Below are positions 1-64,000 of a stretch of 64,000 bases of DNA, one piece after another. Source of the stretch: Auriscalpium vulgare (lineage: Eukaryota > Basidiomycota > Agaricomycetes > Russulales > Auriscalpiaceae); contig JAHBBC010000010.1 in the NCBI GenBank assembly GCA_019915015.1, forward strand, positions 620,001 through 684,000, in the 5' to 3' direction. The position numbers and the translations under genes were made by a program. Position 1 is the stretch's first letter, and each line of letters starts with the position of its first letter. The notes beneath the pieces were generated by a model. That model ran no database searches. It was not told the origin of the DNA and saw nothing but the letters and a program-made list of their open reading frames with translations.

Positions 1-1184
1 TGATGCGTTGCAAGGCCTCAAGGCGCTCCGAGGGCTCCATAGAGACAGTCGATGAAGCGGCCGAACGATCATACACCAGACCAAGAGCCGACTCATCCTC
101 GTCCGAATCCGAGTCGGACGCATGGCGAGGCATAGGGAGTGAAGTGATTGTCGCGTCGAACGAATCGTACATGGAGTTCGAGAGGTCCAAATCAGGCGGT
201 GAGCGGCGCGGCGGGGAGGTGGGGTCCTCGTCGTAGCTGTCGTAGTTATTGAAGCCGCTGAAGTGCGATTGTGGTTGCGACTGGGCGCGCGAGTGAGGGC
301 GAGAGGGTGGGCTGACCATGGGTGGCGAGCTGATGCCACTAAGGCTTGATTGTGGAGAAAACGCAGAGTCCCCTGGCGAGGTCGGATTTGAGGGCGTGCG
401 CTTACGTCCAGGGGTACGTCCGGAGGGCAGGGACTACAGTACCATATACATAGTGTCAGTCAACAAAGCAACAACGGGTGCTCCCGATGATTTGACACGC
501 ACCTCAGAATCGCTAGCCGAGCGACTGTGACTGCCCGCGTCGCTCTTCCTGCGGCTCGGCGCGACTGGCCGCTTCGTCCAGCTGGAAGGTGCCGTCGCAC
601 CGAGCGGGGTGCTGCGCTGGCGCTTTTGCACGTCGAATGGCGACTCCTTCGATACAGGCGTCTTAGGCACCGGCCCCCCGCGGCTTGGGGGACGGCTAGG
701 GGGGCGACTGGAGGACGAGGGCTGGTAGTACGTGCCGGCGGAGCCATTGCTTGACGAGCGCGAATGGCGGCCGGCATCGCGCTCGTCACCGCGTCCGCGC
801 TCCCAATCATCACCAGAGGACTCCGGGGATGGACTGGATTGTGGGCTGCCAGACGTGCGCATCGCGACGAGCGCGAGGATGGTTGGGGTGTGGCTTCCAG
901 TCCGGGGATGTCTCGACAAGATGCAGGAAGGTGTTCATCTCGTCGGTCGCGAGGAGTTCGAGGCCATATTCTTGACGGTACGTCTCAAATACGTCTGGGA
1001 GGTACTTGGCTGGCAGAACGGGTTCGTCGTCCGCGTTGACGTAGCATTGGGGGTGTTCGCGGAAGATGTCATGGAGTTCTTGTTCGATTTCAACGATGGA
1101 TTGTCGGTTGCGACCGAAGTTTGACTGAACAAATAGTTAGAGCACGCGTTGTACAGGCAGCTTGACACTCACTGAGTCGGCCAT
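1..1184 (-). CDS. Conserved Ser/Pro-rich protein, unknown function (3' end outside window)
   Basis: The gene runs off the left edge. The likely start is the ATG at 1184: residues MADS, then a short intron (about 1123-1172, acceptor after a CTAAC-like branch site), then an acidic, well-formed exon beginning SNFGRNRQSIVEIEQELHDI. This N-terminal block (about 90 residues) looks globular. It is followed by a long low-complexity Ser/Pro/Arg-rich stretch (about 920-505), an intron (about 430-504, GTGCGT...TAG), and more Ser/Pro-rich and acidic sequence. The visible C-terminal part ends in a heptad-like segment (PSERLEALQR) that probably opens a coiled coil. The N-terminal exon and the Ser/Pro-rich frame are not in phase around 835-900, so either a splice site was missed or there is a frameshift. 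I do not recognise the family. The layout suggests a scaffold or cytoskeleton-associated protein, but that is a guess. Confidence 0.6.
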
Positions 1185-1514
1185 TGGGAAGAGATGATGT
1201 TGAAAGGGGAGAACAGCTGGAGCGCGGAACAGACAGCCAACATTATAATTCCAGCGCGTCTTGATTACGTAAACAATGTGTTCAGCTTCAGCGCTTCTGC
1301 CCCATCCTTTCCCCATTGTCCTCCCCCGCATTGATGTCAGCGACGAGTTCTCAAGCAAGGCGGGGCGGGATGGACGACTCTCGATCACTTGGCCACGGCG
1401 CGGTGGTCCCTCAGCATGAAGCTAAGTATGTACACACGAAAACTTGACGAAAACTTTCACGTTTTCGTGCTAGAGATTTCATACAGATACACTGTACAGA
1501 CATGGAACGTAAAC

Positions 1515-3470
1515 TCATTCGTAGGTATCGCAAGCAAGACCCCTGTCCCCTTCGCGAGTGAATGTGATGATATGGTCTGCAGCATGACAGGTCAGACCAT
1601 CGCGCCGCGCGTGAAGAACAGACGCTGGACGTACCGTTCAGCCATCGCTCGGCGAACCCGACTTCGCAGTAAGCGCTGGAGCAGAATCGGTCTGCATCCT
1701 GCATGCTCGAGCAACAATCAGACTCACAAGTAGTCTGCAGAAACTCGTTAGCACATAGCCAATTCAAATCCAAGCAGACTTACATATCCACTTCCGCTTG
1801 AACACGGCAAGCGCACTCTCTCCTTCCGGGCCGATGAAAACGCCTGGGTGCTCCTCACGCAAAGCAGACGCGATCGTATCGTCAAAGCGTGCAGAGAAGG
1901 CCAGGCGCCACTCGCGCAGCGTGCGCGCGTAGTGCGGGCCGATGTTCGACACCGAGTCGACCACGACGCGATTGTACGTCGCCGACGTCAGTGTCTCAAG
2001 GAAGAATGTGAGAGACGGCAGGAAGCCGCCAGGGAATACTGTGATGCCAGACGGTCAGTGCGTTCGTACGACAGCCCACTGAACGGCATACTCTATAAAT
2101 ATATGACGGTCAGTGGAGTCGCGCTAGATGCCAATTCGATACCCGTACCCATTTCCCAATGAACCCAATATCCTGCTTGTCGTGGGCGAATCCTGCGAGA
2201 AGATATTTGTTCACCAAGAGGAAGCACATCAAGCGGCAGGACACCTACGACCCTCGGGCATTGTGATGCCCTGCATGACGCAGACCGCGCTGTCCGGACA
2301 CATCACGCGCTCGAGCGCAGCGACATATGGACCCATAAACTCCCTGCCGACGTGCTCCACCATTTCGACGCTCACAACCCGGTCGAATGCGCCCGTCCAC
2401 TCTTCCGGCATCGCACGGTAGTCCATCAAGTGCACGCGGACGCGGTCCTGCAGCCCCGCGGCGTTGATGAGCCCTTGGACGTGCGCAAGTTGGTGCGTGG
2501 AAAGCGTGATCCCGTCAATTTGTGTCCCCGGTATGGTGCGCGCGATGAGCAGCGCGAGGGCTCCCCAGCCGCACCCCACGTCGAGCACGCGCTGTCCCGG
2601 CAGGATGCGAGCCTTCCTGACGATGTGCGCGAGCTTGCGGAGCTGCGCGGTGTGCAGTGTCTCGAACGCCGGCGGTGTCGCTGGGGTGGACGCCGTCGCG
2701 GCCGCTCCGGAGGTAGAAGAGGATCTGCTCGAAAGGGAAGGAGACCGTGTCGCCACAGTTTGCAATTTGTGAGTGACATTGAGGGCGATGTCCTGACTGG
2801 ATTTCAAGTCGGCATCGAGCTCCGAAAATATTGCACTAGAGTAGCACATGTCCTCCGACAGGAAGGCTAGAGAAGTAGGAAGTCGGTAAGCGAACCGGCT
2901 GCTCAGCGCTGCGAGACTTTACCTTTGAACATGCTGTCGGGCATGTCGTAATGTGCTGAGATGTTGGATTGTGCATTGCGGGTGTTTCCAAGAAACCGGC
3001 GGTCGATGAGGCGCTGCGGAAGGCGGAACAGCCACGACAGCCGCGAATCGAGGCCGGCAAGGTGGTTCTTGTTACGCATGAAGATCTGCATGAATGTCGC
3101 CGTTAGCAAAGTTGAGGGCACGCAGTATGGTTGTGATAACGCACGAGGAAAACGGACACGAGGTCATCGCACTCAACGTCGCCGTACATGTACGCCTCGG
3201 CAAAGCCGAGGTCGCTCATAGTGCACACCCGCACCCAGAATGTGTCGTTGACAACGCGCAGCTCCCAGATAATTTAGTGGAGGAGGCTTCTTTGCCTGAA
3301 GGGAATTCGTAGACCCGTTCGGCAGTCACAATGCGCAACTGGCCGACCTCGATGTTCTTCAGCACGCTGGTAAGCAACGATAAGCGAGCGATCCGTGGAT
3401 GCCAGTCAGATACTAGAACGCACCTGAGGACCGCAGATTCTGCGAGCCTTGCTAGAGGAGGGTAGCTCAT
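1515..3470 (-). CDS. Cyclopropane-fatty-acyl-phospholipid synthase-like SAM methyltransferase
   Basis: The family transfers a methylene group from S-adenosylmethionine to an unsaturated acyl chain of a membrane phospholipid; fungal relatives may instead methylate lipids in other ways. The start is the ATG at 3470 (MSYPPLARLAES). Exons can be followed through an N-terminal region (VLKNIEVGQLRIVTAERVYE), the family segment SNISAHYDMPDSMF, the SAM-binding motif I VLDVGCGWGALALLIA (about 2590-2550), and VSVEMVEHVG (about 2350). The C-terminal exons read FPGGFLPSL, NIGPHYARTLREWR and WIYYFCYCEVGF, ending NDHIITFTREGD before the TGA at 1515-1517. These blocks occur in family order, so the gene looks complete, with about seven or more short introns. 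Confidence in the family is high; the exact substrate is not known. Confidence 0.88.
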
Positions 3471-5102
3471 CGTGACAATCTTTCCTGTAGCATAGCGGAA
3501 GCAATCATCGGCGAGGCCATAGAGTGAGCGCGGATGCTCTCGCGCAGCGTCGGGGATCATAGTAGCAAATATCAGGGAGGAAATTGAGAGGCCATGTCTC
3601 CCTCGCAAAGCTATTTGTCTGGGCCACCGCGATGATTACCCGGTATGACAGCGCCCCCTCTATGCATGGAAGCCACAACGTGTGTTGTCAATGAGGCAGA
3701 GGTATTTAGATGTAGGCGACCGGAATGTCGATTCCGTCAGAACATGATGCTTATCTGGTCCGCACGAGGCATCGTCCACGGGTTTAACTTTGCTAATTTA
3801 TTTGCCAGATCAATTTAAGGGCACACCGCGGAGGTATTAAACGTACGATTGAATGAAATGAATGCCCAGAACACTGAGAGTTGAGTCACAAAACGTTCAG
3901 GCGGGCAATATGGGCAGGTGACTCCTCGTCGCGAACTCCACTGCCAGTAAGGACAAACGGCATCAGCATCCCGCCAGCTTTAGGGACTTACACATGAGCA
4001 CAGGCGGAAATTGTCAACTTAGATCGCAATGACATACGGTGGGCGCGGTACGGCTGTAAAAGCCTATACGACGGCCGAAAGGCTGACACGGACGCTTGCA
4101 TTCCGTGCGACATGATGCATGCCGTGTAATGGAAGAGGTTTGTTGGAAGGGAAGACTTCAAGTCCCGCTCGGTATCCAGAGATTCGCCGTGATGCGTAGG
4201 GTTCCGCTCGCTGGCTAAGGGCAGAGGCAGGGCAGAAGGATGCTTGTGTGGCTGCGTGCGCGAGGCAGAATAACGAACGGTAGACGGGCGCTGAATGCGA
4301 CAGAAGGCAACTCGCAACAGTAGAAGGTGGCAGGTCCAGACAAATGGCGACTAAGTGAACGCGCAGGTCTTTAACATGGCCGTTAGTTCATTGTCCCTGG
4401 GAGACGGGTGGTACACACCCATCCAACCTCCTGCCCGCCTCGTCATGTTCCATAAGTTCTCTTCCCCGCAACGACAGCCAAGTGTGTCCAAGATTCATGG
4501 GTATTGAAGCTTGAGGCGTGTATCAAGACAAGCTCGTCGCAGCAGGCTTCAACTGATAAACGATAAACGCGCCCGAGGAGCAGGTGGATGATTAGAACAC
4601 AAGAATCGACGGGCTGACAACCAGCTAGAGACGATGGAGTCCATGGAGAGTTACACCTGAAAATCCCTGAGTTTCAGTCAAGTTTCAGTGCGTGGACTGT
4701 CGTCGAGCAAAACGACTACTACGGTCCCTATGGTCACGGGGCCCGGTAGCGCCCGGGCCGGACAACTCTTGAACCCTTCGACTCCGATGACTACGACGAG
4801 CTCAATACCAGCTTCTCCTTTTCCATCCCCATCCTTTATTCTAATGGATTTTTGATATACTAATACTCGCATTGAAAGGACGACTTGAACTTGCCTTCTG
4901 AACCGCCTGATCGGTGCGTACATACTAGCTTCCTTCGCGTTCTTTCACCAATGGCGCATTGACGAATGATTGAGCCTGCCACGCTGCTTGCATAGGGATC
5001 GCGTACTTCGCCCAATACTACTACTCTCGCTGACTGCTCACCGTCTGGGAAACCCACCGTCAGCGGTGCCGACCCATCCCCGCCCACCAGCCGCGCCATA
5101 TC
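3471..5102. other. 1.6-kb stretch without a supportable gene
   Basis: Only short overlapping frames without family resemblance or convincing splice patterns are present. It contains the 5' flank of the lipid synthase and the 5' flank of the F-box remnant. I see no RNA gene or transposon termini here. Confidence 0.5.
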
Positions 5103-6055
5103 ATGACTCGTTCCCATTGGATCTATGTACACATCGCAATTGTTGAATGGGTCTACCGGTCATCCCAGCACGACGCCATCGACTACACCACCCTTGCGCG
5201 TATCTGCGCGCTCGTCTGCCGGGCGTGGACGCCCATAGCCCAGCGCCTCTTCTTCCGCCGTGTGCCCCGCATCCACCCAACCTCGGATAGCCTCGCTTGC
5301 ACCTCGCCTGAATTACTCCCAATCCTTTGCACCCACCCGCACCTCGCCGCCCATGTACGTTTTTTTTGACCTTCTTCTCCCCTCCGACACTGTCTCAAGC
5401 GCCCCCAGCATCGCGGTACTCGAGCTCTGCACTCGCGTCGAAGGCATCAATCTCTACAACCACACTTACGACGTCGCATGGGACCCTTGGCTTGAGGCGC
5501 GTCTGCGTGCCCTGCCGCTGAAGCCCATTTTTCTCGAAGTGGTGGGCAACCAAGAGTCCGTCGGCCGCGCAATAGAACTTTGACCGAGCATCCGTGCGCT
5601 GTCCGTGAACACGTGGAGCGCCGCGGCCTATGTGCTGCCAGACATCCGCATGCCTCACGGTCTGCGTGCGCTGGTAGTCCAAGCCGAGGTCATCGAGTGG
5701 CTTTTGGCGCACGGGAAGGGCCTCGTCGCACTCCGCGAGCTGGATATGGCGGTGCCGGGATGGATATGGGCAAGTGCTTGGTGTATACAGCTCAGCGCGT
5801 CCGGTGTGCTGCCGCAACTGAGCTCGCTGAAAATCCGGGGCGACTCCGCCGCAAGATATTCTGGAACAGCTCACGCGGCTCGAGCGCCTCTTCGTTGTCG
5901 ACCTCCCCAAACAACACGTTGCCTTCCCGCAGAGTCTGCGCCATCTCGGGTTTATCGGGATGTTGGAGGCGCGGTCTACCGCTGCAGCACTGCGTATGCT
6001 GCCGAACTTGCAACATGTGACTTGGTTTTCATGCCCGGGCTTGAGTTGGAGATAA
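5103..6055 (+). pseudogene. F-box/LRR-type protein remnant
   Basis: The 5' part reads IDYTTLARICALVCRAWTPI, the typical agaricomycete F-box helix block, followed by leucine-rich stretches (CTRVEGINLYNHTYD, PSIRALSVNTWSAAAYVLP). The frame is interrupted by a TGA at about 5581-5583, immediately before PSIRALSV. It then shifts near 5850, where the recognisable continuation (DILEQLTRLERLFVVDLPKQ, then LPNLQHVTWFSCPGL) lies in another frame. Two independent breaks without nearby splice signals point to a pseudogene, or less likely to sequencing errors. Intact relatives bind SKP1 through the F-box and recruit targets through the leucine-rich part. A related gene lies at 48.5-49.3 kb and a fragment at 59.5-60.1 kb. 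Confidence 0.65.
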
Positions 6056-6684
6056 TTATATATCTGGATTTCTTTATATCTCCGGTAAGCCTTATATAAT
6101 CTACCTTGGAGTGTGATGCTAACAAGTTTGTTTTCGCAGGGCCCTTGATACCTCGACTGGGTGTCGCGATCTCGCGAATATTTTCGCGCTTCGATGTTCC
6201 GCGCAACATTGCATCGGCCGCACTGGCTTCTACTGCGGTGCGTGCGGTGCTTTACCAGCAGATGTATGCTCATGGCGCTGTCGCTTTGTAGGCCGCGGTC
6301 GCGCGTGTCGGCGTCACGATGTCGCGCATACTGCCATCTGCGCTGAAGGTCATCTGGGAAAGTGCGGAAGCAGACCTAAATCGCATACAGTGACATACGA
6401 TAATAGGCTCCGCCTCAAGTTCAGCCCGCATTGATTCTGCGTGTAATGGAAGACATTTGAGCCGCTTGGAAGCATCCAGAGACCTCGTCGCTGGTACTTA
6501 CAGACTTGGCGCCGGACATCCAGACCTGCGGGCTGCGCCGCGGCTTTGCCGCCGCCTGGATTTGGCCTATCCGCGGCACTCCCGCGAACGTGATCGAGGC
6601 TAATCTCATTTCATCAACTAAGCTCGTGACTCTTTCTCTGCAGCAACAGCGCGTACGGGAAACAAGGTGTACTGTGGTAAAATA
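6056..6684. other. Intergenic, no supportable gene
   Basis: This holds the 3' flanks of the F-box remnant and of the convergent Kelch-MYND gene. A plus-strand open stretch at 6106-6350 has no recognisable content. Confidence 0.45.
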
Positions 6685-9121
6685 CTACTTACGAGCACAT
6701 TTGTGCATCGTCTTATGCTCCTTCCAGCCCTCTTTCAGACACTGATTCTCGCAGAAGAAAGCACGGCCGCCACAGGATCCTGTGCGACAGACAGAGTTAG
6801 GTTCGCAAGCACATACGCCGAGTCGATGAGTCTCTCACTCACCGCCGCATTTCTTCCAGGGACCGGCATTTCCGCAGTTGAAGCATCGCTGCCACGGCCC
6901 TGCCTTGGCCGTCCGTGCCTCCTCCTCGACGTCGACACTATCAAAGTACCCACCCGGAACGTCCAACTTCAACTGCCACAAGTCGTTGAAGCTCCGCGTG
7001 AAGACGTGCTTTTTGCTCGGCACAAAGTCGGAGTTCGTGTATCCGCCAAAAAGAAACGTCTTGCCCGTATCGGGGTCAGAGAAGAGGGCTGCTTGGGCCC
7101 GGTACGTTGGGAACCCTTTCGAGATGACGAGCTTCCACTTTGGCGCCGTGCCATCGGCCGGAGTAGCGTCGTAGATGAAGGTGTCGCCGTGGTAGGTGAA
7201 TGGGAAGAACGTGTTGCCGGCGGGATACCAAGTGGGCTGGTTGGGACTGTAGCCGCCGAACACGACGGCCATGTTCAGTTTCGTATTCTACGCAAGAGCC
7301 AAATCAGACGATGAAATGAGAAAGCATGAAAACGGACGTACGAAGGTGTTCCCCATCTCTGACCGCGCACACGGTGGGTTTCCCGCCACCCTCTCCCTCT
7401 GCCAGAACTTACCAGCGATATCCCAGGTCCAACAGTCGTCGTAACCATATCCTAGCTGCGCGCCGTTCGCCTGGTGCGACTGCCTCGCACTCTGTCGATC
7501 CGCTTCGCCAAACATGATCCATATCTTCTTCTTCTGCCCGTCGACTCACATCGCCGCGTTTCTCCTGGGGCCCGGGGATAAAGGATCGGGTGTTGGAGAG
7601 GCAGGATCTCCAGATAACTTGTGCCAGCGACGTGTCTTCAGGTCCAGCGCCATCAATAGATCGCAGCCCAGCACGCAATGACGCAGCGTGCCGCCAAAGA
7701 CATACAGAGTCCCCTGCACAAGGATCATGGAGTATTCAAAGTGCTCGCTGCGCGAGAAGGGCCAGAGCGTGCGGTCAGGACTGGCCCAGGTGGTGGTGAC
7801 CTCGCTCCAAGTCTGCGACTGGAGGTCGAACACATCCAGGACAAGACGACCGGTGTAGAGGTAAGCCTTGTTTGTCTCCTCGTCGACGCACATCTTCCAG
7901 TTGAGCATCTGGCCATCGCCGCGGGCCGGCGGCGCGGGAAGCGTCACCCACGTATCCATCTTCTTGATGTCGATGTACTGAAGATCGCGATAGAATGGGC
8001 CGTCGATACCCTTCTGTCCGCCGGCGACGTAAAACCTTCCTGCTCATGCCGTGAGCTCGATCGCGCGGTAAGATGTCAAGTGACGCACCTTCCCATACAA
8101 AGCTGCAGAAAGATATGCGGGTGCTGATGCGCTGGGCGTCCTTGGGCAGTTCGACCTTCTGCCATGATCCCAGGACCTGGAGCTCGGGCACCGTCACCCG
8201 GAGCTTTGCGTTTATCTTCGGGTCGGGATGGCGGAACTTCATGCGGTCGTCCGCATCTATCCGCGGGACGATACCTTCTAGTACCCTTCGGTAAGGTACG
8301 ACAGAAGGAGGAAGCATATCGAGGCTGCAATGGGCACTCCATATGCGCCCGACGGCAGCAGAAGTGTTGCCGAGCGAGATGAAGACGTCGGATGCCCGTG
8401 TCAAAGCAGACGTGCGGCTCAAGAAGAAATCTTTCTGATCGAGAGCGCAGCTGTACCACTCTTTATGACCGTCAGCCTGCGCATGAAAGGAGAATGGACA
8501 TGGATACCTACCGAATACTGGTGTCGCTCTGAAGTGGTTGTTCTTGAATATAGTGTTCGATTCTTCGAGCCACGACAACGCCTAAGTCCTTGTCAGTGCC
8601 AAGCGCATATGAGCGCACCAGAAGAAACGCACCTCTTCCACCTTATTCGAACCGAGCAGACATTCTGCGATATTGTCGCAAAGTCCCAGCATAATGATCA
8701 AGTGGAAGGTGTCCATCTTGATGTACATTTCCGAGCGAACGCCGCCGCCATCCTGCACTGACAGCGGGACCGTGACACCCTCGCCGACGAGCTTGGTTAT
8801 AGCTTCCCGGAAATGCTTGTATGCGGCGTCAAATTGACCGGACCTGACGAGAGCGGCGCCTTGCGTTTGAAGATCGTGGACCTCTCGCGGACCGCGCAAC
8901 AAGGTCAAGGCTACATGGGTAGAGATCTGGTTATTGTCCTGACGATTCCAGCCATTGCAAAAGAACTCACGGATCTCCTCCCGGTTGAACAAAGCGCGGC
9001 CATTGGAGGCGTGTGCATGTGGCCCATCACCACTGAGCGCGCGCACAAGTTCAGTCATCATCGAATCGGTTTCGAAGCCTTCCAAGTCGCGCAGGTCCAA
9101 GGGTCGCGATCGATTGCTCAT
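6685..9121 (-). CDS. Kelch-repeat protein with N-terminal TPR-like region and C-terminal MYND zinc finger
   Basis: The ATG at 9121 opens MSNRSRPLDL. The N-terminal exon is helical and TPR-like (AALVRSGQFDAAYKHFREAI; about residues 60-180). The middle of the protein is a Kelch propeller, seen as spaced Gly-Gly blades: FYVAGGQKG, LYVFGGTLRH, MAVVFGGYSPNQ and KTFLFGGYTNSD. The last two exons make a MYND finger, with CFNCGNAGPWKKCGG joined across an intron to GRAFFCENQCLKEGWKEHK and MHKC, giving the C-x2-C, C-x3-C, C-x3-C and His/Cys ligands. The stop is at 6685-6687. MYND fingers mediate protein contacts, and Kelch propellers likewise bind partners. This combination is common in basidiomycetes, but its function is not established. 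It has at least seven introns. The fold assignment is confident; the role is unknown. Confidence 0.85.
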
Positions 9122-9710
9122 ATTGAGTTTCGTACGAGGAGAGTAAGAGTGCAGGAGTGACAGGCCAATTCAGCTGGGGGAAAAAAATCGGTCGCGCTGT
9201 TCGCGAATGTGGGGTGATACGCCTTACCTGGAGAAAGTATAGAGTTGAGTTGAGAACCAAAGACCAAGTTGGTGAACGGGAGAGAATGCGGGAGTTAGGA
9301 GTCGGGATTGGTGTTCTGTGGTGAGTCGCCCTTGACTATTTATCCCAGCGGCCCACAAAGGGAGTGGCACGAAAAGCCCGCACGTGAGACATTGTTTTTT
9401 GACTGAAGCCATTCTTTCCAGCTTGATGGCATGAAGCGTTGCATGGCGGTGAAGGTCACAGACAAAGTACTTGCGTTCACAACAGAGCAATGCGCCATCA
9501 AAACAAATAATTTCTCAGGCTTGACCGGCGCGCGTCGTCGGCCAATGGCAATAGCAAGAATACACACCCAAGCTATATTGAATAACGACAACAACCTGCC
9601 TGAAGATATGAAGTGCGTAATGGGCAATTGATATAAGACTATTGAGCGGACGAAGAAGAAGTATCCGAACACACAGCGTATCGCTAGAACTGCAAACCTT
9701 TATCAAGGGG
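9122..9710. other. Intergenic between two minus-strand genes
   Basis: Promoter side of the Kelch-MYND gene (9122-9350, pyrimidine-rich) and 3' flank of the SNF2 gene. No coding content could be supported. Confidence 0.5.
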
Positions 9711-12700
9711 TTAGAGGCCGTTCTGGAGGGTGTCCAGCTCCTCCAGGCTCAGCTGTGCCGGCATGTTATTTAACACACGATCAATGGTATTCTTCTTCTT
9801 CTCTTGAAGCTGCAGATATTCAGCGTAAGTACAGACACAGATTAGAATGGCGATCCTCACTTCAGCGATGTGTTCCTCAATGGTTCCCAACACCACAAGC
9901 CGGTATACAGTGACAGCCCGCGTCTGTCCCATGCGGTGTGCCCGCGCAATGGCTTGCTCCTGTTGCGCAGTAAACATCCGACCAAACAGGTTTGGACAGA
10001 GCGCGCATGGGTACATACCTCAACGTACGGATTCCACCAGGGCTCCATGATAATCACGTTACTGCAAGATGTCACGTTTATGCCTTGTAAAAATTGTCAG
10101 GCGTGCTGACGGTTTGACTACCTGAAAGAGACGAACCGACCGCGCCCGCTAGCAACGACATCAGAATGACCGTGTATTTGGGGTTGTCCCGAATTTGGAT
10201 AAGAGCATTATCGCGTCGATTAGTGCTCATTTCTCCGGTATCTAGACAGGGTAGATGCGACAAGGTCAGCATACGCAGAACGCCGCAGGCGATGTGACGC
10301 ACACTGGACGCAATAAATTCCATGCTTTTCCAGTGCACGTTCGAGAATGTCGAGCGTGAGTTTGAAAAATGCCTGGGTGACGATGAGGAGAAAAAATCGG
10401 CATTGGGTTGCTTGCTCGGCCCATCAAACAAGCGCTACATACGAATACGATGGTCTTCTGGTCTCCTGGACGCTGACGAATCTTCTGGATTATCTCCGAC
10501 GTCTTCTCAATCTTAGACGACAGGTACGACATGTCAAAGACCTCGCGGGCGTCGCTGAGCGCATCTGGAAGAGATATTTGCCCATTCTCCACCGGTATGA
10601 GGGCAGCTAGGTCTTCCCTGAGATGAAAAATTGTGTTAGCCCGAGCCCAACTGTAGATTTCGTATGCCCTACTTTTCGTTATTTTCTTCGCTTTTATCCT
10701 CTTCGCTTGAGGACTTCCCAAGCAGCTCTTTGTTGGCTTCGTTCGCGTCAACCACGTGCGTCACATGCGTGGGGTGGGTCGCAACTTCAGCGGCAGCAAT
10801 TAGAAAATGTCCAATCGACACAATGGCGGACGAAGGGAACGCACCTTGTCGAAGACGGATGAGCTTCGGGTACATACGCAAACGCGGCATAGTCCGCACG
10901 TAGTTGTAGACTGCGCGTTCTTGAGGCTTCATTTCGATGTCAATTCGGGTCTCGTATCGATCTTCAAGCTTCGCCACAAGTCTCAGCTTCCGGTAGATCA
11001 TGAGCCTGCACAGTGCCGTCTATGATATCTCAGTCAGAGGTGCAAAAACCGACCACGACGAACGTCACGTACAGTGAGGATGCGCAAGGCTTCCCCGTGC
11101 TCCCCGTCGTCAATGGGCTGAGCAATAACAACATTGAACGCGTCAATCTTCCCCAAGTCGTGGTCTCGGACACTAAGAAAACAGAAATATGACCCGAAAT
11201 CGCGGGCCGAGTTCTTATATGGTGACGGTCAGAAAGATGTGTCAGCATCGCGAAGAGGCCGCACCTGGGCGGGCGTTCCAGTCAGACACAGCCCGTGCAC
11301 TTTGTGAAGAGCAAAGCACGCTTTGGCGCGTTGAGTCTCCGGATTCCGAATTTCGTGAGCTTCATCTGGTGACCGCGCTCGTAAGTGAGGACTTGGCGAG
11401 CATCCGTAGGCGACATCAACGTACCGAGAATGACTCGTTGGAACTTAAAATCAAAGAAGGGGTGATCCAACTTCACACCATCCTTGTCATTGAGATACTT
11501 CTTGTACTGTCCCACAGCTTGTGCGTATGTTGCAAGCTAAGACAAGATCCATGAGCATCCGTGGCATCAGCCGGTGACTAGGTGTAACGTACGATAATGT
11601 CTTGCTTCTTCAGCGCGTCGACATCTGTGCCAAGCTGCGTCAAAGGCGTGTCTGACTGAGAGGCAGACGACGTGCTCACCTGTCCCTCGCTTTGCCCCGT
11701 GGTATACAACCACCCTGAGCCCAGGGGCAAACTTTGTGATCTCGCGCGTCCAGTTCGAGAGCACACCAAGGCCCGGTACCAAGACCCTTCGGCCAGGAGT
11801 CAAAGCTTGGCCTTGCGTGGGAGCCTGGGAGGGATGATTACTCACAGGGTTGCACGAGGCTGGCCAGGCCGAGGACACTGGGGGTCGAGCCCTTTGCATA
11901 TAACCGCCAAAGCAACCGCGGTCTTTCCTGTCCTGTACAGCACAACCGAGTGAACACGAAAAATGGCATCAAGGAATATACCACGCACCCCATTTCGGAC
12001 CCCACGATAAAGCCTGTGCTGTATCGTTCATCGTCCGGTGTTTGCTCTCGCTGCACGATGCGCTCGTAATCCTCCCTCTGGAAGTTCTTCAAGCCCATGC
12101 CTTTGTTGAACCAGGGGATCTTCACAACAGACGGCGCACTGGGGTCAGGTTTCTTCGTCACTTTCTCCTCGGCCTCGTCATCAAACGTTTTGCTGAGCTG
12201 GCGAGAGACGAACTCTCCGCTAGCCTCGGGCGTCGTGCGCGTTGCCTTGACAGGCACATTCTTGGGTTGCTGGGTGGGGGTGGAAGGGGCAGAGGCTTGG
12301 GCAGTCTTTCGGCGAGGTGTGCTTTCGCCGTTCGATGCGGCAGAAACGCGGGGCTTTGCACGCCGCGGAGTACTCTGTGGCATAGATGGCTGCTTCGGCT
12401 GCAAAGGACATGAGCATACAGCGTGTGTGGAAGCAATCATTAATCAAGGCGCGCCTTTTGCGTGGTGCGAGGAGTATCCGGTCTCGCCTGGTCGCCAGCA
12501 TCAGCGAGTGGGAGACAGAGGGAGGCAGAAACGACTTTGAACTCACGTCATCGACCAAAGACAGTGAAGGGTATAGCCGCTCGATGTCCTGCGCGCGTTT
12601 CAGGAAGAGCAGCATATGATGAGTGGCTCAGCTCACCTCGACAGTTGCGGGAGTCTTGGACACGGGGAGAGCGACGACGGGGCGGGTGCCTGTAGCTTGT

Positions 12701-12732
12701 CGAGCACGCCCGGAGTCTGAAGGGGAGGTCAT
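9711..12732 (-). CDS. SNF2-family DNA-dependent ATPase/helicase
   Basis: The start is the ATG at 12732 (MTSPSDSGRARQATG). A disordered Ser/Thr/Lys-rich N-terminal part with many TPRR/TPRRK motifs (about 12440-12130) precedes the motor. The P-loop reads GSEMG-TGKTAVAL across an intron (about 11,930-11,990). The Walker B box DEAHEIRNPETQ is restored across an intron near 11,390, followed by LCLTGTPAQ (motif III). In the C-terminal lobe I see KTIVF, then VIIMEPWWNP (about 10,050) and the arginine-finger motif ARAHRMGQTRAVTVYRL (about 9,940). The protein ends LSLEELDTLQNGL at 9711. No RING finger lies between the two lobes, so it is not a full-length Rad5/Rad16 protein, although the spacing is Rad16/HLTF-like. 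It probably remodels chromatin or strips proteins from DNA in the nucleus. It has at least ten introns. Confidence 0.85.
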
Positions 12733-13222
12733 GATCGGCGATCGATGCGGAGAGGGGGAAAGGCAAGTTAGAGATGAAAGGGCAAGCGACGGTCATTTAA
12801 ATAGCGGGTCGGGAAGCGAACCACTGGACACGCCGCTTAAGAACAAAGGAAGCCAGATTCGCTGTGAGGCAAAGGAGCGTGTGAAGTAGCATCTAATGTA
12901 CATTGGCTAGCACGACCGCAATCTGAGAGAACAAAGATAGTAAATGCGGACGTCCGACGGTGCCTGAGGCGGATCGAATGCGACTTGCCTCACAAGCGTC
13001 CTCCCCGCATGAAGCCGTCCGGAAAGACTCCCCATCAAGCCGAAATGCATGGTGCCAAGTCGCGAACATGGTTCCCTATTGGCCTACAAAAACCTTTCCA
13101 AAGAGAGGGTCAGTAAGCAGGGGTAGTAGGCTCAGCCGTCTGGATACTGATTTGGACGTACGGTAGTCGTCCCAAAGTAATACAAGCTCGCTGAATACAT
13201 ACCGTCACGACGCGACACAACG
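12733..13222. other. Intergenic, promoter of the SNF2 gene and 3' flank of RNase H1
   Basis: No open frame with coding character. It contains the 5' flank of the SNF2 gene. Confidence 0.45.
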
Positions 13223-14430
13223 TCAGCCCTGTTCGATATCGTTCAGCAGCTCATCGTCGCCGGCCAACAATTCCAAGCCAAACTCCTGCGCAGCCAAAAA
13301 GATCAGCGAAGGGTCGCGGTAAACGGATATAGAACACATACGAACTCGTCGACATCTGCAGGTTCCACGAAGCCTGTCGATGGAGGCTTGGTCTCCTGCA
13401 CAACCGGTTGCGTCGTCGTCGCGATCGCTCCGGGAGGAGCAGAGACTGCCTCCTCCACTGCTTTCTTCCGCATCGCTGTCTCGACTGCGCGTCGCAGCGC
13501 ATCCCAGTCGGGTTCCGGAACCTCCGGGAGAGTTGCGCCCAAGTTCGCCAGCGCGTCCGCGCCTTCGTTGCCTTGCTCTCCCTGGTGGCCGTACACATGC
13601 TGCAGCGCGACCTTGCTCCCGCTCTTTTGGTGCCGCTCATCGAGAAGCGCGGCGAGATACTTGATCAACTGCACGTTCTTCACGGGCGTCCCACCCGCGG
13701 TGCGCCAGCCTTTCCGCTTCCATCCCGGCAGCCACTTCTGAACACCTGAGGTATCTGGTTGGCGGGGGAAAAAGCGACAGGAAGGAGCAGCCACGTACAG
13801 TCGATTGAGTATCGCGAGTCGGATTTGATGACGAGCGGGCGGGAGGAATGCGGCGTGGTTTCGAGGATGCGGATTATGGCAATAAGTTCGGCGCGGTTGT
13901 TGGTCTGATCTCCCGGGCAGCGCTCCGCCAGATTTCTGAGGGAACGTCAGGAAAAGGCGAGTGTGAGAGGGCATAGAACGCACCGCGGGTCGTCACTGCC
14001 CCACCACACTCCAACTCCGGCATAAGAGCCTTTCTGGCCATTGCCCCTGCACGATCCGTCGGAATAGACAATGTCTGAGTCGGAATCTATTTGCGTTGGC
14101 ACTGGCAGCGGTGCCCGTGCAGACGTCGACGCTACGGCCAATTGGTTTGTCGGACTAGGCTGGGCGATGAGCCGCGCGTGTTCAACCAATGCGCGCGTTT
14201 TCGACGCGAATACTTCGTTGGGAGAGCGCAGGTAGTCTTCCGCCTTGTCGCGAGTGGGAAATTTGTGGTACTTGCTTCCCGGGTACCCTTTCGTCTGAGC
14301 TTCGCACTCCGGCCTGAGTATGGCCCCATTGGAAGGCGCCCTCAAGTCGGTTGAGAACGCACCATGTATCAAAGATGCCTGTCTTGCGACCTTTCTTCAC
14401 CGCGTAGCAGTAGCCAGCAGCTTTGGGCAT
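13223..14430 (-). CDS. Ribonuclease H1
   Basis: The enzyme cleaves the RNA strand of RNA-DNA hybrids in nucleus or mitochondrion. The start is the ATG at 14430. Residues 1-50 form the hybrid-binding domain (YCYAVKKGRKTGIFDTW, intron, ECEAQTKGYPGSKYHKF), the caulimovirus-VI-like fold of eukaryotic RNases H1. A linker follows, then the catalytic domain with all carboxylates visible: Asp in VYSDGSCRGNG, Glu in NNRAELIAII, Asp in VIKSDSRYSI, and the His/Asp pair in HVYGHQGEQGNEGADALAN. The C-terminal tail ends EFGLELLAGDDELLNDIEQG with the TGA at 13223-13225. It is about 330 residues with four introns. Its first 100 bp upstream are shared with the deaminase genes next door (see the module at 14441). 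Confidence 0.92.
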
Positions 14431-14440
14431 GTCTTCACGA

Positions 14441-14543
14441 GAGTTGCGACAAGTTGCACGCTGGGACCTTCGCGTGCGCGAAAAGAAAACGAGGAATTTC
14501 TTGGTAGCTATTGCACGTCGATGGATGTGAGAAGAGAGTGACG
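14441..14543 (-). promoter_or_regulatory. Upstream module shared by RNase H1 and the deaminase genes, with E2F/MBF-like box
   Basis: This segment, immediately upstream of the RNase H1 ATG, aligns by eye with 23151-23240 (upstream of deaminase copy C) and 29569-29660 (upstream of copy D). In shorter form it also aligns with 17651-17705 (copy A). Shared text includes the purine-rich TTCGCGTGCGCGAA core and the block TTCTTGGTAGCTATTGCACG. On the minus strand the core reads TTTTCGCGCACGCGAA, which resembles the TTTCGCGC/ACGCG sites bound by E2F and by yeast MBF at G1/S genes. The regulatory role is inference. Confidence 0.5.
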
Positions 14544-14699
14544 CTCTCATGCATGCAGGAGTTACCGTTGCTAGTGGGTGACAGAGGAGGACAAGAGGAG
14601 GATGCTTCAGAAATAGAATCAGAGACGCGATCCGACGCCCGCTAGACACCCGGATTGAGGTTAGGGTGATGATCCTGGGTTGTGGTTAAGGTCGGTTTG

Positions 14700-15166
14700 C
14701 ATGATCCGTTTATAATATATCGTAGTCTGTAGCTCGCCTCGACCTAGTACTGTAATTGTGGACGGGATGGCGGGGATAAATCTGGATGCGTCGGGACGCA
14801 GTCGGAACGTTTGGTGTTGACTGTCCTCCGATGAGGCGAAATTGTGTACTACAAGTACAGACTGCACGATGTGAGGTTGAGGTCAAACCGTCAAATGGTA
14901 CGCATGTCAGGCTCATTGAATGACTACCATATCTCAGCTTTATCAGGCTTTATCCCGTCGGACCATCGAAGGAATGAGCCACCTAGTCATATCGTGCGAT
15001 ACGGTACACTTTACAATGGTGCCGGCACAGTACATCGACTCACTGACTCGGGATAAGACTCGCAACGATGCCGCTCGTATCCTCGTCTCTGTCCGAATCA
15101 TCTCGTGACCTGCACCCATAGAGGATTAATGTCAAATCATGCAAATTGCAATCGGAAGACGTGGTA
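14700..15166. repeat. 3' flank module of deaminase cassette (copy A)
   Basis: Text from about 14715 (TATCGTAGTCTGTAGCTC) and especially 14970-15166 (for example GACTCGCAACGATGCCGCTC, ATCATCTCGTGACCTGCACC) recurs downstream of copy B (17890-18060), of copy C in shorter form (20615-20695) and of copy D (27200-27450). The duplicated unit therefore included the 3' flank as well as the gene. Confidence 0.7.
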
Positions 15167-17331
15167 CTATTTCATTTGCCCGAGCGCTTGTTCGAGTACT
15201 ATCGCCTTCGATGCTTCGCGGATGTATTCGAGGACTTCCGGCGTGACATGCAGCTCGCCTGAGCTCCGCGCGGAAGTTTGCGTGCTTCCAGCGTCCCCCT
15301 TCCCTGCGGCAACTTCAGCCAGAGTGTTCATGAGGTTTCGAAGGAGGTCTCGGAGGAACTCGATTGGTATACCGAACTGCGGAGGATACCAAGGGAAGAT
15401 CGTCGCGTGGCTGCCAAGCAGCAAGATGTCCGGCACTGGCGCCTTCCGTTCCGCGTCAGCGGAGCCCTTGTGCTTCTGCAGCCAAGTATAGAGCTCCCAG
15501 CAACAATAGCAGCATTTCTTGCTGACCCCAATAGGCGCTTCGTGGGTCTGGCAGTAAAAGGTGTCAGTATTAGAGATGCAGTCACAGCAGCTCAAGGAAG
15601 CACTGACGTTGAATATGGAACTGAGAACATTGTCGTCGTCTCTGACATCCACCTGTTGCCGAGTGCGCTGGGCCGCGTCCGGGGAGGAGAATGCACATGC
15701 GAGCGCCATCATTCCTGCCTCCGCATGGACAGTACTGGGCTGACCCATGCCGAGCTTCAGGTGCCTTTTCAGAAACCCCTCGGCCTCATTTTTCTGTGCA
15801 TTTGTGCCCTCGACGAGCGCAAGGACGGATTCGATGAATGCCGGCTTCTTTGAATCGAAGACCTCTGCGCTGAGGACCTGTTGCGGGAGAGTGACGAGGT
15901 GCGCAGTGAGCGGTGGAGGGAGCTTGTTTTTCCTGGCTAGGAAGTAGATAGCGGTGGCAGGGGCAGTTATTGTCTTCAGATAGCGTATCACATGGTGGCC
16001 GATTGGCTCTTTTGGACCGCGGCGATCATCCGCTGCTAAGGGGCGTCTGAGTTTCGAAACCCGGGGAGACAATCATGACGCGTACCAGTGGCGTCCTCTT
16101 CATTGAGGTCGGGACCACCGTCAACACTCACATCGGGAGTCCCGCTTCCGCTATCCACAGATAAACTACCTAAATCGCGGGGTTAGACAGCCATAACATG
16201 CCAAGATGTAGCGGCGTACTGATAGCAGAGGAAACTAGAGTGTCAGGATCAGCAGGCTGCTTTGTGGCAAGGTCGATCGACAACGCTTCGTCTTGGAAAA
16301 GAACTTCGAGGAAGCTCGAGTGAAGGAAGCCTCGGAGGCATTCAATCCCAAGCATAGCGGCTGCGATGTCGCTTGGCGCAGGGGGATCTTTGAACGTCGA
16401 CGTTTCGGTGAACGGCGACTGGCCGATCAGAAACAGTTTCTCGAAGTCGCGGTATGTCGAAGTAAACGCTTTGATCCACTTCGGAACCTCTTCCGCCGTG
16501 ACAGTATATGCGGCAGCGTTCAGTGTCTCAGACGGCCGAGAGATGCCATACTCTTGGAGCTTCTCGACCGTGAAAGCACCGTTGACATGGATCGTCCAGG
16601 GTTCAGATTGTGTGAAGGGCTCCCCGGATTCCACGCGGGTTTCGAGCACGGCGATAGGGTGCCTGCCCCAGACCTTTTTGCGGTAGAGGTTGAGCATCCG
16701 AGATGCGATCTTGGGATAGCCATGGTTGAGGTAGTGCGCGCAGAACAGCCCTACACTGACACCAGTGTCGGGGAGGGCACTGCTCTGAAAGTCCCTGATG
16801 ACGGTAAACACGTCCTGGAAGTGCTGATCATGGCTGATGGCGAACAAGAGTTAGGGGAGGGTCGTCAGTCAAAAAAAGGAGAACGCACGGTCGCGTCCTC
16901 CATGCAGCGAGAATCTCGTGTCCCGTCAACGGCGACTCCAGAGGCTCTACTTTTATCTCCAGCGCGTCCGGCTGCTCCGACCACCCCCGAGTATTCTTGA
17001 CCGCGAGCACAAGGCTTTGTATCCCCCGCAAGGGATCCGTAGCCCCTGTCGCTGCGATGACCCTTGAAGCCCGTATGTCGTCTCGCTCCGCACGGCTGAG
17101 GTTCTTGGACGTCCCAGTGGTGAGGAGTGTGACGACATGCTGCATCGCAGTGAGGCTACTTGGCAAAGGTTTGTCTGCGACGTGCGGCTCTCCCGACCGA
17201 ACTCCCTTGAGGGCCACTGTCGCCATGCTGATCTGGATAGCAAGGTCATCGAATTCAAGCGAGGACGGATGGGACGGTGATTGGGAAGTGATCGGAGTGT
17301 CGCTCGAAGCCTCAATATGAGGGTCGGACAT
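15167..17331 (-). CDS. OTT_1508-like deaminase-domain protein, copy A
   Basis: The start is the ATG at 17331 (MSDPHIEASSD) and the stop is at 15167-15169. Five exons encode about 640 residues. The N-terminal exon (17331 to about 16905) ends HEILAAWRTRP. A helical exon follows, from about 16825 (HDQHFQDVFTVIRDFQSSA) to about 16235. Next is an acidic linker (SSLSVDSGSGTPD, NEEDAT) and then the deaminase half, beginning AADDRRGPKEPIGHHVIRY. The zinc ligands and general base of the deaminase fold are visible: HAE in VHAEAGMMALACAF (15719-15727) and paired cysteines in IGVSKKCCYCCWELYTW (about 15500-15514), split by an intron at 15548-15607. The tail GSHATIFPWYPPQFGIP is conserved in all copies. 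This pattern is that of the fungal OTT_1508-like deaminases, predicted nucleotide or nucleic-acid deaminases of unknown substrate. The gene appears intact. Confidence 0.85.
15548..15607 (-). other. 60-nt intron between the two deaminase active-site motifs (copy A)
   Basis: In copy A this GT-AG segment is 60 nt long and open, so it can be read through. The corresponding segments are 59 nt in B and shorter again in D, and reading them as coding shifts the frame before the CCYCC motif. The length changes show it is an intron. Branch-like CTAATACTGAC sits before the acceptor. Confidence 0.75.
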
Positions 17332-18052
17332 GGCGAGTCCTGCTAGTCCTGCTAGTGGTCCTGGCTGCATGCGCGATTTCGCGCCGATTTCGCCTTGTTC
17401 GGTCTGGAGCTCCGATTCGGATCACGTCTCGCCGCGCCGCCAGTTCATCTACAGTACAGTGAATAGATTCCCGCTACGTTTTGATACATAGTGGGTTATA
17501 GGGCTCAGGCCCTACTCCCTACTATGTAACGGCTTGCTCGAGGTTTCGCACCGGCAGTTGATTCAAAGATCTTGTTCATTCACTTTACATAGCGGGGCCC
17601 GTGCTCGCAATGGCTCGATGACTGCGCGATCATTCAGGACTCCTCTCCTCACCAGAGTTGGCGACAGGATCGAGTTGGAAGCGGAGACCTTCGCGGGCGC
17701 GAAATAACAGCGTGGCGAAAGTTTCGGCAAATCCGATTTGATTGGTACAGTACATCTGAGCGCATCATTTTTCAGTAAAGCCATGGGTCTGGGAGTCAAG
17801 GCATTGGATGCTATTTCTGCAGAGTAGGAGCGAGATTCAGACTTCTGACTCATTGAATGGCGACTATTTCTGAGCTTTATCTCGTCAGACCATCGAAGGA
17901 ATGAGCTATTCATTTCGTGCGATAAAGTACACTTTACAATCGTGCCGGTACAGTACTCGCGGCTCACTGAGGGATAAGACTCGCAACAATGCCGCTCGTC
18001 TCCTCGTCTCCGTCCGAATCATCTCGTGACCTGCACCCACAGAGGAATAACA
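17332..18052. repeat. Cassette flanks between copies A and B
   Basis: 17332-17460 is the 5' flank of A, and 17620-17830 matches 23095-23400 upstream of copy C. The A version lacks about 85 bp that C keeps, between CGAAATAA and CAGCG. 17870-18052 is the 3' flank of copy B. An E2F-like TTCGCGGGCGCGAAAT lies at 17690-17705. Confidence 0.65.
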
Positions 18053-20198
18053 TCAGCTCATGCAATCGGAAGACGTGGTACTATTTGTCATTTGATAGCG
18101 CTGCATTATCGCCTTCGCTGCTTTGGCAAAGTCTCTGCTAAATTCTTCGCTGACCTCCAGCTCGTCTGAGCTTCCGACGCCCACCTTCTTTTCAGCAGCT
18201 TCAGCCAAAATGCCCTTGAGAGTTTTAAGGAGTTGACGGAGGAACTCGATTGGAATACCGAACTGCGGAGGATACCAAGGAAATATGGTCGCGTGGCTGC
18301 CAAGCAGCAAGATGTCCGGCACTGGCATTTTTGGTTCCACGTCAGCGAAGCCCTTGCGCTTTTGAAGCCAGGTATAGAGCGCCCAGCAACAATAGCAGCA
18401 TTTCTTGCCGACACCAACAGGCGCTTCGTGGCTCTGGCAGCAAAAGGTGTCAGTATTAGAATGCAGTCACGGCGGCTCAAGGAAGCACTGACATTGAATA
18501 TGGAAGTGAGAACATTGTCCTTGTCCTTGACAACCACCTGACTGCGAGTGCGCGCGGCCGCGTCCGGAGAGCAGAACGCACACGCGAGCGCCATCATTCC
18601 TGCCTCCGCATGGACAGTGGGCCGATACAGACCGATATCCACGTTCTTCTCCAGAAACCCCTTGGCATCATTTTTCTGTTCCTTTGTGCCCTCGACAAGC
18701 TCATGGACGGATTCGATGAATTCCGTCCTTTTCGACTCGAAGGCCGTTGCGCTGGGGACCGGTTGTGGCAGAGTGACGAGGTGCGCAGTGAGCGGTGGAG
18801 TGAGCCCGCTTGCCCTGGCTAAGGCGTAGATAGCGGTGGCAGGGGCAGTTATTGTCTTCAGATAGCGTATCACATGGTGGCCGATTGGCTCTTTTGGACC
18901 GCGGCGGTCGTCGGCTGCTAAGGGGCGTTTGAGTCTCGAAACCCGGGGAGACAATCATGACGCGTACCAGTGGCGTCCTCTTCATTGAGGTCGGGACCAC
19001 CGTCAACACTCACATCGGGAGTCCCGCTTCCGCTATCCACAGATAAACTACCTAAATCGCGGGGTTAGACAGCCATAACATGCCAAGATGTAGCGGCGTA
19101 CTGATAGCAGAGGAAACTAGAGTGTCAGGATCAGCAGGCTGCTTTGTGGCAAGGTCGATCGACAACGCTTCGTCTTGGAAAAGAACTTCGAGGAAGCTCG
19201 AGTGAAGGAAGCCTCGGAGGCATTCAATCCCAAGCATAGCGGCTGCGATGTCGCTTGGCGCAGGGGGATCTTTGAACGTCGACGTTTCGGTGAACGGCGA
19301 CTGGCCGATCAGAAACAGTTTCTCGAAGTCGCGGTATGTCGAAGTAAACGCTTTGATCCACTTCGGAACCTCTTCCGCCGTGACGGTATATGTGGCAGCG
19401 TCCAGTGTCTCAGACGGTCGAGGGATGCCATACTCTTGGAGCTTCTCGAGCGTGAGATCACCGTTGACATGGATCGTCCAGGGTTCAGATTGTGTGAAGG
19501 GCTCCCCGGATTCCACGCGGGTTTCGAGCACGGCGATAGGGTGCCTGCCCCAGACCTGTTTGCGGTAGAGGTTGAGCATGCGAGATGCGATCTTAGGATA
19601 GCCATGGTTGAGGTAGTGCAAGCAGAACAGCGCTACATTGACGCCAGTGTCGGGGAGGGCACTGCTCTGAAAGTCCCTGATGACGGTAAACACGTCCTGG
19701 AAATGCTGATCATGGCTGATGGCGAACAAGAGTTAGGGGAGGGTCGTCAGTCAAAAAAAGGAGAACGCACGGTCGCGTCCTCCATGCAGCGAGAATCTCG
19801 TGTCCCGTCAACGGCGACTCCAGAGGCTCTACTTTTATCTCCAGCGCGTCCGGCTGCTCCGACCACCCCCGAGTATTCTTGACCGCGAGCACAAGGCCTT
19901 GCAAGGGATTCGTAGCCCATGTCGCTGCGATGCCCCGGATGTCTCGCTCCGCATGGCCGACTCGGAGGTTCTTGGACGTCCCAGTGTTGAGGAGTGTGAC
20001 AACATGCTCAATCACAGTGAGGCTACGCTTGACACGTTTATTTGCGACGTGCGGCTCTCCCGACCGAGCTCCCTGAAGGGCCACTGTAGCCATGCTGATC
20101 TGGATAGCAAGGTCATTGAATTCAAGCAAGGAAGGATGGGACGGTGATTGGGAAGTGATTGAAGTGTCGCGCGGAGGTTCGATATGAGTGTTGGTCAT
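18053..20198 (-). CDS. OTT_1508-like deaminase-domain protein, copy B
   Basis: Architecture and intron positions match copy A. The start is the ATG at 20198 (MTNTHIEPPRDTS) and the stop is at 18053. The helical exon (about 19707-19110) and the acidic linker with its introns are nearly identical in DNA to copy A at a constant offset of 2882 bp. The N-terminal exon (NLRVGHAERDIRGIAATWAT) instead resembles copy D. HAE lies in RPTVHAEAGMMALACAF (about 18610), and the cysteine motif in VGVGKKCCYCCWALYTW follows a 59-nt intron. The C-terminal tail (KKVGVGSSDELEVSEEF) is shorter and unlike the other copies. All exons are open, so the gene is probably functional. A palindromic TTTTCGCGAAAT lies at 20369-20380, about 170 bp upstream. 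Confidence 0.83.
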
Positions 20199-20692
20199 GG
20201 CAGGTGTCATCCGTGGCGTAGATTTAGTATGTTTTTGTATACTCGAAAAGCGCCGCTGCGCGCGGCAGCTACCTTGCCCACTGAGAGGGGGCATACTTAA
20301 TTTGGCGACACACAGGCCAGAACTATGTTCTTAGACAAGTTACAACGCACATGTTCTGTCAACGCCTCTTTTCGCGAAATAGCAGACCGGAAGAAGCCGA
20401 GAAGCAGACAGAATAGGAAGGCGCAATAGAAGGTAATACAGCGCCGTCTGCGTGGCACGGGCCCCCGCTATGTTCTCGATGGGACCCCTGCGGGTTGTTA
20501 TCTAATCCTATCCTATCCTATCCTGGTGGTACCGGTCCTGGTTGAATGCGCGATGCTACTGATTCAGAGCTTGTTCATTCAGGGGTTCCAACTGCTCGAG
20601 TCCCTTTCAATGACTCTCCGAATCATCTCGTGACCTGCGCCCACAGGGGAATGATATCAACTCTAGCAGTCGAAGACGTGGAAGAACTTATT
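20199..20692. other. Spacer between copies B and C
   Basis: It contains the 5' flank of B with a TTTTCGCGAAAT palindrome (20369-20380), a short CCTAT tandem run (about 20505-20524), and from 20615 the 3' flank module of copy C in shortened form. No gene. Confidence 0.55.
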
Positions 20693-22884
20693 TCATTCGC
20701 CCAAGCGCTCCTTTATCCCCATCACTGCTTCGAGAAAGGCTCGTCTGTCATCTTTGCTGACATCCAGCTCGCCTGAGCTCCGCGCGGAAGTCTGCGTGCT
20801 TCCAACGGCTGCCTTCTTCGCGGCAGCGTCCTTCGCGGCAGCTTCGGCCAAAATGTCCTTGAGAGCTTTAAGGAGGTCTCGGAGGAACTCGATTGGAATA
20901 CCGAACTGCGGAGGATACCAAGGGAATATGGTCGCATGGCTGCCAAGCAGCAGGATGTTCGGCACTGGCACCTTTGGTTCCACGGCAGTGGAGCCGTTGC
21001 GCTGTTGAAGCCAGGTATAGAGCGCCCAGCAACAATAGCAGCATTTCTTACTGACACCGATAGGCGCTTCGTGGCTCTGGCAACAAAAGGTGTCAGTATT
21101 AGATATGCAGTCAACGGCAGCTCAAGGAGGCACAGACCTTGAAAATGGAAGTGAGAACATTGGCGTTGTCCTCGACAACCACCTGGCTCCGAGTGCGCTC
21201 GGCCGCGTCCGGAGAGCAGAACGCACATGCGAGCGCCATCATTCCTGCCTCCGCATGGATAGTGGGCTGGTCCGGGCCGAGTTTCACGTTCTTGTCCAGA
21301 AACCCCTTGGCATAATTTTTCACTTGGTTTGTGCCCTTGACGAGCGCACGGACGGAGTCGATGAAAGCCGTCCTTTTCGATTTGAAGGCCGTTGCGCTGA
21401 GGACCGGTTGCGGCAGAGTGACGAGGTGCGCAGTTCAGGGAACCGGCTTGCCCTGGCCAGGGAGTAGATAGCGGTGATAGGGGCAGTTATTGTCTTCAGA
21501 TAGCGTATCACATGGTGGCCGATTTGCTCCTCTGGATTTTGGCGGTCATCTGCTAAGGGCATTTGAATATCGAAACCCGAGTAGATATTAATGACGCGTA
21601 CCAGTAGCGTCCTCTTCATCGAGGTCGGGATCACCGTCGCCACTCGCATCGAGAGTCCCACCACCGTCACCAGTCACATCGGGAGTCCCGCTTCCGCTAT
21701 CCACAGATAAATTACCTGAATCGCAGGATTAGACAGCCACAAAATGTCAAGATGTGATGAGCGACGTACTGAGTACAGAGGAGGTTGTGGCAGGATTAGC
21801 ACGCCGCTTTGCAAGGGCGAGCGTCAATGCTTCGTCTTGGAAAAGAACTTCAAGGAAATTCGAGTGGAGGAAGCCACGGAGGCATTCCAACTCAAGCAAA
21901 GCGTCTGCGATGTCGCCTTCGGCAGGGGGATCTTTGAACGACGACTTTTCGGTGAACGGGGACGGGCCGAGCAGTAACAGTTTCTCGATGCCGCGGTATG
22001 TCGAAGTAAACGCTTCGATCCACATCGGAACCTCTTCCGCCGTAACGGTATATGAGACGCTGAGGGTCTCTGTCCCAGACGTCCCAGAGATGCCAATGGC
22101 CATACTTTTGGAGCTTCGCGCACGTGAGGTCACCGTTGACATGGATCGTCCAGGGTTGAGACTGTGTGAAGGGCTCCCCGGATTCCAGACGACGTTCTAG
22201 CACGAATATAGGGTGCTCGCCCCAGACCTTGTTGAAGTAGAGGTTGAGCATGCGAGATGCGATCTTAGGATAGCCATGTTTGAGGTAGTGCAAGCAGAAC
22301 AGCGCATGATTGTCGCCTTTGCTGGGGAGGGCACCGCTCTCAAAGTCCTTGAGAATGGTAAACACGTCCTCGAAATGCTTCTCATGGCTGTCGACGGGCG
22401 AGAGTTACGAATGGTCGTCGGCAAAAAGGATGAGAACGCACGGTCGCGTCCCCCATTCAGCGAGAATCTTTTGTCCCGTCAACTGCGATTGCAGAGGCTC
22501 TACTTTTATCTCCAGCGCGTCCGGCTGTCCCGGACAGCGCCGAGTATTCTTGACCGCGAGCACAAGACCTTGTATCCCCCGCAAGGGATCCGTAGCCCCT
22601 GTCGCTGCGATGACCCGTGAAGCCCGTATGTCGTCTCGCTCCGCACGGCTGAGGTTCTTGGACGTCCCGGTGGTGAGGAGGGTGACGACATGCTGCATCA
22701 CAGTGAGGCTACTTGGCAAACGTTTCTTTGCGACGTGCGGCTCTCCCGACCGAACTCCCTTGAGAGCCACTGTCGCCATGCTGATATGGATAGCAAGGTC
22801 ATCGAATTCATGCGAGGACAGAAGGGACCGTGATTGGGAAGTGGTCGGAGTGTCGCTCGAAGGCTCGATATGAGGGTCGGTCAT
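20693..22884 (-). pseudogene. OTT_1508-like deaminase-domain gene, copy C, with two frameshifts
   Basis: The start codon is conserved at 22884 (MTDPHIEPSSD) and the layout is that of copies A and B. Two indels break the frame. In the helical exon, about 22054-22105, copy C carries roughly 10 extra bases relative to B (3 plus 7), so the frame shifts between KLQKYG and YTVTAEEVP. At 21431-21450 it lacks 7 bp relative to B within the start of the deaminase half, between SLARAS and LTAHLVTLP. The catalytic parts are still recognisable: PTIHAEAGMMALACAF (about 21260), and the CCYCCW segment with its tail. The acidic linker also carries an extra repeat of about 36 bp. The copy is probably non-functional as a full-length protein; the intact N-terminal exon could still be translated. 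Confidence 0.75.
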
Positions 22885-23400
22885 GGCGAGTCCTGGTACA
22901 GTAGTGGTCCTACACACGTCCCGCGTCCCGCCCGGCGCGCAGCCTTCAGCTACAGTACTGTAAATAAATAGATTCCTGTTACGTCTTGAAGTTTTTAGGG
23001 CTCAAGTCGCCCACAATGTAACGGCTTGCTAATAACGGCTCAAGTTTTCGCTCTTGTTCATTCGCTTTACATAGCGGGGCCCGTGCTCGAATGGCTCGAT
23101 GACCGCGCGATCATTCAGGACTCCTCTCCTCACTAGAGTGGCGACAGGATCGAGTTGGAAGCTAAGACCTTCGCGTGCGCGAAATAAAAATGAAAAATTT
23201 CTTAGTAGCTATTGCGCGCGATGGATGTGAGAAGAGAGGGACGGCGACGATGAGGGGATCTTCTGTCAGCGCGGCGAAAGTTTTGGCAAATCCGATTTGA
23301 TTGGTACATCTGAGCGCACTTCATTTTTCAGCAAGCAGAAAGGCAATGTGTCTGGGAGTCAAGGCATTGAATGCTATTTCTGAAGAGTAGGCGCGACAGG
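22885..23400. repeat. 5' flank of copy C including the shared upstream module
   Basis: 23045-23400 matches the flank upstream of copy A (17575-17830), with the E2F-like TTCGCGTGCGCGAAAT at about 23170-23185. Similarity to the cassette ends near 23400. Confidence 0.65.
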
Positions 23401-26400
23401 GCGCACCCGGGAGCTCACCCTGCAGTCATTCAGCAAAAGGCACACACCAGAAATCTCTCCGTCTGTCTGAGGATGGTCACCTAGCGATGGGATAATCGGG
23501 CATCAGTGTGCGGTCATATGGTGGTCAGAAGACGGGAAGACATGGAAGCGAGATGAGCGTCGGATGCAGGACGTGGTTGAGATCAGGTTTACGCGCGGTA
23601 CGAGAAAACTGCAGTACCGCATTCTTCCTCCCGGGCGTTGACACCTTACGCTGATCGCTCTTGCACAAATAACCTACAGATGTAGTCCGCATTTCATCCG
23701 CACCGTTGGCATCGCTTGAGCTCGTTCTCAGTCTTACGAAGGCCCTTCTGATGGCGCCACAAAATCGCACCGTCATCATTAGCTTTGCCGCGGGACCTCA
23801 GCGAGGCGTCAGAGCGATGTGGGAACCACTCACAGGCGACGCACATGCGCCGATTCCGAGGCCGCAATCCACCGTTATGGGCCTTGAGGACGAGATGCAC
23901 TAGTACGGACGAGATGCACTAGTACGGACGAAAGGTCGGGGCGTGCGCTAGTATAGCTCAAGTCCTACAGCGACAAAACAGTTCGTCAAAGCCCTACAGC
24001 CGCTCCAATAATATGAGACACGCACCAAATATGACAGATGACGCCCTTCGATCGGCGGCAGGGACGGAGGGCGAACGGGCACAAAAAGTCCGCGATGCAT
24101 TGGAACCAGACTAGAGATAGTCATCAGATAGGTTGGGCTCAATTACAATGCCCGAGGAACGGCAGACAAAGAGCGCCCCCGGTTTCGCCAATGAACTTCC
24201 CACCATAGGAGCTGTTCAAACGCCGTCTCCATTGAAGGTCTACGGTCGTATCACATCATCTCGCAACGCGGACGCCATAAAGCCCTGTTCGGTCAAGCTA
24301 GAGTGAGTCAGAACTCGGCTATGCGGAAACTCGAGAGCCTGAGCGCGCACCAATCTGCAGAAAATAATGTTACCCGCTTGCCCGCGTTTCTTGCATCGTG
24401 AGTCCCCCCGCGTACCGATGACCTGAGACGATGGGTGCATAGTGACTCACGCGGATCAGAGCTGCCAGTCGGAAAGCACTGGAGACAAGTCGGGAGCTCT
24501 CGACTCACGATCCTGGACAGATGTGACGGGCCCGGCGGTGTTGCCGGTTGCAAGATCGTCGTGATATTCTGTGCTCTGCGGTAAGTCGGCCAAAGGAACT
24601 CGCAGTCAATACGAGTTACTTACATTCATGGTGGAGGCTTCAAGACCCTCTCACTGAACGAGTTGGTGTTCAAAAAAAGGCATACGTAGGTTCCCACGCG
24701 TACTGGAAGACCCCGAGGTATATCCGCCGCCAGCAGCCACTCGGAGGCGTCGAGGCCCACGACGACGACGACCATTCGTCTACCTTCACTTCCACAATCT
24801 GCAGCTGGAGAGTGCCACCGCTATTTCCCCCTCGATGCGTCTCGTCAACTCGCATCGGACAACTGCTCGCCTGGATGTGCAAAGTGTAGTGGAGGGATGT
24901 CCGATGCGGGCGAAGGCTAGATCGATGGGTGGGATGTATGCTGGCAAACGGTGCGCGCTATGTTTGATGAGCTCAGAGCTGGCGTATGCGTGTTGACATG
25001 TATTGCTCGTGCAGGACGACAACGTAGGATGACGTTCGTTTAGGCTTGCTCCCAAGAACTCTGGCTGGACCTTTAGACAGGACAGTCTGGACGTCGCAGC
25101 AGACATGATTGGGGGTCCCGTCGAGGCCGAAGCTGGAGGTGGATCTAGGCTAGATGATATGGTGCGTAGCTCCATGCTACTGTCTCTGTTTCCTCTTGTA
25201 ACTTGACAGGTCTTGCAAGCTACCAGTCCGGTCGACGGTGCCTCGTATCGCCCGGCCGACTATACTTCGTCGCCTGCTCACAATCTCTGCACATTGAGTG
25301 GTATTTGAGCAATTTCTGCGAGGCGATTCCACACTACGGAAAGTGTACATCGATGCTGAGGTGCGTATCATTGCACACATATATACGCTGTCCTCACACT
25401 AGCATGCTATTTGTCGTCGACAGTACTCTCATCGCGACCATCCCAAATATATTCTCGCTACGAAGGGGCTCCAAGCATTGGCCGCTAGCATCGACGCCGC
25501 GGTGCATACATCCATTGCGACACAACGCTCCCGATGTTCGTGGTCCGCGAAGGGCTCGTTTTGGTCGAGTTACAAACCGGAGGGACGATGGCAGAGCTCA
25601 GAATAGCCAACTTTGAACATGCGAATGGTGTGTGGCGAGCCCCTTGAGCACATTCCGACGAAACTGACGACACGCTCGAATAGCCGATATAGCAGTAAAG
25701 GATCTCTGAGACCACGAACCTGACGGCAGCCTGCGGGGCCCCAGCAAGTGCGTTTATTCACCAATTAGTCATACCGTTATATTGACGCGGACAACCTAGA
25801 AGATCTGCTAGTGGCCGGCGATCTCATGTGGCTCCTGAACCTTCAATTCGCAGAACATCTGCGCTAGGACGATAGCGCGCGATCCTCAGTCGGTGAGATG
25901 TGCTGGAGAACGAAACGCGCGCCGGAGAATACCGTCGAGGCACTGGGCCTTTTGTCGCTATTAGCCATCAATGAACTAGCTGGGCTCTCAGACGGCCGCG
26001 CATCTGCGAGGCTTGAAATTCACTACTCCGCCATCACAGCCGCTCGCTTCGTCACCCACGGGCCACGGTGAGTACGAGAACACCCTCGGTCGACCGTGAT
26101 TTGGATTGCGGTTGATCCGAATACGACTACCAAGCAGGCGCACCACGCTTCCCCAGATATCCGACATCCCCAGAGCCAACGGAATTGAGGGTGCGGTTGT
26201 CGAGTAGGCTCTTAGATCCACACCGCCGATGCTCGTCATCGACGACACCGACCCCACCCACTATCTCCGCCGCTTTCTTACCCCAGCACTCGGCATGTCC
26301 ATCGCTACCGCGCTTGGTGAGAGCGCAGTGCTTCACGACTCGAATTGTCTGAAAACGGCCTCGGCGCACTGCATGCTCTGGGGGTCAATCGGCTGGATCC

Positions 26401-27180
26401 AACTCGTGGTGTCGCAGTCCCGCGCGTCGGCTTTGATACGGCAGCTCCGTAGAAAGTCAGCAGCAGCAGCAACGGTAACAGCGGCAGCGCCCTTCCCGGC
26501 CGAACCAGACGTCGTCCCAGGGATCGCAGGACTTGAAGGCGCGGGAGCGCGGGCCGCAGGGCATGACGCTCTGCACGTCCTCCCTGGCGAACCGTCAGAG
26601 GGCCATTGTCCCATGTGGTGCCGACTCCCAACGAGCCTGTGGATCAGGTTGATGTGCCGACAGAATCAATGTACTTCGCGTTCGACACGATGCCGCCGCC
26701 TAGATCTGAAGACGTGCTGAAGGCCATCGATAATATGTGCGCGGTGGTCCGAGATGATGATAATGGTGACCACTTCCGTCGTACAGCCATTCGTGAGTGT
26801 GCTGACAAGTTTGTGCTTCGGTGCAGGTTCTCGTGGCCCGAGGAGACGATGCCCGACGTGGCATTTGCGCAGAGCATGTACATACGGCAGGAATGCGCCA
26901 ACAAGCAACTATGTACTGTACATTTTCCAATCCGCGGAGGTCCCGCGCGGCTACTAACTCTCTAGCCATCTACTGCTCGGATATTCCACGACTATGAATG
27001 CTTGGATTTATGGATTCTGCGACGGATAACTTCATGACTCTCGCTTCTCTCTATTTACTCCCCCGTTTCCATATATTACTACCAATCTCAGAAGAATGTA
27101 TGAGTGCGTCACTACGTACTTCCCGCGTCGCCCTGTGTCTCTACTCTCACGTCTCCATCGTCTCCATTGGTATACGTCGG
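23401..27180. other. 3.8-kb unique segment between copies C and D, no confidently modelled gene
   Basis: This interval is unrelated to the deaminase cassette. Plus-strand stretches with some coding character are 24150-24300 (MPEERQTKSAPGFANELPTI, ending at a GTGAGT donor) and 26229-26965 (LVIDDTDPT, later TESMYFAFDTMPPPRSEDVL). None gave a continuous gene model or a family I recognise. A 20-bp direct duplication (GACGAGATGCACTAGTACG, twice) lies at about 23889-23930. I saw no transposase, reverse transcriptase or clear terminal inverted repeats. Confidence 0.4.
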
Positions 27181-27199
27181 TTTTCATGATGCAAGACCC

Positions 27200-27449
27200 G
27201 CTTATATCGTAGTCTGTAGCTCACCTTCGGCTATCAATCTGTGTGCCAGAATATCAGGGCGAGGAATGATCCGCCGATTCATTTCGTGCGATACAGTATG
27301 CTTTACAATCGTGCCGGTACAGTACATCGCGGCTCACTGAGGGATAAGATTCGTAACGATGACGCTCGTCTTCTCGTCTCCGTCCGAATCATCTCGTGAC
27401 CTGCACCCACAGAGGATCAACTCATGCAATCGGAAGACGTGGTACTATT
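27200..27449. repeat. 3' flank module of deaminase copy D
   Basis: It matches the 3' flanks of copies A (from about 14715) and B (TTTCGTGCGATA, GTGCCGGTACAGTAC, GAATCATCTCGTGACCTGC). Confidence 0.65.
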
Positions 27450-29542
27450 TCATTCGCCCGAGGACCTCTTTGTCACCTTCGAGAGTTTGGACCAGGCTAG
27501 GTTGGATTCGTCGCTGACATCCAGCTCGCCTGAGCTCCGCGCGGAAGTCTGCGTGCTTCCAGCGTCCCCCTTCTCTGCGGCAACTTCGGCCAGAGTGTTC
27601 ATGAGGTTTCGGCGGAGGTCTCGGAGGAACTCGATTGGTATACCGAACTGCGGAGGATACCAAGGAAATATGGTCGCGTGGCTGCCAAGCAGCAAGATGT
27701 CCGGCACTGGCATTTTTGGTTCCACGTCAGCGAAGCCCTTGCGCTTTTGAAGCCAGGTATAGAGCGCCCAGCAACAATAGCAGCATTTCTTACTGACACC
27801 GATAGGCGCTTCGTGGCTCTGGCAGCAAAAGGTGTCAGTATTAGATATGCAGTCAAGGAAGCACTGACCTTGAAGATGGAAGTGAGGACATTGTCGTCGT
27901 CCCTGACATCCACCTGATGCCGAGTGCGCTGGGCCGCGTCCGGCGAGGAGAATGCACATGCGAGCGCCATCATTCCTGCCTCCGCATGGACAGTGGGCTG
28001 ATACAGACCGATATTCACGTTCTTCTCCAGAAACCCCCTGGCATCATTTTTCTGTTCCTTTGTGCCCTCGACAAGTGCATGGACGGATTCGATGAATGCC
28101 GCCCTTTTCGACTCGAAGGCCGTTGCGCTGGGGACCGGTTGTGGCAGAGTGACGAGGTGCGCAGTGAGCGGTTGAGTGAGCCCGCTTGCCCTGGCTAAGG
28201 AGTGGATAGCGGTGACAGGGGCAGTTATTGTCTTCAGATAACGTATCACATGGTGGCTGATTGGCTCTTTTGGACCGCGGCGGTCGTCGGCTGCTAAGGG
28301 GCGGTTGAGTTTCGAACCCGGATAGATAATTATGACGCGCACCAGTAGCGTCCTCTTCATCGAGGTCGGGATCACCATCACCACTCGCGTCGGGAGTCCC
28401 GATTCCGCTGTCCACAGATAAACTACCTAGATCGCGGGGTTAGACAGTCATAAGATGTCAAGATGTAGCGGCGTACTGAGAGCAGAGGACATTAGAGTGG
28501 CAGGATCAGCAGGCTGCTTTGCAAGGGCGCGCGACAACGCTTCGTCTTGGAAAAGAACTTCAAGGAAGTTCGAGTGGAGGAAGCCACGGAGGCATTCAAT
28601 CTCAAGCAGAGCGTCTGCGATGTCGCTTACAGCAGGGGGATCTTTGAACGACGACTTGTCGATCAGCAACAGTTTCTCGAAGTCGCGATATGTCGAAGTA
28701 AACGCTTTAATCCACTTCGGAACTTCTTCTGCCGTGACGGTATATCTGACAGTGGCCAGTGTCTCAGACGGCCGAGAGATGCCATGATCTTGGAGCTTCT
28801 CGCGCGTGAGAGCACTGTTGACACGGATCGTCCAGGGTTGAGAATGTGCGAAGGGCTCCCCGGATGCCAGACGGCTTTCGAGCACGCCGATAGGGTGCTC
28901 GCCCCAGACCTGTTTGCGATAGAGGTTGAGCATGCGAGATGCGATCTTAGGATAGCCATGGTTGAGGTAGTGCAAGCAGAACAGCCCTGTATTGCCGCCG
29001 TTGCTGGGGAGGGCGCCGCTCTGAAAGTCCTTGATGACGGTAAACACGTCCTGGAGATGCTGCTCATGGCTGTTTGCGGACGAGAGTTAGGAATGGTCGT
29101 GGGTCAAAAGAAGGAGAACGCACGGTCGCGTCCTCCATGCAGCGAGAATCTCGTGTCCCGTCAACGGCGACTCCAGAGGCTCTACTTTTATCTCCAGCGC
29201 GTCTGGCTGTTCCGACCAGCCCCGAGTGTTCTTGACCGCGAGCATCAGGCCTTGCAAGGGATTCGTAGCCCATGTCGCTGCGATGCCCCGGATGTCTCGC
29301 TCCGCATGGCTGACTCGGAGGTTCTTGGACGTCCCAGTGGTGAGGAGTGTGACGACATGCTGCATCGCAGTGAGGTTACGTCTGATACGTTTATCTGCGA
29401 CGTGCGGCTTTCCCGCCTGAACTCCCTTGAGGGCCACCGTCGCCATACTGATCTGGATAGCAAGGTCATCGAATTCAAGCGAGGACGGTGATTGGAAAGT
29501 GATCGAAGTGTCGCGCGGAGGCTCGATATGAGGGTCGGTCAT
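27450..29542 (-). CDS. OTT_1508-like deaminase-domain protein, copy D
   Basis: The start is the ATG at 29542 (MTDPHIEPPRDTS) and the stop is at 27450. Five exons: the N-terminal exon like that of copy B; a helical exon (about 29070-28480) with in-frame deletions relative to A/B (LLIDKSSFKDPPAVSDIAD); an acidic linker (VDSGIGTPDASGDGDPDLDE); and the deaminase half in two exons. HAE lies in YQPTVHAEAGMMALACAF (about 27990), and the cysteine motif is SHEAPIGVSKKCCYCCWALY. The C-terminal segment up to GSTQTSARSSGELDVS is closest to copy A. All exons are open, so it is probably functional. It is separated from the other three copies by 3.8 kb of foreign sequence but keeps both cassette flanks. Confidence 0.83.
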
Positions 29543-29559
29543 GGCGGGTCCCCTAGTGG

Positions 29560-29700
29560 TACCGTAGAGTGGCGACAGGATCCAGTTGCAAGCTGAGACG
29601 TTCGTGTGCGCGGAATATAAATGAGGAATTTCTTAGTAGCTATTGCGCGTCGATGGTGGCGGCTACGATGAGGGGCGCGGCGGCTGCTGTCGGCGCTGTG
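29560..29700 (-). promoter_or_regulatory. Upstream module of deaminase copy D
   Basis: It aligns with the modules at 14441, 17651 and 23151 (GGCGACAGGATC, TTTCTTAGTAGCTATTGCGC). The E2F-like core is degraded here (TTCGTGTGCGCGGAAT). Confidence 0.5.
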
Positions 29701-29838
29701 AAAGTTTCGGCGAATCTGATTAGATTAGTGTACGTGATACACATATCGTCAGTGGTCACGCACTGCAGGAATTTTATGAGCAGAGAACTCGCCTTTCTCT
29801 TCTTCCTTTCTCCTGCCAACGCCAGCAGGACACTCGCG

Positions 29839-31547
29839 ATGTCCGAAGCCTCCATAACACCCATCCTCCTCACCCTCCCCTCTTTTACGCCATCTCTTGC
29901 CGTCGAGGTACGCGGCCCCTGCACTCATTCCTGACTCGGATTTGCACCGCTGATCACCCCAACTTCGCAGGTCCTGCCTCATGGACTGACCCTCCACCGC
30001 TTCTTCGTGCAGACCGACGGCCGCGTACGCTGCGATCTCCGCCTGCACCACTGACCGCTGACCCACACGCCGCCACAGACGCACGATCTCGTCATCGGGC
30101 CGGAGGATCCCAAGGGGCACCTCGCGCAGAAGTACACCAACACCATTGTAGGGCGCTACACGAACCGCCTGCCCGTCGGCACGCACGCGATCGCGCGCAA
30201 CGGCGCGAGCGCGACCGTGCGCCCGCAGGCGAACGAGAGCCCCGCCGTCTCGCTGCACGGCGGCCCCGCGGGCTTCGACGCGGCGGCGTTCGAGCCCGTC
30301 CCGCTCGACGCGCTCGCGCCCGGCGCGGCGGGGGCGCCCGTGACGGCGGCGTCGCCGCCGGGCGCGCTGTTCACGGAGGCGGAGCTCGGGACGCTGCAGG
30401 CGCTGCTGCCGCAGGGCGCGGGCGCGCTGTTCCGCCATGTGTCGGAGGACGGCGACCAGGGCTTCCCGGGCACGCTGCTCGTGGAGGTCGTCGTGGGGCT
30501 GCTGCCGCCGAACGGGCCTGCGACGGGCGAGGGCGAGGTTCACCTTGGCAGCGTCGTTTTCATATATCGCGCGAAGCTGGTGGACGACGGGCCGAAGATC
30601 GTGACGCCGATCAACTTGACGCAGGTGCGTTGTTGCGCGGTGGGCGTGGGGGCTGTCGCTGACTGCGTGTGCTCCAGCACTGGGGCTTCAACCTGGACGC
30701 ATCGCTGAAGGAGGGCCCGGACTCCGTGTCTATCAAAGACAACAAACTGACGATCAAGGTGAGCACTGGGAGCGTCAGGGTAAGCAGTTGACTGACACGG
30801 AAATCGAGGCGTCGCACACCGTGGACATCGACAGCAGCGGACTGGCGACCGGAAACCTGATTGCTGTTGCCGGCACGCCGCACCAGCACGACAACAAGCC
30901 CATCGTGCACAACGCCCCAGTGGGCGATGGTAGTCTTGGCTCGGGATACGGTGCGCGCCTAGTCTCCTCCTGCACACTGGGGCTCGACCAACCCGAAGCA
31001 CACAGACCATTTCTATGTGTTCGAGGAACGCCCGAAAGGCCCTGCCTCCGTGCACCGCATACCGGCGGCCGAGTTCACGCCATCCCTTGACATCGCGAAG
31101 GCGGTGCTCGAAGCCCCGCCGGCGAACGGCGTCGTGGACCTCTCGTCGGAGAAGAGCGGACTGCGTCTGGTGTTCAACACGAACCGTACGTGCTGACCGC
31201 CCGTGTGAGAGCCTGGATTGACACAGCTGAGCAGAGTCGGGCGTGCAATTCTATACGAACAACCTGGCGAAGAAGACCGCGCCGCGCAAGAAGATCCACG
31301 GCGGGACGGGCGTCGAGGGCGACGGTCAGGGCTACGGGCAGTATGGGTCGGCATTCTTAGAGTTCCACGAGGTGCGTCGCCCGAGGCCGTGGAGGGGAGC
31401 GCATGCTGACGCGTCTCCATAAAGCCGATCGCGACGTTCTTGCACCCGTCGACGAACCCGAGCGGAAACGATACGCTGCTCGCGCAGGACGAGATCTACA
31501 ACAACTTCGTCCGCGTGGACGTGCTGTACAAGAGCAAGCAGGTGTAG
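29839..31547 (+). CDS. Aldose 1-epimerase (galactose mutarotase)-like protein
   Basis: The enzyme interconverts alpha and beta anomers of aldoses in the cytosol. The start is the ATG at 29839 (MSEASITPILLTLPSF). An intron follows, then VLPHGLTLHRFFVQTDGR and the substrate-cleft block GHLAQKYTNTIVGRYTNRLP. The segment INLTQ-HWGFNLDAS, joined across an intron, aligns with the NLTNHxYFNL region that holds the catalytic histidine. Near the C-terminus, SGVQFYTNNLA and SAFLEFHEP (across an intron, PIATFLHPSTN) match the VQLYTGN region and the catalytic-glutamate region of the family. The stop is at 31545-31547. It has about six short introns, and the middle exon is very GC- and Ala-rich. Family assignment is good; sugar specificity is unknown. 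Confidence 0.85.
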
Positions 31548-32343
31548 AGGGCCTGGATTGGAGAAGTGTATGCGGAGTAGAACGCGCCGCTCGAACATCA
31601 ACTGTAATAAGCCTGCTATGGTCGAGGAATACTGCTAACAACACGTACTCATAACGGAACATCTTCAGTTTTCAATGCGCCCAGGCGTAAAGGGTGGTAC
31701 GGGTCTTCTGCGTGCGGGTGCGAAGCGGCAATTGAGGGGTCTATGACGGCGGCACGCGAGCGGGATTGCTGAGAAAAACGCGTGCAGGCGCTCTTTCGGC
31801 GCACGTGTTTCAGCTGTAGGCCCAAACGAAGCCCTACTTAGCAGGGTAAGGCGCATATGTGGAGGGAGACGGACCGAGGCGCAGACAGCGCTGCCTAGCG
31901 TTGCACAGTTGGTATTGATACGACCAGCGCCCGTCCAACGCGTCGAGGGCGTCGATGATAGAGCCGGATGAGCCGTCAGTGGGTAGGAGTGCCTGGTGAA
32001 ATTTATTCTCGATGCCTGCGGAGGAGAGGATGGCGTGGAGGTATCCGAGGAGAGACATCGCGGCGGTATTCACGAATGGCGGGATGCACGCTTGACTGAG
32101 TTGATACGGGGAAAGGCATTATGATTGGAACGCATAAGAGTAGCCCACCGAGGCAGATTCGTGGGGTGTAAGTGCATATATGCGGGTGTGGGAGGATACG
32201 GAAGATACAGTACATACAACGTCGATAAGCATACAGACACGGGGACAACAAGAGGTGCACAAGAGGGTAAGAACGGACAGACTGGTACCTGTACATGGGA
32301 AATCAGTTGTCGTGGAGAGCGGATGAGAGAGAGTATGCGCACC
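31548..32343. other. Intergenic between convergent genes
   Basis: Nearly 800 bp with no supportable gene. It contains the 3' flanks of the epimerase and of the minus-strand HMG gene. Confidence 0.5.
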
Positions 32344-32787
32344 TTACTCGTCGCTATTCGGCTCGACTTGCGGACCCTCGTTGTCCTCGTCGTCTGTATC
32401 TGCCTTCTTCGCTGACCGCTTCGGCGCCTTGGCTTTCTTCGCGGCAGGCTCCTTGCCTCGGTTGGGGTTCTCCGGCGCGTCCTTCCAGATCGCGCCGATC
32501 TGCTGTGCGCGTTAGCTGGTGCAAGGAGATGACGAGGCCGCGACGTACGTGGACCATGGCGTCCTTGTTGGTCTTGCCCTTGTTGTCGGCGAGGTACTTG
32601 CTCATGTTGGCCTTGACGAACAGATTGTAGGCAGATGGTGCGCGCTTGCCCTTGGGTTTAGCTACGACGCATCAGGACTCCAATCACGGACAGGAATACG
32701 CGTCGACATACCATCCTTGGGGGCGGTCTTGGTGTTGGCGCGGCGGGTCGCAACCTTCGTGGTGGTTTCTGTCGCAGCTTTGGCCAT
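32344..32787 (-). CDS. Short HMG-box/YABBY-like DNA-binding protein
   Basis: The ATG at 32787 opens MAKAATETTTKVATRRANTK, an Ala/Thr/Lys tail. An intron follows (acceptor CGTAG), then KGKRAPSAYNLFVKANMSKY and ADNKGKTNKDAMVH. A second intron precedes QIGAIWKDAPENPNRGKEP and a Lys/Ala-rich, finally acidic tail (DTDDEDNEGPQVEPNSDE), with the TAA at 32344-32346. The PSAYNLFVK and IWKDAPENPNRG blocks match helices 1 and 2 of an HMG-type box, but the long third helix is missing. That spacing is closer to the plant YABBY domain than to Nhp6. It is small, basic and nuclear, probably a chromatin or transcription factor. It is divergently oriented to the surface-protein gene at 33179. Confidence 0.8.
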
Positions 32788-33178
32788 TGTGAATGTGGTG
32801 GGGGGAGGTCAAGAGGGGGTTGAGGGCGAAGTGCACACGGACGCGGTTTTTATACCAGCGCGCGAGCGGGGTCTGAAATGGACGCGTTCAACGAAACGCG
32901 TCGAGCACGTGCGAGGGCGGGGAGAATGGTCCGTGCGCACTGCGCGGGTTTCGCACGCCGCCGTGGAATGAATCCTGCCACAATTAGCGCCGGCGCCAAG
33001 AATAGCTCGCAGGCGGGCACAGCCGAGCGCTATATCAGGCGACAACGTTGGCAACGTCGCTTTCTTCCCAACCACCACCTTTTTCCCCTCCCGCCGCCGT
33101 CGCCGCCGTCGCGCTCAGCGCCCTCCATCCTCCTCAATCCTCTTTACCTTCTTAATCGGTTACTTTTGGTCGTTTACC

Positions 33179-34449
33179 ATGGCCAGCTACGCTCTTTCCG
33201 CTCTCTTGGCTCTCGCCTCCTCCACTCTCGTCACCGCCCAGGTCCCCACCATCGAGCCTACGCCCTTGGCTTCCCTCAACTTCGCCTCGCCTGCGGACTT
33301 GGTGAGCGTCAACGAGATTTTGTCCTGAAATGATACTAACACTTCTCGCGATCAGCCCTACCAGGTTGAGCCCAACCCGGTCGTACGTGGCTCCCAATTC
33401 GGCTTCAACCAGTGCAACTCCACAACACAAAACCAACAATCCCTTTGCCAAACGATGTACGTCAACAGCATCGACGGTGCGTGTTTTTTTCACTTCCGCT
33501 TGATGCATGCTGATGGACTGTCAGACTTCTGCCTGTGGGGGCCTGATAAGCCTAACTCCACCATCTCCGATACCGAAGGCGAAGAGATCGCGTGGTGCAC
33601 CAAGCCGCACGGTGCCCGCCTTATCCCCAACGGCGCCCTGCAGGGTGTCCAGTTCCTCAAGGCCCCCGACTACATTCTTGTCGCCGGCTTCATCGACCAG
33701 ACTCAGGTCAACATCCAGGACGGTGACTTCGGCGGTGAGCTTGACCCTCATGGTCAGGATCTTGCCGGCAACCCCATGGGCGGTATCGTCTTCTCGAACG
33801 CTTACAGCGGCAGCAACACCACGTACCAGCAGATGGTCGAGTGGAATCTGTGCGTACTCACTTCTGCGATCACACATCCCGGCTGACTCGCGCCTGCAGC
33901 TTCATCGGTGGTAACCAGTTCTGCCTCAAGATCTGCCCCACCGGCGCTCCCGGAAACAACCCCGCTGGCTACTGCCGCAACACGCTTGACCGTCTCGGCT
34001 GCAGCGTCAACTCGCCGAACAACGCTCAGAAGGACATCTACGAGGTCTGCGACAGCGCCGACATGGATCTCCCCGGTGTCTACGTTTCCAACGGCCAGAC
34101 GATCACGTACACGCAGCCCGCCGAGTCGCTCGGCGCCATTACCTCCATCCCCTTCACGGCCACCGTTCCCGCGTCGTCCAACTGCACGCCCTTTTCCTCC
34201 GCTGCCCTCTACACCGATATCGCGTCCGTTTCCGGTGCCAGCACTACCCCCGCGGCGTCGGCCACGCCCTCTGGCAGCGGCTCTGTCAGCGGCTCGGCCA
34301 AGCCCACGAGCGGATCCGCGACAGGCAGCCACTCTGCCTCCGCTGCGGGCTCGTCGTCGACCAGCACTCCCAACGGCGCGGGTGCGTTCGGCGTCTCGCT
34401 GGTCGCGGGCGTCATCGGTGTCGCGTTCTCGGTCGCCTTCCTGGCGTGA
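33179..34449 (+). CDS. Secreted GPI-anchored cell-surface protein
   Basis: The ATG at 33179 opens a signal peptide (MASYALSALLALASSTLVTA, cleavage near AQ). A compact Cys-containing ectodomain follows (QCNSTTQNQQSLCQT, CLWGPDKPNSTISD, GNQFCLKICPTGAPGNNPAG, then YCRNTLDRLGCSVN) with several N-glycosylation sequons. After about residue 280 comes a Ser/Thr/Gly/Ala-rich stalk, and the end is a hydrophobic tail (GVSLVAGVIGVAFSVAFLA) preceded by small residues, as in a GPI signal. The stop is at 34447-34449. Three introns lie near 33300-33355, 33479-33524 and 33849-33899. It is about 370 residues. This is a conserved basidiomycete wall-protein type whose function I do not know. Codon use is strongly biased to C/G endings, as in highly expressed genes. 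Confidence 0.85.
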
Positions 34450-34824
34450 GGTGGCGGCTTACCTATGACGATAGACTAATGAGACGCCGGTGGGCCATGG
34501 ACTCGCGTTCGTGATTGCAGTTGGTTGTGGTCGACGATGACGATGGTTCGCGCACGTATGCGTATATACCAGACGATGTCATTACCCTGCAGGCTATGCG
34601 TCGGATTCTTTCAGCACTAACTACTCTACTTATCGTTTGCTACCTGGACTTGAGCAATATTGGACCCTATTCATCGACGATGTGGTGTGCTTTGCGAGTT
34701 GCGAGTTTCTTGAGTGATGCACTGCGTCGTTGTCGACACAAAGATTGGCGAGGTAGGCGTTGCCAGTGTCCTATGTCATCGCGATCGGTTGATTTCTGCC
34801 CGCCCAAGAGCTTCGATGAGCTTA

Positions 34825-35240
34825 CTCGTCGTCGCTGGGTGACGCGTACAATCTCCATTCTGACTCGGACCACCATCGACTTGGACGCGGATGCAGCTAT
34901 GAAAACGAGCAAGGCTTCAGCCACATTTACAACGTCGCCCCTTCGATCCTCAATGCTCATCATCCTCATGAACATCCCCTCGACTTCAACCCCGAGAAGC
35001 CGCAGTTACAGGACGCCCACGAAGACAGTGAAGCTCAGCAGCACTGGCGAGGTCGTCGCGAAGACTGTAGTGCGCACAGTTCTTCTCATTTATGATCAAC
35101 TTGTACTCATGTTCACCTGTGGGCATCTAGCTGGCGCCCGCTCACGCTTTCGCCGCGATCAAGGCCGGCATCGACAGACTCCCGCCTCGCGCGAAGATGG
35201 TGCTCAACAGCAGTGCGCACTCTTCTTCTTACGCATCTGA
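34825..35240 (+). repeat. Segmental duplicate, copy 1 (other copy at 44465-44885)
   Basis: The text from TCGTCGCTGGGTGACGCGTA to TACGCATCTGATTTGCC is repeated nearly base for base at 44465-44885, with a few substitutions and small indels. It covers the upstream part and first recognisable exon of the reductase gene that follows. Confidence 0.85.
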
Positions 35241-36275
35241 TTTGCCTCTCTCAATAATTGTCATGCGCAGGTGAATTCTACGCGCAAGACGCCTCGACAC
35301 TCAACCTCGAGCTCCTCGCTCGCTTCTTCGAGAAGTACCCGTCCTACGGCGATAAATCCGTCTGTCCGTACAGGAGCGTAGCAGGCTATCTGCTAACGGA
35401 CTTTACTGAGATGGGATGCAGGGAGGAACAAAGAATGCCGGACAACTCGTACGTGCCGTCCTCCAACCTTCTGTATGCGCTTCATATTCAACTCCTTGGG
35501 CTACTGCTATCTGTACTCTGTCTTTGTCAGTCCAAAGAACCTCCGCCCGCCGCTCCATCACCGACATCCTCGCTGCGCTCCGCGGTACCAAATTGCTCGA
35601 CCTATTCGAGTCTGCGCGCGTTGACAAGGCATGCCCCATTGAGGATACCATAGGCATCCTTCAAGGGTTCGTCAAGGAGGGCCTGTTTAAGTACATCGGC
35701 CCGCCGCGACCGTGCGGCGCGTAGCAAAGATTGCACCAATTGCGGCGGTGGAGATCGAGGTTAGCCCCTGGTCCTACTCGCAAGAGACGAAGGACAGTGC
35801 GTACATTGGGCATTCTCCTGGCGGACTGCGCCGAATATGTATATGATAGTCATGTCCACATGCGAGAAGCTCGGCATTTCCGTCGTCGCATACTCGTATG
35901 TCAGCATTTCATGGCCATCTTGCGGATGCTCATAATTACCTTAGCCCGCTCGGGCTTGGCTTCCTCACTGGAGCCATCAAGTCAGATAACCTCATAGTTC
36001 CGGCCCCTCTCACCACGCAATTTCTCCCATTGTCTTCATGCCAGAGAGTGTGTGGGATTCTCGTGCTTCAAAGACGAGGTGCGTGTGCGTGTGCGAATGC
36101 AAACACAATGCCTTGCCGAACTGAAGCCGACATGTTCACGCAGTCTCGCAGACGTGGAAGAACCACGCGCTCATCGAGGCGCTCAAGGCTGTCGCGGCAA
36201 AGAAGGGAGTTACACCCGCGCAGCTGAGCATTGCTTGGGTCAGCGCGCGCCACCCGCATGTCATACGGCTGCCCC
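35010..36275 (+). pseudogene. Aldo-keto reductase (pyridoxal reductase type), decayed
   Basis: Exons in correct family order are visible: FAAIKAGIDRLPPRAKMVLN (35145-35210), an intron, GEFYAQDASTLNLELLARFF (35271), ITDILAALRGTKLLDLFESA (35560), GILQGFVKEGLFKYIG (35655), PIAAVEIEVSPWSYSQETKD (35735-35795), CEKLGISVVAYS (35855), LGLGFLTGAIKSDN (35950), and ALIEALKAVAAKKGVTPAQL ending with IAWVSA (36165-36250). The frame shifts between the SPKNLR and SITDIL blocks near 35545 (about 4 extra bases). It shifts again near 35705, where the frame ending at a TAG must be left to reach ATVRRVAKIAP. The N-terminal HGLMMMTW segment was not found. Intact relatives reduce pyridoxal or other aldehydes with NADPH. 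With two shifts and a missing block, I call it a pseudogene. Confidence 0.65.
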
Positions 36276-37060
36276 CAAACCCACTTCATTCTCCAAACAA
36301 CTATCCTTGGGCTTTCAGTCCATCTCTCCCGACACAGAGCCACTCCCGGAGCCACAGCGCAAAGGCAAACACAAAGTCAAACCAAAGCCACGCGCCGCCC
36401 ACCCGTCCATGCCGGGCTACGAAGAGCAGGGAACATACCGCATCGTGCAGGTGTCACTCTCCTATACCTTCGGGAACCTGCACGCGCTCGTTCTCTGCCT
36501 CTTCGGTGGCGACCAGGGTTCATTGACCTCGGCCATCCCAAGCCACCTCTTCGAGGTGCAGAAGCGCGTCATTATGCACCCACAAACCCCGCACCCGGGC
36601 GAGATCAAGACTGGGCGCCCGTGGCTACGCCTCTCCCGCGTTCGTGATCCGTACTACTCGTCGCGGGGCGCCCTACACCTGGCTCTTCTCGGTGAAGTCG
36701 ATGCGGATGCGGACACTATCGAGGGCGGGGGTGCGGGCGAGAGCGGCTGGCGCTGGGATGGCGAGGACGATATCACGCTGTCGCATATGGCGCATAGCCA
36801 GGGGGATAGACTCCACGCGCGCAATCGTCTTCGTACGTGTGTGCCCGGTTTCTTAGCGTGGCAGCTCCACTGACGCGCGGTGCTACAGCACCAGGATCAT
36901 CGTGCCTGCCTCTCTGCTGTGCTCCCTGCATGACTGATGATTGTCCGATGGCTTTGTAGGAATATGAAGTGCATGCCCGAGAACCTTGCGGGCGGTGACA
37001 TTACGCTGGCAGGCTGTCCAATGGGTACATCACAGAGATCGATGCTGCCCTGACAGCACA
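36276..37060 (+). CDS. Unidentified coding-like segment downstream of the reductase remnant
   Basis: After the reductase remnant the open frame continues with coding character: a Pro/Lys-rich stretch (PEPQRKGKHKVKPKPRA), then YEEQGTYRIVQVSLSYTFGN, LFEVQKRVIMHPQTPHPGEI, PWLRLSRVRDPYYSSRGAL, and an acidic stretch with WRWDGEDDITLSHM. At 36963 follows NMKCMPENLAGGDITLAG after a possible intron. I do not recognise it. No start codon can be assigned with confidence, and it may be the 3' part of a decayed gene fused to the remnant. Confidence 0.35.
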
Positions 37061-37509
37061 CGGTCAACGGCGGGCAGTATATTGATGAAGTAGAGTACTT
37101 AGCACCTGTATCTGTGGGCGTGAAGCGTGCTGCACATTGCAGTCTTGTAGAGGTAATGTTGAGTGTAAATAAGTAGAATGCAGCAGGGTGAGTGTAAGTA
37201 AGTTCGCGGTATTGGAGATGCTGTCTGCATGAAGAATTGTTGGCATGATCAGCAACTAGACTCTAGCCTGAGAGGAGGTGTCAAACCAGATATTCATCGA
37301 AGCATGTAGTGCGTGTAAGAGATTCTCACCTGTATGCTATTATCTGGTTGTTTTAGAATATGTCATTTTTGTGGATGTGAAAAATAGCTGGCAGGAGGAC
37401 AGAAATTTGCCAACTTGGGACTACATCATATGCTAATATATTGCTGACACCCCTTAAGTATATAGTAGAGACATGAAGTTCTACTCCAAGTGCGAACAAA
37501 TATGTTCTA

Positions 37510-40500
37510 TCATTCCTGCATACACTTAGTCCAGCTAGCGCCATGAGCAAAGTCACTAAGGTCAAGCATTGTGCCGTGGGCACCTATAATGATACATGTG
37601 TATAAGGTATATAGTCCAGGTGATTGATTGTGTGGTGGCAACCACATAACAAGAGCAGGTGGGTTTGAAGCACAGTCAGCAATCCACCCATCATTTGTTA
37701 AACTCAGCTCAATGTGTTGATCAATATGAAGGATACACAAAGCTTCTAAATGAGTCAATGCATGATCTGGATGGGGTGAAAACTCAATTGGATGCTGGTC
37801 AAGGTCTGCATGCATGAGCTGCCTTGTGACATCCCAGATGCGGATGGTGTGATCATATGAGCCAGAGACAATATGTTGCCCATTGGGGGAATATGCCACA
37901 GACATAATCCAAGATGTGTGCCCCTCAAGACATGGGCCCACACGCTGGCCTGTGTTAATATCCCAGATGCAAATGGTCTTGTCACCTGAGCCAGAAATAA
38001 TGTGCTGCCCATCAGGAGAATATGCTACAGATTCAATATTCCCTTTGTGTCCTGCAAATGGTAGACCCACAGGCTGGCCTGTGTGGGCCTCCCAAATTCG
38101 GATGGTTGCATCATATGAGCCAGAGGCAATATGCTGCCCATCTGGGGAATATGCCACAGACTGAACACTACCTGTGTGCCCCTCAAGAGGTGTGCCCACA
38201 GGCTGGCCTGTGTTGGCATTCCAAATGCGAATGGTGCCATCACGGGAGCCAGATACAATCTGCTGCCCATTAGGGGAATATGCCACAGATTTGACCCAAT
38301 CCATATGACCCTTAAGAGGTGTACCAACAGGCTGGCCTGTCCGGGTATTCCAAAGACGAATAGTGTGGTCATATGAGCCAGACACAATGTGCAGCCCATC
38401 AGGGGAATATGCCACACATGTAATCCAATGGGTGTGCCCCTCAAAAGGTGTGCCCACAGGATAGCCTGTGTGAGCATTCCAAATCCGAATGGTGTTGTCA
38501 CGGGCACCAGACACAATGTGCTGCCCATTAGGAGAATATGCCACAGATTGAACCCAATCTGTGTGGCCCTTGAGTGGTGTACCCACAGGCTGGCCTGTGT
38601 TAGCATCCCAGATGCGGCTGGTGCTGTCACCTGAACCAGACACAATATATTGCCCATCTGGAGAATATGCAACACATTGAACTACTTCTGTGTGCCCATC
38701 AGGTGGTGTATCCACAGACTGGCTTGTGTAGGTATCCCAGATGCGGATGGTCTGGTCACTTGACCCAGACACAATGTGCTGTCCACTGGGAGAATAAGCC
38801 ACAGATTGAACATTCCTCGTGTGTCCAATAAAAGGTGGGCCTACAGGCTGCCTTGTATTGACATCCCAGATGCAGACTGTGCTATCACCTGATCCTGACA
38901 CAATGTACTTCCCATTAGGAGAATATGCTACACATGTGACCCCATATCTGTGGCCCTTGAGTGGTGATCCTGCAGGCTGTCCTGTGTAGGAATCCCAGAT
39001 GCGGATAGTATTATCATCTGAGCCAGATACAATATGTTTCCCATCTGGAGAATATGCTACAGATTGCACTGCTTCTGTATGCCCCTCGAGAGGTTTGTAT
39101 AAATACTGGCCTGTGTGAGTATCCCAAATGCAGATGGTGCGGTCATATGAGCCAGATGCAATGTACTGCCCATTTGGAGAATATGCTACAGATGCAACCC
39201 CACGTGTGTGCCTCTTGGGAGGTGTTTCTATAAGTTGGCCTGTGCTGCAATTCCAGATGCAGATGGTGGTATCCATTGAGCCAGATACAATATGCTGCCC
39301 ATCTGGTGAATACACCAAAGATTCAACTGAGTCTGTGTGCCCCTCAAAAGGTAGCACCACAGGCTGGCCCGTGTGGGCATTCCAGATGCGGATTGTACTA
39401 TCAGATGAACCTGACACAATGTGCTGTCCACTGGGGGAATATGCTACAGATCGTACAGTCCTTCTGTGTCCCTCAAGAGGTACACCCACAGGCTGGCCAG
39501 TGTGGGCATCCCAGATACAGATAGTGTGGTTATGTAGGCCAGACACAATGTTCTGCCCATCAGGTGAATATGCTACAGCCTCAACCGAGTCTGAACAGTC
39601 AATCTTTAGCATTGACACAGGCCAATCAATAATATGCCCTTCATATAATTTTGGGAGATGTTGAAGTCTTCTTGTATAATGTTGATATAAAAATGACTTT
39701 TTGGGTGTACAAGCAATTGACAGATATATATGGGGCACTGATTTGACTATCACAGATCCAAACATCAAAACAAACTTTTTGGCATCAAGCGTATAGAGCT
39801 TTAATTGCTCTGTCTGGTTCACATTTGGTCAGTTTGTAGACATTACAAAATAATATTAATACTAACCTTGGACAATGTATTAATAGCAGTAAGAGTTGTG
39901 GTTGCAGTGTTGACAATCTTGAGAAGACTTAGTGCCTCCAGCCAGTACAAAAATTTAGTTTGAATGAGTTGGGTTATTGAAGACTCTTGCATTACACTAC
40001 ACGAAGATTTGGCAAAGTGAAGCCCCCAATATTGAACAGCATATTTTGACCATATATTAAAATAAAATTGTGCACTAGCATGCAAGCCAGATACATCATC
40101 ATTGGCACAATATGATGATGGGAAATTGCACATATTGAATTTTAGTACTTTGTTAAGAGTATTGACAGCACCCCATGCAAATAAATCATGGTACTGTGTT
40201 ACATCCTCAATATAGAACTCCCCACTCTGTGACTTTGTTAAGAAGTCTTGGAAGGAAGTATGAATGAATTGGATGGGCTTTGAGTGGTCAATGGCCCCTG
40301 TCAGCAAAGCTCCTAGCTTACTCAGAGCCCAGTCAAAGTCTTCTGTTAAACTTGAATTCAGGGTCATAATATGCATTTGTTTAAAACAGCCTGCAGATAA
40401 TGGTTGAAATGCAACTAATATTTGTCCCAACAGTGCCTTCAATGCATTCAAATTGTTTATTCTTTGTACACTGTTTGGACTTGCAATGAGTGTCAATAAG

Positions 40501-42924
40501 ACATGCTCATATAATTCATCCAAGGGTCCCTTGTCTAATTGTGCATGTGGAGAGGTATTTGAAGTCAGCCGAGTAAACTCAACAAGCATCCCACTAGGTG
40601 TGGGTACTGTTCCACCATATCCTTTGATAGCATAACATGCAATGTATGCCCACTGAAAGAGCCCTTCAGCTTTGATAACCAAGGTCTTATAATGTTTATC
40701 TTGGAATGTAGGAAATGACTCTCCATCTTCATCTCTAAGTTCAGACTGAATGTAGCGGAAAAGATCCCTATTTGTGGATTCTTGTGGAATGTCTGTCATA
40801 CTCCGGTGATAGACATGTTGATTTGGAATGAGAAATTTCACCACATCTTCCTCAGGACGAGAGGTAACAATGATGCGAAAGTTGGAGGGCAGAGCTAATA
40901 GCATGGTGGACAATAATCTTAACAGCTGGTAGCGAGATCCCAGATCTCCACTCTCATCTAGCGCATCAATGACAATGACAATGGGTCCCATAAATATAAG
41001 CTCTTTGATTGGCAAAAGAATAAAATTCTCCAATTGTTGGTGCAAATCTTCTGTCCCACAGATTGATTGATTATGACCAACACATTTGATAAGTGCACTT
41101 CTAAAGGTGGGGTCAAATGCTGCAAGATCTACAGCAATGGTGCTAAATAGATGCTTTAAATTTCTGGTTGCTTGTACACTCTTTTTGAAACAGAAAGAAG
41201 ATCCTAAGCACTTCATTTTATAATAGTGCTCTGCAATAGAGTTTGCCACAGATGACTTTCCAGTGCCAGATAGACCAGTCAACAAGAACATTTTAGAATT
41301 ATCATAATATCCATCCATGTTGTCAACCCAAGCTCTGATATTGCTCAATAACTCTTCACGTGTTCCATCCAAACACTGTTTTGTAGTGTGATAGCGAGCA
41401 CCTCTGGCATAATATGGCATATCAGGGAGGGCACGTTTTTCCACTATACATTTCATCAATAAATCACCCAAAAGAAAATACACGAAGCTCACAGGTGTCT
41501 TCAATGTTTCCAATCTTACCAAAGATCCTTTGCACAATAAACTGTGTCTCAATAGTAGTGTAGTATTGCAGTGCATTTTTGAGTTTGCTATATTGATCTT
41601 CATACTTTGAGATTAGATTATCTGTCTTAGGGAGAATGTTCTTGAAGGCATCTTGCCCTGTAAATATTTATTAGCAACTTCAAAGACTTCTAGGATATGT
41701 AAGGAGTTACATTTGCTTCTATCCTTGTAGTAGTCAACAATAAAATATCCACATTCCAATGTCTGCTTGCTCAAAGAGCTAAAGACTTGTTCCTGAGCTT
41801 TGCTCATGTTCAAGTCAGCAGTCATATCAATGACATCGTAGACCCCAATCATGACTTGTCCAAGTTCTTCAACTCTTGAAGTGCGCTCTTGTTGAGCAAC
41901 TATCATCTAGCTCATTTATATAAGCCCTGGTTGTATAGATCAGAAAGACTCGGAAGGATGCACCTTTCTTCCAGCATCCAATATCATCCAAGCTGCTGAT
42001 AGATATGGATGAACCTAAATATATCAATGCGTAAAGCACTATCATCGGTGGCATCAGGAAGCATACCTCAGACACTTTGTCCATCAAAGATGCGAAAACA
42101 CTAAGCTTTTCTAAAAGCTTCCCCCATACATCAATTGTAGGGGCTGTATTTACCTGTGCAGCTTCAGCTACATGTGAAGTTACTACTGTTGTAAGGTTAG
42201 ATGCAGGGTGTGCAAAAATGTTGGCAACTTCATTCTTGACATTCAGATATTCTTCATCCTGGGTCATCTGGGCAGCAGTTATGTGAAGCTGGCATTGTAA
42301 GCCTGCACAATTTTTGGGGTATATTATCTCGAGTGGGTGAGCACCTGGTGATCATAGCAGAATGTTAGCAGACTGGACTGCACAGAGTCTGCAGGGTGCA
42401 TTGATGAGTGAGCATTACCTGATTTCAGTAAATCAGTCACAAGAATAGAGCCCCTTGCAATAGACTTCATCTGGCATTTCAACAATCTATCTGCCCATAT
42501 TTCCATGCACATAGATGCTTTAGATGCCTGATCAATTTTGCTGATATAATTTGTGAACACTTCACCAGGCAAATGTGGACCAAAGAAGCACTTACAAGAC
42601 ATGGGACTCATCCCACACGGCCTCGGCCTTGCCTGCAGACACCTTAGTGCGCTGCTCTCCATCACCATCGACTTGCATGGAGACATGGAAACCTTTGAGA
42701 AAGCGGATTTTAGGCAGTCCGGTGCACCGCTCGACTTGGGAGTGCACGTCAACAGGAGAGCTTTCACGACAAGCACGGGCATACGCACCTTTCAGCTCGA
42801 GCCGAGCTATGCGAGACTCAGCAGGAGCGGCTCTACTGATCGTTCAATCGCCGTCACGGTCAAAGAGAGCTAAGTGCGGTATGGCGGTTGAAACGGACCT
42901 GCGACTCGGTTCATTGCGGGCCAT
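37510..42924 (-). CDS. NLR-like STAND protein: C2 - helical - NACHT - 14 WD40 repeats
   Basis: The start is the ATG at 42924 (MARNEPSR), inferred by joining small exons to 42789-42839 (AESRIARLELK), 42596-42734 (a C2 domain: VERCTGLPKIRFLKGFHVSM, KAEAVWDESHVF) and 42420-42540 (MEIWADRLLKC). Next comes an exon with HPLEIIYPKNCAGLQ. A helical signalling-type region (about 42270-41440) includes VHPYLSAAWMILDAGRK. NACHT follows: MPYYARGARYHTTKQCLDGT, Walker A LLTGLSGTGKSSVAN (about 41250-41276), Walker B IVIVIDALDESG, and sensor IIVTSRPEED. After intron 39823-39850 comes the linker PHIYLSIACTPKKSFLYQHY and 14 WD40 repeats. About 1,650 residues. Fungal NACHT-WD40 STANDs oligomerise on ligand binding and mediate non-self recognition or cell death. 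Exons after 42596 are AT-rich, unlike the rest of the window. Confidence 0.85.
37815..39591 (-). repeat. WD40 array: 14 tandem 129-bp repeats
   Basis: Each unit encodes 43 residues around the consensus VAYSPDGQHIVSGSxDxTIR, then IWDAxTGQPVGxPLxGHT. The units are highly alike in DNA as well as protein. Variation is concentrated at a few positions per repeat, such as the residues just after GH and around the SxDxT turn. Confidence 0.9.
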
Positions 42925-43905
42925 CAGTTCGATGATTCGGAGAAACAGAGGTGCATTGACAACGAGATCTGGTGTTCAGGCAGCCTTAACGAAGAGGTTA
43001 TAACAGGATCTCGTTCGGGGGAGAAACGCGTTGACGCGATGCGATGAGATCGTGGCAGCCCGGTGCTGAAAGCTCTCGAAGACTGTTGAAGGCAAGGCCG
43101 CCCGCCGCGCGGAGCACAGCCTCACCGGCCGCGTTCAGGCCGCGTCGTCTCAAACCTCGTACCAACTTTTGCCATGTCCACAGTCCAGCGCTAGCTCACC
43201 CAGGCGCAAAGCTACCACCAGCTCTCTGCCGCCATGACGCCCAGAAAAATCTGGCTCCCACTGTGGATCCTGACGTCCTCGCTTCTCAGCAACATGACTC
43301 TCGAGTCCCAGGCCATACTAGGCGCAAGTCGACTCCGCTCCCGTGCGTCGCGCTCGGCCCTCTCTGAACAACACGAACGGATACGCGCACGATTCAAAGC
43401 TCGCAGAGCCACACACCTTATGCTACGCGGCGCAAGTCGGCCCTGAACCACTCTCTTGCTTCATGGATGTTGGGATGGACAGGCGCACGTCACATAGGCG
43501 GCACGTTTTTTTTCTTTTCTTTTCTCAACTTCAGCATCATCAAGACGACTCTTTCTCTGACGGAACACTTCTGTCTCTGCACAACACCAGCAAGATCACG
43601 AGTCCGTCCACTTCGCGCTCCTGCGTACCGGTTGGACAAGCTGCAGGCGTGTGGGCTACTGGGCGTGGCGTCGACTCGCCGGGGAAGATAGTGAAGTAGC
43701 AAACGGAGTGCGAACGTGTGTCCTCCGTGCATCGAGGAACGGCTGGGATGCTCCTGTATGTAGATTTGCCTTTCCGTTGGTTAACCAGTTACTGGTGACA
43801 GTCTCTGTCGTGTCGGCGCCACCCGTCCCTCACCTCGGATTTCTCGCCACGTCAGGGCGTGCATTCCACTATCACCACATGCCGCTGCCTCCTCGTCAAG
43901 TCCGG
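42925..43905. other. Intergenic upstream of the NLR gene
   Basis: GC-rich sequence with only short frames in all six readings. It is presumably the NLR promoter and unassigned spacer. Confidence 0.45.
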
Positions 43906-44442
43906 TCAGAGCACTCCTGAGAGGACCTTCATGAACACCTCGTCCTTCCTATCTCTGAACTCCTTCAACCGCCTCATGTTCAACGCCAAACCGTTGACGC
44001 GGTTGGCGAATGCGATCGCGCGGCCCTGGACGCTACGCCGGCCATTCGCCCCCACCGCCCGCCCCGCGCCGGCCTCCAGCATCGCACGCACGCGCTTCGA
44101 TGTCCTGCCCGCGCCGCGCCGTCCGCATCGCCTCCTCCTGCCCTCCACTTCCATCTCGTTCGCATGGTGCCCGATCGACCCGAGCTTGAGCATGAGTGAG
44201 CGCAACTCCGGCGGCCACTGCTCGAGCGTGAGATTCTCGCCGAGCACGCTGCAGTCGGGCGCGAGCGCGGTCCGCGCGACCTGGAGGTGATGGCCAGCGC
44301 GACGGCGCCGCACTACGCGAGCGACCCGTCGCTCACGAGCAGCGGGCGGAGGGACAGCGTCTGCGCGAGGACGTCGCCGAGCGCGGCGTAGAGCGTCTCG
44401 CGGGTGAGCTCGATCGCGGCTCGAGGCGGGCAGAGGGGGCGC
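43906..44442 (-). pseudogene. Truncated partial copy of the unknown-function gene at 50022-51349
   Basis: The minus strand encodes VLGENLTLEQWPPELRSLML, KLGSIGHHANEMEVEG, RVRAMLEAGAGRAVGANGRR and KEFRDRKDEVF, which match the C-terminal 150 residues of the 50-kb gene. The 5' part is out of frame, and no start or upstream exon is present. The copy abuts the reductase duplicate at 44465. Confidence 0.8.
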
Positions 44443-44464
44443 ACACGCTAATCCAAAACTACTC

Positions 44465-44885
44465 GTCGTCGCTGGGTGACGCGTACAATCTCCCTTCTGA
44501 CTCGGACCACGACTGACTTGAACGCGGATGCAGCTATGAAAACGAGCAAGGTTCCAGCCACATTCACAACGTCCCCCTTCGATCCTCAATGCTCATCATC
44601 CTCATGAACATCCCCTCGACTTCAACTCCGAGCAGCCGCAGTTACAGGACGCTCACGAAGACAGTGAAGTTCAGCAGCACTGGCGAGGTCGTCGCGAAGA
44701 CTACAGTGCGCACAGTTCTTCTCATTTATGATCAAGTACTCATGTTCTCCTGTGGGCATCTAGCTGGCGCCCGACGCCCCTCACGCTTTCGCCGTGATCA
44801 AGGCCGGCATCGACAGACTCCCGCCTCGCGCGAAGATGGTGCTCAACAGCAGTGCTCACTCTTCTTCTTACGCATCTGATTTGCC
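44465..44885 (+). repeat. Segmental duplicate, copy 2 of 34825-35240 (reductase 5' region)
   Basis: It is nearly identical to 34825-35240 and includes the exon AVIKAGIDRLPPRAKMVLN. It ends at the same intron text (TACGCATCTGATTTGCC), beyond which similarity stops, so it is a 5' fragment only. It is joined on its left to the fragment of the 50-kb gene. Confidence 0.85.
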
Positions 44886-45110
44886 TTCGAGCAAAGCGTC
44901 AAGATACTTGCGGGTGTCTTCATTCATATGAGAACAGTAGAGTTTCAACTCTGCTGTCATCCAGTCCTGCGCAATCGATGCCTCCTCGTAGCGTTTCTCG
45001 GGGGAGAATTGGTGCACCACAGCAGTCATGTCTTTAGCAAGACCTGACGCAGCTTTGATTGCCACAACGGGCGTGATAGGATCCAGCATACGGTCAACAG
45101 CACGTGCGAA
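44868..45110 (-). CDS. Possible small gene, weak
   Basis: An open frame containing MLDPITPVVAIKAASGLAKD, VVHQFSPEKRYEEASIAQDW and LYCSHMNEDTRKYLDALLEG ends at a TAA at 44868-44870 supplied by the duplicated segment. Upstream the same frame is very hydrophobic (SVFLVVLTILFA). The composition is coding-like, but I find no family and no certain start. Confidence 0.25.
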   Translation of the reverse strand, partial: FARAVDRMLDPITPVVAIKAASGLAKDMTAVVHQFSPEKRYEEASIAQDWMTAELKLYCSHMNEDTRKYLDALLEGKSDA

Positions 45111-45351
45111 GAGTATGGTGAGGACGACGAGGAAGACGGAGGCCAAACAGCGACAGGGTACACAGCTGAGAAGAGCGAAGTAGTAGGGGTACTTTCGCAG
45201 TGCGGCTACGAACTGCAGAATGATGAGGGCAAGAGGGTTTCTGCCATTTGGACTTATATATGCAAAACAACTTGAAATACCCACGCTCCGACAACCTGCA
45301 TCTCCTTCATCCTAGCGTCTCCAACTACTATTCACGCTTCCTACCCCAACT

Positions 45352-46726
45352 ATGGTCCTCCCACCCCCCCCAAACCAGGGCACCGCTAACGGGGAGGATC
45401 CGCGAGCTCACGGGCGTGCTTTGCTCCGTGAGATGCGTGCAGACCCTGGGCATCGTTGGGATCATGAACGACAATGGGCTCAGCACCAGAAAGCGCTTGA
45501 GACAGCTGGCTACATGCTTCGCCCTCGCTATCATTTGGATAGGAAGTTTTCTTGGTCTCGGTGGAAGCTGCCGCCCAGCTGGTTCGAGGACTGGCAGAGG
45601 AGAAAGGATATCATCGTGAGTGGTCATGAAGCATCGGAAACACACGACTCACCCCCACAGGCTCCGCTCATCCTCGATGCCACACGTATAGTCGATGGGA
45701 AGCAAGTTATTCTCAAACGGCTGCCTGACGAAGATACCCCTGCCGAGGAAATTGAGATAACGAAGTTGTTCTCCTCGGAGCAGTATAGGCTGAATCCCAA
45801 AAATCACTGCATCCCCGTCGTCGATACAATACGGCTCGAGGATTTGCCAGACACCCTCCTTGTCCTTCCCAGAATGCGCTCGTACGACAATCCTCGGTTT
45901 AGGACGTTTGGAGAGGTCGTGGCGTTCGCCACACAGATAATTGAGGTACATCATTTCACCTGATGCGTGGCAGCAATACTTATCCATTCCAGGGCATTGG
46001 ACTCATGCACGAGCTACACATAGCTCACAGGTAAGGCGTATCCGATGTGCTGAATGACTTCTGATCGCGCGCAGGGACTGCACTGGCCAAAACATTGTCC
46101 TCGATCCGAGCGGGATGTACCCGAACTCCTTCCACCCAATTAAAATTAATCGCAGCAAGAACTTCCACTGGTTTGCCAAGTCTTACACACGCACACAGCG
46201 CCCGCCACGGTACTACATCATCGACTTTGGCTTGTCCCGCTATTACGATCCTGCACGCGGCGCCCCGCTGGACGATGCAGTCCGTGGTGGAGACAAGTCT
46301 GTGCCGGAATTTCGCGATTATCTTAATGGCGTGCGCCACAATCCTTTTCTGACCGACATCTACTACATAGGAAACATGCTGCGGGAAGATTTCATACAGG
46401 TAACGAATCTTGTACGCATGCGTAATCGTTCTCACTCTTTCCGCCAGAAATACTACGGCTTCGAGTGGCTCGAGCCTCTCGTTGCGGACATGTGCCACGA
46501 GGATCCAAGCATGCGGCCACCCATCGACGTCGTCGCGTCCCGATTTGCGGAGGTGAGCGGGGCGCTGACGAGTTGGAAGCTCCGCTCTCGCCTTGTCGGC
46601 AGGAAGGATTCTTTCATTTTGGGCCCATTCAGGTGGACTCGCCACGTCTACCGCACGACCGGGTACATTATCACGCGTACTCCGGCCGTTCCCATGCCTC
46701 GAGATGAACCCGACTCGAAAACGTGA
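45352..46726 (+). CDS. Divergent protein-kinase-like protein (agaricomycete family)
   Basis: The ATG at 45352 (MVLPPPPNQGTANGED) opens a protein of about 396 residues with four introns (about 45616-45660, 45945-45991, 46033-46076 and 46400-46447). The N-terminal region is unique. The kinase fold shows VILKRLPDED (beta-3 lysine) and LLVLPRMRSYDNPRF (hinge). The catalytic loop is AHRDCTGQNIVLDPSGMYP, joined across an intron. IIDFGLSRYYDP is the DFG motif, followed by RHNPFLTDIYYIGNMLRED and ADMCHEDPSMRPP in the C-lobe. The catalytic loop keeps the HRD Asp and the Asn but lacks the usual Lys (HRDCTGQN rather than HRDLKPEN), so activity is uncertain. The family is expanded in mushrooms and its role is unknown. 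Confidence 0.82.
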
Positions 46727-47693
46727 TAGCCTTCGGGGCGCTTGGTTCGCATTGAATTGATACCCGCTACTTACTGTCTTTACAGTACTGCCCGTGTCCT
46801 CCTCCAATATATTCCGAGTTTCACTTGGAAATCATTCGTTTTCGTCCAAGGCACGCGGGCGGACTTGTTTGAAGGCGAAAGTTGAGAAAATCGCGCCCCC
46901 GTGTTCTCGGCGCTGCTACTCGGCGCCATCTTGGTTAGCGCGACGACTGTCTGCGCGGAGAGACTGATCCTGAGCTCGCGAAGGTTGAAGCTGTCTATTC
47001 TGCCTCGGGGAGACTACGCGGCCCGGGGGCCCACTTTCCGCCTCCAAGTAATCACCGTGCTTCTCTGGTTGCTCGCACTCCTGCGCTCTCACTCGTTCGT
47101 TTGTCCCCAAAAACGCCTCGAGGTGAACCATGCTGTCCAGATCCAGGGTGACCCTGCCGTGAATGTTTCAGCTTGCGGCGGTGTCCGAGAACCTTGTACC
47201 GTTGCTCTAAAGAATGACTGTTCGCTCCAGAAGCTCCAGGTGTCTTCGCTTGGAGCTAGTGCGCCTCCTTTCCACCACCCATACAACTATTCCGGTGCAC
47301 AGTTCCCAGGACGGTGGGCAAAATGCACATTGTCTACGTGCTTGACCCGCTCGTCTGACTTTCCATTGCTCGTCTTCACACATATCACACATTCATGTCT
47401 GCGATCGTGTCACATATAGGTAAATGCCAATGATCGGGGCCTTACGCAGCTTCTGGTAGCTGGCCGGTCATGATGATCGCGCTGCACATGCGGCGGCGGT
47501 CCCAATGTAATGGTGTCTACGTTGCCCTGCTACGCACCCTTCTTCTTCCACAATGAATGCACCATGCACTCCCGAACTGCCACGTCCACACGAAGCCCAT
47601 GTTCTTGATTCGATGTTACAGTCAGCCGACAGTTTTCATGCAGACCTAGCAGACGGCGAGCTCGGCTGTTTCCAGCTTCCCGGTGATGCAAGT
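46727..47693. other. Intergenic, no supportable gene
   Basis: A plus-strand frame at 46901-47419 starts with GTG rather than ATG and shows no family features. Confidence 0.4.
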
Positions 47694-47743
47694 TCACGCG
47701 ACCGCATCTCGGCGCTCTGTGACAATTGTGCGATTCCAGCGAT

Positions 47744-47995
47744 CGAGCCGATCCCGAGCAATGCAGCTCCGACGCGCACTGCCCGAGCGTGAGGTTCTCG
47801 CTGAGCACACTGTGCACGCTGCCGTCGGGCGTGATCGCGGTCCGCGCGACCTGGAGGATGGAGAGCGCGACGGCGCCGAAGTACGCGAGCGACCCGTCGC
47901 GCGCGAGCAGTGGGCGGAGGGACCGGGACGTCGCCGAGCGCGGCGTAGAGCGTCTCGCGGGTGAGCTCGATCGCGGGCTCGAGGCGGGCGCGCAC
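47744..47995 (-). pseudogene. Second small fragment of the 50-kb unknown-function gene
   Basis: The minus strand matches the segment around IELTRETLYAALGDV and the DNA that encodes VLGENLTLGQ in the full gene, but with frame breaks and missing parts. It is only about 250 bp long, an internal fragment without start or end. Confidence 0.7.
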
Positions 47996-48529
47996 GCTGG
48001 TCCAAAACTCGGTATCCGCTGTCGGCTAAAAAATATCTGTTCGTGTCCTGATAAGTAGCTCGGCGAGCCACGCCCGGTGCGTTCCTGCGCGTGCTCAAGC
48101 AGCTAGAAGGCCTGGCGTCGTGGGATGGGTTCGAATGGTGTATATGGGTGGAAAGGGATAGATACGGGTAAATGGCCGTTGCGGGGGCATATGGGTGATC
48201 CACGCTGCAAACACGGTGCGATGTGACGGAGACCGAAAGTAGTCGGGCTCGGCAGCGGCGGGGGCAAAGAACAGGAGAAACCGATGAGAGGTCGGCTCTT
48301 CGGAAGAGCGCAGGTGTTCCGAGACGAGCCAAGCCTATGGGATAAATACACGGCAGGACAGACCGGCGACAAAATTGAATGAGCTGGTAAGAGTTTGGTA
48401 TAGGAAGATAGTTGTACAGCGATGGCGACTGCGATGGCGAGGTAGGATGCGGCGTGGATGGCAAGGGCACCTTGTCATCAGAGCCAGTACGCATCCGGGG
48501 TAACCTAGAGCCAATGATAAGCACTGATT
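47996..48529. other. Intergenic between fragment and F-box gene
   Basis: No coding content that I can support. Confidence 0.4.
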
Positions 48530-49262
48530 TTGTGGAGAACATATAAGACTGACCGAAGACCAGTTGTCAGACTCATAAATCACAACTTCAACTCCGCGGT
48601 CAGAGCATGCCTTATTGAGTGATGCGAGAAATTCCGTAGATGACCACCTCGTGGAAGTGACAAGCTGCAGGTGATCTAAAGCACGCAGCGCTTGTAAGAA
48701 GAACGCAGAGCCCATATCGCTGTCCCGGTATTCCGAGTGGTAACCAACATGATGCAGAGTCTGGGGAAGGGAGAATGCAACCATGGGCAACATGCCAAAA
48801 ACGAGGTGTGCCAGGTTTTCGAGATGATCAAGGACGTCCTGACTCGGAAGGTCGGATTGCGCGCAAGGGCAGGTCGGTGATGGTATTCACATAGACTGAA
48901 ACAACGTTTGAAGCACAGATACCCTCAAGGAATGGGCAGAGGTCGAGCAGCTCGATCTGCTGCTCGAAAGAATATTCGCCATGTGACCAGATGGCGACGG
49001 CGACTCCGTAGCGCACATATGTGGCGAGAAGGGGCCGCGAGCGGAGGGAGCGAATGAGCAATGGGATATTCTCCACACCCGGGTATAGGCGACGGTTTTG
49101 ACAGTCGATATAGCGGAAGAGAAGGCGCTGTGCGGTGGGACTCCATGCACGGCAGACCAGCGCACAAGCCCGCATAGTGGCGTAGTCAAGAGCCCCCGTC
49201 TTGGGCGGCATGTACGCCGCCTCGATGACCATGGTCTGGATGTCCAAGTTGAGGGCCTCCAT
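48530..49262 (-). pseudogene. F-box-type protein, probably with a frameshift
   Basis: The ATG at 49262 opens MEALNLDIQTMVIEAAYMPP, then the F-box-like ATMRACALVCRAWSPTAQRL and LLIRSLRSRPLLATYVRYGV, typical of agaricomycete F-box families. Near 48860 the frame must change from PLRAIRPSESG to SDLPSQDVLDHLENLAHLVF to keep the family pattern. The rest (QTLHHVGYHSEYRDSDMG, then RALDHLQLVTSTRWSSTEFL) is open to about 48535. One indel could be a sequencing error, so the gene may be intact in reality. It is related to the remnant at 5103-6055. Confidence 0.6.
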
Positions 49263-50021
49263 CCGGTAGTGGAAGACTGGAAGTCGGAAGGGGTCGGCCG
49301 CGCGAGTTTTTCGAGTATTTATGATGGGATTGACGACAAGTCTATCGATCTGATAGCATTCAAACGGAAGACATGAGCATGTCAAATGCTGGTGAGAGCC
49401 TTGTGATGCGCACCTGGGGCCAGATGGCTGGAGTCAACAGGGAACAGAGCGTGTTGAGTGTCGTGGCCTGTGCAAGGGCCGTGGCCTTCAATACAGTCGC
49501 ATCCCCGCCAAAAGACGCAAAGACGCACCGTACATTCCTAGGACAAGTACCTCTTCGGCTATACAGAGGAGTCCAAGCCAAGGTAATGGTGACGCTGTGG
49601 AACACTTGTGCTTGTGCTTCGTTGAGAGTCGACTGCGGAGCGAGGCGGAGCGACAATTGAACGTGCTCGCGGAGACAGATCGGCCGAGACGCGGGTGAGT
49701 ATACGGTGAAGTTGAACAGAAACAGCGACAGTAGTGCACTGGAGATTTCAAAGGGTCTTGGATAAGGTCTAGGTTGATCGTGTCGTGGGCAGAGAAAGCA
49801 ACGAAATCCCTTGGATGCGACCGTGACCTTTCCCGCGCCATCGTGCCAATTTTGACAAAAAGTCCATGCATGGCGCCGGAACGACGAGTCCAAGTAATAC
49901 ATTGACGAAGGCATAGGAATAATATGGACACTGTTTGTAAAGATACAGTAATAGAGTACGATACATTAGGCTAGGATACTACACTTCAATCATCGTCACA
50001 TAGGATCCCTGTCCAGTCCGG
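49263..50021. other. Intergenic, no supportable gene
   Basis: A minus-strand frame at 49360-49914 is open but has no recognisable content and lies mostly in the F-box 5' flank. Confidence 0.4.
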
Positions 50022-51349
50022 TCAAAGCACTCCTGAGAGCACCTTGAATACCTCGTCCTGCCTATCCCTGAACGCCTTCAGCCGCGTCATGTTCAGCGCC
50101 AACCCGTTCACGCGGTTAGCGAACGCGATCGCGCGGCCCTCGACACTCCGCCGGCCATTCGCCTCCTGCGCCTGCCCCGCGCCGGCCTCCAGCATCGCGC
50201 GCACGCGCTCGAGCCGCGGCTCGTCGATGTCCTGCCCGCGCTGCGCCCTCCGCATCGCCTCCTCCGTGTCCTCCTCCTCCATCTCGTTCGCATGGTGCCC
50301 GATCGAGCCGAGCTCGAGCATGAGCGGGCGCAGCTCCGGCGGGCACTGCCCGAGCGTGAGGTTCTCGCCGAGCACGCCGCGCACGCTGCCGTCGGGCGTG
50401 ATCGCGGTCCGCGCGACCTGGAGGATCGCGAGCGCGACGGCGCCGAAGTACGCGCGCGGCGGGTCACGCGCGAGCAACGGGCGGAGGGACGGCGTCTGCG
50501 CGAGGACGTCGCCGAGCGCGGCGTAGAGTGTCTCGCGGATGAGCTCGATCGCGGGGCTCGAGGCGGACACGAGCGAAGGCGTGCGCACGCGCTCGCGCTC
50601 GCGGCTGCGGCTGCGGTCCCTCGAGGAGGGGCCGGGCTGCAGTTGCGCGGGGGTGCCGTGCGGCGACGGTGGGAAGTGCCCGGAAAAGTCAGACGCGGTG
50701 GGCGAGGGTGTGTATTCCGGAGGCGGGACGAAGGACGCCTTGGCGCGCATCGCGGGGTCCGCGCCAGTATCGATCGCGGCTTGCAGGTCCGTCGCGTAGC
50801 GGTCCTGGAACGAGCGGCGCTGGCTGACCTCGATGGCGACGGAGCGCAGGTCGGCGGCGATGCGGCTGAGCCCGCGGTGCAGCGGCTGCGCGACAGGCGG
50901 CAGCCCGCAGATGACGCGCGCGAGGTCGTGCTGGTGCTCCGGGATGAGCGCCTGGATCGCGGGCACGGTCTGCGACCATACGGTGAGGAAGGCGGTGAAG
51001 GGGTGCGGGCAGTTGGCAAGGGAGAGATCAAGCTTGGGCCCGGACTTCTCTTGACGCGGCAGGGGCACGGAGGGTGGGTTTGTGGTACAGCGGAGGGCGG
51101 CGAAGTACAGGCATAGCGCGGGGCCTAGGGGCGCGATGTTAGGTGGGATTCAGACAGGGCAGGAGAGCCGTGCGCACCTGTGATCATGAGATCGCCTTCT
51201 GCGCTGCTGAGGACCTCGACGTCGAGCAGCCGCTCTGCCTTCGCCTGGGAAAGGGATGATTTGAGGTAGGTGTGGAATGCATCTTGCACGTAGTACTCTG
51301 TCAAGCGGCCTTCGGAGTCGAATATGTCGTGGGTTGGTGGTGCGTGCAT
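50022..51349 (-). CDS. Conserved basidiomycete protein of unknown function (parent of two fragments)
   Basis: The ATG at 51349 opens MHAPPTHDIFDSEGRLTEYY and the first exon ends SSAEGDLMIT. A 53-nt intron follows, then one long exon from GPALCLYFAALRCTTNPPSV to QDEVFKVLSGVL. The protein is about 424 residues. The N-terminal half is helical (LARVICGLPPVAQPLHRGLS, IAADLRSVAIEVSQRRSFQD). A Pro/Ser/Arg-rich disordered linker follows (SSRDRSRSRERERVR), and the C-terminal half is again helical (IELIRETLYAALGDVLAQTP, VALAILQVARTAITPDGSVR) with an acidic stretch EMEEEDTEEAMRRAQRGQD. I recognise no domain. Extremely GC-rich codon use leaves long antisense frames open. Partial copies at 43906 and 47744 show its DNA has been copied repeatedly nearby. 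Confidence 0.8.
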
Positions 51350-53479
51350 GAAGACGAGGAAAGTAGCTGGTGGGGGTCGGCAGCAGAGAAATGACGCATC
51401 TTATCTCGCAAGGGGAAAGCGAGACCCGACGGTTCCGGGAGTAGTTTTCGCACGTCTCGATGCGGTGCGCACAGCATGCGGCCGCGCCACTCGGACTCGG
51501 AGCTCACGACGGCGGCGGATAGGCGCCGGTGAGGAGCTGTGCCACACGACGCCGTAGACCGCCGACACGTCTGCACAGGAGTTGCACAGGTCGGGTGTGA
51601 GAGATGTCGCTGAGCTCTGCGTGTGGGACAGTGTCGTCGACGGCAGCCGGCCTCGTCGCAAGCTGAGCATTGAAGAGTGTGAGGATAGACGTAGGCGCAC
51701 GATTATATCATTGCTGGATCCTCTTCCAAACGGCTTCCTGTACAACGGCGCATACACGGGCAGCGGGTGGGATGCCAATGCACAGTCTTTTTGCACTCGG
51801 GCCAGGCCTGACGATTGCCAAAGGATAGAATAGGATACATAGCCTTCGTGCCTCAGGGCCGGATGCTGCAATACGACTTGTTCGAAAGAGGGCACGATGC
51901 GTGTCCTTGAACCTGCCAGGGTAACAGGCTCAGCAGCATATATCCACAGCTGGGAATACTCACGCAAAACAACAGCGGCGCGCAAGCATGTATGGACGAG
52001 AAAAGAGTTGTGTGAACGTAGAAAGAAACCTAGGCCTGCCACAAGTTCAAGTTCAAGTTGCAGCTAGCCTTCCATAGAGGATGCTGTCACGTGATGGATT
52101 CAATCGCGTCGCGTCGGATTCGCATCGTCCGGTGCGGCATCCCTCCTTCGACCACGACGCTCACCAGCTATATGGACGCACTGGTTACAAGCTTTTCCCA
52201 GGAAATCTTACTCAGGAGCTTACGTTTGGTTTCAAGAGTTTGGAGTCAAAGGAGCTCCTGCCGTCGTACGTGCGCATCTATCAAATCTGGCATGAGTCTG
52301 CACGCATATATGCTCCTTGTTCATTCGATTATGGACCTGATGACAGAGCATCCAACTTAATATAGTCCAACGAAGATGATCGAGAACCACCGAAAGCCGC
52401 ATGTATGCGCTCCATACTACATTTCAAGGCCGCCTATGCATCGAAGGGCTCCTCCGCACTGGCCTGCGCCATCACTCTCGCAGAGTTCGTGTGCGCCAAT
52501 GACGCCCAAGCCGCTATATTTTTGCGACCGTCGCAACCACGGCAAGGGATGGCGCCTCCGAGTTCGTCGCCGAGAAGGCCGCGCACCGGCACATCGAGCA
52601 GCTTCTCCGAGTCGGAGGCAACGCCGTGCGAATGGGTTGCGGCTTGTGTTCCCGCTGACTATCACGTAGATTGAGCTCGAGGTACCGGGCGAGCTGCTCC
52701 TTGGGACATGGGTCGCCTTCTCACCCCGAAGATTCAGAAGGGTGAACTCGAGCTCAAGGCAACTGACCCTCCCGATGAAGCTCGTCGAGAAGTCCAACAA
52801 CCAGCCCGATGAGTACATGCTTGACGCTGTCGCCGCTGAGAATGACCTCTGCTGACTACCCTGTCCAACCTGTTCGCCATCGCAGACTATTCAATGGTGC
52901 GCCCTGATTTCATTTCTCTCTTATAACACCTGATGATGATACATCGCAGCAGTTCCGCTGGCTCAATCCGTGTCGATTAGCACAACAAAGCACAGCGACA
53001 GGGGGCGTACAATATGAGGTATGTTCATTTCTCGACGGCGACTCCCAGATATCGAAGCGTGTTCGACTTCGGATTGCGACACCTTGATTGATGACAATAT
53101 GTTCAGAGAGGATTTTGTCCGCGCTCGTTCGAAGTGCTTCAAGAGCACCGAAAGAGCCTGTATGATTCGAGGGAGATGCGGATGGGTGAGCTCATCCTGC
53201 CAACCCCTGACTCACGTAGTATCAAGAGATGCGCAGCTGAGATGAGGCGCGGAATTGATTGCTGCGGGTGGTCTCCGTTACGACCTTGCGGAAGACAGCG
53301 GGTACAGCGGGGCGCGCCCAGAACGGTTATCAGATCTCGATTGGCCTCTTTCGTCATCCGCGGTGCACCGGTGGCGAACCGCGCCTAACGTCCTCATCAC
53401 CGCAACCACCACCTCCCCCTTCATTCACGCCCCCGCTCGCCACCCACCACAGCAGCCCGCAAGTGATTCGTAGAGGACG
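51350..53479. other. 2.1 kb without an intact gene; decayed coding traces at 52060-52860
   Basis: On the plus strand short coding-like pieces occur in changing frames: LFPGNLTQELTFGFKSLES (about 52190), HFKAAYASKGSSALACAITL (about 52420), ASEFVAEKAAHRHIEQLLRV (about 52555) and LVEKSNNQPDEYMLDAVAAE (about 52785). They look like the remains of one gene, which I cannot identify. 53000-53479 includes the promoter of the decarboxylase gene. Confidence 0.35.
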
Positions 53480-56400
53480 ATGGTTGCGGCGAAGAAGGGC
53501 CTCAAGATTGGCCGCGCCTTGCGATCGGCTGCCCGCCTCCCGCTACGCGTCTCCTCTGGGGGGCGCGGCAGTGGCAGCAACAGCTTCTCCCCTATCCCCG
53601 GCGAGGTGCCCATCGTCATTCTCCGTCTCCAGGTACTCGGCTGCCAAGATTTGCTCGCGAAAGACCGCAACGGGTCCAGCGATCCGTGCGTGTTCTGTTG
53701 CTGCGTCGGCGGCGGCCGCTAACCACCGCCCGCACAGGTTCGTTGTCGTGTCCGTCCTGGGCAGCCGCCAGCAGACACCCGTCATCAAACGCACGTTGAG
53801 CCCTGTGTTTTCTGCAAAGGATGCCACGTTCGACTTTCCCATCTACCTCTCGCTCGCGGATAAGCTGGGAGTCGTGGAGTTCATCGTGTGGGACAAGGAT
53901 ATGCTCAAAAAGGAGTACCTGGGCGAGCACGCGCTTTTGCTGGAGGACTGGTTCAAGGGTACGGCTTACGCGTATGACGATCCGGACAACGAGGTGCGTG
54001 CACCAGCGCACCATGCGCGCCATTGTTCTGACGCCATTGCAGCCCTTCTCCATACCCCTGGTCTCCACACGCGCCACTACGCAAGCCTCAGGCACAATGC
54101 GCATCAAGATTGGCTTCGTGAATCCGCCAAACATCGACAACCTTGCAGATTTCGGGGAGACCTTCAACGAACTCGTGAAGCGATCGCGGCCGAGTCTCGT
54201 TTCCGCGCCGCCGGTGAGTGTCTCACGACCACCGCATGCGTGCTTCTCCACCCACATATCCCGCAGACGCATGGAATCGGCACACTGCGCTCCCACCAAA
54301 CGGGGCCCGAGTACGAGGACGATGGGCTGAGCTCCGACGAGGGCGATGACAGCGACGACGAGGACGACTCAACGCCCGTGACGCCCAGCCGCACGCCGCC
54401 GCGCAAGGCGATTGACATCGCCCCGGGTGATAACATTTACGCGCCGGCGCCGCAGGCATCATCGCCCGAGTCGACGCCGACGCCCACTCCTGCCGGCACC
54501 ACGGGTAAGGCGGGCGCGCCGCCGCCGAAGTCCGCGTCCCCAGCCTTCATGCCATCGATACCGAAGATCCTGAGGCGCCCCACGCTCGGGGCGTCGATGT
54601 CATACGACTCGACGGCGAGCAGCTCGAAGGGCAGCTCGAGCGCGTCGACGATGGAGAAGAAGAAGCGCCTGCGCGGATCGTGGGTTGGCCAGAAGAAGGT
54701 CGAATACGACTTCAACGCGGCCAACGATATTGTGGGAATTGTCATGCTGGAGATCAAGAGCGCGAAGGATCTGCCGCGCGTTCGAAACAGTGCGTTGTTC
54801 CCCGTGTTTTGTGGATATGGGCGCATGATGCTCATCATTGATCGACAGTGACGCGCACGGGGTGGGATATGGACCCGTTCGTTGTCATTTCGTTCGGGAA
54901 GAAGGTCTTCCGCACGCGCGTCATCCGGCACTCTCTGAACCCGCAGTGGGACGAGAAACTGCTGTTCCACGTGCGCCGCTACGAGACGAACTTCAAGATG
55001 CAGCTCACCGTGCTCGATTGGGACAAGCTATCGTCGAATGATCACGTCGGCGATGCGGCGGTGAATGTTTCTGAGCTTACGGCCGGTGTGCCCAAGAAGG
55101 ATCCCGTCACCGGACTTTATCCTGAAGACGAGGACGGCAGCCGAAAGTTCCAGGACTTCACACTGCCGTTGACTAGTAAGGAGGCTGATCCGAAATTCAA
55201 TCCTACCATCACCTTCAGGTGCGCCCATAATATGGCGTCTATTCCTTCACGTTATCACATGTTCACGCGTTTGGCAGTGCGAAATACCAACCTTACGATG
55301 CGTTGCGGCAAAAGCTCTGGTTCCAATTCCTCAAGCAATATGATACCGATGACACGAAGACGGTGTCGCACCTGGAGCTCTCTTCCATGCTTGACTCACT
55401 GGGCTCGACGCTGACTTCCGAGACCGTCAACTCATTCTTCACGCGCTTCAACAAGAACCCGCAGTCCGACGAGCTCACGTACGAGGAGGCTACGCAGTGT
55501 CTCGAGCACGAGATCTGCCGCCCCAACTCCGAGAAGAAGCGCATCGACCCAGCCGATAACGAGGCCCGCGACGGACTGCACACCAGCTCGGGCGGCACGC
55601 CCAACCCGAACGCGCCTGGCTCCGAGCCGCACATCAACTTTGACTCACTCGACTTTGCAGGCCCCGCCCTGCACATCCCTGAGCATGGGGCGCATAGTAC
55701 CAATACCAAGCCATCGGCTCCGCAGCCGCATCAGACGGAGCCAATGCAAACGCGAATTGAGGACCAAATCAGCAAGGATGCGAAGAATATGCCCGATTAC
55801 GAGAAGAAGGCCGAGCACCTACTCGCCCACCCCTTCAGGCATGGCCACGCCCACCCTGTTCCGCCGACGCCGCCGGCCCCTGTAGTCGCACGCCTTCCAT
55901 CGCAGGCGCCATCCGTGCATCAACCCTCGCGCCAGCAGTCGACGTCATCGTCGACGTCCGACGCAGAGGAGTCGTCTGGGTCCGGAAGTGGTAGTGGGAG
56001 TGGGGGCGGGCCGTCGGACGAGGCATTCGAGCGCGTGATCAACGTGAAGAACTGCCCGCTGTGCCATCGCCCGCGGCTGAACTCGAAGGCGGAGAAGGAC
56101 ATCGTCACGCATATGGCGGTGTGCGCGAGCCAGGACTGGGGCCGTGTCGACCGCGTTATGGTGGGCAACTTCGTCACCGCGAGCCAGGCCCAGCGGAAGT
56201 GGTACACCAAGGTGATTTCGAAGGTGTCTACGGGGAACTACAAGCTTGGCGCGGTGAGTTTGAAGTCGAAACTGCGTGGATGGGCTGATGACCTGACGTC
56301 CGGTACTTCTAGAACTCTGCTAATATCATCGTTCAAAACCGGATGACCGGCCAGTTGGAAGAGGAGAAGATGCAGGTCTACGTCAGGCTGGGCATTCGCT

Positions 56401-57590
56401 TGCTGTATAAGGTATGTTTGGACTGGTGTTGCCTGCCCTCACGCGAGTTGACCCGACGTTCTCAGGGTGCCCGTGGTAGGCTGGAAGGTGCCAGAGGTGA
56501 GTACTGCGCCTGTAGGCGCATCTGGGCTGACACTTCATCATAGCACGGCGGTTACTCAAGTCGCTCTCTATCAAGCAAGGGATCAAGTATGACTCGCCGG
56601 AATCTGTGCATGAAATCCCGACTTTCATTCAGTTCCACAATCTGAACGTCGATGAGATCCTGGAGCCGCTTAGTTCATTCAGTGCGGTGATCCTCTGTAT
56701 CTTATCGTGCGCTGTCGCTCATTCACTCCGCAGAGACGTTCAATACATTCTTCTATCGGTAAGCGGTCCAAACAGACTCATGTTGATCTCTTGATAACAA
56801 ATCCTCTGAGCAGAAAGCTGAAGCCTAGCGCGCGACCCGTCGAGGACCCAGACGACCCCAACCGTCTCGTGAGCGCTGGTGACTCCCGCCTCATGGCGTT
56901 TTCGACCGTCCACGATGCCACGCGGCTTTGGATCAAAGGACGGGAGTTCACGGTCGCCCGGCTGCTTGGCGACTCGTACAGGGAGCAAGTTGACCGATAT
57001 CAGGGCGGTGCCCTCGTGATCTTCCGACTTGCACCGCAGGACTATCATCGGTTCCACTCTCCCGTGGACGGCACAATCGGACCGATGACGTATATCAGCG
57101 GAGAGTATTACACGGTCAACGTGGGTAGTGATCGTGTACTCCCGGTTGATCGAGCTTATCGAAATGTTTTAGCCGCAAGCAATTCGGACGACATTGGATG
57201 TCTATGGCGAGAACGCGCGGAAGATCGTGCCGATTGACAGTCCTCAATTCGGACGCGTTATGGCAGTGTGCATCGGGGCCATGATGGTCGGGACGATCCA
57301 GACCACGCTGAACGAGGGCGACCAGGTCAAGCGGGGGGAAGAGTTAGGCTACTTCGCCTTCGGTGCGTACTGTCCGCGCTGCTGATACCGGTGTAAAAGT
57401 TGACTGTGATTCTGCAGGCGGATCGACCGTGGTAATGCTCTTCGAGAAGGGTGTCGTCGAGTGGGACGAGGACCTGCTGATCAACAGCCGCTCGTCGCTC
57501 GAGACCCTCGTGCGTGTAGGAATGGGGATCGGCCGCCGTGTCGGATCGCCCGCCAGCCTGGTCAGCGTGACTAACGAAACGAAGCCATGA
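53480..57590 (+). CDS. Phosphatidylserine decarboxylase proenzyme, PSD2 type (C2-C2-EF-hand-PSD)
   Basis: The enzyme makes phosphatidylethanolamine from phosphatidylserine at endomembranes. The ATG at 53480 ([14 protein letters not shown]) opens an N-terminal C2 domain ([20 protein letters not shown], then TLSPVF and [20 protein letters not shown]). A long acidic/Pro-rich linker and a second C2 follow ([40 protein letters not shown]). An EF-hand-like loop ([19 protein letters not shown]) precedes a short Cys/His zinc-ribbon-like segment ([20 protein letters not shown]). The catalytic region shows [15 protein letters not shown], the catalytic His in [30 protein letters not shown], and the self-cleavage motif in [13 protein letters not shown] (about 57415), split by an intron. 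Cleavage before that Ser yields the pyruvoyl group. The stop is at 57588-57590. About 1,150 residues with at least eleven introns. Confidence 0.92.
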
Positions 57591-58485
57591 ACGAATGCCA
57601 TCGCCCTTCCTCCTCCTTCCTCTTTCTTCCTTCATTCGTCATTATTCATCATACGGACTGAAACTGCACCATAAATTGCTACTACATATCGACTGCACGA
57701 TCCGGGACTAGCGTCATACCATTCCTCTTGCTTGTCTCGTGTTACTCAGTCTGCCTTACACATTTGCCTAGCGCGCCGAGGGGCGTGATTGTGCTGTAAT
57801 AAGTATAACTGTAAAGCCTCGTGACAAAATGCATATTTGATTTTAACCAAGGACGGCGGGGTGTCCCCTCTCCATTCGTCCTAGGATAGGTGCGTTCAAT
57901 CGGTTCTGGTTTCATTTGCGCCCTTCAAGTAACGTGGGATAGGATATGATCACCCGTAGGTCGCAACCCGCGTGTGGGTATTTCATTACGCAGCGGGCGT
58001 ACTTATAAGCAGCTGATTCACAACGCCAGACATTGGCCAGACATGCTATATCCCGCTGCTATCGTGCGTTCATTTCGCCGGCATTGCTGCGGCGGATCAG
58101 CTGCACGGCCGCGGACGCTCAGCCTTCGGGCACGGGCTGGCACGGAAGGCGGTCAGCTAGCAGGCGTCAGCTATCGGGTGTCAGCCGCACCGCCTCATCT
58201 ATTCGCCACCGACCAAGCACACGGTTCTACCTCAGGTCCGATCACACGATGACGCGGGCGGCGGAAATATTCGGTGTCGCTCCGTAGTCATCATGCGTTT
58301 TCCAGGGCCGATGGCGTTACGCCACGGGCTCGGGGACACGGAGCCCACCGGCGGCAGCAAGTATAAGAGCAGACGAGCGATGCGCCTATCCCTCAGCTTC
58401 TGCTCCTAGCATCCGTTCGCGTCTCAATTCGCCTGGCACTTCCACTCGCATCGTCTCATCTCATAGACTTCATATCACTTCTCCA
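57591..58485. other. Intergenic with a strong promoter for the next gene
   Basis: No gene. It carries the 3' end of the decarboxylase gene and the long 5' flank of the small gene at 58486. Confidence 0.5.
58361..58370 (+). promoter_or_regulatory. TATA-like box upstream of the 58486 gene
   Basis: GTATAAGAGC lies about 120 bp before the ATG, followed by a pyrimidine-rich leader (about 58390-58480), a common arrangement in well-expressed fungal genes. Confidence 0.5.
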
Positions 58486-59139
58486 ATGGCCTCTATCGCA
58501 CTCCTCTCCGCCTTCCACGCCCCGCAGTCGCGGCACTTCCTCCCCAACAACGACTACGAGCTGCACCCTGTCGGCGCCCAGGCCCACGCTGCGCCCCAGC
58601 ACAACGGCTTCGAGGCGTTCTCCCACCGCCATAGCCACGCCCGCGGTCACCGTCAGACGCGCAGTCCGTCGCCCGCATCGGTCACCGCTTCGTGGCGCGT
58701 CCATGCACCCGCGGAGCCCTCACATGCGCACGCCCCCTCCGAGGACTGGCGCGCGCATTCGCACTCTCGCGTGCCGCACACAGCGTCTCCCGCCACTGCA
58801 GTCGTGCCCCTCCCCAAAGGTACTTCCCCGCCGTTCGTTTTGCCAATACATCGCTGACTGTTTGCCCACGTAGATGTGAGGGCTGCGTCTCCTGCACCCG
58901 CCGTGTACTCGGCCACCGACCTCCTGCGCCTGGCGTCGTCGCCCCTCGTCGGCCTCAGCAACGAGTCGCAGGCCGTTGTCGAGGACCTCGTCGCGCACCA
59001 CGTCTGGCGCCGCGGCCCGCGCTCTGCGTCGTCGTCGCGCTCTCCGTCCAGGAACAGCCGCAGCCGCAGCCGGAAGCCGTCCCCCAACTCCAAGCGCACC
59101 TCGATCTCGTCCTTTACGGACGGGGAGAGCAGCAACTGA
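58486..59139 (+). CDS. Small disordered protein with an eIF4E-binding-like motif
   Basis: The ATG at 58486 (MASIALLSAFHAPQSRHFLP) and the TGA at 59137-59139 enclose two exons separated by an intron of about 56 nt (GTACTT...CGTAG, near 58820-58874). The product is about 198 residues and mostly low complexity: His/Ala/Ser-rich first (HRHSHARGHRQTRSPSPASV), Ser/Arg-rich at the end (SASSSRSPSRNSRSRSRKPS). Between them lies the only ordered-looking part, AVYSATDLLRLASSPLVGL. YSATDLL fits the Tyr-x4-Leu-hydrophobic signature of eIF4E-binding proteins. The Ser/Arg tail could bind RNA or be phosphorylated. The motif is short, so a role in translation control is an inference. I do not recognise a family. 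Confidence 0.75.
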
Positions 59140-59499
59140 TATATCTTCATTGTGACGAAACGAAACGGAAGTGCGAGAAGTCGATCATTTGTAACGAACC
59201 ACTACAGCAGTTAGCCTTATAATAGTCTGATACCAGCTGGGGCTAGAGCAGTCCCCACATTTCCATAGATCCAGGCGACGTAGCATCTACTTAGCTTATG
59301 ATAATATCCATAATTTACTAGGACTGAATTCGAGTCAATAATGTCGTGAAACCTTCGCGGAATCGGAGGTCGTAGTTTCGGGCCTACCCTCACCATCTTA
59401 TTCAAGACCCTTTGACTCCTCAAGCTGCAGTACACTCCAGTAAGTACGCTGTCTCCGCCGTGGACATCTCCTATATTCCGCCGACTTGTTCAACTTCAA
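59140..59499. other. Intergenic
   Basis: 3' flank of the small gene. No coding content could be supported. Confidence 0.4.
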
Positions 59500-60153
59500 G
59501 TCTCTTTTCCCCTGCTCAGCTCGACAGGTCCCGAGCATTGCGAGACGCTCCTCGATACGCTGGAGAGCTTGCAGTCTCTTGAGGTTCTCTCCTTCAACAA
59601 TGCTGTTTTCCAAGGCGGCCATCCCACCGAGGCCCATGAGGACGCCCGCACGAAAGTCCTCCTACCGCGTCTCACTCGGCTCGCCATCACCGGCGGTCGT
59701 CCTGAATACTGCTTGCACCTCCTCGCACACCTCGACCTCGTCGCGATAAGACTTTTGAACCTTACATTCAGACAGGCCTACGCATCGACACTTGGCGCCG
59801 GGATCCCCGAATTCACGCGGCTCGCATGGGAGATAGTGACGTGGGGGACGACGCTTGAAACACTCATTCTGGAGGATCTACCGCGGAACGTCGCAGGGTT
59901 GCCCGACTCGTCTTGAAAACAGAACGTGGTGTGCGCAGGCTGGTGGCTCGAGGGAAATATGTGGAGATGGTCTTGCAGAGTTCTTGACGACGCAAGACGT
60001 GTCTGCACCACGGACGGCGGGACACGCTCCTTCCCGTGCTCGACAAACCTTGAGTATGCGCAAGTCGGAGATATCTGGGAGCCGTTGCCGGTCGAGCTGG
60101 AGGACGCGTTCTGGGTATGGCCGAAAGACAGAGAAGAAGTTGGGTTCGCCTGA
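59500..60153 (+). pseudogene. F-box/LRR-type gene remnant
   Basis: A leucine-rich segment reads EHCETLLDTLESLQSLEVLS, then LLPRLTRLAITGGRPEYCLH and IVTWGTTLETLILEDLP, in the style of agaricomycete F-box proteins. No F-box or start codon precedes it. The frame ends at a TGA at about 59914, and a further open piece (EPLPVELEDAFWVWPKDREE) follows in a different frame to 60153. It is a 5'-truncated, frame-broken remnant. Confidence 0.5.
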
Positions 60154-61169
60154 ACAATTGCATCACACATGGCCGCGTTCTCCCGAGCATCGACGACATA
60201 CGCAACACTCACTCGCGCTAGTTATGCTTTCCGTCTGTTAAATACCTGGTATTCGATTTTGTGTAATCAGAGAACACATTTTGCACTCATTCCGAGTCGT
60301 CGACGTGGCTGGATGTGAGATGGGACACTGTCTTTCAACAGGGAGAGTTACTTAGTATTGCGCCGCGCTCACATGCGGACGACTTCAAGGTCGGCGTGAC
60401 GATTCGCATGGCTAGAAGATAATAGACATGAGGCGCAATTCGAACTGGTGGGAGCACAGCTGCGTACCGGCGACGCGTTTCTTGCGCATGAAGCCGAGCT
60501 CCTGGTACACAGATACGGGAGGCGCGAGTCTTCCGGCATGTCTTTATACTCAGATAGACTAGGTAAAGAGCACGGTGAGCTCGGACTGCTGTGCATGAAA
60601 CCCCAACAAATTGAATTGACCGCTGCCAAGTAGCGGTCCACGGGACCTTAATCCAGGGTTAGGGCCGCGACACCAATTGTGATTCCTCGGAGACGGGCCT
60701 TCAGACATGCACAAAAAAGACGAGCTCTCCATACAATAGAAAGTCTGTCAGCCATTCTAGAAACGCGCGTTGCGTCAGCGCATCCAAGACCGCCGAGAAG
60801 ATATAAGGGCTCACCGCCTTGCCCCGTCAGAGCGTTGCAACGCTTGACAACCCGCCTCCGCTCCCAAAACGTTTTTGCCTGCTGCATCAGAGACGCCAGC
60901 AACAGCCAGCACAGCGGTCCCCAGATGCCTAGAAAAGTACAAGGGCAGGGCCTTCCCGGACATCCAGGCGCGCGCCTTCAAGCAGCTCTTGGTGGGTCCA
61001 CGCGCAAGGGCAGGCGCGGCGGTGCGGGCGTGAAATGCGCTGGATAGAAGGCCCGAAGGCTGCTGAGATGTGTATTTAAGAAGGCGCTGGAGAACACTGT
61101 GCGTACCGTGCTTCACCCGTCGCATATCCCCCGTCCGACATCATCAGTCATCTTCACATCCAGGTCGCC
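60154..61169. other. Intergenic with promoter of the zinc-finger gene
   Basis: No gene I can support. A TATA-like GTATTTAAGA lies at about 61070-61079, roughly 95 bp before the ATG at 61170. Confidence 0.45.
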
Positions 61170-62576
61170 ATGAACGGCTTCCAATTTACCAACCTCCTCG
61201 ACATATTCCCGCAGCCCCCGTTTTACAACCAGACCTTGGCTTGGTTAGCGGCCGGCGTCGACATGAGCGATGTCGAGCCTTCAGCACAGACGAGTGGTTT
61301 CCAGAGCTTTGTTAGCGAACAGGCCATCGACGACCCCAACGCCATCGCAGTCATCGGGCCACCGGAGACGCTCACTGGATACGACACCTATAATACTGCT
61401 CCGGTAAGTGATACTTCCAGAGAGGCAGACGTACGATGCTCACCGTGCCAGCAGCTTCAACTCGCCACTCCTATCGAGACCCCTTCAGTCGAGCAGGCAC
61501 TCTACTATCCCCCTCCACACTTCTACGAGGCTATTGGGCCTGTCGCCTCCTCCCCAGTGTCCTCCGACGCTAACCCCACATACCAAACCATCAATTATCC
61601 GGATTGGGGACAGGCGTACTCCTCACCTTATTGCAGCGGGTTGGGGGCTCCGCCGCCGACTCTTTCGAGGAAGACCACGCAGCAGCCCTCGCACCTGGCC
61701 GGACATAGTCACGTGCAGAAAAGAAAGCAGCGGCGGCGTCGCGGTCCATACGCCAGGTCCGGGTCGACGCGTTCAACCACGGGAGGGCCCTGGACGCCCG
61801 AGTCGCCCGCATTCCCCACCACGCCCCCGTCTGCGTCATCCAGCGCGACTCCGCACGTCCACGTCTTGTCACCAAGCGAGGAGCCAACGCATGGCGCCTA
61901 TGCGGGCTGGCCGCCGACGGAATACACCGGCGCCCAGGAGACGCAGGAAAGGGTCTTCTTCGCCGATGACCCATCGTTCTACCAGTGGGCAGATCCAAGC
62001 GCGGGAGCCAACAACCTGTTCGGCTTGATGCCAGTCATCAACAGCGGAGGCATGGTGCCATCTACAGCAGGATACGACATCGGAACTCCCGAGATCGCTG
62101 CTGGGGTGGCCCATGCTCCCAAACAACGTAAATTCGAGAACGGAGACCGGGAGAATGAGTTTCTCGGTCTGCTAGTCCAGGAAGCTTTACTTGAGTCGGT
62201 CGCAGGGCCGAGCGCAAGCACCCAAGCGTCGACCCCGGGCCAGCTATCCGAGGCCAACTGGCAATTAGCAAGTGGAAGGGGGGAGGAGTGGGACGGCAAG
62301 AAAACAGTGGAAGAGAAACCGTTCAAGTGCGATGGCGATGGGTGCAAACTGAAATACAAGAATAAAAGCGGTCTCAGAAGACACAAGATCATGAAACACA
62401 GTAAACAGACTCCTGAGGCATGCATCTGTCGCTGGTGCCGTGCCACGTTTAGCCGTCCGGACTCGGTGAAAAGGCATCGAAGGCGCAAGAATACGGAGTG
62501 CTCAAAGAAGCAGGAAGCGTACGATGCTCAGATTTCAGCGCAGAAAGCGGCGAGGCGGCAGAGTCAGAGTGGGTGA
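61170..62576 (+). CDS. C2H2-type zinc-finger protein, probable transcription factor
   Basis: The ATG at 61170 opens MNGFQFTNLLDIFPQPPFYN. A 48-nt GTAAGT...CAG intron (61404-61451) has a length divisible by three, so the frame also reads through it. Spliced length is about 452 residues. The first 370 residues are Pro/Ser/Thr-rich with a basic patch (HVQKRKQRRRRGPYARSG), fitting an activation region and nuclear localisation. Near the C-terminus two adjacent fingers follow EEKPFKC. The first is C-x4-C...H-x4-H (CDGDGCKLKYKNKSGLRRHK, MKH). The second is C-x2-C...H with a final Cys (CRWCRATFSRPDSVKRHRRR, KNTEC), a C2HC variant. A basic tail ends QKAARRQSQSG. DNA binding is likely; targets are unknown. 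A broken partial copy lies at 63746. Confidence 0.85.
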   Translation: MNGFQFTNLLDIFPQPPFYNQTLAWLAAGVDMSDVEPSAQTSGFQSFVSEQAIDDPNAIAVIGPPETLTGYDTYNTAPVSDTSREADVRCSPCQQLQLATPIETPSVEQALYYPPPHFYEAIGPVASSPVSSDANPTYQTINYPDWGQAYSSPYCSGLGAPPPTLSRKTTQQPSHLAGHSHVQKRKQRRRRGPYARSGSTRSTTGGPWTPESPAFPTTPPSASSSATPHVHVLSPSEEPTHGAYAGWPPTEYTGAQETQERVFFADDPSFYQWADPSAGANNLFGLMPVINSGGMVPSTAGYDIGTPEIAAGVAHAPKQRKFENGDRENEFLGLLVQEALLESVAGPSASTQASTPGQLSEANWQLASGRGEEWDGKKTVEEKPFKCDGDGCKLKYKNKSGLRRHKIMKHSKQTPEACICRWCRATFSRPDSVKRHRRRKNTECSKKQEAYDAQISAQKAARRQSQSG

Positions 62577-63745
62577 TGATGGACGGGGGCGGACGACGAG
62601 GAGGACATTCATACCGGACCTTTATACTTCCTTCCACTTGCCTTATCTCATCTTTTATCTCTTCCTTGTATAACATCACTGTGCGCGCGTACCTCCCGGC
62701 TGAGGAATCGACTGGTCTTGTTCCCGCACGGGCAACCTGCCTTGAGCAGCGCGTAGTTTCCATCGCGGCTGTGCAATATACAAAGCATCGCTCCTGCAGG
62801 CTTAGCTTCTTCTGGTGCATATCTGGCGCGTCTCCATGGCCACGATGAAGCGACGGGGAAGGACAAGGTCGCAGTTGACGAAGTACAAGGAGGTACAAGG
62901 TCGTGGTCGTCGGAAGACAGTCGAGACGCGTCGAGAGCCGGCGCCTAAACGGGAACCTCAATTCCGATGACCAACTTTCCGCGTCGGATATCGCCTCAGT
63001 CAGACTCTTTGTCCCGCCGAAGCATTTACTCACAACGACGCCTGTCGGTCTTGTACAAGGCGCACGGCCAGGAGACACGAAGACAGCGAGTACCAGTTTT
63101 CGCCCGATTTTGCCGGCGTTCAAATAAAGTGGAACCCACGTGCGCAAATAGTGAGCGCTTCAACTCACTCTTTAAATTTTGCGACGTCGACTCCGCGGCC
63201 AAGCTATGCTTCGCAAGCCGCCGTCGTGGCATCAGGCTCGAGGGCCCATGCAAAAGGAATTAGGGAAGGCGCTACCGAGCAGTGAATCATCTCCAAATAA
63301 CTTTTTTCACCGAACAGAGCACCGCTGGATGGAAAAATGGAAGCGAGGATGTGGCGGCCAAAAGAAACAAAACCGCACGACTTTCATCATTGTCGGGGGC
63401 CAAGGCGTGACTACGGATCCTTGACCTCCTAGACGTAAGTTTGCGCTGACGGCCGCTGTACACAGTGTTGTCATGACCGTGGTATTGACCTGGAATAATT
63501 GACAGGGTTCTGTGTATTGACCAGTCCTCGAAACTCGATGTATGTGTCTCGTGTACGGTTCTGTGCGCTTTTTCTGCTGACCCTGTCACGCCAAGGGTAG
63601 ACTTCTACGATAACCGGGCTACAATGTCTTCGTATCCCTGCAACGGATCTGGTCGATTTTGATCAGGACTTGAATGCGACCGATTAATGAAGAGGCTATG
63701 CCATGCCAGTGCGGCTGATGTCACATCACCCATGTCAGATGATAA
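62577..63745. other. Intergenic, no supportable gene
   Basis: About 1.2 kb between the zinc-finger gene and its partial copy. Only short frames. Confidence 0.45.
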
Positions 63746-64000
63746 GATACCGTCATCCGTGCCGCAGTCATTGGGCCACCGGCGACGTTCGCTGGATACG
63801 ACACCTATGATGCAACTCCTGTAAGTACGATACTCCAGGAGACACAAGTGCGATGCTCACCGTGCCAGCAGTTTGAGCTCGCCACTCCTGCTAGTACCAA
63901 GATCTCGTCAGTCGAGCAGGAGCCCTAATATCCTCCTCCACACTTCTACAAGGCCGACGAGCCTTTCCCATCCTCCCTATTACCCGACACTATCCCCACA
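63746..64000 (+). pseudogene. Broken partial copy of the zinc-finger gene (runs off window)
   Basis: The segment aligns with 61338-61580 (GTCATTGGGCCACCGGCGA, GCTGGATACGACACCTAT). It includes the intron with GTAAGT and an identical GATGCTCACCGTGCCAG acceptor end, again 48 nt. Where the parent reads SVEQALYYPPPHFYE, the copy reads SVEQEP followed by TAA, an in-frame stop at about 63927. No upstream start exon is present. It may continue beyond the window. Confidence 0.75.

Follow-up and report, generated by a model that had tools for sequence, protein, structure and literature searches.

The window, a 64,000-nucleotide stretch of the Auriscalpium vulgare genome, contains four related genes (A to D) in tandem, all of them on the minus strand and all built from the same five exons. 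Copy A (15167..17331) was an intact OTT_1508-type gene encoding 648 aa, with exons at 17331-16889, 16833-16220, 16169-16086, 16032-15608 and 15547-15167, an HAE motif at ∼15727 and a CxxC motif at ∼15511. Copies B (18053..20198; 642 aa) and D (27450..29542; 628 aa) were also intact over five exons. Copy C (20690..22884, with its 3' end at ∼20690) was a pseudogene in which exon 2 carried a 7-nt insertion and exon 4 a 7-nt deletion; its own frame ended after 312 aa, and it still encoded HAE and KKCCYCC. All introns were of the GT-AG type and were conserved in position, with lengths of 55/50/53/60 nt in A, 55/50/53/59 nt in B and 54/50/52/50 nt in D. The segment from 15548 to 15607 is an open frame in copy A, yet it is a conserved intron, and it had been missed in the original prediction. 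Pairwise nucleotide differences over the gene bodies of A to D ranged from 9.4 to 14.8%, indicating a relatedness far beyond chance, and B was 82% identical to A. The gene models bore out the prediction of four related genes at these places and of three intact copies, with A, B and D encoding complete proteins and C being frameshifted.

Analysis of the A, B and D proteins detected HAE and KKCCYCC in each. The predicted HAE motif was present in all four copies, whereas the predicted SKKCCYCCW did not hold for B, which reads GKKCCYCCW. An acidic hinge was found, as anticipated, in A, B and D, with 11 to 12 D/E against 1 K/R per 47 residues. As PF14441 was the sole Pfam match to spliced A, B and D at an E value of ≤1, the N-terminal half had no Pfam match, in agreement with the claim that it contains no recognised domain. 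A weak match to PF13579 (E = 0.13) was observed in the unspliced first-exon frame of copy A.

The downstream neighbour of the array was an RNase H1 gene with PF01693 and PF00075 matches (13303..14440, minus strand, ends approximate). By eye, the spacer between C and D (23400..27250) contained no intact gene, and pieces of it resembled numerous sites across contig C8 and a few other contigs. The 5' flank of copy D (29584..29656) shared ∼85 to 89% identity with the upstream sequences of C (at 23134-23224), A (at 17654-17706) and the RNase H1 gene (at 14452-14524). A Pfam search of long frames detected an NLR-type gene 8 kb from copy D.

Two more intact tandem copies, E and F (644 aa each), with the same introns as the array, were present on contig C33, and a single fragment of an array-type gene was present on contig C12. 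The genome also had more distantly related OTT_1508 loci, numbering at least six, with canonical members on contigs C2, C12 and C5. The N-terminal half of D was 99.4% identical over 339 aa to P0001 from the other A. vulgare deposit, while P0002, P0003 and P0004 had no near-identical partner in the genome studied; the repertoire thus differed between the two deposits. Alignments of the array proteins with P0005 (Somion occarium) and P0008 (Fomes fomentarius) spanned both halves and most of the length at 26 to 34% identity. Other relatives were P0006 and P0007 from Artomyces pyxidatus and P0010 from Suillus subluteus. In a midpoint-rooted tree of 14 proteins, which had three long branches and left out copy C, the Auriscalpium copies formed one group separate from Artomyces with a support of 99/99, and hence the duplications look Auriscalpium specific.

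Assignment to the OTT_1508-like family was examined against the curated PF14441 (OTT_1508_deam) cut-off of 27 bits. Spliced A (22.4 bits; E = 1.2e-4), D (22.8 bits; E = 8.8e-5), E (21.9 bits) and F (22.0 bits) all scored below the cut-off, as did B, whose score of 13.0 bits (E = 0.1) was not significant. In a six-frame search of the genome, the E and F loci reached 27.1 and 27.3 bits with neighbouring in-frame matches, A, C and D scored 20 to 22.5 bits and B was not among the matches listed. The profile match expected for the intact copies was therefore obtained at E values of 8.8e-5 to 0.1 but always under the cut-off, and stronger support came through relatives. P0005 (27.2 bits) and P0008 (28.3 bits) exceeded the cut-off, and PF14441 was matched at an E value of ≤0.01 in 10 of 12 aligned family members, including the unspliced frame of A. 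A subfamily profile built from P0002 (an Auriscalpium member), P0005, P0007, P0008 and P0010 aligned by hhalign to canonical members over 108 columns (E = 1.5e-5; probability, 79.8), with HxE and CxxC in register. All 12 alignment rows kept the H and the E of HxE, a W and the first cysteine of CxxC, the second cysteine being absent only in P0006, and HAE plus KKCCYCC occurred in every one of A, B, D, E and F. Searches of NCBIfam and PADLOC, given four and three relatives, detected nothing relevant, and a sequence search of solved structures yielded nothing relevant and one weak ribosomal match (E = 0.14). Overall, the profile evidence indicated that the array genes belong to the OTT_1508-like deaminases. 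The claim that such deaminases have multiplied in a fungus was upheld.

Aligned rows of the canonical PF14441 members of this genome (on C2, C12 and C5) resembled the array in having HxE and CxxC followed by W and P. Compared with them, the array subfamily had a longer spacing between HxE and CxxC and a long N-terminal half, carried CC at each of the two cysteine positions and contained a GSHA..PWYPP stretch. This spacing was ∼51 residues, compared to 36 in P0013 and 30 in P0014, and for this reason the substrate could differ. Two AlphaFold models were poor (mean pLDDT of 51.9 and 61.7) and lent no support to the zinc site. In the low-confidence model with a pLDDT of 61.7, HAE and CxxC each lay at the start of a helix; the second helix had strands next to it, and two extra helices separated the motifs. 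Foldseek and VIA-align searches with these poor models gave nothing above noise, and no deaminase was among the matches listed.

The distribution of differences among the copies was uneven. A and B were identical over 449 bp (16054..16502, minus strand), a tract covering the end of exon 2, intron 2, the hinge exon 3 and part of intron 3; an identical run of this length was reached in none of 2,000 permutations, and the tract is probably a gene-conversion tract. E and F differed by 1.4% in the first 494 nt of the locus, comprising the 5' flank and the beginning of exon 1, and by 1.9% in the 3' flank but by 11.9% in the coding centre (Fisher P = 2e-26, with segment limits picked after viewing the divergence). 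These comparisons demonstrated mosaic divergence among the copies, for which gene conversion appears to be the best reading. The 449-bp tract, the pairing of near-identical flanks with a divergent centre in E and F and the difference in repertoire between two isolates are new here.

The dN/dS ratios were 0.53 to 0.60 between the two arrays and 0.66 to 0.75 within an array. Bootstrap values of ≥1 were obtained in 0 of 300 replicates for A/E and for D/F, in 1 of 300 for A/D and in 4 of 300 for E/F. Within the window array, A/B (11 of 300) and B/D (15 of 300) were not clearly below 1. The protein is under constraint (dN/dS < 1), as seen best between the two arrays. Among the four copies, private changes were most numerous in C, which had 128 in 2,056 columns. 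Private changes exhibited no one-sided excess indicative of deamination scars; the 128 in copy C included 20 C>T, 18 G>A, 16 A>G and 14 T>C.

The original prediction stated that none of these genes has an assigned substrate. This is true of the four genes but is outdated for the family, as OLD-1 and OLD-2 of Neurospora crassa are reported to be A-to-I mRNA editors of an antiviral response (PMC12754623, describing Honda et al. 2025); the function of OTT_1508-type relatives is also covered in PMC11169179. OLD-1 and OLD-2, compared here by description only, resemble the array in being duplicated fungal nuclear genes with an OTT_1508-type domain and HxE...CxxC. The same type of catalytic motif is ascribed to Tad2/Tad3-Ame1 and ADAR (PMC12754623). 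The deaminase and dsRBD families of those editors were unmatched in A, B, D, E, F and P0002, for which hmmscan at an E value of ≤1 detected PF14441 only. No named ascomycete OLD was among the matches of protein searches in which ∼8,000 candidates each were scored.

The main OLD editing event is reported to be the conversion of UAG to UIG in neighbouring zao, a zinc-finger gene (PMC12754623). In the OLD-ZAO module every OLD is paired with zao, whose Fusarium homologue CHE1 is of the C2H2 type, whereas no such neighbour of the array was found. Pfam analysis of nine long window frames detected no zinc-finger partner beside the array, and a PF00096 genome search (150 scored of 261 candidates) detected no C2H2 finger within 10 kb of C33 or the other OTT loci. 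A permissive finger pattern gave many meaningless matches in the window, including stop-containing ones, and no partner beside the arrays. Stricter patterns, applied to the window and to L059-L061, detected one chance-like match in L060 and a single finger in the window (62328-62399), which lies in a plus-strand frame (61080..62576) ∼33 kb from D and is no array neighbour. A GATA gene with two fingers, flanked on C2 by two canonical OTT genes, was set aside, as it is not C2H2 and other frames intervene. Frames in the region from 8 to 38 kb of the window were also scanned for premature stops by reading TAG, TGA or TAA through in turn, and TAG read-through extended several of them. A candidate premature UAG in the TAG-joined frame at 8003-9169 (minus strand) was rejected, as the junction (GTGCGT...CTGAC...TTAG) fits an ordinary intron.

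From sequence and analogy, we propose that the array may represent amplified, recombining candidates for zinc-dependent RNA-editing deaminases of the OLD (OTT_1508-like) type without a ZAO neighbour, a reading to which we assign a probability of about 0.5. By analogy with the Neurospora members, the C-terminal domain would hold one Zn through the H of HAE and the two C residues of CxxC, the E of HAE would act as a proton shuttle, and adenosine in RNA would be deaminated to inosine, probably at a small number of U-preceded sites in hairpin loops. Selection of the RNA, or binding of cofactors, may fall to the N-terminal half and the acidic hinge. Targets would lie in trans, given that the searches detected no zinc-finger partner next to the arrays. 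The genes may further take part in conflict with invaders such as RNA viruses, and such conflict would be why the copies diversify. A more specific version, in which mushrooms have a ZAO-free, multi-gene OLD editing defence whose paralogues swap coding centres by gene conversion between near-identical flanks, giving isolate-specific editors of viral or self transcripts, is doubtful.

Alternatively, tandem duplication with unequal exchange could have left copies that are mostly by-products in decay, with fast turnover and no retained function. Copy C is a pseudogene, P0004 from the other A. vulgare deposit lacks the motif region and Artomyces P0006 lacks CxxC (either being a possible gene-model error), and the within-array dN/dS ratios have bootstraps reaching 1 for A/B and B/D. 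However, five of the six near-complete copies in the genome were intact over four introns, the Somion and Fomes relatives keep the motif, and neither of the two between-array pairs tested had a bootstrap of ≥1, which makes such turnover unlikely. Deaminases of the same family might also use DNA or RNA cytosine as substrate, in a mutator-like defence against transposons or viruses. Adenosine deaminases share the HxE/CxxC site with cytosine deaminases, but we know of no characterised family members other than those acting A-to-I on RNA. Mushrooms are reported to show C-to-U as well as A-to-I changes (PMC7306014), while characterised members are described as acting A-to-I on RNA (PMC12754623) and private changes in the copies had no excess of one deamination type, so that we regard action on cytosine as quite unlikely.

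It is also conceivable, if very unlikely, that the deaminases are self-directed effectors which kill or arrest the cell, as in allorecognition or an abortive virus response, rather than regulatory editors of a few sites. Recognition and killing genes often vary in repertoire and recombine, as was observed for these copies. The NLR-type gene near D would suit such a role, but this proximity may be due to chance and none was recognised by eye near C33 among frames of ≥120 aa. Activation of the Neurospora module is reported to cause growth defects, but the harm is ascribed to the edited transcription factor (PMC12754623).

The reading of the array as candidate RNA editors bears on a question in mushroom biology, as a 2020 review gives the mRNA-editing enzyme of mushrooms as unknown (PMC7306014). 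The available text of a 2023 search for editing enzymes in Coprinopsis contains no word starting with OTT (PMC10532568). Kinship to the virus-responsive mRNA editors of a mould, together with multiplication, reshuffling and the lack of a detected partner, makes OTT_1508-type genes natural candidates for mushroom RNA editors, and the array supplies concrete genes to try. Should the copies turn out to be editors that respond to viruses, the lack of a ZAO neighbour, together with a repertoire that recombines and differs between isolates, would make the Neurospora system one variant within a broader and rapidly evolving defence of fungi.

The window spans positions 620001-684000 of contig C10 and derives from a genome of 51.63 Mb in 96 contigs. 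The array of four related genes described in the original prediction was confirmed, with the copies arranged head to tail and all encoded by the minus strand. Gene models were built on conserved splice sites and hence are predictions from sequence. Complete proteins were obtained from the spliced models of A (17331-15167; 648 aa), B (20198-18053; 642 aa) and D (29542-27450; 628 aa), in agreement with the claim of three intact copies; each model contains four GT-AG introns, with those of B and D positioned as in A. Copy C (22884-~20690) has +7 and -7 changes and is a pseudogene. At the site of the fourth intron A remains open by chance, so the frame originally seen there takes in intron sequence. 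Two further intact tandem copies, E and F (644 aa each), were detected on contig C33, and a fragment at C12:844003.

Family membership was examined with the PF14441 (OTT_1508_deam) profile. This profile was the sole match of spliced A, B, D, E and F at an E value of ≤1, but the scores (22.4, 13.0, 22.8, 21.9 and 22.0 bits, respectively) were all below the 27-bit cut-off, and that of B (E = 0.1) was not significant. In a six-frame search of the genome, A, C and D scored 20 to 22.5 bits, B was absent among the matches listed, and E and F reached 27.1 and 27.3 bits only with neighbouring matches in frame. The low scores are likely due to the long spacing between the presumed zinc-site motifs HxE and CxxC, which is ~51 residues in the array proteins, 47 to 48 in P0008 of Fomes fomentarius, 36 in protein P0013 and 30 in protein P0014; as a consequence of this spacing, the PF14441 match begins C-terminal to HAE. 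The cut-off was passed by P0005 of Somion occarium (27.2 bits) and by P0008 (28.3 bits), both of which align with the array proteins across most of their length at 26 to 34% identity. A profile of five subfamily relatives matched a profile of six canonical members with an E value of 1.5e-5 over the motif region, and H, E, one C and W were invariant in a 12-row family alignment. B was 82% identical to A. Predicted structures had pLDDT values of 51.9 and 61.7, and a structural search produced no significant match. Overall, placement of the array proteins in the OTT_1508-like deaminase family is well supported at the sequence level, mostly by relatives, and holds despite the low scores of B, E and F because it rests on these relatives and on the profile link.

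At least six further PF14441 loci above the cut-off were detected, two each on contigs C2, C12 and C5; the counts of copies and loci are lower bounds, the best candidates having been scored. The canonical branch is clustered too, with more OTT_1508-like frames (HPEAR...CTKSPCVHC) adjoining the C2:1078807 gene (L057, L029). Also on C2, a two-finger GATA gene (L058 5445-6698; G000 C2 ~1086.4-1087.7 kb) is flanked by canonical OTT_1508 genes on both sides. In a tree of 14 proteins, from which C was left out, the Auriscalpium copies formed one group (99/99) separate from Artomyces, a genus of the same family, with deeper forks unsure owing to three long branches. P0006 of Artomyces pyxidatus has HAE and lacks CxxC; either its gene model is wrong or the copy is degenerate.

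Among named database proteins, the nearest come from Auriscalpium vulgare; those with FA95DRAFT tags represent a second deposit under this name. P0001 and D shared 99.4% identity across 339 aa, P0011 was 99.4% identical to a C2 gene over 327 aa, and P0012 matched C2 genes at 82 to 97% by piece. For three proteins no near-identical counterpart was found in this genome: P0002 matches E at 77% along its length and reaches 91% in its best piece, the best piece of P0003 reaches 90%, and P0004 stands at 64%, with one short piece at 77%. The repertoire thus seems to differ between the deposits, the other record being fragmentary at P0001 and P0003, whose contigs are no longer than 1.5 and 3 kb.

A and B differed by 9.4% over 2112 positions and shared an identical run of 449 bp, which extends from the end of exon 2 through intron 2 and the hinge exon into intron 3. 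In permutations, whose shuffles ignore constraint differences along the gene, this run and a B/D run of 152 were each equalled in 0/2000 cases, and the longest runs of the other pairs in 6 (A/D), 4 (C/D), 160 (A/C) and 389 (B/C) of 2000. Between A and B, dS rose from 0.075 in the N half to 0.257 in the C half. The E/F pair (L002 and L003; G000 C33 224320-231879) has nearly identical flanks and a strongly diverged coding centre. With segment limits chosen post hoc, the initial 494 nt of the locus, which cover the 5' flank and the beginning of exon 1, differed by 1.4% and the 3' flank by 1.9%, whereas the centre differed by 11.9% (Fisher p 2e-26). The difference was 3.3% in 1970-2269, 18% in 2270-2369 and 7% in the four introns. 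The coding centres are best read as having been exchanged with other paralogues via gene conversion, with local hypermutation a less favoured possibility. Values of dN/dS were 0.53 to 0.60 between arrays and 0.66 to 0.75 within arrays, and bootstraps reached ≥1 in 0 (A/E), 0 (D/F), 1 (A/D), 4 (E/F), 11 (A/B) and 15 (B/D) of 300. These results indicate overall constraint on the predicted proteins, weak within arrays.

The surroundings include a minus-strand NLR-type gene (37510-41612), in which an NPHP3_N/NACHT frame precedes one that has 14 WD40 matches, in units of 129 nt that are 68 to 78% alike; G+C falls there to 0.39-0.47, against ~0.53-0.57 nearby. Pieces of the C-D spacer (23400-27250) show 64 to 94% similarity to numerous sites on contig C8 (776-1087 kb) and to some on other contigs; at one of the C8 sites, frames that look kinase-like by eye (DFGLSRYYD) gave no Pfam match. 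The 5' flank of an RNase H1 gene (14452-14524) is ~85 to 89% like stretches upstream of A (17654-17706), C (23134-23224) and D (29584-29656).

OLD proteins of Neurospora crassa, which take their name from OTT_1508-like deaminase, are reported to perform A-to-I editing after U in RNA hairpin loops; their chief target is a UAG stop in the adjoining zinc-finger gene zao, and the module responds to mycovirus infection (PMC12754623). In CHE1, the Fusarium zao homologue, a conserved UAG that is edited precedes three C2H2 fingers (PMC11169179). According to a later commentary, the antiviral role is indirect and how general it is remains unknown (PMC13327615). In the window, the one strict C2H2 finger (62328-62399) lies 33 kb from D, with none beside the array. 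Among 150 scored genome hits, no finger was within 10 kb of any OTT locus, the nearest being ~16 kb from the C12 fragment. Whereas the deaminase gene of the OLD-ZAO module adjoins a zinc-finger gene, this neighbour rule fails here, and for that reason the array genes fall short of assignment to the module; they are putative OLD-type genes that may work like OLD.

The family and its presence in fungi are already known, and its expansion in fungi was reportedly described by Iyer et al. in 2011. In the portions available of literature naming the family (PMC12754623, PMC13327615, PMC10711317, PMC5640708), no description of a tandem array or of recombination among copies was found. As far as these searches go, the array, its missing neighbour, the differing repertoires and the mosaic evolution are new. 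By analogy with Neurospora OLD, the array proteins would most likely edit RNA from A to I.
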